From assembly GCA_029582165.1 (NCBI GenBank), contig CM055890.1, positions 5,827,787 to 5,891,786 of the forward strand: a stretch of DNA of 64,000 bases. The letters are read 5' to 3'. Positions 1-64,000 of this stretch are shown here, piece after piece (position 1 is the stretch's first letter; each line of letters starts with the position of its first letter). The translations under genes and the position numbers were made by a program. The DNA comes from Portulaca oleracea (lineage: Eukaryota; Streptophyta; Magnoliopsida; Caryophyllales; Portulacaceae). The notes below the pieces were generated by a model. That model was not told where the DNA came from. It made no database searches and saw nothing but the letters and a program-made list of their open reading frames with translations.

Positions 1-284
1 GATTCAGGAAAAGATTAGCAACCCCGTGCATAATCAGTAAGAATTCACGTATTCAATATTCAATATCAATGTAATGTAATGTGTATCATAAAGGCAGCAA
101 AGACCTTATTTATAAGTGTATAACTCACCTAATACTAAACCTAATAGAAATAGGAAACTAGAATAATAATTCTAAACAACTTAGAAAACTATAGTATTCC
201 TAATGAGAATAGGAAACTATATAATAAAACCATAAATCTACTAAATATTATAATTCATAAATATATAAATATGTATATCTATCA
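1..284 (-). repeat. O 3' LTR (partial, cut by window edge)
   Basis: Nearly identical to 13481-13764, with scattered substitutions and the shared terminus TATCTATCA against TTTCTATCA. The minus-strand LTR start (TGATAGA) is at 284. Confidence 0.88.
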
Positions 285-389
285 TTCTTCCTGGATTGAA
301 AGTAACTTTCCTCCGGATTGTTAGCATGAAGGTATGCAGCGAGAAAATCAACGCAACAGATTGCCCAGTTGCGAAAAATATGGCCTTTG

Positions 390-394
390 GTTTT
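390..394. other. Left target-site duplication of element A (GTTTT)
   Basis: The five bases before the TGTTTAGACCC terminus equal the five bases after the GGGTCTAAACA terminus (12324-12328). This defines A plus its inverted terminal LTR piece as one insertion. Confidence 0.8.
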
Positions 395-713
395 TGTTTA
401 GACCCAATTCTTTGTGTAAATACCGCCTAAATCCTTAGGCGTTAAACTCGTTTCGTGGTTTAATTTCATAAGTTTTTAATGCGTTTTGGTTATTTTTGTA
501 GATTTTGGAGTTTTCGCCGAAAACGTAGCAAAACGGGCCTCTTTATAGCATTTTTGGTGATTTCCCGAGCCGAGCCGGACCGGAAACCGAGGCGGAGTCG
601 ACCCGGGACCACACTCCCAACCTTTGGTGCCAATTAGTGAAGTAACTCGACCCTCGGATCGAGCGTTACATGCTTCGGAAAGAAGGAAGAAACAAAGGGA
701 CGAAAAGAGTAGG

Positions 714-993
714 GTAGCCCCCGCCACCCTGAGCGTAGCACCCGCTACCATAGGGGGTAGCGCCCGCCACCAGAGAGGTAGCACCCGCTACCTGTGCTCA
801 AAGTCAGCAGGGATTGTCATCTGAGGAAGGTAGCGCCGCATCGTATGGGTCGCGCCGCGACCTCGATCCCGAGTGAGACCGTGCCACGGTCTCCTGCCGC
901 ACTCCACGGTCTCTCGAAGCTCGAAATCGCCCGACCATTTTCGCTGGACAGAACATGACCGTGGCCACGGTCTCCTAGACCGTGACCATGGTC
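714..993 (+). promoter_or_regulatory. Array of 14-16-bp dyad words in the U3 of A, 21-bp phase
   Basis: Words of the type GTAGC-NCCC-GCTAC or GCCAC start at 714, 735, 757 and 778 (spacing 21, 22, 21). GACCGTGGCCACGGTC, a perfect 16-bp palindrome, is at 957, and GACCGTGACCATGGTC at 978 (spacing 21). The words between 830 and 890 are damaged by small deletions but are intact in the 3' LTR. The array ends 64 bp before the TATA-like box. The position fits an upstream promoter or enhancer element of the retrotransposon; that function is inference. Confidence 0.6.
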
Positions 994-1056
994 TCCCTAT
1001 GTCCTGCGCGTGTTTTCGGCTTGAAGTGCTGCGTTTTGCCCAATGTTTTTCACTTG

Positions 1057-1064
1057 TATTTATA
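1057..1064 (+). promoter_or_regulatory. TATA-like box of A 5' LTR
   Basis: TATTTATA lies in the middle of the LTR, just after the GC-rich dyad array and before an AT-rich R/U5-like half. The same box is at 10863-10870 in the 3' LTR. Confidence 0.55.
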
Positions 1065-2049
1065 TCCCTTGTGAACGATTTCTAAGGGGGAATATAGGGT
1101 TAGACTTAGACATTATTTTCAGGTTGTAATTAGTGGTTTTTAGAAGGAGATTAGTGAGAGATTAATCTAGGGTTTTGGAGATTTGTGTTTATTATTGAAG
1201 ATTTGGGTATCCAAACAATTGAAAGATTGTTGGATCATCTTTTTATTGCTTTCCTTGGTTCATCTACAACATTTTGATAAGTATTCTCTTCCCTTAACTC
1301 TTTTATTAATTACCTTGCTAATTACTTTGCTTATTCTTAATTGCTTTGCTTGCTATTTCATTGTTCTTGCTTGTTAATGGTTGTTTGATGTTAGAAATCA
1401 TGTTTAGGGTTGAATTGGATGTTGTTAGCATAGTTAGTGTTATGATTAGTGGCTAGAAACCCTATGGGTTAGGGGGTAATTAAGGGTGTGAATGGGTGAT
1501 TAGGTTTGGGTTAGCAATTTTAGTGAGTAATTAGTTGAGAAATCAACTTCCTAATCCTATCCTTCCCTCAAGTGGGATGTATTTGGGTGCGAAAGCATCC
1601 CGAATACATCCAACGCTTGTTGGAAGGTAGGAATTAGGATAGTTAATATTCTAGTTCGCGAAAGCGAATAGAAACTAACTAGGAAATTCCGTTCCTTGAA
1701 CTCCCCCGGGTCTGTCGATGGACTTTGGGGAAGTTAATCCGGACTATCCTTGAAAGAGGAAGCCCGGTGGGTATTTTCTAACGGAGTTACCATTTGATTT
1801 CCCCTTCTCGTTACTCTCTTGTTGCAAAACCCATTTCCTTATCCCCGTTTGCATCCCGAAAAGCCTCCGAAGCCCATTTTCCATTCCTTGACCGACCTTA
1901 GCTTTATTTCCTGCGTTGTGATCCTTCAAACCAGTATCCTTACCTTAGCAATCTCATCCCGACCGTTGACCTAGATTCTTTGACCAAGGCCGCCAGCTCC
2001 CTGAGAGAGAACGACAATACTGAGGTCTAACAAACCGCTGTACACAAAA

Positions 2050-2067
2050 TGGCGCCGTTGCCGGGGA
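2050..2067 (+). other. Primer-binding site of A (Asp-tRNA type)
   Basis: TGGCGCCGTTGCCGGGGA begins three bases after the LTR end. This is the primer-site type described for Athila-class elements, complementary to a tRNA 3' end (reported as tRNA-Asp). Confidence 0.85.
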
Positions 2068-2252
2068 GCCAGCGCCTCTAGTTTTAGTTTCTTGGTTTTT
2101 GGTTATTTGAGTTTGCTTTCACGCTAGAAATCAGTTTGTGTCAATCCAAATGAATTTGATGCTTTTTCATTTCTTGTAGGAGTCTTCGCCTTCTAATGGG
2201 TGAAGCTCAAGCTGGTTAACCTCGTACCCTTCTATCATATGTCGTTCCATCA

Positions 2253-3473
2253 TTGGGTACGAGAGGCAGTCCTATCATTTTACCACCACTACCACCCGAT
2301 GCTGTGTTCGAGTTTAAACTGTACTTACTTGAAGTCTTCGAAAGAAACCCGTTTCATGGGGACGATGCTGCTGGAAGTCCCATTACTCATATTGATAAAT
2401 TCGAAGATCGGATTAGCTTTATACACATTCCAAAGATATCACCAGAATTTTTGAAGTTGAAATTATTTCCTCTCACTCTTGCGGGCAAAGCGAAGATATG
2501 GCTACAAACATGTCCACCTGGTTTTTATTCTTCATGGGAGGCACTCAAAGGAGATTTTCTTCACTGTTTCTTTCCATCGGAGGAGACACACCGACTTCGA
2601 GCAGAAATTTTAAGTTTCAAGCAAGGGCCGGGAGAGAGTCTTTTCGACGCTTGGGGGAGATTTAAGAGTCTTCAACGACAGTGTCCTCATCATAATTTAC
2701 CGGATTGGATGATGCTTCAACATTTCTATCATGGGCTCCGTGGTCCTCTTAGAGAATCTGTTGATCATGCATCTGGAGGGATGTTTCTAAAGAAAACTGC
2801 GGAGGAAGCCAACATTTTTCTTCACGAGCTATCTCAGAATGTTCCTAGTTGGGGAGACGGCCAAAATTCAGGAAATGGGGACTATTCTTTGGAACACAAC
2901 CCCATTATCAAATTCCTAATGGCCACCGTTCTCGATTTGCAAAAGAAGATGGTGGACGATGAGGTTTCCAACCAGTTGAACTTAGCCCGAGGTATGCAAA
3001 CCTTTGCATCCACATCTATTCCCATTGTGCATGTTTGTAAGTTGTGTTCTGGTCATCATCTCGAGCATCAATGTGTAGAGTATCGTCAAGTAGAACATGT
3101 GAATGCCGTTTATTCCAACCAACTTTATTCCCATTCTTATGAAGATGATGATCCCGGTTACACTACATTTGCCAATGCTATATTTGATCCTGTTTCTCAA
3201 TTCTATGACCATCATGCACATTTTCAAGAGGAGTTTTCACATCAAACCACCCCACAACCCCAAGTTTCTCAACCATCCCAAGATTCTATGATTGAGAAGT
3301 TGTTGCAACAAATTGTGACTAATCGAGAAAGTGAAGGTGCTCGCCTTAGAGACTTTGAAACCCAAATGACCCAAGTATACTTTTCTCAACCCATTCAACC
3401 TCAACCCATCCAAGGGGAGAAAGTTGAAGCCATTACGCTAAGGAGTGGAAGAAAATTAAAGAACCTTTGGTAG
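2253..3473 (+). CDS. A gag (retrotransposon gag domain), 5' end broken by a nonsense codon
   Basis: Open frame of 406 aa encoding the structural capsid/nucleocapsid precursor. Residues 1-200 resemble the plant retrotransposon gag domain, including CPPGFYSSWEAL, a central aromatic/basic core and a LQRQCPHHNLP stretch. A degenerate CCHC knuckle (C-X2-C-X3-H-X4-C) lies near residue 265. Sibling B starts at the motif MGEVQAD. The same ATG exists here at 2196 in the same frame but is followed by TAA at codon 8, where B has TCA, so the original start is lost and 2253 is only the next ATG. The frame overlaps the protease frame by 7 nt in a -1 register. That could be programmed frameshifting or decay; I cannot tell which. 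Confidence 0.82.
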   Translation: MGTRGSPIILPPLPPDAVFEFKLYLLEVFERNPFHGDDAAGSPITHIDKFEDRISFIHIPKISPEFLKLKLFPLTLAGKAKIWLQTCPPGFYSSWEALKGDFLHCFFPSEETHRLRAEILSFKQGPGESLFDAWGRFKSLQRQCPHHNLPDWMMLQHFYHGLRGPLRESVDHASGGMFLKKTAEEANIFLHELSQNVPSWGDGQNSGNGDYSLEHNPIIKFLMATVLDLQKKMVDDEVSNQLNLARGMQTFASTSIPIVHVCKLCSGHHLEHQCVEYRQVEHVNAVYSNQLYSHSYEDDDPGYTTFANAIFDPVSQFYDHHAHFQEEFSHQTTPQPQVSQPSQDSMIEKLLQQIVTNRESEGARLRDFETQMTQVYFSQPIQPQPIQGEKVEAITLRSGRKLKNLW

Positions 3474-5040
3474 TGGAGGAGAATGTGGAGAAGGAGAGAC
3501 CTTTGGGCGACAAAGAGGGTGATGTGGTAGATGTCTCGGAGGAGGAAGATTTAAGGGAAAAGCAGGAGATTGAGTTGGGCTTGGGTGAGGGAGTCGTGGA
3601 GGATAGTACTGAAGAAGAGGATTTAGAAGTTGAGCAAAACATAGTTGAGGAAAAGAAGGATGATGTTGTGGTTAATGAGGCCGAGGATGAAAAAAAAGAG
3701 AAGTTGGAAGAGAGGGTAGAGATTGAGAAAAGACGAGAGGAAGGAAAGGAAGTCTTGAAGGAAGATATTCATGAAAACCTTTTGGAGAAACCCGTTCTAT
3801 ATAGACCACCAGTTCCATTTTCCGGGAGATTGGTTCAACACAAGAATGATGAGAAATTTTCCAGATTTATTGATATAATGAAGAAGCTCCAAGTTAATAT
3901 ACCATTTCTAGATGCTATGGCGGAGGTCCCTTCTTTCAAGAAACATCTGAAGGACCTTTTGACAAACAAGAAAAGAATCAAGGAGTCATCGACCGTTCAT
4001 CTCACAGTTAGTTGCAACGCCATTATGGGAAGCAAGTGCCCCAAGAAACTAGCCGATCCGGGTAGTTTCTCTATTCCATGCTTAATTGGTGATATGAGGA
4101 TTGATAATGCATTATGTGACTTGGGGACAAGTGTGAGTGTCATGCCACACTCTATATATAAGAAGTTGAACCTTGATGACTTGACCCCTACAACTATCAA
4201 TTTGCAACTTGCGGACCGGAGTGGTAGGAGGCCCTTGGGAATATTAGAAGACATCCCGGTTCAAGTGGGAAGTTTCCTTATCCCTTGTGACTTCGTTATT
4301 TTGGAGATGGACGAGGATTGGAGAAATCCTATTATTCTTGGTCGACCCTTTTTAGCCACTGCAGGAGCTACCATAGATGTGAAAAGAGGCCGCTTGTCTC
4401 TTCATGTGGGTAAAGATTATATTGATTTTGACATTGACCCTTCAAGGGGGAAATCCCGCAAAGAACCTCACTTTAAGGCCAATGCGGTGTTAGGCATCTT
4501 GGATGAACCCCAAAAGGAGTCTTATTTTCTCGAAGTTGAGCCCGATGATTGGGGAGAAATCAAATATCTAAGGGTTTCGCATCCAAATCTAAGTGAATTT
4601 GAGGACATTTACTATGATCATCCTCTGAAGATCACTCCATGGAGGAAGGAGATTTCTTTCAGTGAAACCTATGTTGAATGCAACAAAGTCAACGAGTCGA
4701 TCTTCAAAGGTCCTAGGCCCGGTAAACCACCAAACACCAAATTGAAGTTACTTTCTACTTTTATATCCTCATGGCCTACTAAGTTCTTGAGAAAGCGAGA
4801 TTCGTTTCTACGCAAGGGTAGGAGGTGTTGGAAGAGAAGAAGGAAACGTTGGTGGAGAAAACTTAAGAAAATTATACCCGGATTTCCTAGGAAAATAATC
4901 AAACCACCGGAAGAGTATTCCATGACAACCACAACTCTTTTTGAGAATCGTGGGAAGAAAAGAAAGAAGAAGAGGTGGAAAAGGTTGATAATGTTTTTGG
5001 TTTGTGTCCCAAGGATCCCAAGAATCAAGTATATAGGTCA
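3467..5040 (+). CDS. A gag C-terminal/protease polyprotein segment
   Basis: The first ~110 residues are very acidic and repetitive (Glu/Lys/Asp). Next comes a region typical of Athila-type polyproteins (VNIPFLDAMAEVPSFKKHL), then an aspartic protease domain with the catalytic motif as DLGTSVSVMP (residues ~218-227) and a downstream ILGRPFLATAGA flap/closing motif (~290). The open frame technically continues to 5233, but the last ~60 codons are just a T-rich tract and probably not protein. A normal element would run from here into reverse transcriptase; this one does not. Basic Arg/Lys-rich residues follow near 440-470. Confident as protease; the true C-terminus is unknown. Confidence 0.8.
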
Positions 5041-5065
5041 AGCTAGGGACCTAAAACTAGCGCTC

Positions 5066-5083
5066 TATGGGAGGCACCCCATA
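5066..5083 (+). other. Conserved stem-loop after the polyprotein (A)
   Basis: TATGGG-AGGCAC-CCCATA can fold with a 6-bp stem. The ~45-bp block around it is unchanged in B (stem 41019-41036) although the flanks differ, so it is under constraint or recently shared. Similar GGGAGGCAACCC blocks are familiar after the polyprotein in Athila-type elements. Role unknown. Confidence 0.5.
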
Positions 5084-5094
5084 ATCTTCGAAGT

Positions 5095-5510
5095 TCCTTT
5101 CTCATTCTTTTTAGTTTTTTCCAATTTTTCTAATTTTATTCTTTTTCTTCTCTTTAATTTTTCCCGTTTAGTCTTCTTTAGGTTTTTCTATTTTTCTTGT
5201 CTTTTTGATTTTTCTTTATTTCTTTCTTTGTAATTTGAGGTATTAGTTTTAAGTTCAAAAGAAAAAGTTTGGAAAAAAAAAGAGAGGAAAAAAGATGTGA
5301 ACAATAGAAAAATTGGAGTTGAAAAATAAGAAAATTGAAGTTTGGAGTGAGGAAGTAGTGTGAGTGATTTTGGCTTTTGAAAAAAAAAAGAGAGAATATG
5401 ATGTTGAGAGAGTTTGAGAGTTAGGAAATTTTGGATTGAATGTGGGGAAGAGTAGAAAAATTGAGTGTGTAGAAGGGAGAAGTTTTTAGGAGTTAGAATA
5501 ATTTTGATGT
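5095..5510 (+). repeat. T-rich then A/G-rich low-complexity switch (A)
   Basis: About 135 bases of pyrimidine-rich sequence (5095-5233) are followed by about 250 bases rich in A and G on the same strand. B has the same switch (41040-41420). It sits exactly where the missing RT-integrase block would join. No gene is visible. Confidence 0.6.
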
Positions 5511-5527
5511 TGTATGAATGCCGATCA

Positions 5528-5722
5528 GTAGCAGCTACGCGTCTGCAATGTTAAAAGGCGAGCACGAGCATCGCACCCGCGAGCCTGTTGGTAGCGCCCG
5601 CTGCCATCAATCACCAGCAGCCCACCGCAGCTGCGGTAGAAAGCACCGTGCCTACGGTGACACGAGCAGCGCCCGCGACAGTGTCGGTCGTGCCCGCGAC
5701 CTGACACTGCCAGCGGCTTAAT
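5528..5722 (+). promoter_or_regulatory. Internal dyad-word array upstream of the envelope-position ORF (A)
   Basis: The same word class as in the LTR: GTAGC-A-GCTAC at 5528, GTAGCGCCCGCTGC at 5591 (63 bp on), CACCGT-GCCT-ACGGTG at 5644-5659, GCAGCGCCCGCGAC at 5666 and GTCGTGCCCGCGAC at 5687 (21 bp on). Downstream come CCCTAAAATCCC and a long CT-rich leader-like run. Because the words otherwise sit in U3 promoters, this may be an internal promoter for the second ORF; that is inference. Confidence 0.45.
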
Positions 5723-6665
5723 TCGGCCCTAAAATCCCGACTTTTCTTACTTCTCTCATTTCTTTTCTCACACCCTCGACTCTCTCTCTCACGGCCAATG
5801 ACCGCGAAGCCCTCTCACTCACACCCTTCCATCCCTCTCAACTCTCAAATTCCTCCCACATCTCTCCTCATTTTCGAACCCATGCCCTAATTTCTTCTTC
5901 TTGCTGCGAAAATCTGCTGTTGGTGTTCGAATTATGCCCAGATCTGCCCTAGCCGTGCGACATTGGTCAAGCATCTATTCTTCACAGTTAAAGGAGGTAT
6001 TTCTTGTGTCAATTGAGCAAAATCCTTTCCTCTTTCTCTTGCATTTGGTTCGTTTGTCATCTTTGTTGAGTTGGAAATTGATTTTGTCAATTTTTACACA
6101 TGAATTTGCCCTGCTATGCACTGAGTCCGAATATTGTGACCTTGTTTTAGTGTTTTGAGTGTTTGGTTGTTGCATTTCACCTGTCAAAGCACACATACAC
6201 TTGTTACATTAAGAGTTCTTGTCGATTTTTGCACACACCCACACAGTGAATGATATTAGTGTGCTGCTTTGGGAATTCGTTTTGTACATGCTGTGTTAAT
6301 TCACTAGTGGTTAGTGCAATTAACTGTCGAAATTCATTTGTCAAAGCACAAGTATGCTAGTTGCACTAAAAGACTGTCGATTTTCACACACACTTGTATT
6401 GTGAGCTGAGTTAGTAAGCTGTCTCTGTGCTATTCTTGCATTCTATTTGTGTGTTGTGTGTATTGCTCATTTTCTCAAGCAAGAATCGTTTCTCCTTGGT
6501 GAATACAAGTTCAAAGTGCTCCGATCTGAGGTAATCCCTTGTGTAACTTGTGCATAATATTTTCAAACTCACGAGTTTGTTGCTTGTGCCGATTGTTTTT
6601 GGTTTACCTTGGAGTTTAGGCAATATATTTGCAAGGTTCTTGCCACGTCTTGCTTTTAGTTCATC
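5723..6665 (+). other. Leader of the second ORF with a candidate intron (A)
   Basis: CT-rich, AUG-poor leader. A candidate 5' splice site AAGGAG|GTATTTC (GT at 5997) and a candidate acceptor TTGCTTTTAG (AG at 6658-6659) end six bases before the ORF start. Both sites are kept in B (GT at 42057, AG at 42721-42722). A second donor-like GAG|GTAATCC is at 6531. Envelope-class plant elements are known to splice such transcripts. The splicing call is inference from motifs only. Confidence 0.4.
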
Positions 6666-8192
6666 ATGAGTGGAAGGAGCAAGCGTTCACGAGTCGAGGA
6701 AGCTTCTTCATCACAACCAGAACCATCCTATTCTGCAAAGGACCGTTACAAAGCGCAACCGGCCACACTAATTCGGTGTGAACCTGATGCGGATGTGACT
6801 TTCCGAGATGAAGAGCATAGACAACGGTACGAAGTGCTCCAAGCACGGAAAATATGTGCACCGGATATTTATGATGCGGCAACGATCGAAGCCATGCATT
6901 GCAAGCCAAGCTTCGATTATCTTATTCGTGTTCTTGGTTGGGAGGTATTCATCATGATCGATGAATCGATTGTGGACCAGCCCATCCTCGAGTTTTTAAG
7001 CTCCTTGAAAGTTTACGATGATGGCAAGAAAGATGCGCATTTTGAATACCGGGTCGCCAACAAAGATAAGAAGTGCACCTTGAAGCGTTTTTGCAGAAAG
7101 TTGGGGTTGCCCGAGGATGGGAGGTTTTATGAGCGATGTGCGAATTTTGATGAGCAGCAGGCAATGAAGGACTTGACCTATTGGAGGAGGATGAATCATG
7201 GCACGAGAAATGGACAACCACGCTATCATTGCTCCCGCAACTCTAAGGGGCGTGATTTTTGCAATCTAGTTGTTCGAATCTTCCATAGAATCGTGACTAG
7301 TTCAGTGTTTGGGAGAGATGATGGACGCCCCAAGGTTTGGAAAGATGATCTCTTTGTGATCTACAATGCAGTGAGGGGTAAAAAGGTAAACACCGGATCT
7401 TGCATTCTACATTGCCTTCGGGAGATTAGCATGGAACCCCGACCTACTACTATTGGGATGGGGCACATCATCTGCCAGTTCCTAGTTCAAGAGGGTTTCG
7501 GGAAATATTTGAAGAAGTGGACTCCACGCTATCATCCGGATCCTATCGACAAAATCCGGTTGCAGAAAATGAATATCCTCGCCAATCACCCAACTGCCAC
7601 GATCTATTGCCATGGGCATGACAACAAAACAGAGATTCTCTTGGATCCGGACTATGCTGAACAATCGTTGGATATCACTAAGGAACGCAACTGGTCTTGT
7701 GGTCAGGTTCCTAGTGTTCGCAAGGTGGGTGGTCCAGATGTGTCTAGTGGTGAAGAGGAGGACAATGAAGAGGAAGAAGAAGAAGAAGAAGAAGTAAATG
7801 AGGAAGAAGAAGAGGAGGATCCCAGCCATGGCGAAGCTAGTGGAAGTAGAAATCATCCATGGGACGCTTTGCTTGAGCATCTCAACTCTCAGTTTGATCA
7901 AATGAGGGTTGACATTCGAGAACAACGAACGCTACTCCAAGGTCAACATAATCCGCTAGAGTCCCAACAAGAGTTGCTACGTGCCCAGCAGTCTACGCTC
8001 AACAATATGCATGCACATCTTCAAAGGCACGAGGAGTACTCTCAGCAACAAAACCAGTATTGGCGTGACTGGGGGTATTATCACTACTCCATTGCAAACC
8101 ATCCCCCGGCACAACCAGAGTACATAAACCAGCACTACCCCACCTACTTTCCATATTATCCATATCCTCCCCCGGGAGGATCCGAGCAATAA
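6666..8192 (+). CDS. A envelope-position ORF (Athila ORF-1-type protein)
   Basis: Intact 508-aa ORF between protease and 3' LTR, where Athila elements carry an envelope-like gene. It begins MSGRSKRSRVEE, a basic nuclear-signal-like N-terminus. Residues ~50-330 form a globular region resembling the Athila ORF-1-type family found in many plant genomes (for example KRFCRKLGLPEDGRFYERC). Residues ~360-385 are a long Glu-rich run encoded by GAAGAA repeats. Next is a Gln-rich likely coiled coil (~400-460) and a Tyr/Pro-rich tail (YPYPPPGG). I see no convincing signal peptide or transmembrane segment, so an envelope role is doubtful despite the position. It is the only long intact ORF of A, although RT and integrase are gone. 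Start chosen at the first ATG after the splice-like acceptor; B agrees. Confidence 0.75.
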   Translation: MSGRSKRSRVEEASSSQPEPSYSAKDRYKAQPATLIRCEPDADVTFRDEEHRQRYEVLQARKICAPDIYDAATIEAMHCKPSFDYLIRVLGWEVFIMIDESIVDQPILEFLSSLKVYDDGKKDAHFEYRVANKDKKCTLKRFCRKLGLPEDGRFYERCANFDEQQAMKDLTYWRRMNHGTRNGQPRYHCSRNSKGRDFCNLVVRIFHRIVTSSVFGRDDGRPKVWKDDLFVIYNAVRGKKVNTGSCILHCLREISMEPRPTTIGMGHIICQFLVQEGFGKYLKKWTPRYHPDPIDKIRLQKMNILANHPTATIYCHGHDNKTEILLDPDYAEQSLDITKERNWSCGQVPSVRKVGGPDVSSGEEEDNEEEEEEEEEVNEEEEEEDPSHGEASGSRNHPWDALLEHLNSQFDQMRVDIREQRTLLQGQHNPLESQQELLRAQQSTLNNMHAHLQRHEEYSQQQNQYWRDWGYYHYSIANHPPAQPEYINQHYPTYFPYYPYPPPGGSEQ

Positions 8193-10207
8193 TCTGTAAG
8201 TGCCCCCACTCCCACTTTACTCTCTTCATTGATTTTATTTACACGGTTAATGTTAGATAAGTGTGGGGGGGTGCTTTATGGAAAAGTTGGGAGGTGTGTC
8301 GGTTAGTTGGTTTTGTTGAGTTCGTTGCCCCCATGGTTTGAGTTGTTTTGTTTTCATTGCTTCATCATTGGTTAGGCCGGTTATGAGAGTTGATTCACCC
8401 TCAATTCCCGCCTCAAACTAGTGAGATTCGGGGTTGAGGCTAGCTAGTGTCAATGTAAATACTGTGAATAGTTTGTCTTTTCTTTTGTTCTTTAGCTAGT
8501 GTCCTGTTTTTGTTTTTGTTCTTTTTTTTTCTTTATGCATGCGAACACTCACACTTATTATGTTTTTCTTGTTTATTCCTAACTCGAGTGTGATGTTTTC
8601 CTGGATCGCGGATTGGTTCGATATTTATTTGAAGACCCCGAGGTAACCTCTTTCCGCACTCTTTAAATGTATATATTGATCCTTGTTGCATGCTTGATTT
8701 TTCTTTTGGGTGGCGAGCCCCTTTGAGTGTTTGTGTTGGGATTATATTGCTGTTGGAGCCGTGTGGGCTCGGGTCGCCACCATTTGCTTGCTAGTTGTTT
8801 TGGTTGTTTGTCTTTGTAGGTTCTCTACCCCTTTTCTTGTGACACCTTCCCACAATGAGGACATTGTGGCGTTTTAAGAGTGGGGGGGGGGGAGATATTC
8901 TGTTTCAAGGGTAGATCACCTAGTAGTTTTGATCTTTGTTTTCTTAGTTTTTACTTAAAATTCGAAAAATTTTCGTGTGAAAAAGGAGGAAAAAGGGAGT
9001 GAAAAACCTTAAAAGTTTTTCTTTCAGTTTTGTTTTCGCTTTGTTTTTGCTTTGTTTCTTGGATCTTGTTGTCAAAATTGAGAAGCCGTTCTTATACTTC
9101 TTTAAAAGAAACCGGTCTGAGCATTTTCGACCCTGTCTCGGGTATGAGTCATGATTTATTACTTTAGATGTCCTTCATCAAGTGTCTAGTTAAAACCCCG
9201 ATTCCTTTCACGTTCTGGTTGAAGTCGGGAGATTCTAGGGGTTTGTGTCCGAGCTTGTTTTGCTTCTCTTTCTAGTAATGGCAAAGTCAAAAAGAAAGAA
9301 AAAGAAAGAAAAGCTACAATAACCGGATTAAGTGGAGCGTGTCGCTGAATGACATCAACCACAATACACTTAGCCAACCTACACAGGCCCGGTATTAGCG
9401 GTACGGCGCTATTACCCCTTAAGCTCCTCCCATATTGAATTCTCGGTGGAGGTGTGTATGGAAAAGACTGTGTTGGGAGGGTAAACCCCATATTTGGGCC
9501 GTCCAATTCCCGAAAGTAAGGCTAATACCGACCTATAAAAAGAAAAAGAAAAAAAAAAGAGAAAAAGAAAAAGCAATTTTGTTGGGATTACCCAACCCCA
9601 AAAAGAAAAGTTTGAGCGTTAATAAAGCGTGGGGCCTCTCCTTGCATCCTTGCATCATCTACGGCCCTCACCAAGCCAAGGGCGACCAAATGCGAGGAAG
9701 GGCAACACTTCTCTTGTTCGTTCCGTTGTTTTTGAGCTCGGGCATGAGTCCTTGGAGTCTTTTGGATTCAATTAGAACCCACTAGCACATACGCACATGG
9801 GGTTTTGCTTGACATTAGGTGTCGGACATCGAAAATCTCAAAGACTGACTTTTGCTTAAGATAGGTGTTTGTGAGACGCTCATAACGGTTCCTTTTGGAG
9901 GTTTAATAACGTTTTCCTAATTTAGGTTTCGAGATCTTTTGAAGCAAAGCTTTCGTTTTTCTTTTGTTTTTGTTTTTGTTTTCTTCTATTTTGTTTTCAC
10001 TTTCCCTCTCTCCTTTTTCTTTGGCTTTTGTGGGTATCGCCGCTACAAACCCTCACCAGTCCATCTCGTCCACCCGGGCTGCCAGGGGGTTCAAAGGGCT
10101 TGGTGCATACGCTCGTTTCCTCCCACGATAGAGGAGTTGGTATTTAGTTTTCTTATCTGTTTTGTTTTGTTTTGCTCGGGACGAGCAAAAGTTTAAGTGT
10201 GGGGGGG
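8193..10207 (+). other. A 3' untranslated module with repeated G-rich tracts
   Basis: About 2 kb without coding signal. Three G tracts occur: AAGTGTGGGGGGGTG at 8259, a longer one at 8876-8892, and the true polypurine tract at 10195-10207 touching the LTR. The stretch around 9340-9530 (CCCGGTATTAGCGGTACGGC and neighbours) and the end around GCTCGGGACGAGCAAA recur in B and, on the other strand, in E (57609-59000). This module therefore marks a family of elements probably served by one helper. Confidence 0.65.
10195..10207 (+). other. Polypurine tract of A
   Basis: AGTGTGGGGGGG directly abuts the TGTTTAGACC start of the 3' LTR. B has the same arrangement at 45980-45992. Confidence 0.8.
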
Positions 10208-11812
10208 TGTTTAGACCAAATTCTGTGTCTAAATACCGCCTAAATCCTTAGGCTTTAAACTCGTTTCGTGGTTTAATTTCATAAGTTTTTAATGAGTTTT
10301 GGTTATTTTTGTAGATTTAAGAGTTTTCGCCGAAAACGTAGCAAAACGGGCCTTTTTATAGCATTTTTGGTGATTTCCCGAACCGAGCCGGACCGGAAAC
10401 CGAGGCGGAGTCAACCCGGGACCACACTCCCAACCTTTGGTGCCAATTAGTGAAGTAACGCATGCTACGACCCTCAGATCGAGCGTTAGATGCTTCGGAA
10501 AGAAGGAAGAAACAAAGGGACGAAAAGAGTAGGGTAGCCCCCGCCACCCTGAGCGTAGCATTCGCTACCATAGGGGGTAGCGCCCGCCACCAGAGAGGTA
10601 GCACCCGCTACCTGTGCTCAAAGTCGGCAGGGATTGTCATCTGAGGAAGGTAGCGCCCGCTACCGTATGGGTTGCGCCCGCGACCTCCTGATCCCGAGTG
10701 AGACCGTGCCCACGGTCTCCCAGACCGTACCCACGGTCTCTCGAAGCTCGAAATCGACCGATCGTTTTCGCTGGACCGAACATGACCGTGGCCACGGTCT
10801 CCCTATGTCATGCGCGTGTTTTCGGCTTGAAGTGCTGCGTTTTGGCCAATGTTTTTCACTTGTATTTATATCCCTTGTGAACGATTTCTAAGGGGGAATC
10901 TAGGGTTAGACGTAGACATTATTTTCAGCTTGTAATTAGTGGTTTTTAGAGGGAGATTAGTGAGAGATTAATCTAGGGTTTTGGAGATTTATGTTTATTA
11001 TTGAAGATTTGGGTATCCAAACAATTGAAAGATTGTTGGATCATCTTTTTATTGCTTTCCTTGGTTCATCTACAGCATTTTGATAAGTATTCTCTGCCTT
11101 TAACTCTTTTATTAATTACCTTGCTAATTACTTTACTTGTTCTTAAATTGCTTTGCTTGCTATTTCATTGTTCTTGCTTGTTAATGGTTGGTTGATGTTA
11201 GAAATCATGTTTAGGGTTGGATTGGATGTTGTTAGCATAGTTAGTGTTATGATTAGTGGCTAGAAACCCTATGGGTTTGGGGTAATTAACGGTGTGAATG
11301 GGTGATTAGGTTTGGGTTAGCAATTTTAGTGAGTAATTAGTTGAGAAATCAACTTCCTAATCCTATCCTTCCCTCAAGTGGGATGTATTCGGGTGCGAAA
11401 GCATCCCGAATACATCTAACGCCTGTTGGAAGGTAGGAATTAGGATAGTTAGTATTCTAGTTCGCGAAAGCGAATAGAAACTAACTAGGAAATTCCGTTC
11501 CTTGAACTCCCCCGGGTCTGTCGATGGACTTTGGGGAAGTTAATCCGGACTATCCTTGAAAGAGGAAGCCCGGTGGGTATTTTCTAACGGAGTTACCATT
11601 TGATTTCCCCTTCTCGTTACTCTCTTGTTGCAAAACCCATTTCCTCATCCCCGTTTGCATCCCGAAAAGCCTCCGAAGCCCATTTTCCATTCCTTGACCG
11701 ACCTTAGCTTTGTTTCCTGCGTTGTGATCCTTTCAAACCAGTATCCTTACCTTAGCAATCTCATCCCGGCCGTTGACCTAGATTCTTTGACCAAGGCCGC
11801 CAGCTCCCTGAG
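10208..11812 (+). repeat. A 3' LTR, 3' end replaced by an inverted LTR piece
   Basis: Matches the 5' LTR from its first base to CAGCTCCCTGAG near 11811. The last ~50 bp of the LTR (to ACACA) are missing because sequence turns back into an inverted LTR copy. Dyad words here are the best preserved: starts at 10534, 10555, 10577, 10598, then 10650 and 10671, 10702 and 10723, and the perfect palindrome at 10784-10799. Within each sub-run spacing is 21-22 bp. TATA-like box at 10863-10870. Confidence 0.88.
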
Positions 11813-12323
11813 GGAGACCGTGGGCACGGTCTCACTCGGGATCAGGAGGTCGCGGGCGCGACCCATACGGTAGCGGGCGCTACCTTCCTCAGATGACAAT
11901 CCCTGCTGACTTTGAGCACAGGTAGCGGGTGCTACCTCTCTGGTGGCGGGCGCTACCCCCTATGGTAGCGGGTGCTACGCTCAGGGTGGCGGGGCTACCC
12001 TACTCTTTTCGTCCCTTTGTTTCTTCCTTCTTTCCGAAGCATGTAACGCTCGATCCGAGGGTCGTAGCATGCGTTACTTCACTAATTGGCACCAAAGGTT
12101 GGGAGTGTGGTCCCGGGTCGACTCCGCCTCGGTTTCCGGTCCAGCTCGGCTCGGGAAATCACCAAAAATGCTATAAAAGGCCCGTTTTGCTACATTTTCT
12201 GCGAAAACTCCAAAATCTACAAAAATAACTAAAACGCATTAAAAACTTATGAAATTAAACCACGAAACGAGTTTAAAGCCTAAGGATTTAGGCGGTATTT
12301 AGACACAGAATTGGGTCTAAACA
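11812..12323 (-). repeat. Inverted copy of the first ~510 bp of the A LTR
   Basis: Reverse complement of about 10208-10721, ending exactly at the LTR outer terminus (GGGTCTAAACA), followed by the TSD GTTTT. The junction lies in a short shared stretch, GGGAGA. It has its own few private changes but lacks the many private changes of the 3' LTR, so it is not a recent copy of that LTR. Right and left ends of the insertion are thus both U3 ends. Confidence 0.88.
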
Positions 12324-12328
12324 GTTTT
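12324..12328. other. Right target-site duplication of element A (GTTTT)
   Basis: Identical to 390-394. Confidence 0.8.
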
Positions 12329-12553
12329 GTAGAAGGGTAGGCAGACAAAAATCCAACCAAGGAACAGCATATGCACTTCAACACACATAAGAAAATAATG
12401 CACGATTTTGAGCTTCTCCATAAAAAGTAGCGATTTGAGGAAGGGATGACGCTTCTTTCTAGTGAAAAATTCATTAGGTACAAATAAATCCACATTGTCA
12501 AATTTCTGTCATGACATCTCCACATGTTTACCCGGATGCCAAAATAGAAAATT

Positions 12554-13220
12554 TTAAGTAGTCAAGATATTGTAGTCATGTGTAGTGTCTAAGTACTCGT
12601 CTTCAAGAACGGTTTCTACATCTTCAGCATCAACAATAGAGGGCATAATAGGAGGCAAACTAGGTACCATAACCTCTAAAGTTGTAGAACGACCTATGGC
12701 ACAAACTGAAAACATGGGAGGCTCAAAAGTACCGTCAGACAATATCAAATCCTCAACATTGGATATAGGATGAATAGATAAATTAGGAGGTAAATCAAGT
12801 AAGTCCGTATTGGAATGAATTTGATCACCCTTAGTATGAAGTATGAGTTGAAGATTGAACACAACTTATATTAGATGGAGGACTCACTTCCTTTCCTTCT
12901 TCCTTACTAGAACTTTCATGACTCTTGAATTGACTCACGATTCCATGAATCTCTACCTTAAGTGACTCTCGAAGATCATCTAGCCTAGAGGTAATTCTTT
13001 TGTCAAGTTCGAAGAAATCTTCCTCAATCTCTTTCTTCAAAGTGTCCATCTTCTCACCTATCCTTTTGTCATAGTCTTCAATGTTTGTCTCACGTCTCAT
13101 GACTCTTTCTAAGGACATCCATGTTTTAGGAAACATCATGTTGCAACCAGTAAAACAGCCCCAACAACAGCAGAACATAGCACCGTAACACAACACTGAA
13201 CAGCAGCAGAACAATGACAT
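12554..13220 (-). pseudogene. O interior ORF remnants with coiled coil
   Basis: Two minus-strand frames (12831-13220, 129 aa; 12554-12862, 102 aa) overlap in different registers, as expected for one reading frame broken by a frameshift. The upstream part has a heptad-rich charged segment (residues ~40-95, KRIGEKMDTLKKEIEEDFF) typical of a coiled coil. The first ~30 residues are Cys-rich and may be spurious. No retroviral domain is recognisable. It may be a minimal gag-like protein of the non-autonomous element or non-coding. Confidence 0.35.
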
Positions 13221-13343
13221 AGTAGCAGGGGCAGCAGCAAGTGATAGGGTTTTCTGGGCAGCAGGGTTTTTTTTTTTTTAAAGATAGGATGATAGCGAAA
13301 AAAAGAAAAAAAAGTTTATGTGAAGGCTCGGAATCAAGAACTT

Positions 13344-13399
13344 GCTTTGATACCAATTTGATAGAGAATGTGCTCTGATACCAATTTGATAGAGAATGA
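13344..13399 (-). repeat. 28-bp tandem duplication of primer site plus LTR end (O)
   Basis: GCTTTGATACCAATTTGATA at 13344 and GCTCTGATACCAATTTGATA at 13372 start two 28-bp units. Each contains the rc of the Met-type primer site and the LTR edge TGATAGAGAATG. Only the second joins the LTR; the first has one mismatch in the primer site. Confidence 0.7.
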
Positions 13400-13764
13400 G
13401 AAATAAATAAAAGCTAAATATAAGAATTCAACATCCCCCTGTTGAATTCAAGAGAAGAATTCAACATATCCCCGTGCTGGATTCAGGAAAAGATTAACAT
13501 CCCCGTGCCTAATCAGTAAGAATTCATGTATTCAATATTCAATATCAATGTAATGTAATGTGTATCATAAAGGCTAACAAAGACCTTATTTATAGGTATA
13601 TAACTTGCCTAATACTAAACCTAATAGAAATAGGAAACTAAAATAATAATCCTAAACAATTAAGGAAACTATAACATTCCTAATGAGAATAGGAAACTAT
13701 ATAATAAAACCATAAATCTACTAAATATTATAATTCATAAATATATTAATATGTATTTCTATCA
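13387..13764 (-). repeat. O 5' LTR (378 bp)
   Basis: TGATAGAGAATG...ATTTCTATCA on the plus strand; the minus-strand 5' LTR by primer-site position. Right flank AATTG. Confidence 0.85.
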
Positions 13765-14400
13765 AATTGTCACACCAAGCCCACAAAGCAAGGAAAGAAT
13801 CAAGTAATTCTAACAAACACAACTCCAAATGACAAAATAAATCAAACAAACATAATAAATTTTACAAAATTAGTTGTCACACAAGCCCACAAAAAACTAG
13901 CCACAAAGCTCTACAAATCTGACAAACATAATGAATCAAATAAATAAGTAACTGTCACACAAACCCAATCAAGCTCTACAAATTAGTTGCCAGAGTTCAA
14001 AGAATACAGACAGAACCAAGATTTGTTTGGGAATTACAAACAGAATAAATATTATAAAACTAGAACGAACATTAAAACAAATCGAATGAACATCAGAACA
14101 TAGAAATGGCATACAACAAAAATTAATTTAAGAAAAATCGACTAACAGTTAGAAGAAAAATGCAGACATAAAAATTGGATAACAAAAAATAATTCAGATC
14201 TGAAATTACAATTGAAGGAAAAAAATGACAAATTTGAATACGTATTGAATAACTGACAAAGAAATATGAAAACAAAATCAAATCTTGGAAGGAGTAGAGG
14301 ACGATCGTCGTCGACCGAGCGTGAGTGTGTGGACCACCGACTGACGCAGGACGACGTGGCGTCGCGAGTTGCAGAGCCTAGAAAAGAAAGAAACACAATA
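13765..14400. other. AT-rich spacer, no gene seen
   Basis: TTGTCACAC-A-AGCCCA-like phrases recur at about 13768, 13874 and 13947, and a GC-rich patch lies at 14290-14370. No coding signal and no recognised element. It may be older host sequence or decayed repeat. Confidence 0.4.
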
Positions 14401-14622
14401 TGAAGACAGAAACCAGCTCGTTGAGCTGTAGGAAAAGCAAAGGAAAGAGGGGAGACACAATATGAAGAATGAATGTGTTTTCATTGATTGAAGAGAGAAA
14501 CAGGAAAGAGCTATATAAAGACATACACCAAGGAACAAAACAAGAAAAGAAAGAAAAGAAAAGAAAACTAACAAACTTAACAAACTGAACTACCATAATA
14601 AATAAAATATACATCCTTAACA
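14401..14622 (-). repeat. Copia 3' LTR
   Basis: Same length as the right LTR, six transitions apart. Preceded on the minus strand by a purine tract ending in a run of G (14623-14640). Confidence 0.92.
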
Positions 14623-14633
14623 CCCCCCCCCCC

Positions 14634-15170
14634 TCAAATTGGAGGTGGGTGAACCCCCAATTTGCTCATAAGAGTATTGTGCTGAAAACCAGACAAGGGC
14701 TTGGTAAGAATGTCTGCGAGCTGTAAATTGGTGGATGTATGCTCTAGGGAAATGAGACCATCTGCCAGCTTCTGTCTAACATAGTGACAATCTATCTCTA
14801 TGTGTTTAGTGTGTTCATGAAACACAGGATTCCTAGCTATGTATATAGCTGCTTGGTTATCACATTTGAAAGGAATAGGGTCAAGTTGCTCAACTTCAAG
14901 CTCATGGAATAAACGACTAAGCCAAGCTAATTCAGCAACCATACGTTTGAGGCTCCTGTACTCAGCTTCAGTAGAGGATAGAGAAACTATAGGTTGCTTT
15001 TTAGATTTCCAGGAGACCAGAGTTCTTCCAAGAAAGACCAAAAAGCCACTAATTGATCTTCTGGTGTGCTTGCAGGCTCCCCAGTCAGAGTCACTATAAG
15101 CTCTGAGGCTGAATTCTTCTTCTTTGTGAATCAAGATACCTAGATTAGGATGTCCTTGGAGGTATCTCAA
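14634..15170 (-). pseudogene. Copia RNase H domain
   Basis: Open 178-aa stretch ending close to the 3' LTR. Contains the copia RNase H signatures: SDSDWGACKHTRRS near residue 28, SLSSTEAEYRSL near 65 with the catalytic Glu, CDNQAAIYIARNPVFHEHTK near 105 and the closing ADILTKPL. It is the C-terminal part of the gag-pol polyprotein, cut from the RT domain by frameshifts and a stop near 15222. Confidence 0.9.
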
Positions 15171-15387
15171 AGTGTGAATGGATGCTTTCCAATGCTGGTC
15201 AGTAGGTTGCTTGAGAAACTAGCTAAGATGTTGGACAGTGAAAGCAAGATCAGGTCTTGTATTCACCAAGAAATTTAGCTTTCCAACCAACTTTCTATAG
15301 GTAGTGGGATCTTCCAAGGGCGTTCATGTGTCAGGAGAGAGCTTAACATTAATATCCATTGGGCAGACAACAGTTTTTGAATGTTTA

Positions 15388-15627
15388 TTAAGAAATTCTT
15401 GAAGAAGCTCTTTGACAAAATTCCCTTGGGATAAGATAACTCCCTGAGGTGTGTGTTATTTCTAGTCCAAGGAAGTAATGAGTTGTTCCCAAGTCTTTAA
15501 TTTTGAAGGCTTTGTCTAAGTCTTCTTTCAGATTGGCTATTTCTTGATGGTTGCTTCCTGTGACCGAAATATCATCAACATATACAGCTAGATACACATA
15601 TTTGTCAGTGTCCTTTTTGTAGAGCAA
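15388..15627 (-). pseudogene. Copia reverse transcriptase, YVDD segment
   Basis: 79-aa open piece containing the RT active-site motif YVDD (residues ~16-19) and the following GLEITHTSGSY. It lies between the upstream RT piece and RNase H but in another frame. The catalytic pair is kept while the frame is not. Confidence 0.88.
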
Positions 15628-15710
15628 TGAATAATCATTCTCAGAATGTCTACACCCTCTTTTGTATAAAACTTCAGTTATTTTGGCATACCATTGCCTA
15701 GAATATTGTT

Positions 15711-16091
15711 TCAGTCCATAAATGGATTTTTTTTTAATTTACAAACAGCATTAGGTAGGCTAGAAGAAACTCCCTTTGGTAGATGCATATAGATTTCCTC
15801 ATGTAGATCACCATGGAGAAAAGCATTATTTACATCCAACTGTTGAAGGCACCACCCTTTCTTTACTGCCACTGATATTAATGCTCTTATTGTGGTCATT
15901 TTAACCACTGGAGAAAAAGTCTCATTGTAGTCTATGCCAGCTTTCTGAGTGAATCCCTTTGCTACAAGTCTTGCTTTGTATCTTTCAATGTTACCATCTA
16001 ACTTCCTCTTGAGTTTATACACCCATCTGCAATCAATAGCCTTTTTTGCCCTTTGGTAAAGAAACAATTTCCCAAGTGTTTGTATCAGCAA
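15711..16091 (-). pseudogene. Copia reverse transcriptase, N-terminal segment
   Basis: 126-aa piece carrying the copia RT entry motifs: [39 protein letters not shown] and [13 protein letters not shown], the last containing the first catalytic Asp. The frame is lost at an A-run near 15725 before the YVDD piece. Confidence 0.9.
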
Positions 16092-16374
16092 GAGCTTGCA
16101 GCTCTTGTTTCATGGCTTTTCTCCATTCTTCATGGGAATTGGCTTCATCATAGGTGCCAGGCTCTCTTTCAAACAGACAGGAAACCTGTGCCTAAAAAAC
16201 ACTATGTTTAGGAAAGTTTCTAGGTTCACAGTACAAATTTGTGATGCTTGAAAAACATGTATCATAATCTTTTAGGTGGGAAGGTTGTCTGTGAGCCCTT
16301 GTTGATCTTCTGACAGGTTGTATTGTGGTCTTTGTACTATCAGGTTCTCTTTCTTCCTTATTACTACAAATGAC

Positions 16375-17022
16375 CTATGCATCTTCTCTACAAGACTCAT
16401 TAAGCTCAAGGTGTGTAGTCTTTTCTATGTCAGTGGTAGGTGCTTCATCTGAATGATCAACAAACTCAAAAATATGATTTGTGTCAATATACTCATGGGA
16501 ACTGTTCATAAGAGAATCTGAAATGAGTGATTTTTGTTCTTTAAAAGGAAAGATGCTTTCATGAAAGATGACATCCCTAGAATATAAGAATTTTTTAGTG
16601 GAAATGGAGTACAGTTTGTATGCTTTCTTGCCTTGAGGGTATCTAAGGAATATGCATTTTTCTGCTCTAGGTTGGAATTTATGCCATCCTTGTTTAAGTG
16701 TGCTCATATAACAGAGACAACCAAAAGACCTTAAATGGTCATATGTGGGGTGCTTCTTAAATAAGATCTCATATGGTGTTTTATTCCTCAAAATAGAACT
16801 TGGTAATCTATTTATGAGATAAGTTGCAGTTAATATGATGTCCCCCCAAAACCTTAAGGGTAGGTTTGATTGAAACATTAAGCTCCTAGCCACTTCAAGG
16901 ATGTGTTTGTGTTTTCTTTCAACTATTCCATTTTGTTGTGGCCTTTGGGTACAGCTAGTCTCATGTAGGATGCCTTTCTGTTTGAAATATGTCACAACCA
17001 TCTCATTTTTCCCAATCTCCAA
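16375..17022 (-). pseudogene. Copia integrase, C-terminal half
   Basis: 215-aa open piece with the integrase catalytic-Glu region ([20 protein letters not shown], residues ~27-46). After it come the copia-typical [17 protein letters not shown] and a C-terminal region. Separated from the first integrase half by a frameshift near 17030. Confidence 0.9.
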
Positions 17023-17044
17023 AGCATTATCTGACCTTATTCTC

Positions 17045-17596
17045 TTAACTGTTTAGGTTAAATTGAGTCTTGGCCATGCGGACAAAAGACTGAATTAAGC
17101 CAAAGGCTTCATTCTTAGTACTCATTAGGTGAGTCCAAGTGCACCTACTGAAATCATCTACTATGGTTAGAAAATACTTATGTCCAGAATGAGTTGGGAC
17201 ATAAAAAGGCCCCCATGTATCTATATGAATTAATTCAAAGGGAGAAACAGTAGAAATGTTGCTTGAATGAAAAGGTAGGCAATGCTGTTTTGATTTTGGA
17301 TAAACATCACAAACAACTTGACCTTGCAAGGAAATGTTAGGTATTAATCTCATTTTATTGAGAGGTATATGTCCCAACCGAGCATGCCATACATCATTTT
17401 TTACTGCAGCTAAAGCACTACTATTACTGAAAGAGGGATTGTCCTGAGTCTTTGTGGCATGTTTTATCATATTATCATCCAAGAAATATAAGCCATGGGC
17501 TTCTTTACCAAGAACCAAAGGCCCCTTCACAAGAAGGCCTTGCAAAACACAGAAAGTCTTAGTGAAAGTTATGTGACATTGCAATTCTTGGCACAA
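17045..17596 (-). pseudogene. Copia protease tail, pre-integrase and integrase core
   Basis: 183-aa piece. Contains the zinc-binding pre-integrase motif WHARLGHIPLNKM, in which the usual second Cys pair is damaged (CDVYPKSKQHC), and the first two catalytic-core motifs (IDTWGPF, IVDDFSRCTWTH). Just upstream, in another frame, is a typical protease C-terminal stretch (LNVLTLKNVLYVPFFTFN) but not the catalytic DSGA part, which seems deleted between gag and here. Confidence 0.87.
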
Positions 17597-17663
17597 TTTC
17601 TTACTGAAATAAGATTAAAAGTAAAAAATGGCACATATAATACATTTTTCAAAGTCAGGACAT

Positions 17664-18722
17664 TTAAAAAGTGTAATTCCCCTTTATGTGTAACCTTGAC
17701 TTTGTTTCCATTTTGTAGTGTAATCTCCTTGGTCTACCCTGTTGCTTTTGTTGTCTATTCTGGTTTCTTGGATGATTAGGAGGAAAGACATGAAGCATGT
17801 AACATTTGTCAATTGTGTGGCCATTCTTCTTGCAATGATCACAAAATAAGGCTTTCTTGGTCTCATTTCTTCCCCTTTCATTTGTTGTTCTTGAAGAAAC
17901 ATTCTGATCATTTCTAGAAGCATAGAAGGTGGCAGATTCAGACAAAAACTGTTTGTTGTCATGAACCTGCCTTTGTTTTTCTTCTTGACTAAGAATAGCA
18001 TAAACTTGACTGAGAGAGGGAAGGGGAGACATCATTAAGATATTCCCTCGGACTGCTGTATAACTGTTATTCAACCCCATCAAGAACTGAAGTAGTTTCT
18101 GCTCCTCAAAATATTTTTCAATCTTCTTGTTGATCCTTGGCTTACATGTGCATTTTCCACACTGGCATCTTGGGAAATCACTTACGGACCCAGCTTCTTC
18201 CCACAATTTCTTTGCCTTTGTAAAATAGGTAGTTATATCCAGAGAATCTTGGGAAAGCTTGGAGACTTCCTGTTGTATTAAATAAAGTTTAGCCTTATTA
18301 TTTTGGCCAAACCTTTCAGACAATTCATTCCATAAATCTTGTGCCAATGTGGAGTAGAGCACACTGTCTCTTATGTTCTTGGACAGTGAGTTCAGTATCC
18401 AAGATAAAACCATATCATTTCCTCTCTTCCAATATGGAAGAAGAGGTGAATCCTCATCTGGCCTTGGTAAATATCCATCCACAAATGCAATCTTGTACTT
18501 GGCAGATAAGGCAATTGTAGCAGACCTCTTCCAAATGTCAAACTCTTCCCCATTGAAAGGCTCCGGAACTAGAGAGAGGCCAGGTTGATAAGATGGATGG
18601 ATGTACAAGGGATCATAAGGATCAATAATGGGTAATCTGCTTAGTGGTTTTGGAGATGGGGTAGTTGGGTTCCCTCTTCTAAAGTTTCTGGGGTTCCAGA
18701 CATGGCTGAGGTGTAGGATCAA
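17664..18722 (-). pseudogene. Copia gag with CCHC zinc knuckle
   Basis: 352-aa open frame starting 15-20 nt downstream of the PBS. N-terminus has the DPYDPLYIHPSYQPG motif of plant copia gag proteins, then an FNGEEFDIWKRS region and a UBN2-like helical core. A CCHC knuckle CDHCKKNGHTIDKC (C-X2-C-X4-H-X4-C) is near residue 297. Translation then slides into another frame. An alternative start ATGTCTGG sits near 18706 in a different frame, suggesting a frameshift close to the N-terminus. The true start is uncertain. Confidence 0.85.
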
Positions 18723-18736
18723 AGGATGTCAAGCCT

Positions 18737-18748
18737 GCTCTGATACCA
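18737..18748 (-). other. Copia primer-binding site (initiator Met tRNA type)
   Basis: rc of GCTCTGATACCA is TGGTATCAGAGC, directly after the 5' LTR on the minus strand. Confidence 0.9.
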
Positions 18749-18970
18749 TGAAGACAGAAACCAACTCGTTAAGTTGTAGAAAAAGCAAAGGAAAGAGGGG
18801 AGACACAATATGAAGAATGAATGTGTTTTCATTGATTGAAAAGAGAAACAGGAAAGAGCTATATAAAGACATACACCAAGGAACAAAACAAGAAAAGAAA
18901 GAAAAGAAAAGAAAACTAACAAACTTAACAAACTGAACTACCATAATAAATAAAATATATATCCTTAACA
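18749..18970 (-). repeat. Copia 5' LTR
   Basis: 222 bp; minus strand starts TGTTAAGGAT. A TATATAAAG-like stretch (rc region near 18860) could serve as promoter. Confidence 0.92.
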
Positions 18971-19800
18971 TAGAGAATGGAGATGGACGATGGTGACTTG
19001 GTGGAATGGTGAGTGGAGTTCGAGTTTTGAGAGAATGGAGAAGATGATGGCTATGACTTATAAAGCCAAAGAATTAAGAGAATGGCAGAAGGTTAAGAAG
19101 TGAGAAGCGGCGAGTGACTAGAGGAGTGGAGTGAGTAGAGTGATTATTAGTGTTTGCAAAATTAGGGTTTGAAAACTTTTTGAATAGTATTTTTTAGAAT
19201 AAGGAATTAATGATATATTGAATAATTGAAATGACAATATTATGCTTGTTGTTTATATAATATAATTTAATAACATTAAGGGTAACTATGTAATTTTGTA
19301 ATAAGCGGGGACGGGGATGCGAGGATGGGTACGGAGAATTTTGTACCCGTACCAAACCCATCCCTACGTGAGGATTTAAAAGTCTTCCCCAAACCTGTCC
19401 CTGTGCCCTTCGGGCGCGGGGAATTTTCCCCAGAGCGGGGCAGGCCCAACCGATTTCAGGGATTCCCCGCCCAATTACCATCCCTACTCCATGGCATGAC
19501 AATACCCAAAATACCCTTGAGGTTGATCTTGACCATTTGGAGCCCAAAAAAAGTCAAGTTTGACTTCGTTGCTTTATTTTCGCCGAATGAATCCTAGAAG
19601 CCTTATGAGACTCGGGAATGGTCCCGTTGAGGACCACAAGCAACATCCCTTGGTCCGGGATCCTCTTTGAAATACCCCTCTTCATCGTATCTCGAATGGA
19701 AAAGACTCGTTCACGTCTTCGGGGTCTTGGGATGGCGAGTCACTAATGGTTTGGATTTGGCAGGTCCCATCCCGGGATATTTTAAATGACCTTCAAGTGA
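18971..19800. other. Repeat debris with a GC-rich hAT-like end and an LTR-like piece
   Basis: No gene. 19300-19490 is an unusual run of CGGGGACGGGGATG / GGGGAATTTTCCCC phrases. On the minus strand it starts TAGGGATGGTAATTGGGCGG, which recalls an Ac/hAT-type end, but no matching second end or 8-bp TSD was found. 19570-19760 loosely resembles part of the C LTR (CTCGGGAATGGTCC). Both assignments are weak. Confidence 0.3.
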
Positions 19801-19849
19801 AGAACCAAAGTCCAAAAAAGCATTCTCAATAATTCATGTTTGTCTTTGG

Positions 19850-21200
19850 AGTGTATCGTGATGGGAATATAATAAATTCATGCTTGAAGTTGATAATAAT
19901 AATGTGGTTCTTGATGAAATAATACATAATACCTTGATTGAAGAAGAGAGATTAAAAATCAACACCAAGAAAAGCACCAAAAGCTTGATCACCCAAGTAG
20001 ACTTGATATGTTATTGGATAAAGGAATTTCCACCACCAAGAACTAGCAATCCACCATGATTAGGTAAAGGAAAATCCGCCGTTAATTAATAAAGGAATGA
20101 CTTGTATCACCACCGTCAACTAATTAATGGATGAAGAACACGAGATTTTGGAGAGAGTTTTCAGTAGGTCTCAAAAATACCTTCTATTTCATTTAACTTA
20201 ACTAAATCTCCCTCTTTTCCAATTACCATATATAGGTAAGGATAGGGATTAAACCCCAAGAAAGATTTGCATTAAAAGGGTCATTAACTCATAAGTTAAT
20301 TACATTCCAAAGCCTAATCTAGCACAGCTGTACATTGGAAAAGAAAAGGCTTAAAACATAATTATATTGATTAGAAAAAAAATACAAAACTACTCTTAAT
20401 GAAGGAACAAGAAAATCCAGATCTATAGGGTTATCACGGGCGCGACACAGCACGTCGTGGTCGCGATGCGTTGTCTTGCACAAGGGATCATCACTCAGGC
20501 ATGGCCGTTACGGGTGCGACAAGGCGATGAGAGAAACCTCCCCAGAAGTTGGCTCACCATGTCACGGTCGCGACTCATGATGCGAGCGCGACGCCGTGAC
20601 ACGAGACCGATGTCACGGTAGTGACGTAGTTGTTTCGTCGTGAGGATCAGGGAGTCCCCAAAGTTTCGTGAGCGCGACCTTTTTGTTGCGAGCGTGTCGG
20701 TCCTCAGCCCCCACCCTCTCAAAAAAGTAGGCCAAGTCTCGGATGGGGCGTCGCGGTCGCAGCTGGGCCGCCACGAACATGACGTGTCGTGACCACAAAA
20801 CCCTTGAGCTGCCAGCCAAAACGTGGGGGTGGGGAAAATAGGAGTCGCGGTCGTGACCAGTGTAGTCGCACATGCGACGTCCCTATCTTCCCGCCAAAGA
20901 CGCCCACATAGACATGTCATGTTCGTGACACTGAACGTCACGGCCATGAGGACCCTGATGCACACTTTTCCTTGGCCTTCTTCAACCTTTACACCTCTTC
21001 TCCGGTTCCGCCCTCCTCGTTTGTGCCGATACGGGAAAAATGTCCCCTTTAGAGGTTATCAAAGCCCATTCATTGGATGACCTTGATCATCCGTCTCGGT
21101 CCCGGTCGATATAGAATTGGAGTTCTTCGGACGAGCGGGAAGTGACCCGTTTTGCCCAAGTTACAAGGGCCGAGAAGGGAACTCAGGACGCTTCAATCTC
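19850..21200 (-). repeat. LTR-like fragment D1 with dyad-word array
   Basis: Roughly 70 percent alike by eye to D2 (about 55600-56670) through TTCCACCACCAAG / AATCCACCATGATTAG-like phrases, then a GC-rich word array, then a shared GGGACCGAGAAGGGAACTC-type end. Words include ATCACGGGCGCGAC at 20433, GTCGTGGTCGCGAT at 20454 (21 bp on) and GTCAC-GGTA-GTGAC at 20612. Exact ends, partner LTR and TSD not found. The two fragments are too different to be one young LTR pair. Confidence 0.4.
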
Positions 21201-22265
21201 TCCACAACCTCTGTATCAGTGTTTCCATTGCAACTAACTTATACATATGCAAGTTTGGTGCCAATTGATGAGGAGAACTGAGCTATACCCTTGGTCGTTC
21301 AGCTCCAACAAGGTATTCTCCACCTAATACTGATTACAATTTCAGCACTTTGGAGCCTCGTATTCTCAAAAACTTCTCTATTTCCTGCATTCCACCAAAA
21401 AAAATACTTGATCTTTATTTATGAAACTTTTACTCCCGACATCTAAGGTCACCCTCCATCAAACAAGTATGGCCGCCTGAGGCACAAATCTATGACTTTC
21501 CAACTCATTTGCATTAATGACATTCAAAACTACCTAATTCCCCCGAAGAATTCTTTATTCAACAATGTCAACAATCATACAATGGGTAACCTATACAAGT
21601 TTAGTTCCAATTTCTATTTAGTGTCCCACCACACCAATTGTATCTATAAACTAGGGTACACTCTAATTAGAGGACTTGTGCAGATTTACCCCAATTTTTC
21701 CTATTATCTTCCATTTACAAAAGAATAGAAGTAGAACCAACAAAATAGATGAAAAGTAAAATTGATTCATAGTAAAGCCTAATAAGAAATATCTAACAAA
21801 TATTAGACTGTCACAATAAAAGAAAAGACAAAGGCTTTGTTTCAGTTTTTTAGAAGGAGAATACGCATAAATAAACCCTAATTCAGGAAGAAACCCATAA
21901 ATGTTTCCCAATTTTCTCCATTGACGAGTTAATCTCAGTTAAAGATGAAATAAATGGACAAATTGCACTTAATACACTGTTAAATTTCTTAGAAAGAAAG
22001 TAACCCTAATTCAGGATGGCAATCATAAATTTTCCTCAATTCTTTCCATTAATGAATCAGAATTAGGTAAACAAGTAAATAGAAGAATTGCACTAAAACT
22101 TTTCAATACCTGAGATATGACGACAATAGTAAAATAACGAACGGTTCAAAATATCCCTATTCGGATAGCACAGGAACAGACGGAAATATTGATGCACTAA
22201 ATTCTATCTTCTCCTGGAGTAGATAGAAGAGTAGCATGCCTTCTTCCTAAACTCTAACTCTAGTT
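21200..22265. other. AT-rich spacer with a degenerate direct repeat
   Basis: No coding signal. AACCCTAATTCAGGA begins two related ~120-bp stretches near 21875 and 22001, a decayed tandem duplication. Otherwise nothing recognised. Confidence 0.4.
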
Positions 22266-23689
22266 ATGTCTATAACACCCCCACAATATTTTCTTATTAT
22301 AAAATTTGATTATAAGCATTAGTCATCGTCGGGAAAATTTCTATGAGATTACCTATGAAAACCCGGGCCCATGAAATAACATAAAAGGCCGGTACTATAT
22401 GACAAGGGTCAAATAAGGATACCTTTTAGTAATATTTATTCATACAACATGACAATTATGCCAAGATATACATGCCTTTGCGGTTCAAAAATTATGAAGC
22501 ACATAAATTATGAAAATGGAATTTTTGGAAAATTTTATCTACCAAAGAAAGTGATATGTTTTTAATTAGCAAAATTCTTTGTAGTAATCCCCTAGTGTGA
22601 TGTCACCTATGGGGAAAAAAAAACACAAGAAAATAGCTCATTACCCATTAAAATGATTAAAGAAAATGAATTTTTGTTAGTAGGTAGGGAAGCATCTAGG
22701 TGTAGAATATCAATTAAAAACAAAACTAAAACCACTCATCCTCACCACTACCCACGAGATTGCAGCCCGCAATTTTAGTTTCTATGAGAATGCACCTTGC
22801 AAGAAGGATCATCATTGCTCTACACTTAGCCCCCTACTTTGCCTACTAATCTTCACTATATTTTACTTACTCATACACTCAAAATCCACTCAAATCTTCC
22901 ACTTTCTCTCTCCAACAGTTGAATGTCCCTCCTTACCACTAATATATTAAGCTTCATTCACTTCAAATCAAGACATCTCTCCTCCAATATCGTCCTCAAA
23001 CACCAAAAAGAACCCCATTAAAATAGAAGAAAGGAGTTAAAAATGAGTTTTTTGTTCTCAAGCATCCAAGGAATCTCTTCCATCCACTCTATTCACTCTC
23101 AAAGGTGTTTTTTCTTTCAAAGTTTTCAACCTTCATGATAGATTACATAAACAAGAACTAGAGTTTCTCTAAAAACCGGTAAATGGCTAAAAACCATTTA
23201 AAAGGAAACCCTTTTTCTCTAATACGAATTTTATGTTTTTACTCTTGTTTGAGGTGTTAAAATGGTCTTTAAAAATTTTAAAAAATGTTCATTAAAAGCC
23301 TCATGAGATTCAGCCACCATGGATGTTCATAAGATGAGTTTTTCTTGCTTAAACAACCAAGTTTCCGGGTTTTTCGAACTCAAAATAACACCAAGATAAA
23401 ATCATATTTTGAAAAAACTTTCAACATGAAATTTGTAGGTTTAGATGTCTAAAAACCCACTGAAAAATTAGTTTTTCAAAAAAATATAAGGGCGGTAAGT
23501 TATAGAGCAAAAGCCAGACCCTTTCCAGATTCGCGTCTATTCTGATATAGGTTCGGATTTTGTAAAACTTTATTAACCGATAACTTCTAAAAATAAAATA
23601 AACATATGGGGTTAAACTAGACTCATAAATGGAACTTTTTAAAGTGGATTGAACTTTAAAATCATATTTTTTTGTTTTTGACACAAGCA

Positions 23690-24005
23690 TTCGTGCACTC
23701 ACGCATTTATGCATGACTATCGACTTTATGTACGACAAACTGACTCGATACATGAAAGACCGACTCAATGCACAACAGGCTGACTCAATGCACGACAGAA
23801 TGATATGATGCATGACAAACTGACTCATAGAGATGCAATGCAAACCTATTATGCTTAGACATAATACACACATGATGCTTTTATGCTATTCTACACTTGC
23901 AATGCAAGCAACCCCCCGACAAAGATTTTCTTGGACAAAGATTTTCTAAGACAATGCTTTCTTAAGACAATGCTTTCCTAAAACCATGACTCCCTAAGAC
24001 AATAC
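23690..24005 (+). repeat. Short degenerate tandem repeats
   Basis: Phrases like CTGACTCAATGCACGACAG recur about every 20-22 bp (23735-23830), followed by AAGACAATGCTTTCTT-like units every ~18 bp (23935-24005). Tat-lineage elements often carry such arrays in untranslated DNA. May belong to H. Confidence 0.45.
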
Positions 24006-25522
24006 TTTCTAAGGATCAAGGCCACTCGTGGGGAATTTCAGTAGTGTGTCGATCCATGGGACAGGGAACAAAGATGGGGGCAACAGGCCTGAAGGATGCG
24101 TTTCTTGAATGATCATGTAGATGACCTTAATTGCTTGCAAATGTATGTTGATGTATGACAAGCCCCCGGTTTGGCGTAGACTCTTTATGACACTGTCCTG
24201 CTTTGGAGAGCACCTTGGAGATTTACAAGTGTCCGGTTTCAATGTGGATTGACAAGATGATGCATGGGGACCATAGAATAGGAGAAGGCATAGTCCTTAG
24301 TAGTGAGTCTCAAAATCTCTTTTTGCCTAACTTGCCCAAAGGGTTTTCAAGTTAGCCCCTCTTTTCTTTTTTTTCTTTTTTTTTTGATGAGACCATTATT
24401 AGGACGTCTATGAGAATGGAGATGTCGGACCTTGTAGGATAGGCAGTAAGTGTCCCTCTTTTAAGCTATCTCTGATAAATGTCTCGACTGATGTCACAAA
24501 GGTAGCGCGAGCCTCCAGTTTAGAGTAGCTTTTTTCTGAGTCTGTTCATGATCATGTGGTTGCCAGTTAGCCGCTGATCTGATGTGGACGGTTTTCGCTC
24601 TTGCTGAGAAGTAAGTCACACTTAGGTGTGCTAAGAGTGGGCATTAAGAACAGAGCCTCATTCTTGCATTAATGACTGAGCTGAAAAGCCCTCAAAGGGT
24701 TACATGGGATGAAGAGGCTAGAAAAGGTTGGTTGGAAGACGTTTGGGAGAAAAGACGATTGACAATGGTTTACTAAAGAATGGGATGTGGAGACACCTAA
24801 GAATGATCATGTCTTGAAGGGGAGAAGAGATGGTCAAATGGGATAGACATCACCACTTGGGAAAGGGTTGAAAGGGATGGTAGATGAGAGTTTATTGATG
24901 AATGAGATAGGGAGACACTCAAGAATGATCGTGTCTTGAAGAGATGGTCAAATGGGATAAGACATCATCTCTTGGGAAAAGGTTGGAACATGGTTATGGA
25001 ATGATGTCCAAGTCTGGTGGAAGAAAAGAAAATGGAGGGTTGCTGATGATGATAGATAGAATTCAGGGTTTCCTCTCCTTTTGCCTAACCTGCCCTAACG
25101 GATACGTTTTCAAGCTAGCCTCTCTTATTCTCTCACTCTCCTTTTGCCTAACTTGCCCTGAGGGTTTTCAGGCTAGCCTCTCTTATTCTTTCACTCTCCT
25201 TTTTCCTATCATGGGATTCCAAGCTAGCCTCTCTTGTTTTTTTTTTTTTTCAAAGACTAACATTTTGAGGACAAAGGATGCTCTTTGTAGCGGTCGGGCC
25301 TCGAAGAGGTTCTCCTACGCATCCGATGTGGAATCAGGCCAGTCGTAGTTCTTTAAGCGCAACTTTGATGGATAGTGCCTCGAGGAAGGCTTAACGGTTA
25401 TGAAGGTTTGAGGGTTCATATGAAAGGTTTCTGAAGGTTATAGAAGGCTGAGGTGTGTGGATGATGAGGTGAAGGTTTGAGATGAGATTTTTGAGGTGTG
25501 CATGACTCTTATTTTCGCGTTC
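24006..25522. other. Untranslated/decayed H-like sequence, no gene seen
   Basis: Contains near-duplicate phrases: AGACACTCAAGAATGATC-type at 24795 and 24914, and CCTTTTGCCTAACTTGCCC-type at 24320, 25075 and 25140. Each of the latter is followed by AAGCTAGCCTCTCTT. This looks like the 3' untranslated part of a Tat-like element. No 3' LTR was found. Confidence 0.35.
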
Positions 25523-25990
25523 TCACTTCTTTCTTCCTTCCATAGTAGCAAGTCGAGCTGCTCCTCCTGGCAAAATATCCTTGATCATATAAGGACCCTT
25601 CCAATTAGGCGTAAATTTTCCCCTTGGGTCTTGTATAGGTGTCTTCATTTCCTTAAGCACCAAATCACCTACTTGAAGTGATCGACTTTTCACCTTCTTA
25701 TTAGAAGCTCGAGTGATCCTACTTTGGTACACTCGCCTTTCATCCATTAACATCAACTCCTCGAACCTTGCCCTAGCCCATTCAGCTTCTAGCAATTGAC
25801 TTTCCGCCACTATTCGTAGCAAAGGGATTGCTAACTCAATTGACAAGACTGCTTCCATCCCATACACCAATGAATATGGTGTTGCACCTGTAGCAGTTCG
25901 TATAGAGGTTCGGTATCCCCATAAGGCAAATGCCAATTTGTCAGGCCAATCTTTATAAGTAACCACCATTTTCTTGATGATTCCTGCCAC
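25523..25990 (-). pseudogene. H integrase C-terminal segment (Tat-like)
   Basis: 155-aa open piece. The motif ALWGYRTSIRTATGATPYSL followed by VYGMEAVL is characteristic of Tat-lineage (Retand/Ogre-type) integrases. It is followed by a GKFTPNWKGPYMIKDILPGGAA chromodomain-less C-terminal end. Continues, with frame breaks, from the core segment upstream on the minus strand. Confidence 0.85.
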
Positions 25991-26007
25991 TGTTTTATTG
26001 GCAGCTT

Positions 26008-26289
26008 TTACAACTTCATTAGCTTGAGGTCAATATGGCGAAGACCGATGGTGCTTAATATGGTAAGTGGCGAGCAAAGTCTCCACTTCTTTCCGAAAAT
26101 GGCTTCCGTTATCACTGGTGATCTCGTGAGGTACTTCATATCGGCATATGATGTTTTGAAGGATGAATTTGGCCACCTGCTTGGATGTGAGTTTGGCATA
26201 AGAGGCTGCCTCCACCCACTTAGTAAAGTAATCAATGGCGACCAAAATTTACTCATGTCCTTCAGTTCCTGTTGGGTGTATCTTGCCAA
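26008..26289 (-). pseudogene. H integrase core segment
   Basis: In frame 26030-26245 (71 aa) it shows AIDYFTKWVEA with the first catalytic Asp nearby and ITSDNGSHF with the second. The companion frame (26008-26289) is shifted, so the core is frameshifted. The catalytic Glu region falls in the gap to 25990. Confidence 0.82.
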
Positions 26290-26478
26290 TGATGTCGATA
26301 CCCCATATCGAAAATGGCCATGGAGATGTCAAAATAGTCAAGTACGAGGGAGGTTGATGCTACAAATTGGCATACTCTCGGCATTTGTGACATCTTCGAA
26401 CGAAATCCCAGCAATTTGCCTTCATAGTGGACCAATAACAAACATCCCTTTGAATCTTCTTCGCTAGCATACGCCCAT

Positions 26479-27456
26479 TCATGTAAGGTCTACATTCTCC
26501 TCCTTTGCACTTTTAGCATTGATGCACAACAAATTGATGTCTGTAGGCGATTTCTTGTACAAGTGATCTTGGATCAAACAGTATTGTGCTGCTAAAGATC
26601 TGATTGCCCGTTGTCCTCGAGCGTCTAGCTCGGCTAGATATTCTCCTTTCCGAAGAAAATTATATATGTCATGGAACCATTCCTCAGTTTCTTCTTCTTG
26701 TGTCTCCATATTGCAGACATATGTTGGCTCAGACTGCCGCTCTACTATTACTGGTAATTGGAGCGTGTCTGATGGGATCGATATCATTGAAGATAACTTG
26801 GCTAGAGCATCGACCTATTCATGGTGATCCCTAGAAAGGTATTGGAAGCTAATCTTCTCAAATTGATCAGCAAGTCCCAAGAGCTTCTGTTGGTATGCCA
26901 TGAGGTATTCATTTATGTGTTTTTAGCCAGATAAGGCTAGAACCTCCAAAGACATTTATATGGCATATCCTTAGGGTCAAAGCGGCCTACAGACTCTTTA
27001 TACATGCTTCGTATTCAGCGACATTGTTTGTGGCGTCAAAATCCATCTTCCACAACCCGTTTGATTGGAAGCCCCGTCGAAATACATTCCCATGTATCTT
27101 CATCTGTAAAGAAAATGTCTTCATCTGGGAATTCTAAGTGAGTGCTTGGAGGTTCCTGTGATGGTGAAGCGGCCAAGAAATCTGAAACAACCCGCCCTTT
27201 GGCAAATACTGGAGTTGCTCAAGTAATAGATGGCGCGCTCTTGACCTTTTATCTTTTGGGCTAGCATAGCGCTCATTGCGATGGTAGTTACTGTAAGATA
27301 AAGGAGTAGAGGCTCATCTGGTACTGGAGGCATAAGGACCGGTGGATGTTGTAAATACTCCTTGATTTTTTTTTTTTCAAAAGCAGCTTGACATTGATCA
27401 TCCCATTCTATTTTACTTCCCTTCTTCAACTTCTTGAACAAAGGTTCACAGGTCAT
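26479..27456 (-). pseudogene. H RT end, RNase H remnant and integrase entry
   Basis: 27121-27456 has the end of gypsy RT and start of RNase H (EWDDQCQAAFEKKKIKEYL, then PPVLMPPVPDEPLLLYL). 26479-26787 has the region just before the integrase zinc domain (EWFHDIYNFLRKGEYLAEL, then ARGQRAIRSLAAQYCL). The bases between are decayed RNase H. The catalytic RT core with its YVDD-type motif, protease and gag are not found, so H is heavily deleted. Confidence 0.78.
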
Positions 27457-27459
27457 GGT

Positions 27460-28254
27460 GAACTTTGAGATGAATCTACTAAAACCCCTTATCTCCTTTG
27501 GTCATAGCACACCTTTTGGATTGGGTTAAGGGTTTGAAAAGGGTTGAGGTTTGATGGAGAGGTCAAAGATGTGAGTAGTAGGTGGTAAGTCGAGATTGGA
27601 TGAAAAGATGAGGGTAATGTGGGTGGTGAAATGAAGGTTGGGTTCGAGCCCCCTGTCCTCGGCACATTTGGTTAAGTTGCTGGTCTAGGAGCATAGAGAT
27701 GTCCATTTTCAAGAGACTGATGATTTTGGTCTTCTCTCCTTTTTCCCAGCCTGCTTGATGAGTGTAGACTGGCTTCTCTCTTTTTTTTCTTTTTCTTTTC
27801 TTTAATTAAACCCTGGATTTGATAAAATAAAAGATGGGAACGAGGTATACAACAAAGATGGAAGGATAAGAGAAAATAAAATTTGTCAGACTTGGTTTGT
27901 ACGGATGATGGACAGATGAGAGAACTTCTCAACTTAAGTAAAAAAAATACAAGCACGAAATTCTGTTTGATCACATAGCAACAAGAGCAAAGAAATGAAT
28001 GAAGAACTGACTCTAACAGACTCTGAGCATGAAATGCTTGACAACCAAGACTGTAGCTACTTCTAAAGCTCCTTTGATGATGTGCCCTCCTTGTCCTCAT
28101 ATGGGGAATCCAAAGTCTAACAATTCTCCATGTTGTTCCTTCGGGATCTATAGTAGTTGCAAAATTTCTCATCATCCCAAATATTCCTTTTATGGTTAGC
28201 TCAGGCCTTGACCTTGACACTAGACAAATGAAGAAACACCCATCCCAATGCATG
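27460..28254. other. H interior, no recognisable domain
   Basis: A minus-strand open frame of 193 codons (27672-28253) contains no known motif and has a Lys run from an A/T tract; probably non-coding. Confidence 0.3.
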
Positions 28255-28930
28255 CATGACCTAAATGACCTATATGGACTTCCTAAAATGAAAATAAAAA
28301 TGCCTATATGGTGACTCGGGAGAGACTCACCCAGGACATGGGTTTGAACGTGCTAACTGATCTACATGAGACTTCCTAGGATGCAAGACCTCTATATGCC
28401 GACTCAAGGAAAAGACTGACCCACGTCATGAGTCTACATGTCTTAAATTCTATATGAGACCTCTTAAAGTGCAAATGCCTATATGTTGACCCGGAAATCT
28501 TAACTTATGACATGGGTTTACATTAAACTTCTACAAAAACAGATATTTACATGATGACTCTAGACACAGACTTGCCCACGACATATGTTTTCATGACCTA
28601 TGAACCTATATGAGACTTTCAAAAGAATGCAAGACACTTACATGCAGACACTAACACAAAGACTCATCGTAGACCTTATATGATACTTTCTAAAGAATAC
28701 AAGACACTTACATGCAGACACTAACACAAAGACTCATCCTAGACCTTATATGATACTTTCTAAAGAAAAACACACTCACATGCAGACACTAAAACAAAGA
28801 TTCATCCTGGACCTTAAAGACACTCATATCCTGACTTTAAAACAAAGACTCACCCATGACCTGGGTTTACTAGACCATATATAACACCTCCTAACGTGTA
28901 GAAACCTATATACAATGACTCAGGAAACAA
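28255..28930 (+). repeat. ~70-bp tandem repeats in H untranslated region
   Basis: AAGACACTTACATGCAGACA starts copies at 28631 and 28701 (70 bp apart), with further degenerate copies to either side sharing CCTATATGAGAC and GACTCACCCA-GACATGGGTTT phrases. Confidence 0.6.
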
Positions 28931-30163
28931 CAGGTTGCGTGTCATAACCTCTATATAATCATAAGACAAACAACAACACTTTTTACAACAGGAGCATTAT
29001 AAAGGGCCGAATAAAGTCAAACATAGCGAGCGGATCATGAATTGAAGGGTATAAGTCAGTGTTTCCCAATTCGGATGGGCCCAATCCACAGGCCGACCAT
29101 TTTAAGGAGAATCCGTAATTTAGCCCAACAATTCAGACGACTCAAGCTATGTTGACTATTATGCGGACTAGAATAATGCTCGACAAGACTGACAACCCGT
29201 TTTTATCTTCTTTTTATTTTATTTTTTTTTTACTCAAGGAAAACGGATATTGTAAAGAACTGGATAAAGCCAACAATAAGCGAGTTATAATTAATTTATG
29301 GGCTTAATTGACAAATCCAATACGGTTGGGTCTAACAACGGGTCAGCCATAAATATGACAGATTTATTAATTAAATCGGTAAATTAATTTACTCAAGCTT
29401 AGTGACTATTATGCAATCTAAAACGTCATCCATTAACTTTTTTGGACTTTTAATTAATTTTTGGACCTTCATTAAGAGAACATCGCAAAGGGCCATATAA
29501 TATTATCAAAGGTGAGTCAATTTTTATTCTTTAATTAAGATAATCAACTTTCAAATACAAATGGGCCCTTCCACTTGGGCTAACCATAATGTCTTTGAGT
29601 TAATTATATTATTTAATAAATAATCTTTTTCTCAACTCAATGAATTTTATATGGACTAGAACGAGTACCTCCAAACTAGGGTCGACTCTTTACAAAAAGA
29701 AAAAGGAAAGGGATACACGTAGCACATAGCACATAGCATACAACATGAAGGGCACCCTAAACCAAGGTTCTACATTCATGGATTTCTATGGTCGGGTTAC
29801 ATGGCCTACCGCACGTTCTCGCCTCGGTTCACTTACCCTTAAAATTGTGGGTAAGGAGTGCGAGGTGTTGCTCAACGAACTTCAAGGAAGCCCTTTGAGT
29901 ATAACGTGGGGAGAGGAGAGACTAAATGCTTGGCGATGTAGGGTGCATCACACAAGTAGTGGCCGCCTCCTCTCAAGGGAGAATCCTAGTTATTATCTAA
30001 ACCGTCGCCTTTGTGCTAACGTGTCAAAAGACTCGATTAGTGGCCCGGTATGCAATGGATGCCTAACAAAAGAATAATAAAATTGAAAAATAAATTAACT
30101 TCTCCCTTTTACCATTTCAAATCAAATCGATTTTTTCAAGTTTTACCCTCTTTTTAAGTTTAA
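28931..30163. other. H 5' untranslated-like region, no gene seen
   Basis: AT-rich, with repeated phrases such as GGGCC-ATT and AATTAATTT. A 110-codon frame at 29745-30077 shows no known motif and is probably chance. Confidence 0.3.
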
Positions 30164-30183
30164 GTCCCCAGTGGAATCACCAA
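30164..30183 (-). other. H primer-binding site (Arg-tRNA type)
   Basis: On the minus strand TTGGTGATTCCACTGGGGAC follows the LTR end after two bases. This resembles the TGGCGACTCCACTGGGGA site of Tat/Ogre-type elements with two differences. Confidence 0.65.
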
Positions 30184-30185
30184 TC

Positions 30186-31793
30186 TGTAGGACCCGGAAA
30201 ATTCCCGTTCGGGGAAATTGTTTCGGATGCGCTACTTAAGTGATCGGGAGCCGACTAAGGTTATTTAATCCTTAAATAAGGATATTTTTATTTCGAAATT
30301 CGTTTTCGAGATGATGAAACTTTATTTATTTAATTTACAAATCCGTTTTTTATTATTTAAATTATTCGAAATTGCATAAAATAATTTAATAATAATTTAA
30401 CCTAGGCCCAATCACTAGGTTCAGGCCCAAAAAGGAGCAAGCGGGCCACCAGAGACTGCCAAAACCCGCATGGGTTTTGATAGTTCCTGGGCTGGGCCGC
30501 TTGCTTCCTCGGCCCAGAGGGATATGGGTTGAAACTAATGAAACCCGCCTGGGTTTTATCAGCTTCTGGCCAATTTCCCTCGAGTCCAAGCTTGAATTAG
30601 TGAAAGGAATGAATTAAATCATTTTCTAAATTATTTATATGCAAAAAATGAATATTTTAAATAATTAAACGAATTTATAAAATTTTAAAGAGTCGCCAGC
30701 CGATTTAAGGAAACCAACAAACCATAAAAATAATAAGAATTGACTTCGGTCTACGAACCCGATTTCTAGATTGGGGTAAGGTTACAAATTCGAGAGTTAT
30801 AAAAGCTCTCGAATCCGCCTGTTTAGAAAATAGACTCTACTAAAATCGACATTGAAAAAGGAAGAGAGCGGGGAGAAGTTTGGTTAATTTCGCTATTATT
30901 CAAATCATGCGAGTTTATAATAATAATATGTACTTTACAAAATATGTACAAGTAAAGGAATCAAAGAATGGATTACATGATGAAATACAATAATATAAAT
31001 AACGAAATCAAACCTTGCTTAAAGGTGATGGATGTGATGGATTTGATCCCTTGATTTGGCCTTGACATGGAGCTTGAATGAAAGAATGTAAGATGACTAA
31101 GAAGGGTGGTGTGAGGATAATGGTGATTTTGAGAAGATTTAAGTATAAGGGTGATAGATGGTGAGGGTAGTTAGTGTAAATTTGGGTAGAGTAAGGGTGA
31201 TGGATAATAGTAGTTGATGGAGTTTTGAGGATAATAATGGTGGTAGTTGATGAGAATAGTTGATGATGAGGATGAAAAGGAGGGGGTATTTATATGTGAG
31301 GGAGTGAGAGGTGTGGAGGGAAAATGAGGGGAACAAACCCCTACGATCATGCCCTTCCATCCATGCAACATTATAACCCAGGCGGGTTATACAAAGTCAA
31401 TGGCAAAGCCAAATCACGTGGGGCAAAGATCAAGGGATTTCTGCAGGGGAATCAAAAGAATTGGCGCCAGAATATTAAAACCCAGGCGAGTTATATCTCT
31501 CCCACACACGTATCGTTGACGTGGCCAAAACGACGACGCATCGCTTCTTGATTTAAAACCCAGGCGGATTTTGTTGTTTCTGGGCCGGGGCGCGCTTTCG
31601 GCCCGCTTCTGTGTGGGTTGTCTTCTGAAGATTAAAACCCAGCTGGGTTTTATTAGATGTAGGCGACCTATTTTGACTTCTTGGGTTCAAGTCGTTGACC
31701 TTTTGAGCCCACTAACTCATTTATCGTTTGGCCTAAATGACTTGCTGATCTTGATAGGTCGGGTTCACGCCAGTACAAATTCCGGTGTCTACA
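30186..31793 (-). repeat. H 5' LTR (1608 bp), with dyad words
   Basis: Plus-strand ends TGTAGGACCCGG and CCGGTGTCTACA. PBS position makes it the minus-strand 5' LTR. Six dyad words: AAAACCC-GCAT-GGGTTTT at 30461, a similar one at 30540, ATAACCC-AGGC-GGGTTAT at 31373, and AAAACCC-type words at 31477, 31555 and 31634 (spacing 78-79 bp for the last three; 79 for the first pair). The TATA-like box (rc of 31287-31294) is 79 bp from the nearest word on the U3 side. No second LTR was found. Confidence 0.75.
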
Positions 31794-33579
31794 ATAATGT
31801 TTATTTGGTTTATTACTTGCACTTGATGAGATTTATATTTTATGTATTCATGATGTATATGAAGTATGATATTACAAGTTGATAATGCTAACTTTTGCTA
31901 TCAAGTCCATGGTAAAGTATTTTATGAGATCAAGTAATTTCATTCCATCATTTATGTGCTAATCTTGATGTTACCATGGTTATATGACAAAGAGATATAT
32001 GGTTCTATGTTTATAATACTACTTATAATGCTAGTTTATTATACTTATGATTTAAGGTTATGATGCTATTTATGATGCTACCTTATGATACTTATTATTT
32101 AAGTTTATGGTGCTACTTTTTGACGCCACCACAAGATGTTAAGCTATTATGACAAGTTCTATGGAGATGCTCATGGTACTAACTAACAATTAAAGTTATA
32201 ATACATGTTCTATGTGTTCTTTGCATCATTTAACATTTCATGCATTCATGGCATGTAGTAAGATGATCTTGAATCATCTTTAGTAAGTTCCCTTGGGTAT
32301 ATGGTTCTTTAAGTCCTACCGGGAAAGAGCGATGGTATGTAAAGCACACTCATTTTATGGTCATTCTGTGGTCCTTTTATGGTCCTTTTATGAGCTCTTT
32401 ATGGATCTTCTATGATCCTTTTATGGTCCTTTTATGATCTTTCTATGGTTCTTTTATGATCCTTCTATGGTTTGTCCATAATCTTTCTCTGGTTCTTATA
32501 TGGTTCTTCTAAGGTTCCTTTATGGAACTTCTATGGTTGTTTTATGACTCTCTAAGTCCCGTGGGCAGTATGACAAAGTATGATAAGTGGTACCACTAAG
32601 TCCCATAGGTATCATGGTTTATGGTATGAGGATCCTCACTATGAAATCCTATAGGGGTGTCATAGACATCTAAGTGCTTAGCCAAGCAATTTTATGAGCA
32701 TGAGGCATCTAAGTCATGGAGCATATGCATACAAGGGCCATTATATTGTATATATACATGTGTAGGTATATTAATGATTATGTGTGTTTATGTATGGTTA
32801 AGTTTATGTATATGAATATTCATGCATGGTTATGTTTATTTGTATGTATGTTTGTGTACGTTTAGGTATGTATAAGTATGTTCATGTATGGTTATGTAAG
32901 TATATATATGGTTAGGTATGTTATAATCTCCATACTTAGCTTCAACTAATCCATGTTTATGTCCCCCTCTGAGGTACCAATCCTTCTAAGGATGCATGAT
33001 GTTGAGAAATCTTAAAAGGAGAGGGAGGCATGGAGGCTAAGGCATGATGATGGGAACCAAGGGCTTACTTCAAAAAGACATGAATAAAGATTAATATTCA
33101 TTAAGTACATGTAATTTCTACTTCTACTATGACATGACTCTAGTTTACTTTTCATTACTAAAGAGCCTACATGTAAAGTGACTAATGAGAAAATACTACT
33201 TTTCCCCTCTTACTACAAATCATCTTAATAATGGACTAAGGGAGAAAGCTTAAGTTATGGGTACATCTCCTTGGGGGTTATGTAGTGAGGACTACCCACC
33301 TTATTTTCCCTAGGTAAGATAAGCTCCATTTGACCTAAGCTTAATCCATAACATGACCTTATTAAGAAGTCTTTAATTTGAACATGATCATTACCAAGAC
33401 ACTTGATGATGTATGGACTTTATGGACTCATATGAACGTTATGGACATGCATGGCCTTTTTGGACAATATAGACTAAAGTGGACCATATGCACTCATGTT
33501 ACTAAACACCCTAAATTGGTAACTAAGACAACATGACACATAATTATAAAAAAATTAAAAAAAAGGTATGGACGTTACA
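31794..33579. repeat. Right part of G LTR with simple tandem repeats
   Basis: Non-coding. 32352-32552 is a ~12-bp repeat (TTTTATGGTCCT and variants, about 16 copies). 32740-32930 is a TATG/GTTATG-rich low-complexity run. 31880-32160 has GATGCTA-type phrases. Ends GACGTTACA at 33579. Confidence 0.5.
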
Positions 33580-33584
33580 ATGTC

Positions 33585-34010
33585 TAATTGGACTGAGTTT
33601 TTGGAGGAGAAGAACTTTTGTTTCAAATTTGTTTGCATGCAGATGAAGACATTTAAGATAGGCAACCATGGTGGAGTAGAATAAATAGAAGCAGAAGGAT
33701 GAAAAGAAGCAAGCAGGAAGAGAGGAAGATACACAGGTAGACTGCAAAAAAACTAACCCAAGCAAGCAGACAAACAAGTTGTTGACAAAAGAAAGAAAAA
33801 ACTCACCCTTTTACTAAGTTAAGGATTAAGGAAATTATTGTTCTAAAAAAACTCAATAAAAAGTTTAATAAAATATGATTCATTTACTAATATATAATTC
33901 ATCCAACTGACATCTACAATACTCCTAGGTAATGATAACATATTGGACCTATATAAAGAACCAAACTGAAGATATTTTCTTGGTCAAATGTATTTTAATT
34001 GATGGCAACA
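33585..34010. other. Old host or repeat sequence between G and the C array
   Basis: 430 bp, AT-rich, no coding evidence. Continues across the C array into 54374 onwards once the array and one TSD copy are removed. Confidence 0.4.
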
Positions 34011-34015
34011 CCTTA

Positions 34016-35182
34016 TGGAAAGCGGACGATGCGGAAGCCTAGGGTCTAAATAAACCATGTGGATGAAGGAAATCCACCCATAGAACTCATAAACACTATC
34101 AACCAATTTTTATGGGTTTTGGATTAATGGAGATAAACATAAAATTAGAAGATATGGACAATTCTAAAGAAATAAATCTCACCAAATTGAACTTAGATGT
34201 TCAAACACTTGCACAAGGATCTCCCACAAGCAAAGAGTATTGAATCACCCAAGAAATCTCACAAAGAGTGTAGGATAACCACCCACTCACAAAGAAGAGA
34301 ATTCACCAAGCAATTTTCACCCAAAGGATTAGCTTCATTGATTAGTGTTTGAAAACCCACAATTACAACACTCTCCAATTGAGAGGATTTTTCTTGAGTC
34401 TAGCTCCTAAACATTCATCAAAAAAATCTCTCTTGAAAAACAAGCTAAAGGGGTATTTATACTAAACAAGAAATTACGCCTAAAACTCAGCAAAAATGAA
34501 ACGGACATGCGCGTGTCGCAGGCCCGTCGCAGGCGCGACAGCCTCCTGACTCGGCAACCCATCGCCCAACCGTAGAGCGTAGTGGGTGCGACCGGTTATG
34601 TCGCGGGCGCGACGAAACCAACTCGAGCGCGACAACTTGCTGGGAGCGTGACTATACTATGGCCAGATGGTTGTCAGGGGCGTGACACCAGATGACTCAA
34701 GCGTGACGGTGTTCTGGGGCAGTTTTTCCCCACCTACTTCAAACGCGCATAACTTCTTCATCCGGGCTCCGTTTTAGGCCCGTAAGATATCGATGGAAAG
34801 CTCTCGGTGTGTACTTTAAGCTTCTAAAATTTGAGACCCATCAAAGTTGTAATGAAGGAGTTATGACCTAAATATTGAAGGCACGCCATTTGAACGTCTT
34901 TGAATTCATTCACTGCCATATGTTTATTCTTGCCGATGGTTCCGAAGCCCCTTAGAAGGCTCGGGAATGGTCCTATGGAGACCGTTGATAACATCCTACG
35001 GCCCGGGGTCTTTGTAGAATGAAACATCGCTCTCTTTGATGGCCATAACGACCCTCAAAGGACCCGTATCCACCATGAAATGGATATTGAAACTAGGTTA
35101 GTTTCGAGGAAAGGAGAGGGTGACTTGTAGCTCGCTGGGAACCGTAGGCGAAACAAAAATTGAACCGATCCCACACCGTTCA
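34016..35182 (-). repeat. C LTR 1 (1167 bp)
   Basis: Plus ends TGGAAAGCGGACG and CACACCGTTCA. Dyad-word array 34504-34707; TATA-like box rc of 34454-34461. Confidence 0.88.
34504..34707 (-). promoter_or_regulatory. Dyad-word array in C LTR U3
   Basis: Words of 14 bp: GTCGC-AGGC-GCGAC at 34526, a degenerate one at 34579, GTCGC-GGGC-GCGAC at 34600, then half-kept copies ending GAC at 34620, 34639, 34673 and 34694. Spacings include 21, 20, 19, 34 and 21. A GACAT-GCGC-GTGTC word at 34504 lies closest to the TATA-like box. The same array recurs at 50400-50600 and 53670-53890, with different mutations. Confidence 0.5.
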
Positions 35183-35886
35183 TACTCTCCTTCTTCGAAA
35201 AGAGTTGTCCTCAACTCTTGGGGGTTCAAAATTACCGAATACCAATGTAGACCCAAAAGCAGGCGAAGTAGAGTGACGCTCATCGACCCGTCCTCCTCAA
35301 AAATATGGCAATTCCGGCGGAAAGGAGGGGTCAAGTCGACATCACGAAGGACCCGAACACGCCTAGCACACATTAACTTGTTGAAAGCAACGAGGAATTC
35401 ATCACATGAGAGTTCAGGGTCAAGGCTAATGGAAACAACCTTTTCCTCATTCAATCTCGATGTGGAAATAATGGAGTTGGTGGGATTGGTCAAGGACGTG
35501 TCCTTATACAACTCAACTCCATGTTGAGGCTCGGGAGTGATTGAGCATGGCTCAACACGTGGACACTCTATGCAGATTTCGGTAGGAGTTTTGGGTAAGG
35601 GTGAGGGACAAAGGAGGGAGGTTAAAAATTTTTGTGGAGCTAAAAATCGCTCAACCTCACTAGGGTCGCTTCTTCACAAGAGTAAAGCCCGATGTGGCTT
35701 TCCTTTGCTCAAAGCACTCTCATCCCGTGTTTCACTCTTTTGGAGGTCTCTCTTCTCACTTCTCACACCGGCTTTTGGTGTATTAGTTTCGAAAGGAAGT
35801 AAAGGAGTGAGTTTGAGTTTCTTTTCTCCCATACGGATAGTGTAATTGTTCTTCCGACCATCGTGGATAGCATGCCGATCGAATTG
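35183..35886 (-). pseudogene. C interior 1: conserved tail after the shared TAG
   Basis: Same reading frame as the protease, continuing after a TAG. Includes NNYTIRMGEKKLKL, ESALSKGKPHRALL and later DLTPPFRRNCHIFEEDGSM. Private TGA (CGA in copy 3) after RALLL. No known domain. The frame runs on into the LTR (to 35098). Confidence 0.5.
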
Positions 35887-36794
35887 CTAAGGTCTACCAA
35901 GTAGTAAATGGCAAGCATCCATGGGGACAACATCACAAAGAACACTATCCTCATAAGGCCAAGTGGAGAAAGAAACCAAGACTTGTTGGGTTACCTCGAA
36001 GTCGCCGCCATCTTTTAGCCCTTGCAAGCTATACGGTTGAGGATGAGCCGAGACCAGCAATTGGAGTTTCTCAACCATGTATGTAGAGGCCAAGTTGGTG
36101 CAACTCCCACTGTCGATGATGACGTTGGCTACCTTCTCGCCGAAGGTGAACCGAGTTTGGAAGATATTCTCCCGTTGAGAGTTATCCCGGGAATCCTTGG
36201 TCAAGATAAAGGATCGCTTCGGAGTCGAACTCTCCCCTTCTTGCTTGCAAACCTCAACACTAGTCTTTGGAGCCTCCGGTGTGGCTACCTCACTTGCTTT
36301 GGAACTTTCACCCATCTTCATAGGGCATTGGGCTTGGTAATGACCATAAACCTGACATGTGAAGCATTTTCTACCCTCGAGCTTCCGGAGATATTCCGCA
36401 TTTTCCTTATGAGTTCGGGAAGATGGTTTGGATAGCTTAGAAGTTTGACTTCCTTTGGATGAAGTCTTACTCCAAGAGTGAGGACTTCCCTTCCTAGAAG
36501 GCATGAAGTAACCTTCTCCTCTATTCTCCTACCTTGAGAACCACCATGATGATAATCATCAAAATACCTCGAATAACCACTATGGTGAGTTCTAGGAGAC
36601 CGAGTTGAAATGTCACGATCCCTTTTCAATGACTCTAGTTGTGTAGGGGTCGTAGCGCGGAGTAAGTCACTCAATCGACGTTGCACTTCTAGAACATTCT
36701 CTTCGATACGTTGAAGAGTCTCCTCAAAGGTTGGTTTGGGTTTGGGGGAAAAAGGGACATCATATTTTCCCGAAGCATAGAACATGGAAGCCAT
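35887..36794 (-). pseudogene. C interior 1: gag-protease with 1-base deletion
   Basis: Starts at MASMFYASGKYD (ATG at 36794). Carries a CCHC knuckle CFTCQVYGHYQAQC and a protease with catalytic DSG (VIIDSGSCTNLAS), ending in LLLGRP before TAG at 35887. A single missing C in GAAGGC-ATG (near 36500; GAAGGCC in copy 3) shifts the frame between the gag N-terminus and the knuckle. Copy 2 shares this deletion. Length 908 against 909 bases in copy 3. Confidence 0.85.
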
Positions 36795-36946
36795 TTGTGG
36801 AGCTTGGTTTTCTTGTGGGGTGTATAATTTGAGCAGATGGAGGCTTGGGTTCTTTGTAGCTAGGAAATTTTGAGGGGGTTTTTGTGAGGCTTGTTTTGTG
36901 GAGGAAATGGGGTGAAACCGGCAAGGGGAATGCACCAAGAAGAACA

Positions 36947-37148
36947 AATGCGAGGAAGGGCAACTCGTTCCTTGTTCGTTTCGTTGTTTTTGAGCTCGGG
37001 CATGAGTCCTTGGAGTCTTTTGGATTCGGTTGGAACCCACTAGCACTTACGCACATGAGGTTTTGCTTGACACTAAATGTAGGAAATCGAAAATCTCAAA
37101 GACTGACTCTTGCTTAGGATAGGTGTTTGTGAGACCCATATAACGGTT
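36947..37148 (+). repeat. Fragment of B 3' module upstream of the B 5' LTR
   Basis: Nearly identical to 45473-45674 (TGCGAGGAAGGGCAAC...ATAACGGTTCC). Its left joint is with C (AGAAGAACAAA|TGCGAGG). Its right joint skips the last ~320 bp of the module, PPT and LTR start, with CCT at the junction. Confidence 0.88.
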
Positions 37149-38752
37149 CCTAAATCCTTAGGCTTTTAACTCGTTTCATGGTTTAATTTCATAGTTTTTA
37201 ATGCGTTTTTGGTTATTTTGTAGATTTTGGAGCTTTCACCGAACACGTAGCAAAACGGGCCTTTTTATAGCATTCTTGGTGATTTCCCGAGCCGAGCCGG
37301 ACCGGACACCGAGGCGGAGTCGACCCGGGACCACACTCCCAACCTTTGGCGCCAATTAGTAAAGTAACGCATGCTACGACCCTCGGATCGAGCGTTACAT
37401 GCTTCGGAAAGAAGGAAGAACAAAGGGAAGGGAAGCCGAAGCGTAGCCCCCGCCACGAATGGCGTAGCACCCGTTACGCCCAGAGCGCGTTGGAAGCCGA
37501 GTGTGACCGTAGCCATGGTCATGGCTATTGTAGCCACGGTGGGCGTATGCAGAGGGTCAGGATGTCCGAGAAATACCGTACCCACAATCGGAGCTACCGT
37601 ACCCACGGTGCCGCGAAGGAAAGAATCGCCCAGCATTTTTCGCTGGTCGCGCCCGCAACGAGGGTGGTCGCGCCCGCGACCCCCCTACTGGGTTGCGTTT
37701 TTCGGCTTTCAAACGCTGCGTTTTGGCCAACTGCTGTGACTTGTTTAAATAGCTCTTTTGCTGCGATTTTTGGGGGAGTTCGATTGTTTTTTTAGGCATC
37801 TAAGGGAGATAGACTTAGATAATTTCCAACTTGTAATTAGGAGTTTTAGAGAGAGATTAGTGAGAGATTAATCTAGGGTTTTGGAGATTTGTGTTTGTTA
37901 TTGAAGATTTGGAGATTCAAACAATTGAAAGATTGTTGGGTCATCTTTTTATTGCTATCTCTTGTTCATCTACAGCACTTTGATAAGTTTTCTCTTCCCT
38001 TAACTCTTTTATTAATTACTTTGCTAATTACTTTGCTTGTTCTTTAATTGTTCTTGCTTGTTATTTGATTATCTTGCTTGTTTATGTTTGTTTGATGTTA
38101 GAAATCATGTTTAGGGTTGGTTTGGATGTTGTTAGCATAGTTAGTGTCATGATTAGTGGTTAGAAACCCTATGGGTTAGGGGGTAATTAAGGGTGTGAAT
38201 GGGTGATTAGGTTTGGGTTAGCAATATTAGTGAGTAACTAGTTAGGAAATCAATTTCCCAATCCTATCCTTCCCTCAAGTGGGATGTATTTGGGTGCGAA
38301 AGCATCCCGAATACATCCAACACTTGTTGGAAGGTAGGAATTAGGATAGTTAGTATTCTAGTTCGCGAAAGCGAATAGAAACTAACTAGGAAATTCCGTT
38401 CCTTGAACTCCCCCGGTCTGTCGATGGACTTTGGGGAAGTTAATCCGAACTATCCTTGAAAGAGGAAGCCCGGTGGGTATTTTCTAACGGAGTTACCATT
38501 TGATTTCCTCTTCTCGTTACTCTCTTGTTGCAAAACCCATTTTCTCATCCCCGTTTGCATCCCAAAAACCTCCGAAGCCCATTTTCCATTCCTTGACCGT
38601 CCTTAGCTTTGTTTTTTGCATTATGATCCCTTCAAACCGATATCCTTACCTTAGCAATCTCATCCTGACCATTGACTTAGTTTCTATGACAAGGTCGCCA
38701 GCTCCCTGAGAGAGAACGAAAAAACCGAGGTCCTACAAACCACGTTACAACA
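37149..38752 (+). repeat. B 5' LTR, first ~30 bp missing
   Basis: Matches 46024-47629; ends TTACAACA. Dyad words include GTCGCGCCCGCAAC at 37646 and GTCGCGCCCGCGAC at 37667 (21 bp apart), ending 64 bp before TTTAAATAG (37744). Confidence 0.9.
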
Positions 38753-38755
38753 AAA

Positions 38756-38773
38756 TGGCGCCGTTGCCGGGGA
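38756..38773 (+). other. B primer-binding site (Asp-tRNA type)
   Basis: TGGCGCCGTTGCCGGGGA, three bases after the LTR end, as in A. Confidence 0.88.
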
Positions 38774-38943
38774 GCCAACGCCCCTAGTTTTAGTTTCTTA
38801 GTTTTTGGTTATTTGAGATTGCTTTCACGCTAGAAATTAGTTTGTGCTAATCCCAATGAATTTGATGCTTCTATTGGTTCTTCTTGGTGCATGTAGGTAC
38901 GCCCTAATGTTCTATCGAGCATCGTAGGAGGCTTCAAGTCCTA

Positions 38944-40005
38944 ATGGGTGAAGTCCAAGCTGATTCACACCGTACCCTTCTATCATACGCCGTTCCATCA
39001 TCGGGTACAGGAGGCAACCCTATCATCTTACCACCATTACCACCCAACGCGGTATTTGAGTTCAAGCCGTGTCTTCTTGAAGCTTTTGAAAGCAACCCGT
39101 TCCATGGAGATATTTTCGAGAGTCCTATTACTCATATGGAGAGATTCGAGAAGCGCATTAGTTTCATACATATACCTGGGATATCTTCGGAGTATCTAAA
39201 GTTGAAGTTCTTTCCTCTAACTTTGAAAGGGAAAGTTGAGATGTGGCTTGATATATGCCCACCTGGATTTTATTCTTCATGGGAGGCTCTCCACAGAGAT
39301 TTTCTTCAAAGATTCTTCCCGGCTAATAAAACATGTAAACTCCGGCAAGTTATTATGAGCTTCAAGCAAGAACCCGGAGAGACTCTTTTTGAAGCATGGG
39401 GAAGATTCAAAGGTCTCCAACGTCAGTGCCCGCACCACAACCTACCCAACTGGATGCTACTTCAGCACTTTTATTGTGGACTCTTTGATTCTCTCAAAGA
39501 ATCGATCGATATTACATCCGGAGGGATGTTTTTGAAGAAAACTGCGGAGGAGGCCGACAAATTCCTTCATGAGCTCGTTCAATATGCTCCTGATTTTGGA
39601 GGTTACAAATCTAGTAGAGGAGATTTATCTTTAGAGCATGATCCTATTATTACACTCCTTTTGGCTTCTGTTTACGAATTGCAAAAAGAGAAGGAAAATA
39701 AGGAGACCTCTAATCAATTGAGAGTGGCCCAAGGTGTGCAAACCCTTACATCTACTTCTGTTCTTAATATGCATACTCGTAAGTTGTGTTTGGGTCCACA
39801 TCCCGAGCATCAATGTGGGGAGTTTAATCAAGTAGAGCGTGTGAACGCTATCTATCCATCATATTTCAACCCACTTTTCTCCCATTCTTTTGGAGAGCAT
39901 GCTTATGACTATACCACGTTTATCAATCCCACATTCAACCCCATTTCTCAACCTTATGACCACCACTCATTTGTCCAAGAAGAATCCTCCCATTCAACTC
40001 AATAG
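38944..40005 (+). CDS. B gag
   Basis: 353-aa open frame from the family's likely true start (MGEVQAD), with the same capsid core as A gag (CPPGFYSSWEAL, LQRQCPHHNLPNWM, SGGMFLKKTAEEAD). The knuckle is lost: only LCLGPHPEHQC remains, so the first Cys is missing. It ends at a TAG after EESSHSTQ, where A reads on. Likely unable to package RNA by itself, if packaging depends on the knuckle. Confidence 0.82.
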   Translation: MGEVQADSHRTLLSYAVPSSGTGGNPIILPPLPPNAVFEFKPCLLEAFESNPFHGDIFESPITHMERFEKRISFIHIPGISSEYLKLKFFPLTLKGKVEMWLDICPPGFYSSWEALHRDFLQRFFPANKTCKLRQVIMSFKQEPGETLFEAWGRFKGLQRQCPHHNLPNWMLLQHFYCGLFDSLKESIDITSGGMFLKKTAEEADKFLHELVQYAPDFGGYKSSRGDLSLEHDPIITLLLASVYELQKEKENKETSNQLRVAQGVQTLTSTSVLNMHTRKLCLGPHPEHQCGEFNQVERVNAIYPSYFNPLFSHSFGEHAYDYTTFINPTFNPISQPYDHHSFVQEESSHSTQ

Positions 40006-40154
40006 GACATTGTACCACCCCAAATTTCTCAAGCCACTCAACCTTCACCGACTCCAATGGTACAAGTAAATTTTGTCGATCTAGGGAGTGGAGAAGAGGT
40101 TGATGAGTTTTCTTGGGTAGAGGATGGTGTTTTGGATGAAAAAGTAGAGATAAG

Positions 40155-40838
40155 ATGGAGATGAACGTAGAGGAGGGAGTTGTGGTTGAGGACGCTAAGG
40201 TTGAGGAAGAGAGGGTGTTGGATGAGGAAAAGAAGGAAGAACAACCAAGAGAAGAGATTTTGGGAGGAAATATCTGTGAATGCTCCAAAGAGCAATTTGA
40301 TCCACACCAAATGCAAATTCCACTCCCCGAATGGTTGATACAACACTTGAAGGATGTAGAGCATATAGATCTAAGGCATGATGTTCCGATTGAGAAATCT
40401 TCTCTCATGCTACTTTGTGTTGAAGTCAATTCAATAACCACAGTTGTTCATGAGCATAGAGAGGAAGTTTATATTCTTGAAGTGGAACCCGACAATGGGA
40501 AGAACAACAATCATCCCGAGGCCTTATGTTCTGAAGCCGAGGTAATTGAAGATGCATCTTGTGATGATTCCCTCAAGATTGCTCCTTTAAGGAGGGAGAT
40601 CTCATTAGATGAAGTTTATATTGAGGACATAGAGATTGAGAAGATTGTTCCCATATGTCTGAAACTTGGAGAACCACTTGAAGAAGAACCTGAGTTACTT
40701 CTTCATCCCCATCACCAAATCAAACCACCGGAGGAGACCCTTGTTCTATTTACGGAGGTGATGAGGAGGTGTTGGAAAAGGAGGAGGAAGAGACATTGGA
40801 AGAAATCAAAGACATCATCACCTCCTCCCCGCTCATAG
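40155..40838 (+). pseudogene. B acidic region and post-protease remnant, protease deleted
   Basis: 227-aa open piece. It starts with Glu-rich residues like A's acidic region, then jumps past the place of the protease to YILEVEPDN, LKIAPLRREISL and a basic WKRRRKRHW end that match A after its protease. So the aspartic protease domain (about 250 residues in A) has been lost by internal deletion. Confidence 0.75.
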
Positions 40839-41018
40839 TTAACCAAACGACCGGAAGGACGAGTTGATTTGAGGTTGCCAAAAATAGTAGGAGTTGGAGA
40901 GGAAGGAAGAAGAAGCGACCATGGTGGAAGAAATTGAATATGTACCTCTCATGCGCACCACATCTCTCTAGGATAAAACGGGTATTTAGGTCGAGCTAGG
41001 GACCTAAAACTAGCGCTC

Positions 41019-41036
41019 TATGGGAGGCACCCCATA
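41019..41036 (+). other. Conserved stem-loop after the polyprotein (B)
   Basis: Same TATGGG-AGGCAC-CCCATA block as A at 5066-5083. The following T-rich then A-rich spacer (41040-41420) is also kept. Confidence 0.5.
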
Positions 41037-41481
41037 AGTTTTGAGCTTCTTATTTCAAGTTTTTAGTTTTTTTTTGCATTTTTCTAATTTTATTTCTTTT
41101 TCTTCCTTTTATTTTTTCCGTTTAGTTTTCTTTAGGTTTTTCTATTTTTCTTGTCTTTTTAATTTTTCTTTCTTTGTAATTTGAGGTATTAGTTTTAAGT
41201 TCAAAAGAAAAAGTTTGAAAAAAAAAAAGAGGAAAATTGATGTGAAAAAAAATAGAAAAAGTTGGAGTTGAAAAATAAGGAAATTGAAGTTGGAGTGAAA
41301 GAAGTAGTGTGAGTGAGTGAAGATTTGAAAAGAATATGAGTATTGAGAGAGTTTGAAAGTTGGGAAGTTTTTGGATTGAATGTGAGGAGTATAAAAAAAA
41401 TGAGTGTTGAAGTGTGAAAGTTTTAGGAGTTGGATTTTGTTTTGGAGTGTTGGAAGTTTTGCTTGAATTGTCAGCAAAAGG

Positions 41482-41650
41482 GTAGCAGCCGCTACACTCA
41501 GTGTAGAACCCGCTACACTCAGCAACACAGCAACAGCAGAAGAGGTAGCAAGCGCTACCTTAGTCGTAGCAGCGACACGCAGAAAGCAACAAAGAATAAA
41601 GACCTCCACCAGCATCGCACCCTCGAGCCTGTCTGTAGCGCCCGCCATCG
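41482..41650 (+). promoter_or_regulatory. Internal dyad-word array upstream of the B envelope-position ORF
   Basis: GTAGC-AGCC-GCTAC at 41482, GTAGAACCCGCTAC at 41503 (21 bp on), GTAGC-AAGC-GCTAC at 41545 (42 bp on), GTCGT-AGCA-GCGAC at 41563, GTAGCGCCCGCC near 41635. Word sequences differ from A's internal array while the design and phase agree. Confidence 0.45.
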
Positions 41651-42728
41651 TCGCTCACCAGCAGCTCACCACAGCTACGGTTCAGGAAGACTGCGCTTAC
41701 GATCACACGAGCAAAGACTCAAGATCGCCAAAGACTTCAAGACTGCGCGCCGCGACACGCTGTTAGCGTGTTATTTGGCCCTAAAATCCCAACTCTTCTC
41801 ACTTCTTTCATTTCTTTTTCTCATTCACTCGACTCTCTCCCTCTCTAACAGCCCTAAGCCTACGACAAAACCTCACACCCACACTAAATCTTTCCCCTCA
41901 TTCATCAATTCGACCCAATTCTCTCCTCCATTTTCGAAACCTTGCCTAATTCTTCCCCTCTGCTACGAATTTACTGTTGGGATTCGAAATTCTGCCCAGA
42001 TTCAGACCCAAATCGTGCGCCATTGTTCAAGTGTTTGGTAGACACAGCTAAGTGAGGTATTTCTTGTGTAAATTGTGTGAATTTCCTTCCCTTCTCATCT
42101 GCATTGGTTCGATTTCCATACTTTGCATAGTTGGGTTCAATTTCGCCATTTTTTACACACGTTTCTGCCTCGCTATTTGCTGAGATTGGGTGTGTTGAAT
42201 TCGAATGTTAGTTCTTACTTAGTGTTTGTGTGATTACTTTCTGTTTTTCATCCGTTGAAAACACACACACTCTTGTGGCAATACGGGTTCTTGTTGATTT
42301 ACACACGCCCACACAGTGAATGGTATTAGGTTCCTGATTTGGTATTATGTGTGTATATGTTGTGTTGATTCATATTGTTCAGTGCGATTAATTGTTGCAA
42401 TTCATCGGTCAAAGCACAAGCATGTTAGTCGCACTAAAAGTTTGTCGATTTTCACACACACTTACACTATGAGTAAGTTGTCTCTATGCTATTTCTTGCA
42501 TTCTGCTGTGTGTGCTGTGTGTTTTGGTCCATTTTCGACAAGCAAAAGTCGCTCCTCCTTGCTGAATACAAGTTCAAAGTGCTCCGATCTGAGGTAATCC
42601 CTTATGTAACTTGTGCATAATATTTTCAAACTCACGAGTTTGTTGCTTGTGTCGATTGTTTTTGGTTTACCTTGGAGTTTAGGCACTATATTTGCAAGGT
42701 TCTTGCCACGTCTTGCTTTTAGTTCATC
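41651..42728 (+). other. Leader with candidate intron (B)
   Basis: CT-rich leader; donor-like AGTGAG|GTATTTC (GT at 42057) and acceptor-like CTTGCTTTTAG (ends 42722), matching A. Confidence 0.4.
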
Positions 42729-43988
42729 ATGAGTGGAAGGAGCAAGCGTTCACGAGTTGAGGAAGCTTCTTCATCGCAACGCGGATCATCTTCATTCACC
42801 AACAAAGATGCGCATTTTGAATACCGGGTCGCCAACAAAGATAAGGAGTGCACCTTGAAGCGTTTTTGCCGAAGGTTGGGGTTGCCCGAGGATGGGAGAT
42901 TTTATGAGCGATGTGCGAATTTTGATGAACAGCAGGCAATGAAGGACTTGACCTGTTGGAGGAGGATGAATCATGGCACGAGAAATGGACAACCACGCTA
43001 TCATTGCTCCCGCAACTCTAAGGGGCGTGATTTTTGCAATCTAGTTGTACGAATCTTCCATAGAATCGTGACTAGTTTAGTGTTTGAGAGAGATAATGGA
43101 CGCCCCAAGGTTCGGAAAGATGATCTCTTTGTGATCTACAATGGAGTGAGGGGTAAAAAGGTAAACACCGGATCTTGCATTATACATTGCCTTCGGGAGA
43201 TTAGCATGGAACCCCGACCTACTACTATTGGGATGGGGCACATCATCTGCCACTTCCTAGTTCAAGAGGGTTTCGGGAAATATTTGAAGAAGTGGACTCC
43301 ACGCTATCATCCGGATCCTATCGACAAAGTCCGGTTGCAGAAAATGAATATCCTCGCCAATCACCCAATCACACGATCTATTGCCATGGGCATGACAACA
43401 AACAGAGATTCTCTTGACCGGACTATCCGAACAATGGTTGGATATCACTAAGGAACGCAACTGGTCTTGTGGTCAGGTTCCTAGTGATCGTAAGGTGGGT
43501 GGTCCAGATGTGTCTAGTGGTGAAGAGGAGGACAATGAAGAGGAAGAAGGGGAAGAAGAAGTAAATGAAGAGGAAGAAGGGGAAGAAGAAGTAAATGAGG
43601 AAGAAGAAGAGGAGGATCCCAGCCATGGCGAAGCTAGTGGAAGTAGAAATCATCCATGGGAAGCTTGCTTGAGCATCTCAACTCTCAATTTGATCAAATG
43701 AGGGTTGACCTTCGAGAACAACGAACGCTACTCCAGGGTCAGCATAATCTGTTGGAGACCCAACAAGAGTTGCTACGTGCCCAGCAGTCTACGCTCAACA
43801 ATGTGCATGCACATCTTCAAAGGCACGAGGAGTACCTTCAACATCAAAACCAGTATTGGCGTGACTAAGGGTATTATCACTACTCCATTGCAAACCATCC
43901 CCCGGCACCACCAGAGTATATAAACCGCCACTACCCCACCTACTTTCCATATTATCCATATCCTCCCCCGGGAGGATCCGAGCATTGA
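42729..43988 (+). pseudogene. B envelope-position ORF, deleted and frameshifted
   Basis: Same protein as A 6666-8192 but missing about 100 codons near the N-terminus: after VEEASSSQ it jumps to KDAHFEYRV, residue ~121 of A. A frameshift follows near 43370-43430 (NHPITRS...), and the C-terminal half lies in other frames with the Glu-rich run duplicated. One TGG is changed to TAA in YWRD-*-GYYHYS. Non-functional. Confidence 0.85.
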
Positions 43989-45992
43989 TTTGTAAGTGTC
44001 CCCACTCCCACTTTACTCTCTTCATTGATTTTATTTACACTGTTAGTGTTAGATAAGTGTAGGGGGTGCTTTATGGAAAAGTTGGGAGGTGTGTCGGTTA
44101 GTTGGTTTTGTTGAGTTCGTTGTCCCCATGGTTTGAGTTGTTTTGTTTTCATTGCTTCATCATTGGTTAGGCCGGTTATGAGAGTTGATTCACCCTCAAT
44201 TCCCGCCTCAAACTAGTGAGATTCGGGGTTGAGGCTAGCTAGTATCAATGTAAATATTGTGAATAGTTTCTCTTCTCCTTTGTTCTTTAGCTAGTGTCTT
44301 GTTTTTTGATTTTTGTTCTTTTTTCTTTTATGCATGCGAACACCCACACTTATTATGTTTTTCTTGTTTATTCTTAACCCGAGTGTGATGTTTTCCTGGA
44401 TACCGGATTGGTTCGCTATTTATTTGAAGACCCCGAGGTAACCTCTTTCCGCACTCTTTGAATGTGTATATATTGATCCTTGTTGCATGCTTGATTCTTC
44501 TTTTGGGTGGCGAGCCCCTTTGAGTGTTTGTGTTGGGATTATATTGCTGTTGGAGCCGTGTGGGCTCGGGTCGCCACCATTTGCTTGCTAGTTGTTTTTG
44601 TTTGTTTGTCTTTGTAGGTTCTCTACCCTTTTCTTGTGACACCTTCCCACAATGAGGACATTGTGGCGTTTTAACTGTGGGGGGGGAGATATTCTGTTTC
44701 AAGGGTAGATCACCTAGTAGTTTTGATCTTTGTTTTCTTAGTTTTTGCTTAAAATTTGAAAAATTTTCGTGTGAAAAAGGAGAAAAAAGGGAGTGAAAGC
44801 CTGAAAAGTTTTTCTTTCAGTTTTGTTTTCGCTTTGTTTTTGCTCTGTTTCTTGGATCTTGTTGTCGAATTGAGAAGTCGTTCTTAAACTTCTTTAAAAG
44901 AAACCGGTTTGAGCGTTTTCGACCCTGTCTCGGGTACTAGTCATGACCTATTACTTTAGATGTCCTTCATCAAGTGTCTAGTGAAACCCCCGATTCCTTT
45001 CACGTTCTGGTTGAATTCGGGAGATTATAGGGGTTCGTGTCCGAGCTTTTTTTTTCCCGTTTAATAAAAGCAAAAGCAAAGTCAAAAAGAAAGAAAAAGA
45101 AAGCAAAAGCTACAATAACCGGATTAAGTAGAGCGTGTCGCTGAATGACATCAACCACAATACACTTAGCCAACCTACACGGGCCCGGTATTAGCGGTAC
45201 GGCGCTATTACCCCTTAAGCTCCTCCCATATCGAATTCTCGACAGAGGTGTGTATGGAAAAGACTGTGTTGGGAGGGTAAACCCCATATTTGGGCCGTCC
45301 AATTCCCGAAAGTAAGGCTAATACCGACCTATAAAAAAATTAAAAAAAAAAGAGAAAAAGAAAAAGCAATTTCGTTGGGATTACCCAACCCGAAAAGAAA
45401 AGTTTAAGCGTTAATAAAGTGTGGGGCCTCTCCTTGCATCACCTACGACCCTCACCAAGCCAAGGGCGACCAAATGCGAGGAAGGGCAACTCGTTCCTTG
45501 TTCGTTTCGTTGTTTTTGAGCTCGGGCATGAGTCCTTGCAGTCTTTTGGATTCGGCTGGAACCCACTAGCACTTACGCACATGGGGTTTTGCTTGACACT
45601 AGATGTAGGAAATCGAAAATCTCAAAGACTAACTCTTGCTTAGGATAGGTGTTTGTGAGACGCTCATAACGGTTCCTTTTGGAGGTTTAATAACGTTTTC
45701 CTGATTTTAGATTTCGAGATCTTTTGAAGCGAAGCTGTTATTTTTCTTTTCCTTTGTTTTCTTCGGTTTCGTTTTCACTTTCCCTTTTTCCTCTTTCTTT
45801 GGCTTTTGTGGGTATAGCCGCTACAAACCCTCACGAGTCCATCTCGTCCACCCGGGCTGCCGGGGGGTTCAAAGGGCTTGGTGCATACGCTAAATGCACC
45901 CGTTTCTCTCCCATGACAGAGGAGTTAATGTTAGTTTACATAGTTTCTGTCTTGTTTTGCTCGGGACGAGCAAAAGTTTAAGTGTGGGGGGG
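43989..45992 (+). other. B 3' untranslated module and PPT
   Basis: Co-linear with A 8193-10207, including G tracts at about 44056 (weaker, AGGGGG), 44675 and the PPT at 45980-45992. Confidence 0.65.
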
Positions 45993-47629
45993 TGTTTAGA
46001 CCCAATTCTGTGTCTAAATACCGCCTAAATCCTTAGGCTTTTAACTCATTTCATGGTTTAATTTCATAGTTTTTAATGCGTTTTTGGTTATTTTGTAGAT
46101 TTTGGAGCTTTCACCGAACACGTAGCAAAACGGGCCTTTTTATAGCATTCTTGGTGATTTCCCGAGCCGAGCTGGACCGGAAACCGAGGCGGAGTCGACC
46201 CGGGACCACACTCCCAACCTTTGGTGCCAATTAGTGAAGTAACGCATGCTACGACCCTCGGATCGAGCGTTACATGCTTCGGAAAGAAGGAAGAACAACG
46301 GGAAGGGAAGCCGAAGCGTAGCCCCCACCACGAATGGCGTAGCACCCGCTACGCCCAGAGCGCATTGGAAGCCGAGTGTGACCGTAGCCATGGTCATGGC
46401 TGCTGTAGCCACGGTGGGCGTATGTAGAGGGTTAGGATGTCCGAGAAATACCGTACCCACGGTCGGAGCTACCGTACCCACGGTGCCGCGAAGGAAAGAA
46501 TCGCCCAGCATTTTTCGCTGGTCGCGCCCGCGACGGGGGTGGTCGCGCCCGCGACCCCCCTGCTGGGTGGCGTTTTTCGGCTTTCAAACGCTGCGTTTTG
46601 GCCAACTGCTGTGACTTGTTTAAATAGCTCTTTTGCTGTGATTTTTGGGGGAGTTCGATTGTTTTTTTAGGCATCTAAGGGAGATAGACTTAGATAATTT
46701 CCAACTTGTAATTAGGAGTTTTAGAGAGAGATTAGTGAGAGATTAATCTAGGGTTTTGGAGATTTGTGTTTGTTATTGAAGATTTGGAGATTCAAACAAT
46801 TGAAAGATTATTGGGTCATCTTTTTATTGCTTTCTCTTGTTCATCTACAGCACTTTGATGAGTTTTCTCTTCCCTTAACTCCTTTATTAATTACTTTGCT
46901 AATTACTTTGCTTGTTCTTTAATTGTTCTTGCTTGTTATTTGATTATCTTGCTTGTTTATGTTTGTTTGATGTTAGAAATCATGTTTAGGGTTGGTTTGG
47001 ATGTTGTTAGCATAGTTAGTGTCATGATTAGTGGCTAGAAACCCTATGGGTTAGGGGATAATTAAGGGTGTGAATGGGTGATTAGGTTTGGGTTAGCAAT
47101 ATTAGTGAGTAACTAGTTAGGAAATCAATTTCCCAATCCTATCCTTCCCTCAAGTGGGATGTATTTGGGTGCGAAAGAATCCCGAATACATCCAAACCTT
47201 GTTGGAAGGTAGGAATTAGGATAGTCAGTATTCTAGTTCGCGAAAGCGAATGGAAACTAACTAGGAAATTCAGTTCCTTGAACTCCCCCGGGTCTGTCGA
47301 TGGACTTTGGGGAAGTTAATCCGGACTATCCTTGAAAGAGGAAGCCCGGTGGGTATTTTCTAACGGAGTTACCATTTGATTTCCCCTTCTCGTTACTCTC
47401 TCGTTGCAAAACCCATTTCCTCATCCCCGTTTGCATCCCGAAAACCTCCGAAGCCCATTTTCCATTCCTTGACCGACCTTAGCTTTGTTTCTTGCGTTGT
47501 GATCCCTTCAAACCGATATCCTTACCTTAGCAATCTCATCCTGACCAATGACTTAGTTTCTATGACCAAGGCCGCCAGCTCCCTGAGAGAGAACGACAAA
47601 ACCGAGATCCTACAAACCACGTTACAACA
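45993..47629 (+). repeat. B 3' LTR (1637 bp, complete)
   Basis: TGTTTAGACCC to TTACAACA. GTCGCGCCCGCGAC occurs twice (46521 and 46542, 21 bp apart), ending 64 bp before TTTAAATAG at 46619. Confidence 0.92.
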
Positions 47630-47796
47630 AGAATGAAACACTGCTCTCATTGATGGCCATAACGATCCTCAAAGGACCCGTATCCACCATGAAATGGATA
47701 TTGAAACCGGGTTAGTTTCAAGGAAAGGAGAGGGTGACTTGTAGCAAGCTGGGAACCGTAGGCGAAACGAAAATTGAACCGATCCCACATGGTTCA
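47630..47796 (-). repeat. C LTR remnant right of B
   Basis: Equals the U3 end of the C LTR (AGAATGAAAC...CATGGTTCA); the rest of this LTR is lost at the B insertion. Confidence 0.85.
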
Positions 47797-48500
47797 TACT
47801 CCCCTTCTTCGAAAAGAGTTGTCCTCAACTCTTGGGGGTTCAAAATTACCAAATACCCATGTAGACCCAAAAGCAGGCGAAGTAGAGTGACGCTCATCGA
47901 CCCGTCCTCCTAAAAAATATGGCAATTCCGGCGGAAAGGAGGGGTCAAGTCGACATCACGAAGGACCCGAACACGCCTAGCACACATTAACTTGTTGAAA
48001 GCAACAAGGAATTCGTCACATGAGAGTTCAGGGTCAAGGCTAATGGAAACAACCTTTTCCTCGTTCAATCTCGATGTGGAAATAATGGAGTTCGTGGGAT
48101 TGGTCAAGGACGTGTCCTCATACAACTCAACCCCATGGTGAGGCTCGGGAGTGATTAAGCATGGCTCAACACGTGGACACTCTATGCGGATTTCGGTAGG
48201 AGTTTTGGGTAAGGGTGAGGGACAAGGGAGGGAGGTTTGAAATTTTTCTGGAGCTAAGGATCGCTCAACCTCACTCGGGTCGCTTCTTCGCAAGAGTAAA
48301 GCCCGATGTGGCTTTCCTTTGCTCAAAGCACTCTCATCCCGTGTTTCACTCTTTTAGAGGTCTCTCTTCTCACTTCTCACCCCGGCTTTTGGTGTATTAG
48401 TTTCGTAAGGAAGTAAAGGAGTGAGTTTGAGTTTCTTTTCTCCCATACGGATAGTGTAATTGTTCTTCCGACCGTCGTGGATAGCATGCCAATCGAATTG
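47797..48500 (-). pseudogene. C interior 2: conserved tail after the shared TAG
   Basis: In frame with the protease. Open from SKGKPHRALL to CHIF (138 aa, 47910-48326), broken by private stops: a TAA between KRDL and KSET, and one at CHIF, where EEDG follows in the other copies. No known domain. Confidence 0.5.
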
Positions 48501-49408
48501 CTAAGGTCTACCAAGTAGTAAATGGCAAGCATCCATGGGGACAACATCACAAAGAACACTATCCTCATAAGGCCAAGTGGAGAAAGAAACCAAGACTTGT
48601 TGGGTTACCTCGAAGTCGTTGCCATCTTTTAGCCCTTGCAAGCTATACGGTTGAGGATGAGCCGAGACCAGCAATTGGAGTTTCTCAACCATGTATGTAG
48701 AGGCCAAGTTGGTGCAACTCCCACTGTCGATGATGACGCTGGCTACCTTCTCGCCGATGGTGAACAGAGTTTGGAAGATATTATCCCGTTGAGATTTATC
48801 CCGGGAATCCTTGGTCAAGATAAAGGATCGCTTCGGAGTCGAACTCTCCCCTTCTTGCGTGCAAACCTCAACACTAGTCTTTGGAGCCTCCGATGTGGCT
48901 ACCTCACTTGCTTTGGAACTTTCACCCATCTTCATAGGGCATTGGGCTTGGTAATGACCATAAACCTGACATGTGAAGCATTTTCTACCCTTGAGCTTCA
49001 GGAGATATTCCGCATTTTCCTTATGAGTTCGGGAAGATGGTTTGGATAGCTTAGAAGTTTGACTTCCTTTGGATGAAGTCTTACTCCAAGAGTGAGGACT
49101 TCCCTTCCTAGAAGGCATGAAGTAACCTTCTCCTCTATTCTCCTACCTTGAGAACCACCATGATGATAATCATCAAAATACCTCGAATAACCACTAGGGT
49201 GAGTTCTAGGAGACCGAGTTGAAATGTCACGATCCCTTTTCAATGACTCTAGTTGTGTAGGGGTCGTAGCGCGGAGTAAGTCACTCAATCGACGTTGCAC
49301 TTCTAGAACATTCTCTTCGATACGTTGAAGAGTCTCCTCAAAGGTTGGTTTGGGTTTGGGGGAAAAAGGGACATCATATTTGCCCGAAGCATAGAACATG
49401 GAGGCCAT
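48501..49408 (-). pseudogene. C interior 2: gag-protease with the same 1-base deletion as copy 1
   Basis: 908 bases from ATG at 49408 (MASMFYASG) to TAG at 48501. Knuckle CFTCQVYGHYQAQC and DSG protease present. The missing C near 49115 matches copy 1. Confidence 0.85.
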
Positions 49409-49903
49409 TTGTGGAGCTTGGTTTTCTTGTGGGGTGTATAATTTGAGCGGATGGAGGCTTGGGTTCTTTGTAGCTAGGAAATTTTGAGGGGGTTTTTGCG
49501 AGGCTAGTTTTGTGGAGGAAAATGGGGTAAACCCGGCAAGGGGAATGCACCAACAAGAACAAACCCAGATGGCCACACAACCATCACCAATAATATCAAC
49601 CAACAAAACAACCACCAACACAACAAATCCTCACAATCATTTCATCGAACACCTTTCGTGCACAATTTCCAACTTCACCACAAAGCTCCAATAATACTTC
49701 CAACCATTCAATAACAATCAAGAACAACTATCACACCCAACAACAATGGATGAACACAGGGAATGGGGGTACCCAAATTGCTCGACAATATCAACAACAC
49801 CAAGAACACCAAAAACCACCTCAAATTATCAACAAGACAATTCCAGGCACAAACAATAAATATTCAACAAACTATAAGTTCTATGCCTAGCTCTGATACC
49901 AAA

Positions 49904-51071
49904 TGGAGAGGGGACGATGCGGAAGCCTAGGATCTAAATAAACCATGTGGATGAAGGAAATCCACCCATAGAACTCATAAACACTATCAACCAATTTTTA
50001 GGGTTTTTGGATTAATGGAGATAAACATGAAATTAAAAGATATGGACAATTCTAAAGAGAGAAATCTCACCAAATTGAACTTAGATGATCAAACACTTGC
50101 ACAAGGATCTCCCACAAGCAAAGAGTATTGAATCACCCAAGAAATATCACAAAGAGTGTAGGATAACCACCCACTCACAAAGAAGAGAATTCACCAAGTA
50201 ATTTTCACCCAAAGGATTAGCTTCATTGATTAGTGTTTGAAAACCCACAATTACAACACTCTCCAATTGAGAGGATTTTTCTTGAGTCTAGCTCCTAAAC
50301 ATTCATCAAAAAAATCTCTCTTAAAAAACAAGCTAAAGGGGTATTTATACTAAACAAGAAATTAAGCCTAAAACTCAACAAAAATGAAACGGACACGCGT
50401 GTGACGCAGGCCCGTCGCGGGCACGACAGCCTCCTAACTCGGCAACCCATCGCCCAACCGTAGAGCGTAGTGGGTGCGACCGATTGTGTCGTGGGCGCGA
50501 CGAAACCAACTCGAGCGTGACAACTTGCTGGGAGCGTGACTGTACTACGGCCAGATGGTTGTCACGGGCGTGACACCAGATGACTCAAGCGTGACGGTGT
50601 TCTGGGGCAGTTTTTCCCCACCTACTTCAAACGCGCATAACTTCTTCATCCGGGCTCCGTTTTAGGCCCGTAAGATATCGATGGAAAGCTCTCGGTGTGT
50701 ACTTTAAGCTTCTAAAATTTGAGACCCATCAAAGTTGTAATGAAGGAGTTATGACCTAAATATTGAAGGCACGCCATTTGAACGTCTTTGAATTCATTCA
50801 CTGCCATATGTTTATTCTTGCCGATGGTTCCGAAGCCCCTTAGAAGGCTCGGGAATGGTCCTATGGAGACCGTTGATAACATCCTATGGCCCAGGGTCTT
50901 TGTAGAATGAAACATCGCTCTCTTTGATGGCCATAACGACCCTCAAAGGACCCGTATCCACCATGAAATGGATATTGAAACCAGGTTAGTTTCGAGGAAA
51001 GGAGAGGGTGACTTGTAGCAAGCTGGGAACCGTAGGCGAAACAAAAATTGAACCGATCCCACAGGGGATCA
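49904..51071 (-). repeat. C LTR shared by interiors 2 and 3
   Basis: 1168 bp; serves as 5' LTR of interior 2 and 3' LTR of interior 3 (minus strand). Terminus GGGGATCA is a private change of CGGTTCA. Confidence 0.9.
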
Positions 51072-51775
51072 TACTCCCCTTCTTCGAAAAGAGTTGTCCT
51101 CAACTCTTAGGGGTTCAAAATTACCAAATACCCATGTAGACCCAAAAGCAGGCGAAGTAGAGTGACGCTCATCGACCCGTCCTCCTCAAAAATATGGCAA
51201 TTTCGGCGGAAAGGAGGGGCCAAGTCAACATCACGAAGGACCCGAACACGCCTAGCACACATTAGTTTGTTGAAAGAACCAATGAATTCGTCACATGAGA
51301 GTTCAGGGTCAAGGCTAATGGAAACAACCTTTTCCTCGTTCAATCTCGATGTGAAAATAATGGAGTTCGTGGGATTGGTCAAGGACGTGTCCTCATACAA
51401 CTCAACTCCATGTTGAGGCTCGAGAGTGATTGAGCATAGCTCAACACGTGGACACTCTATGTAGATTTCGGTAGGAGTTTTGGGTAAGGGTGAGGGACAA
51501 AGGAGGGAGGTTGGAAATTTTTATGGAGCTAAAAATCGCTCAACCTCACTAGGGTCGCTTCTTCGCAAGAGTAAAGCCCGATGTGGCTTTCCTTTGCTCA
51601 AAGCACTCTCATCCCGTGTTTCACTCTTTTGGAGGTCTCTCTTCTCACTTCTCACACCGGCTTTTGGTGTATTAGTTTCGTAAGGAAGTAAAGGAGTGAG
51701 TTTGAGTTTCTTTTCTCCCATACGGATAGTGTAATTGTTCTTCCGACCGTCGTGGATAGCATGCCAATCGAATTG
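51072..51775 (-). pseudogene. C interior 3: conserved tail after the shared TAG
   Basis: Open for 84 codons after the TAG, to a private TAA after ERFLAP (51521-51523). The same frame is then open again from 51400 to 51107. Sequence agrees with the tails of copies 1 and 2. Confidence 0.5.
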
Positions 51776-52684
51776 CTAAGGTCTACCAAGTAGTAAATGG
51801 CAAGCATCCATGGGGACAACATCACAAAGAACACTATCCTCATAAGGCCAAGTGGAGAAAAAAACCAAGACTTGTTGGGTTACCTCAAAGTCGTCGGCAT
51901 CTTTTAGCCCTTGCAAGCTATACGGTTGAGGATAAGCCGAGACCGGCAATTGGAGTTTCTCAACCATGTATGTAGAGGCCAAATTGGTGCAACTCCCACT
52001 GTCGTTGATGACGTTGGCTACCTTCTCGCCGATGGTGAACCGAGTTTGGAAGATATTCTCCCGTTGAGAGTTATCCCGGGAATCCTTGGTCAAGATAAAG
52101 GATCGCTTCGGAGTCGAACTCTCCCCATCTTGCGTGGAAACCTCAACACTAGTCTTTGGAGCCCCCGGTGTGGCTACCTCACTTGCTTTGAAACTTTCAC
52201 CCATCTTCATAGGGCATTGGGCTTGGTAATGACCATAAACCCGACATGTGAAGCATTTTCTACCCTTGAGCTTCCGGAGATATTCTGTACTTTCCTTATG
52301 AGCTCGGGAAGATGGTTTGGATAGCTTAGAAGTTCGACTTCCTTTGGATGAAGTCTTACTCCAAGAGTTAGGACTTCCCTTCCTAGAAGGCCATGAAGTA
52401 ACCTTCTCCTCTATTCTCCTACGTTGAGAACCACCATGACGATAATCATCAAAATACCTCGAATAACCACTATGGTGAGTTCTAGGAGACCGAGTTGAAA
52501 TGTCACGATCCCTTTTATATGACTCTAGTTGTGTAGGGGTCGTAGCGCGGAGTAAGTCACTCAATCGACGTTGCACTTCTAGGACATTCTCTTCGATACA
52601 TTGAAGAGTTTCCTCAAAGGTTGGTTTGGGTTTGGGGGGAAAAGGGACATCATATTTGCCCGAAGCATAGAACATGGAGGCCAT
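51776..52684 (-). CDS. C gag-protease, intact frame (copy 3)
   Basis: 302 codons from MASMFYASG, with upstream in-frame sequence to 52897 that is probably leader. Order: acidic/helical gag N-terminus (EETLQCIEENVLEVQRRLSD, residues ~25-44), Ser/Arg/Lys-rich linker, CCHC knuckle CFTCRVYGHYQAQC (~150), protease active site DSGSCTNLAS (~225) with the preceding residue changed (IND for IID), and CDVVPMDACHLLLGRP before TAG. Most related elements have Trp (TGG) after LLGRP; all three C copies have TAG followed by CAA TTC. No RT follows. Confidence 0.82.
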   Translation of the reverse strand: MASMFYASGKYDVPFPPKPKPTFEETLQCIEENVLEVQRRLSDLLRATTPTQLESYKRDRDISTRSPRTHHSGYSRYFDDYRHGGSQRRRIEEKVTSWPSRKGSPNSWSKTSSKGSRTSKLSKPSSRAHKESTEYLRKLKGRKCFTCRVYGHYQAQCPMKMGESFKASEVATPGAPKTSVEVSTQDGESSTPKRSFILTKDSRDNSQRENIFQTRFTIGEKVANVINDSGSCTNLASTYMVEKLQLPVSAYPQPYSLQGLKDADDFEVTQQVLVFFSTWPYEDSVLCDVVPMDACHLLLGRP

Positions 52685-53180
52685 TTGTGGAGCTTGGTTT
52701 TCTTGTGGGGTGTATAATTTGAGCGGATGGAGGCTTGGGTTCTTTATAGCTAGGAAATTTTGAGGGGGTTTTTGCGAGGCTAGTTTTGTGGAGGAAAATG
52801 GGGTAAAACTAGCAAGGGGAATGCACCAAGAAGAACAAACCCAGATGGCCACACAACCATCACCAATAATATTCACTAACAAAACAACCACCAACACAAC
52901 AAATCCTCACAATCATTTCATCGAACACCTTCCATGCACATTTTCCAACTTTCACCACAAAGCTCCAATAATACTTCCAACCATTCAATAACAATCAAGA
53001 ACAACAATCACACCCAACAACAATGGATGAACACAGGGAATGGGGGTACCCAAATTGCTCGACAATATTAACAACACCAAGAACACCAAAAATCACCTCA
53101 AAATATCAAAAAGACAATTTCGGGCACGAACAATAAATATCCAACAAACTATGAGTTCTATGCTTAGCTCTGATACCAAA

Positions 53181-54368
53181 TGGAGAGGGGACGATGCGGA
53201 AGCCTAGGATCTAAATAAACCATGTGGATGAAGGAAATCCACCCATAGAACTCATAAACACTATCAACCAAATTTTAGGGTTTTTGGACTAATGGAGATA
53301 AACATGAAATTAAAAGATATGGACAATTCTAAAGAGAGAAATCTCACCAAATTGAACTTAGATGTTCAAACACTTGCACAAGGATCTCCCACAAGCAAAG
53401 AGTATTGAATCACCCAAGAAATCTCACAAAGAGTTTAGGATAACCACCCACTCACAAAGAAGAGAATTCACCAAGCAATTTCCACCCAAAGGATTAGCTT
53501 CATTGATTAGGGTTTGAAATCCCACAATTACAACACTCTCTAATTGAGAGGATTTTTCTTGAGTCTAGCTCCTAAACATTCATCAAGAAAAATCTCTCTT
53601 GAAAAACAAACTAAAGGGGTATTTATACTAAACAAGAAATTAAGCCTAAAACTCAGCAAAAATGAAATGGACACGCAGCGCTGGCGCGACTGCGTCACGC
53701 GCGCGACCTCCTCGACTGAAACCCATCGCTTGTAGAGCGTGGTGGCGACGGTTGTGTCGCAGGCGCGACGATTTGTCCAGAACCAAGTCTCGGGCGTGAC
53801 GAAACCAACTCGAGCGTGACAACTTGCTGGGAGCATGACTGTACTACGGCTAGATGGTTGTCTCAAGCGTGGCACCAGATGACTCGGGCGTGAAGGTGTT
53901 ATGGGCAGCTATTCCCTGCCGACTTCAAACGCGCATAACTTCTTCATCCAGGCTCTGTTTTAGGCCCATAAGATATCGATGGAAATCTCTCAGTGTGTAC
54001 TTTAAGCTCCCAAAATTTGAGACCCATCGGAGTTGTAATGAAGGAGTTATGACCCAAATAGTGAAGGTACGCCATTTGAACGTCTTTGAATTCATTCACC
54101 GCCATGTGTTTATTCTTGCCGATGGTTCCGAAGCCCCTTAGAAGGATCGGGAATGGTCCTATGGAGACCCTAGATAACATCCTATGGCCCGGGGTCTTTG
54201 TAGAATGAAACACCGCTCTCTTTGGTGGCCATAACGACCCTCAAATGACCCGTATCCACCATGAAATGGATATTGAAACGGGGTTAGTTTCGAGGAAAGG
54301 AGAGGGTGACTTGTAGCAAGCTGGGAACCGTAGGCGAAACAAAAAGTGAACCGATCCCACACGGTTCA
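53181..54368 (-). repeat. C LTR 4 (1188 bp, right end of array)
   Basis: TGGAGAGGGGACG to CACGGTTCA, then the TSD CCTTA. The word array (53670-53890) is more diverged than in the other copies. Confidence 0.88.
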
Positions 54369-54373
54369 CCTTA

Positions 54374-55590
54374 GTATAAGAAAAACTCCTCAATGATAAG
54401 TCCTTTTGTTGGGCAACACTACAATATAATTTTCCCTTTCTTTATTCATTACTGTAATTGTACATTAACCATTCAACATAATATATTATTAGCCAAATAA
54501 TTATACCGAACTCTTCAACTAATATGCGTATATCACAATATTTTTTATGCATTGCTGTAGGTGTATTTTGGCCATCAAACAAAGTGATTAATTACCAAAT
54601 TCTTATAACAAACTCTACATGTGACAAAAATTAAAGTAACGATGAAGAATCATTATCTGTGTTCATAGAATTACTAAATGAGTGTCTTTATTGTTTTACA
54701 GATACTGCTAATTACCAAATTTGATTTTTTTTCTTCTTTTATATAGGTCATTTGTTGTTCCACACAAGTTGGTTGTTATCAACATCTTGGTGTCTGAGTT
54801 ATACATATAAGAGGTCGGGAAGTGACAAATAGAGGGATGCAGATATTCGTCTGAAAAATTGAATGGCTACATTGTAAAGAGAGGATGCTCGCGACACTAG
54901 AGAGTGATGGATGGAGAAATAGAGAGAGGAGGAGACTGACTGAGCGTTGGAACAAAAAGTTACTTCTTATCTTTCATTAGTTTGATTATTTTTTCGCCTA
55001 CTTTCTGTTTGTTTGCCTAACGTGCTTGTTTCTTTTATGCTCTGCCAAACTATTATACTTATCTACCAAAGTTACACTCACTACTACTTTTACAAAGTAA
55101 TATTCATATAATAACATTTTAATAATTTTAAACTCATGAATTGAACACTACAAGACTATTTATAGTTTCTGTTTTACCTAAATACATTTGAATATTTTGA
55201 GAAAAAAAATAAATAATAATATACATTCATATATTATTTATATACATTATATACTGAATTCTTCTGATTTAGATGAGTAGTTCACAAATATTGAATTAAA
55301 TAACTATTTTTGTATAGATTTATATTTGGTTTCTGTATTTGTCATATTCTTTAATATTTTCATTAGTTATTCCTCTATTATTTATGTTTGCATTCATCAA
55401 TTGAAACTAACGTCCGTTCGGAAGAATAGGGAAAAAAAACTAGTATGTTATCTTATATGATTGTGAAAATATAAATAAATTTCAACTTATAAAAGCAGAT
55501 AAAACTTAAGTTTTAAGGTAATTAAATAAATTGCTAAAGAAATTAAATAGAACTCAATGATTTGTAAATTATAATTATATGAAATACTTA
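54374..55590. other. AT-rich spacer, nothing recognised
   Basis: Strongly AT-rich with no open frame of note and no repeat ends identified. Probably old intergenic sequence. Confidence 0.4.
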
Positions 55591-55599
55591 TTGGAGCAT

Positions 55600-56670
55600 A
55601 TTGGGCGTGGTGGATTACAAGAGCTTGAGTTGAGTAGCTTTAGAATGATGATAGAAATCCCTTCCTTACCGATGACAATGGAATTGATGGAGGTTGCTAT
55701 TTCTTCGACCCTTGCTTGAATAATAACAATATTCTTGACAATTGATCACCAATAGTGAAAATAAACCAAAATCAATCAACTACACAAAGCTTGCACACCA
55801 AGAACACATGGATATGACCTTAGATAAAGGAAATTCCATCACCAAAGGCTTAGCATTCCATCATGATTAGATAAAGGACAATCCACCACTAATCAATAAA
55901 GAAATGACCTGCTAACACCACCATTAACAATGGATAAAGTAAAAACAAGATTTGAGGAGAATATTAGGGAAACCCTATCTTTCATTAGCTTAAGCATCAA
56001 AGTCTGCCACTGAAAATGAAGAAAAACGTATTTATACAAGGTAATTAGCCCCTTAAATGCAGTCGTTTAATGCCGAAAAAGTCGCGGAAAACTGGGTCAT
56101 CGTGGGCGTGACATGGTCGTCGCGAGCGCGACCAATCTAGGCTTCGCGACGTCGTGAGCGCGACAATTCTGGGTTTGCAGGCGTCGCGGGCACGACCTCA
56201 CTAGCGACTCAACCTTGAACGAAATTCTCCGTAGTCGTCGCAGGCACGACACCATATCGTCGCGGGTGCCACGCCGCTCTATCCCTTTCCTCTGTTCAAC
56301 TCCAGGCGCGTAGCGCCCACTAGAGGGGTGTAGCGGGGGCGGCGGCGCTGACTGCCCCTTTGAGGGTGGTTGGTGCCTCGACCCTTCTTCCATGCCCCAC
56401 ACCTTGCATGTTATTGACCTGGGCTACATCCAAACCCGATACCAAGTACTTTGCCATCTCAGGACGGCCCGGTACGGTCCCGAGGCCTACGGGGTCGGTG
56501 AACGCACGAACCCCTTAGAGGGCCTCGGAGCCCATCCAAAGGATGTCTGATACAATCCTCGGGTTTCTGGGTTTCACCGGAAACTGAACTTCGAGGCTCG
56601 ATGTAGTCGAGCCGGACCTCTTGGCGAAGGTGACTAGGGACGAGAAAGGAACTCGGGCCTCTTTACTTAT
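55600..56670 (-). repeat. LTR-like fragment D2 with dyad-word array
   Basis: Related to D1. TATA-like box rc of 56029-56036. Words at 56099, 56119 (GTCGC-GAGC-GCGAC), 56151, 56183, 56237 and 56259: spacings 20, 32, 32, 54, 22. The first word is 63 bp from the TATA-like box. Precise ends uncertain. Confidence 0.42.
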
Positions 56671-56681
56671 TTAGTAATTTA

Positions 56682-57153
56682 CTCCCTCCGTTCCATATTA
56701 ATTGGCACTTTATCTACAAAAAAATTGCTCAGAGGTACCCTCTATTTTGCGGAAACTATTTTTTGGAGACCACATTATTAGAAATTATATTGGGGTGAAC
56801 AATGTTGTTAAATATCTATTTTTTGGGACAAAGTTGCCGGAAATGGTCAGAATCCGACTAAAAATGTTAAAGGGCTAACCTACCCTCATATTAATTATAA
56901 AATTACTAACTCAACCCTTAAAACTATCCTTATTTCAAAGATGTTGCTCGACATTCCTCATTTTGTTCTCCTGCAAGTACAGACACAAACTTTAATTCTC
57001 TCTTACTATCTCAGTTATGTGACCATCTGCTACTCGGTTACAAAATAAAGAATCATATGTTGTATAATTAGAATATTGTTGATAAAAATTTAGGCTTCTG
57101 AACTTAATACAACATCCCTAATTACATATCACATTTACTAAAGGGGGAAAATG
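56682..57153 (+). mobile_element. Stowaway/mariner-type MITE end (partial)
   Basis: TA-CTCCCTCCGTTCC at 56680 is the well-known Stowaway-type terminus with its TA target. No matching GGAGGGAG end was found before 57154, so it is truncated or interrupted by F. Confidence 0.55.
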
Positions 57154-57497
57154 TGTAACGCCCCCAGATTCATAAACACTAAACACCTCATAATCCAATG
57201 ATTAGCGCAGCAGAAATATAATCCGAAGGCATTACCGCCATCCACCAATATGAACAAGGCTTCACAACCATAAATAAACTCTAATTACAACTCAGCAAAC
57301 CCAAGGAACTTGTACTACCCACCAAAAGACACTATTCGACACTTAACTCCCAATCATATACATACCATACTTGAACTTGATAACATAAAACTTACAACTC
57401 CTATTCAAGATTACAAGTATCAACATCAATCATAGTAAAACACTTGATTACTCTAACCAAAATACAAACTCCCTTTCTTTACTTAACTGAGTCGTTT
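57154..57497. repeat. F: LTR-like start (left part)
   Basis: TGTAACGCCCCC start, as in many chromovirus-type LTRs; non-coding. Interrupted by E, and probably continued after 63331. Confidence 0.45.
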
Positions 57498-57608
57498 AAT
57501 AAAAATGCAAAATGAATAAAAACATAATAAAAATACTAAAATAATTATTAAAGATAAGCAAAAACACCTTATAAAAGAGAAGAATTCGGCTCGGAATGAG
57601 ACCGAACA
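57498..57608 (-). repeat. E 3' LTR, truncated to 111 bp
   Basis: Matches 63221-63331 with a few substitutions; similarity stops abruptly at AATAAAAATGC. Confidence 0.85.
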
Positions 57609-59607
57609 CCACTCCCACACAAGGGTTTGCTCGCCCCGAGCAGACTAAAAACAAAGATAAAAACAGAGAAAAAGAAACTAAAAACTCTAACTCACTTTCG
57701 CAGGAATCGCGGATGCATTTAGCACATGCATCAAGCCCTTTAAACCCCCCGGTAGCCTGGGTGGACGAGGAAGGTCTCGTGAGGGGTTCTAGAAACTTTA
57801 CCCACAAAAGCCACAGAGAAAGGAGAGAGGGAAAGTGAAAAACAAAATTAACGAAAGAAAAGAAAAAGGAAAACGGCTTTGTTTCAAGGAAAAGTGCAAT
57901 CTCAATCAAGAAAACAATATTAATCCTCCAAAAGGAACCGTTAGGAGCATCTCACAAACTCCTAGCTCAAACAACTGCCAATCTTTTAGGTTTTCAATCC
58001 CCTACACCTCATGTAAAGTTGTTTCCCTTGTGCGTAGATACTAGTGGGTTCTAGTTTATTCCGATTGACCCCTAAGACTCACACTCGTGCTTAGAAACAA
58101 AACGAACTAGAAACGCAAAGAGATGCCCTCCCCCGCATTTGGTCGCCCTTGGCTTGGTGAGGGCCGTAGGTGATGCAAGGAAATGCTCCTCACTTTTGAA
58201 CACGCAACTTTTTTTTTGGGTTGGGTTTTCCCAAAAAAATTTTAAAGCTTAAAAGTCGAGGTTAGTTTTGCGGGAATTGCAACGGCCCAAAATTGGGGTT
58301 TACCCTCCCAACACAGTCTTTTCCATACACTCCTCCATCGCGAACGATATAGGAGGAGCTTAAGGGGTAATAGCGTCGTACCGCTAATACCGGTCCCGTG
58401 TAGATCGCTAACTTTATGTTGGTTAATGTCGTTCAACCGACACGCCCCAATTAATTCATTTATTTGAGAATTGACTTCTCTTTTTCTTTGTTTTTGCTTG
58501 CTTTCTTTTTTTCTTTCTTTCTTTCTCTTTTTTTTCTTTCTTTTGCAAAGAACAAGCTCGAATAAGGGTCCCTAGGGTCTCCCAATTTCAACTAGAACGT
58601 GAAGAAAATCAGGGCTCTAGCTAGACACTCGATGAAGGGAATCTAATTAAGATAAGTGATGACAATCACCCAAGATAGGGTCTAAAATGCTCAGACGGTT
58701 TCTTTTAAAGAAGATTTAGAAAGTCATCCTAATTTTTTATAACAAAATCCGAGAAACGAAACCAAAAACGAAAACAAAGCAAAACGAAAACTTTTAGAGG
58801 TTTTTCACTCCCTTTTTTTCTCCTTTTAAGCACGATATTTTTTTTAGATTTTGGATACAAACTACGAAAAACAAAAACAAAAGACTCAAACTAGGTGATC
58901 TACCCATGACAAATGGAAGTATCACCCCCACTCCCACACAATACTTCACAATGTCCCCATTGTGAGAAGAAGGGTGTCACATAATAGGTAAAAAAACCTA
59001 AGAAAAGCACACAAAACACTTAACACATAAAAAGCGGTGGCGACCCGAGCCAACACGGCTCCAACAACAAGATAATCCCAACATGCACACACTAGGGGTT
59101 CGCCACCTAAAAAGGAAAATCAAGCATGCAACATGAATCAATAATATACACATAAAGAGAAGGTGGAAGGAGGTTACCTCAAGATCTTCAATAAAAGTAT
59201 AACCATTCCACGATCCAAAGAACATCACACCGTAGGTTAGATATAAACCAGAAAAGCATACTATGTGTGACTGTTCGCATGCAAGATCAAAAAGAAAAAC
59301 AAACTATACAAGACACTAGAGACTAAAGAACTAAAAAAACTAAAAATATTTACAAAACGACTCTCACTCTTTTTTTCTTTTCTTGGACTCAAAAGACCGG
59401 AATGCACACTACCCTCCCAGTCCCACATAAAGAGGTTGCCAATCCTCAAAGGAAACAGAAGTAGGCAAGCAAGCACCCCAAAATAAAAGAAAAAGACACA
59501 CACAAAAAGAAAATAAACGAAGAAAAGAAAACCAACTCACTAACTATACAAGAAGGGTGAGGAAGGATATTATCTAGAAGGCTTCTTATCAAGAAATTCA
59601 CTCCTTC
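57609..59607 (-). other. E 3' untranslated module
   Basis: On the minus strand it parallels the A and B 3' modules: GTAATAGCG-CGTACCGCTAATACCGG at 58370, TTTGGTCGCCCTTGGCTTGG at 58139 and GCTCGGGGCGAGCAAA before the PPT. Non-coding, with several A/T-rich simple runs (58480-58550). Confidence 0.7.
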
Positions 59608-61167
59608 TCACCTCAAGATATCGGGCACTAAGCCAGAGCCAGTCAACGCCCGGAGTAACAAGTCATGCATCCGTGAATGCATCTCATAATGGTGATGGTA
59701 AGAGCACACTCGCAAAATTACATCAACAAACATTAGTGCTCTTAACAGTTTATCGAATGCCTTAGAAAAGTCAAAGAAATGATGAAATACAGGAATGTAC
59801 ACAACTTTTCTAGGCACGGTGAAGTGAGACATGACAAATGGATCCTCCCATTGACTCGTAAATGGAGATTGGGTATACAAATCAACGGAAGGAGGCAATA
59901 CAACACATTCAAGGATATGCTCATGCAAAGACCTGGATGCAAACAACGACTCATAAAGCATATCACCATCAAAAATATCATTGTCACAAACCAACTTCAA
60001 ACACTTAGGATCAATCCCCATAGACTCCAGTTCATCATCCACATTATTTTCAATGAACTCGCAAGGAAGGGTAGCTAATGCCTCACTAATGCAATGATTC
60101 TCAATGAAAGTGAATAAGTCAGTATCTAGCACACATTCAATCACAAAGGATTCAACTTCACTCTCAACAAGATCATGTTCAAATTCATCACAAGCATCAT
60201 GGCATTCAATAGACTCAACTTTTTCTTCACATAAAGGCATGGACAATGGTGTGGACAATGGTTCATCATCAAGCATGTATTCATCAAGTTCTACATCATC
60301 ACACACAGAATCAACAATGTTCTGATGCTCACTAGGTGGAGCTAGAGCTAAGGACTTGCTAATCCTCCATACAAAACTATGTCCATTACAGTAGTCATCA
60401 TCATAATCATAATCATACACAGAAGAATCATCATGCACTTCATAACTCAAAGATGAATGATATACTTCAACTATCGACTCAACCACTTGTGAAGGAGGTT
60501 TTACCCTATGACTAGTCTCATGTAAAAATTCACGCATGCGCTCAGCCATTTTTGCAAGCATATCATTTATTTCCGCATACATGTTAGGTTGAAGATCATC
60601 CATTTGATTTTGCAAACAAGAGTTAGAATCATGATGTGGAGATTCACAATGCAAGCACAAAGGATGAGACTCAACAACATCACACGGGGGAAGGTCATAA
60701 GAATTTTCTAGATAACCCCCACCATAAGATTGATCATCAAAATACATGGGGTATTCGCATGACTGTTCAGGCAAGGTCTCACAAAAATTTTCCATATACT
60801 CCCCACCATTAGAATGATCATAAAGATTTTGGGGGTATTCTTGATACGGTATGGCTAAAGTCTCGGAGGGTGGTGCATAATAAGAAGGTTGGAAACTAGG
60901 AATAGCATTTTTTTGTTCAAGCTCATAAGTATCCCTAGACAACCATTCAATAAATTACCAAGCAACATCTTCACCTAAATTAGGAAATCCATAAAAATTG
61001 AAGAGCTTACGAGTTTCATAATTTATACCCTCATAAACAATTCCCAACATATCCAATGTATCATAAAAGATACCATATAATTCACATTGAGCTCGGTAAT
61101 CATGTAATCTAGCAAAATATTTCCAAAATGCTTCATGCTCAAATTGGGGAAATCGGGGACTAGCCAT
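59608..61167 (-). pseudogene. E ORF: 520-codon CCHC protein with one in-frame stop
   Basis: Begins MASPRFPQFEHEAFW (ATG at 61167, ~160 nt after the PBS) and is open for 70 codons to a TAA (60955). The same frame then runs as FIEWLSRDTYE... and on for 444 aa to 59608. A single nonsense change therefore breaks one ~519-aa protein. The middle has an exact CCHC knuckle CLHCESPHHDSNSC (C-X2-C-X4-H-X4-C) followed by a predicted helix (EINDMLAKMAERMREFL). The C-terminal half is very acidic. Similar MAS-RF-FEHEAFW proteins occur in plant non-autonomous elements to my knowledge. Position and knuckle suggest a gag substitute; function is inference. Confidence 0.65.
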
Positions 61168-61326
61168 GACTCTCTTTTTTGTCTATTTTTTTTTCTTTCC
61201 TTCCCTTTTTTTTTCTATTCTTTTTTTTCGATATTTACATTTTCGTGCTACATTTTCCTAGCATAATCAAGAAAGCAATAAACTATATACACACAAACCA
61301 ATAACCTAATCTACCAAATAACGTCA

Positions 61327-61344
61327 TCCCCGACAACGGCGCCA
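61327..61344 (-). other. E primer-binding site (Asp-tRNA type)
   Basis: rc reads TGGCGCCGTTGTCGGGGA, one base different from A and B, one base inside the LTR end. Confidence 0.85.
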
Positions 61345-61345
61345 T

Positions 61346-63331
61346 TGTTCAGTTGTGTATTTTTGTGGTTTTTATAAGTCGGGATTGTCGGTCCACAGAG
61401 ATGGGTGTTAGGCTCGATTAAGGTAATCGGTTTGCGTAGAGAGTTTTTCAATTGCGGAAAAGCGGTAAATAATTAAAGAAAGCAATTAAACTAATCTAGA
61501 CATGATAATAATCAAGAAAGCTATAAAAGATGAAAGCAATTAAAAACATGCAATTAAGAAAGCAATAAAACTACAAATAATGAAATTAGGAACAAGAGAT
61601 TATACCTTTGATGATCTAAACTTCAATCGAATCCTTCACCTTGAACTTTCTCCCGAACAAATAAGAAAGTGTGAATTGGATTACTAAGAATCCTCAAATC
61701 GTCACTTTGAAGTAGGATTTGTGACACTTAATCCTCCTCTTCACTAAAAGTTGGATTGTTTTGTGGCTAAACTAAAATTATACCTAAACAAACCTAAGAA
61801 AACTGACTTAAAGAAACCCTAATATCTAACCCTAATCTGATCAAAACTACCCCACTGACTCTTAATAAAATCCTAAGACATTCAACTGATCCAAACAATT
61901 AATTAAAATCTTAACAAGAACTAACCTAATCTAATCTTGACATAGACAGAAAATAAAAAAAAAACATAATACACTAACCTACTATTACTACTGCTGACCG
62001 AAGCAAAGAAAAGAAGAAAAAGGGATTAAAATGGGGTCTATCTTCCTACTGCCCATTGACCGAGCAGAGGAAGAAGAAGGAAAAGAGAAACAGAGAAAGA
62101 GAGAAAGAAAGAATCAGAGACGAGCAGAGACAGAGAAAAACGAGACAGAACAGGGCACGAATCGAACCAAAAACAACGCAAATTCTCTCAAAAACTCAGA
62201 TTCAAACAAAATCAAACCAAAACAATTAAGATTCAACCCAAAACATTCAATTAATAACAAGTCAAGAACCGAATACAAATCAAACCTAGAAAACTACTCT
62301 AATAATTCGAAAATCTCATCAACGCCAAACAGAGCAAGAACATCAAAATTCAATCCCAGAATCGATTACAAAGGAAAGCGAAAATAGAGATTTAAAACAG
62401 AGAATAAAAGCATAAGAGCATGAATAAACCTAAAATCTAATTCTAACCCTAAATGGAGGCTCTTGGGGCGTCACTCCCAAAATCAACCATTGATAAGTCT
62501 CGAATATGCTCCTTCCTCCTCTTTTATAGTAGAGTTCGTCCCTCCCTCCTTCAAATCTGAGCCCTTCGATTCTTCTCCATGTGGATGGATGTGATGAAAT
62601 CGGTGGTTAGAGCAAAGATGATGATGCGTCGATGGTGCTTGCGTGCTCAGCTTTGTTGGTTATCAACTAATCTACACAAGAGAAGAGAAATTGAGTGAGA
62701 GAGAGATAATAGTGTGAGAAAAAGAAAGGAGAAGAGAAAATGGAAAGAGATGAGAAGAGAGATGAGAGAAGGAGATTGAGATGAGAAGAGAAGAGAGATG
62801 GAGTTCAAAGAAGTTGGTTATGGAGATGTGGAGAATGGTGGTCAGCTGTGGTGTTCTGCGCAGGGAAGAACCAGAAAGAAAGGGAGAAAAGATGAGAGAC
62901 GGGGGAAAGAAAGAGGGAGAAAGGGGGAAATTAGATTAGGATTAGGGTTTTGGGGGTTTTAGTCAGCTGTGAAGAAAGGGTAAATGGGGATGATATCTGG
63001 ATTAGGGTTTCTGGGCAAATCGGTTCACGTGTAGGAGGGATTATGGGGACTGGGCTGGATATTAGTTGGGCCGAAGAGGTAGGAAGAAGGAAGAAGAGGA
63101 TTTGGGCTGAAAAATAGGAATTAGGATAGGTTTTTATTTATTTTCTAATTTTTATACTTTTGATTCATAATTAATAATAATAATAATAATAACTATAAAT
63201 AATAAACTAACATAAAATCTAATAAAAATACAAAATGAATAAAAAGATAATAAAAATACTAAAATAGTTATTAAAGACAAGCAAAAACACCTCATAAAAG
63301 AGAAGAATTCGGCTCGGAACGAGACCGAACA
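61346..63331 (-). repeat. E 5' LTR (1986 bp)
   Basis: Plus ends TGTTCAGTTGTG and GAGACCGAACA. A minus-strand TATA box CTATAAAAG (rc of 62521-62529) divides it. No dyad-word array was seen, unlike A, B, C and H. GA-rich runs at 62690-62920. Confidence 0.85.
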
Positions 63332-64000
63332 CCCGTCTTAGTCTTAGAAGCACCACCTAAAACAAAACATAAAATATTTTCGCAAATGAGTCGAAACTCA
63401 ATACACATACCCCTGTACAGTAAAGTAAACTTAAGCACTTCATTTTATTTCGCGCATTTCAATTCATTTTAAAACAAAATACAAAAAGATACACTTAAAA
63501 CTTGCTAGTCGTATTATTATATCTGAGTGGTCCATACTTGCGATCATCGGACTAAGCCGTCATATGCGCATACCCGGACCGATCGGGAGGTTCGGACGGA
63601 GTTAACCGGTTGACACTGGCCAGGTTTTGGACTTGGGTATTGCACTATTGGCACAAGTAACTTGGGTTGGGACCACATTTAGGTGAGAAAAACATATAAA
63701 ACAATAATTATCCATATTAACCAATGACATGCTTACTTGAACTTGAATAAGTGAGTTTGGGTAAAGTACAGGCAATATACGTACCTTACAAGTTGAACTC
63801 ACACTTAAAGTAACTTGAAAAGCTTGACTGGACTCGAACAGGGAGCAACAACGACCTCTTGGATCACACTTGAGATAAGAACATTAAAGTAAATTAACTT
63901 GGATTCTTGGTAAGGAGGAAGTCTCCTAATTAACTTAATAAAAGTAAACTTTTAATTAAAAGATTGGTGAAATTTTGGTACTTTGTAGTAAGTTTGTGGA
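63332..64000. repeat. F: LTR-like continuation right of E
   Basis: Non-coding; begins CCCGTCTTAGTCTTAGAAGCACCACC. Assigned to F only by position and general LTR character; runs off the window. Confidence 0.35.

Follow-up and report, generated by a model that had tools for sequence, protein, structure and literature searches.

The window, by which we mean the whole 64,000-nt stretch of Portulaca oleracea DNA that was analyzed, contains several long terminal repeat (LTR) retrotransposons, the principal parts of which are as follows.

395 to 2010, plus strand: 5′ LTR of element A, with its extent as matched by the 3′ copy in self-BLAST
6666 to 8192, plus strand: ORF3 of element A, 508 amino acids, weakly resembling Transposase_32 (PF20167) and ATHILA (PF03078)
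10208 to 11817, plus strand: 3′ LTR of element A, stopping at 11817 against an inverted truncated LTR (12323 to 11812)
20.4 to 21.0 kb, minus strand: element E, unassigned
about 37149 to 38757 and 45993 to 47631: LTRs of element B, a sister of A
54368 to 53180, 51063 to 49903, and 35182 to 34015, minus strand: LTRs of family D, with the primer site TGGTATCAGAGC

The two LTRs of A (395 to 2010 and 10208 to 11817) are 94.7% identical by self-BLAST. The full 5′ LTR probably ends near position 2048, just ahead of the primer binding site TGGCGCCGTTGCCGGGGA, which we take to be of the tRNA-Asp type. The gag of A matched PF03732 and not the copia gag models, its protease gave a weak match only, and the open frames scanned between 2253 and 10200 gave no match to a reverse transcriptase or integrase; a divergent relative matches positions 8463 to 10108 at 77 to 83%, though without a reverse transcriptase or integrase match in A. 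Element A may be nonautonomous, or its pol may be broken. ORF3 scored under the cut-offs for both of its families (27.1 bits against 45 for PF20167 and 20.0 against 20.2 for PF03078), and with the scanned frames matching neither a reverse transcriptase nor an integrase, A can be called no more than probably "Athila-like." A 240-amino-acid piece of ORF3 from B is 85% identical to the A protein over aligned positions. Outside the window, none of 2383 candidates was related to the A gag at E values up to 0.001. A pattern search of viral_contigs returned four stretches that fitted the pattern, none of them a relative, and a two-word 21-bp pattern had no match in that collection.

The A 3′ LTR ends where a truncated copy of a closely related LTR abuts it head to head in inverted orientation (11804 to 12323), and the junction point itself is a short palindrome, CTCCCTGAGGGAG (11804 to 11816). 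A 285-bp stretch to the left of A (1 to 284) recurs to its right (13480 to 13764) with 93% identity, and A may therefore be nested in an older repeat or sit between two copies of it. A compact element at 14400 to 18970 has direct repeats of 223 bp that are 97.3% identical, and its copia-type gag lies on the minus strand. The array-bearing region that we call C, on the minus strand, probably represents a 3′ LTR from an element related to A and B but more divergent; pieces of 57710 to 59354 match A and B at 75 to 83%. Family D differs from A and B in its primer site and had no BLAST match to either (E up to 1e-10, at least 60 bp), its zinc-knuckle and protease matches were near or under the cut-offs, and no ORF3-type match was found in its scanned open reading frames (35887 to 36504, 48501 to 49118, 48998 to 49618, and 51776 to 52897, all minus strand). 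At 47630 to 54368, family D is laid out as LTR, internal region, LTR, internal region, and the start of an LTR, with the middle LTR common to two units, and this block begins just where a B LTR ends.

Within the U3 of the A 3′ LTR, short palindromic words recur at regular distances. The features of this region, and their counterparts in the other copies of the LTR, are given below.

714 to 992, plus strand: array of the A 5′ LTR, with whole words at 714, 735, 757, and 778 and a TATA-like box at 1057
10534 to 10611, plus strand: first sub-run, GTAGC/N4/GCTAC or GCCAC at 10534, 10555, 10577, and 10598
10650 to 10684, plus strand: second group, a pair, GTAGC/GCCC/GCTAC (10650) and GTTGC/GCCC/GCGAC (10671)
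10703 to 10737, plus strand: third group, a pair, ACCGT/GCCC/ACGGT (10703) and ACCGT/ACCC/ACGGT (10724)
10784 to 10799, plus strand: last word, ACCGT/GGCC/ACGGT inside a perfect 16-bp palindrome
10863 to 10871, plus strand: TATA-like box TATTTATAT, a 6/7 fit to the pattern used, 78 bp past the last-word start
11817 to 11978, minus strand: six words of the inverted truncated LTR

A preliminary description had placed nine words in the 3′ LTR, at 10534, 10555, 10577, 10598, 10650, 10671, 10702, 10723, and 10784, with steps of 21 or 22 bp inside each sub-run and a perfect palindrome of 16 bp at the last. All nine starts were recovered where it had put them (the final three at 10702/3, 10723/4, and 10784/5), the palindrome, at 10784 to 10799, is indeed perfect over its 16 bp, and the steps within the three sub-runs are 21, 22, and 21 bp, 21 bp, and 21 bp. 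Shuffled controls also came out in its favor: 10534 to 10799 holds 8 dyad centers, against a shuffle mean of 1.77 (0/500 shuffles reach the observed count), and 7 pairs of dyads 21 to 22 bp apart, against a mean of 0.17 (0/1000). Perfect dyads show no excess in the rest of the A U3 (365/500 shuffles reach the observed number). Where that description had divided each word into arms of 5 to 7 nt and a short spacer, the palindromes are real, but the division hides a single shared form, a 5-nt arm, RCCC, and a complementary 5-nt arm. Centers other than RCCC occur in the first word of the 3′ array (CCCC), the second (ATTC), and the last (GGCC). The GTTGC arm at 10671 has GTCGC as its counterpart in the inverted copy (11849 to 11862). 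The whole cluster begins 326 bp into the LTR, with a GC content of 0.63 and a CpG observed/expected ratio of 1.03.

The same array was said to be repeated in the 5′ LTR at 714 to 993. This holds for the first four words, which are intact; the next four are damaged and the last is doubled. The doubled word (958, whole, and 979, with one mismatch) arises because the 5′ copy carries 21 bp absent from the 3′ copy, and arrays can accordingly gain or lose whole units. Between about 829 and 911, four consecutive words each lack at least one base, often in the C run or the right arm, damage that could be decay, hairpin-linked deletion, or an assembly consensus error.

Comparable arrays lie elsewhere in the window, in LTRs and, in A and B, also upstream of ORF3.

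5570 to 5700, plus strand: internal array of A, about 970 bp upstream of ORF3, with words at 5570, 5591, 5624, 5645, 5666, and 5687 (steps of 21, 33, 21, 21, and 21 bp)
20433 to 20857, minus strand: words of E, loose and without a strict RCCC word
34526 to 34686, minus strand: array of the D LTR 35182 to 34015, with a TATA at 34461, 78 bp away
37443 to 37680, plus strand: array of the first B LTR, with a TATA-like box at 37744, 77 bp past the last-word start at 37667
41482 to 41648, plus strand: internal array of B, about 1.1 kb upstream of ORF3, with words at 41482, 41503, 41545, 41614, and 41635
46318 to 46555, plus strand: array of the second B LTR, with step-21 pairs 46318/46339, 46381/46402, 46450/46471, and 46521/46542 (the imperfect words 46318 and 46402, outside the word rule, were placed by eye) and a TATA-like box at 46619
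50414 to 50574, minus strand: array of the D middle LTR (51063 to 49903), with the words GTCAC, GTCGC, and GTCGT with RCCC
53694 to 53800, minus strand: array of the D LTR 54368 to 53180 (D3), with weaker words and a TATA at 80 bp
56099 to 56272, minus strand: array of C, with TATAAATAC at 56036

In a shuffle test covering A, B, the internal arrays, and C, perfect dyads were in excess in the A 5′ LTR (8 against 1.91; 0/500), in both B LTRs (5 and 7 against 1.66 and 1.84; 10/500 and 2/500), and in the internal arrays of B (4 against 0.78; 5/500) and A (4 against 1.32; 23/500). No excess was seen in C (2 against 1.68; 260/500), and dyads were also mildly raised in R-U5 (12 against 5.9 in B, 14/500; 55/500 in A). 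D3 has gained, or D1 and D2 have lost, a word-bearing stretch. The only Rfam match in the window at gathering scores lies outside all arrays; it is a plant snoR71 match (41.7 bits; gathering score, 40) at 39337 to 39443 on the minus strand, within B and antisense to the gag ORF.

What these arrays have in common is the 14-bp word design. Among central 4-mers seen at least six times in eight arrays, arm complementarity peaks around ACCC (mean of 3.44 of 5 positions, n = 18) and GCCC (3.32, n = 28), compared with 2.25 for the next-best 4-mer and 1.37 over all positions. The eight arrays were drawn by hand (A3, the inverted copy, B3, the two internal arrays, C, D2, and E), with the duplicate LTRs A5, B5, D1, and D3 excluded. 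When the 46 RCCC tetramers were taken irrespective of their arms, 155/230 arm cells paired, against 101.8 (standard deviation, 6.8) when right arms were re-dealt (0/5000 reach the observed value); without the inverted copy the figures were 126/200 and 83.0 (0/5000), with arm position 5 the weakest (40/1000). Since words are copied whole, this excess reflects several arm types that are each complementary rather than many independent double changes. Four such types surround RCCC (GTAGC, GTCGC, ACCGT, and GTCAC), and a fifth, ACCGC, surrounds AGCT. With both strands counted, 36/100 RCCC tetramers inside 12 hand-drawn arrays qualify as words (at least 4 of the 5 arm positions paired), against 23/718 outside, and all 36 of these strict words point in the sense direction of their element, array E having none so strict. 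Looser centers admit some antisense words within arrays, for example at 37512 and 46387. Imperfect words of the form GTAGC..GCCAC are conserved across the A copies and in B. We know of no plant factor site that fits all arm types. A search of the literature for six of the 14-base words as text yielded no related paper; the single match was bacterial and unrelated.

Palindromes of this kind might act as DNA or as RNA. The preliminary description had offered a hairpin role in U3 RNA as one of two readings, and the words could form hairpins in U3-containing transcripts (the 3′ end of the element RNA, antisense transcripts, or read-in transcripts) that feed small RNAs or RNA structure. The sense RNA of the arrays does fold better than shuffled sequence, with z scores of -5.10 in A (0/200 shuffles), -3.06 in B (1/200), and -2.33 in the internal A array (3/200), and a role of this sort has been argued for the palindromes of maize Sireviruses, whose palindrome regions are reported to attract an excess of small RNAs (PMC10760457, PMC5311732). 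However, good folding is expected of any palindrome array, and mismatches that RNA would tolerate are not preferred: single mismatches in words comprise 12 G-T, 11 A-C, and 7 others (9, 7, and 7 among distinct words), near equality in a test of little power. Thus, no signal specific to RNA emerged, and the helical phasing and fixed TATA distance described below are features of a double helix. We regard a role as RNA hairpins as unlikely.

Spacing was first assessed as the number of 5-4-5 dyads with at least 4 of 5 pairs lying 21 to 22 bp apart, against 1000 shuffles. Beyond the A 3′ LTR, such pairs were in excess in A5 (4; 0/1000), B5 and B3 (2 each; 0.024 and 0.014), and the internal arrays of A (2; 0.017) and B (1; 0.046), while C (1; 155/1000), D2 (0; 1000/1000), and E (1; 281/1000) had no 21-bp excess of their own. 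Irrespective of spacing, the count of near-perfect dyads exceeded shuffles at the 0.05 level only in A3 (0.001), B5 (0.028), and B3 (0.039), and not in A5, either internal array, C, D2, or E. Words were then defined by arms and center only, and 34 steps of up to 80 bp were collected from seven arrays, with an E step of 232 bp omitted. Sixteen of the 34 steps are 20 to 22 bp. The other 18 (28, 32, 32, 32, 33, 42, 42, 50, 51, 52, 53, 54, 54, 61, 69, 69, 73, and 74 bp) gather at multiples of 10.5 bp, with a mean cosine of 0.52 (0.0001 against random steps of 23 to 80 bp), a Rayleigh value of about 0.007, and a best period of 10.45 (0.029 after a scan of periods 8 to 14), and the phase holds at 0.003 or better against random steps when any one array is dropped; these values are guides, since array borders were hand-drawn and the internal A and B arrays are partly homologous. 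The poor fits are 69 (twice), 28, 50, and 61, and an imperfect word divides the 69-bp step found in the B LTR. At the level of sequence, this residual phase supports the other reading offered earlier, in which the sites would be stacked on one face of the DNA. A common spacing plan of the U3 and internal arrays of B was considered and dropped, as 27/500 step-order permutations reached it and it appeared in 1/15 array pairs; five word starts there stand in exact register (41482 to 41635 versus 46318 to 46471) with different linkers, an agreement that is not significant.

The steps also bear on whether the arrays could be neutral, that is, a short tandem repeat spread by slippage and kept alike by turnover, with the palindromes as a by-product. 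Tandem Repeats Finder (TRF) reported a period of 21 in the A LTRs, the inverted copy, and the internal B array and a period of 32 in C, whose two 32-bp steps may merely be its own tandem unit, and the 21-bp unit that distinguishes the A 5′ and 3′ LTRs indicates that unit duplication or loss occurs. Yet 15 of the 18 non-21 steps, including 28 and both 69s, are nearest to odd multiples of 10.5 bp (3, 5, or 7 turns), and only the two 42s and the 61 are nearest to even ones; steps such as 32, 52 to 54, or 73 bp correspond to an odd number of half-units, which duplication of the 21-bp unit would not give. In 13 hand-listed pairs of neighboring units, identity was 0.82 in words but 0.41 in linkers, and the linker was as alike as the word in just two pairs (0.71 and 0.86). 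Several arm types surround one center, and neither B LTR array yielded a TRF repeat at score 50, nor did the first of them at score 30. Between A and B, the LTRs align well on both sides of the array, whereas inside it the alignment is partial and the order of word types differs. A simple satellite with mutations spread evenly over arms and spacers, which the preliminary description had named as an outcome contrary to its reading, is not what these arrays look like: words persist while linkers diverge, and the non-21 steps stay in phase. A neutral tandem-repeat origin is already weakened by these observations, and we consider it very unlikely.

The position of the arrays relative to the promoter is nearly constant. 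From the start of the last word to the TATA-like box, the distance is 78 bp in both A LTRs and 77 bp in both B LTRs; in family D it is 78 bp in D1 and D2 (in the middle LTR, from the start of word 50427 to 50414 to TATAAATAC at 50349) and 80 bp in D3. In C, the box lies 96 bp past the last good word, or 76 bp if a weak word is counted, and in E a distance of 78 to 80 bp applies to a weak word and a TATAAT-like box that is one of several AT-rich candidates there. In a MAFFT alignment, the final words of A, B, C, D, and E fall together in a single block. A, B, and C appear to have homologous core promoters, and D is the main independent case of the array position; because a single 64-kb window was analyzed, independent families are few. 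No TATA was noticed by eye near the internal arrays of A and B, and scanning the LTR for sigma-70 sites and terminators yielded no useful result.

The preliminary description knew of no LTR element of this form; in this it was mistaken. Repeated palindromic motifs have been described upstream of both TATA and ENV in the Ty1/copia Sireviruses. These are the RM boxes of Bousios et al. (2010), which, in the sections of that paper considered here, number at least 8 copies per element, lie for the most part in the upper LTR half, from 200 to 400 bp past the LTR start, are CpG-rich and shortly upstream of TATA, and have extra copies upstream of the env gene (PMC2829016). The same sections report them as Sirevirus-specific, with one consensus per element (Table 3) and a CGG-CCG core except in Tnd-1, and state that no common binding factor had been found for them by 2010 (PMC2829016). 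The arrays described here are similar in that the A 3′ LTR has nine palindromic words in a CpG-rich cluster in the upper LTR half, upstream of a TATA-like box, and extra arrays precede ORF3, the putative env counterpart (5570 to 5700 in A and 41482 to 41648 in B). They differ in having three arm types in the A 3′ LTR rather than one motif, and arms (GTAGC, GTCGC, GTCAC, and ACCGT) that flank RCCC without a CGG-CCG core, ACCGT..ACGGT having the reverse order, CCG-CGG. The A gag is of the Ty3 type (PF03732), unlike that of Sireviruses, and ORF3 is weakly Transposase_32/ATHILA-like. The 10.5-bp phasing and near-constant TATA distance are features of the present arrays; RM box spacing is not discussed in the parts of PMC2829016 considered. 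The arrays thus have the layout and position of RM boxes with different arms, core, and lineage.

The features that A can be compared on with the Athila lineage (Ty3) are its PF03732 gag, the weak protease, an ORF3 below the PF20167 and PF03078 cut-offs, a primer site that we take to be of the tRNA-Asp type, and a pol for which the scanned frames gave no reverse transcriptase or integrase match. Among U3 elements of another lineage, the BII boxes of Tnt1 are tandemly repeated upstream of TATA. In tobacco, these boxes of a Ty1/copia element are said to bind defense-induced factors (PMC3316501), and box I of Tnt1 is named as symmetric in the RM box paper (PMC2829016); they share the U3 location with the words described here, and their helical phase is not described in the portions of either source considered. 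Among the matches listed, judged by titles and the starts of abstracts, no description of LTR palindrome arrays in Athila or other elements was recognized beyond PMC2829016, and the portions of PMC11963269, PMC3212565, and PMC6911290 considered describe no such arrays. The general kind of element has been known since 2010 in another retrotransposon group, and this word design in these elements was not found in the literature searched.

The anti-silencing VANC proteins of VANDAL DNA transposons set a precedent for arrays of motifs that are read by a protein encoded in the element itself; in the sections of the reports considered, they contain DUF1985 and DUF287 domains and target the motif YAGTATTAY (PMC5735166, PMC10398659). 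As in the present arrays, VANC targets (those of VANC21 among them) are dense, short motifs in one orientation in noncoding DNA that are gained and lost as tandem repeats, but YAGTATTAY is not a spaced palindrome and its host is a DNA transposon (sections of PMC5735166). By analogy, a protein of the Athila-like element, such as ORF3, could bind both the U3 words and those preceding its own gene and keep the promoter open. The presence of arrays at both sites in A and B would fit such a scheme, as would the 85% identity between the ORF3 piece of B and that of A. No DUF1985 was detected in A, however, either in ORF3 (E up to 10) or in the other scanned ORFs (E up to 0.001 or 1); ORF3 matched no known DNA-binding family above the cut-off in Pfam (E up to 10), its sequence matched no PDB entry (E up to 1), and words are also present in family D, whose scanned ORFs have no ORF3-type match. 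We therefore think it quite unlikely that the element encodes the reader of its own words.

The explanation that we favor, with moderate confidence, treats the array as an enhancer-like cis-regulatory element in the upstream part of the LTR promoter, with its words bound on one face of the DNA by a dimeric factor. Each 14-bp word would be a site for such a factor, with one arm per subunit, and, words being mostly whole helical turns apart, the bound dimers would stack on one face. The array ends some 64 bp ahead of TATA in A, B, and D. The bound factor would activate transcription, and the further array that precedes ORF3 in both A and B may provide an internal promoter or coregulation of ORF3. 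We infer protein binding, the dimeric state, and activation from the sequence, in which the words are palindromic, frequently centered on RCCC, oriented in the sense direction, phased on the helix, placed ahead of TATA, and retained as linkers change. The asymmetric, one-way RCCC center is odd for a symmetric dimer.

A broader proposal, speculative and rather unlikely as it stands, is that separate plant LTR lineages share one code, consisting of arms free to change together, a preferred RCCC center, whole-turn spacing, and a last site that starts a near-constant 77 to 78 bp before TATA, and that one class of factor, of the host or of the Athila-like element, reads this geometry and not one sequence. 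If other LTR lineages of one genome reach this layout through a sequence code of their own, and with helical phasing, the layout itself would become a testable object. The phase, the center, and the TATA distance would give exact predictions for the binding factor and could separate a DNA-bound role from a small-RNA role.
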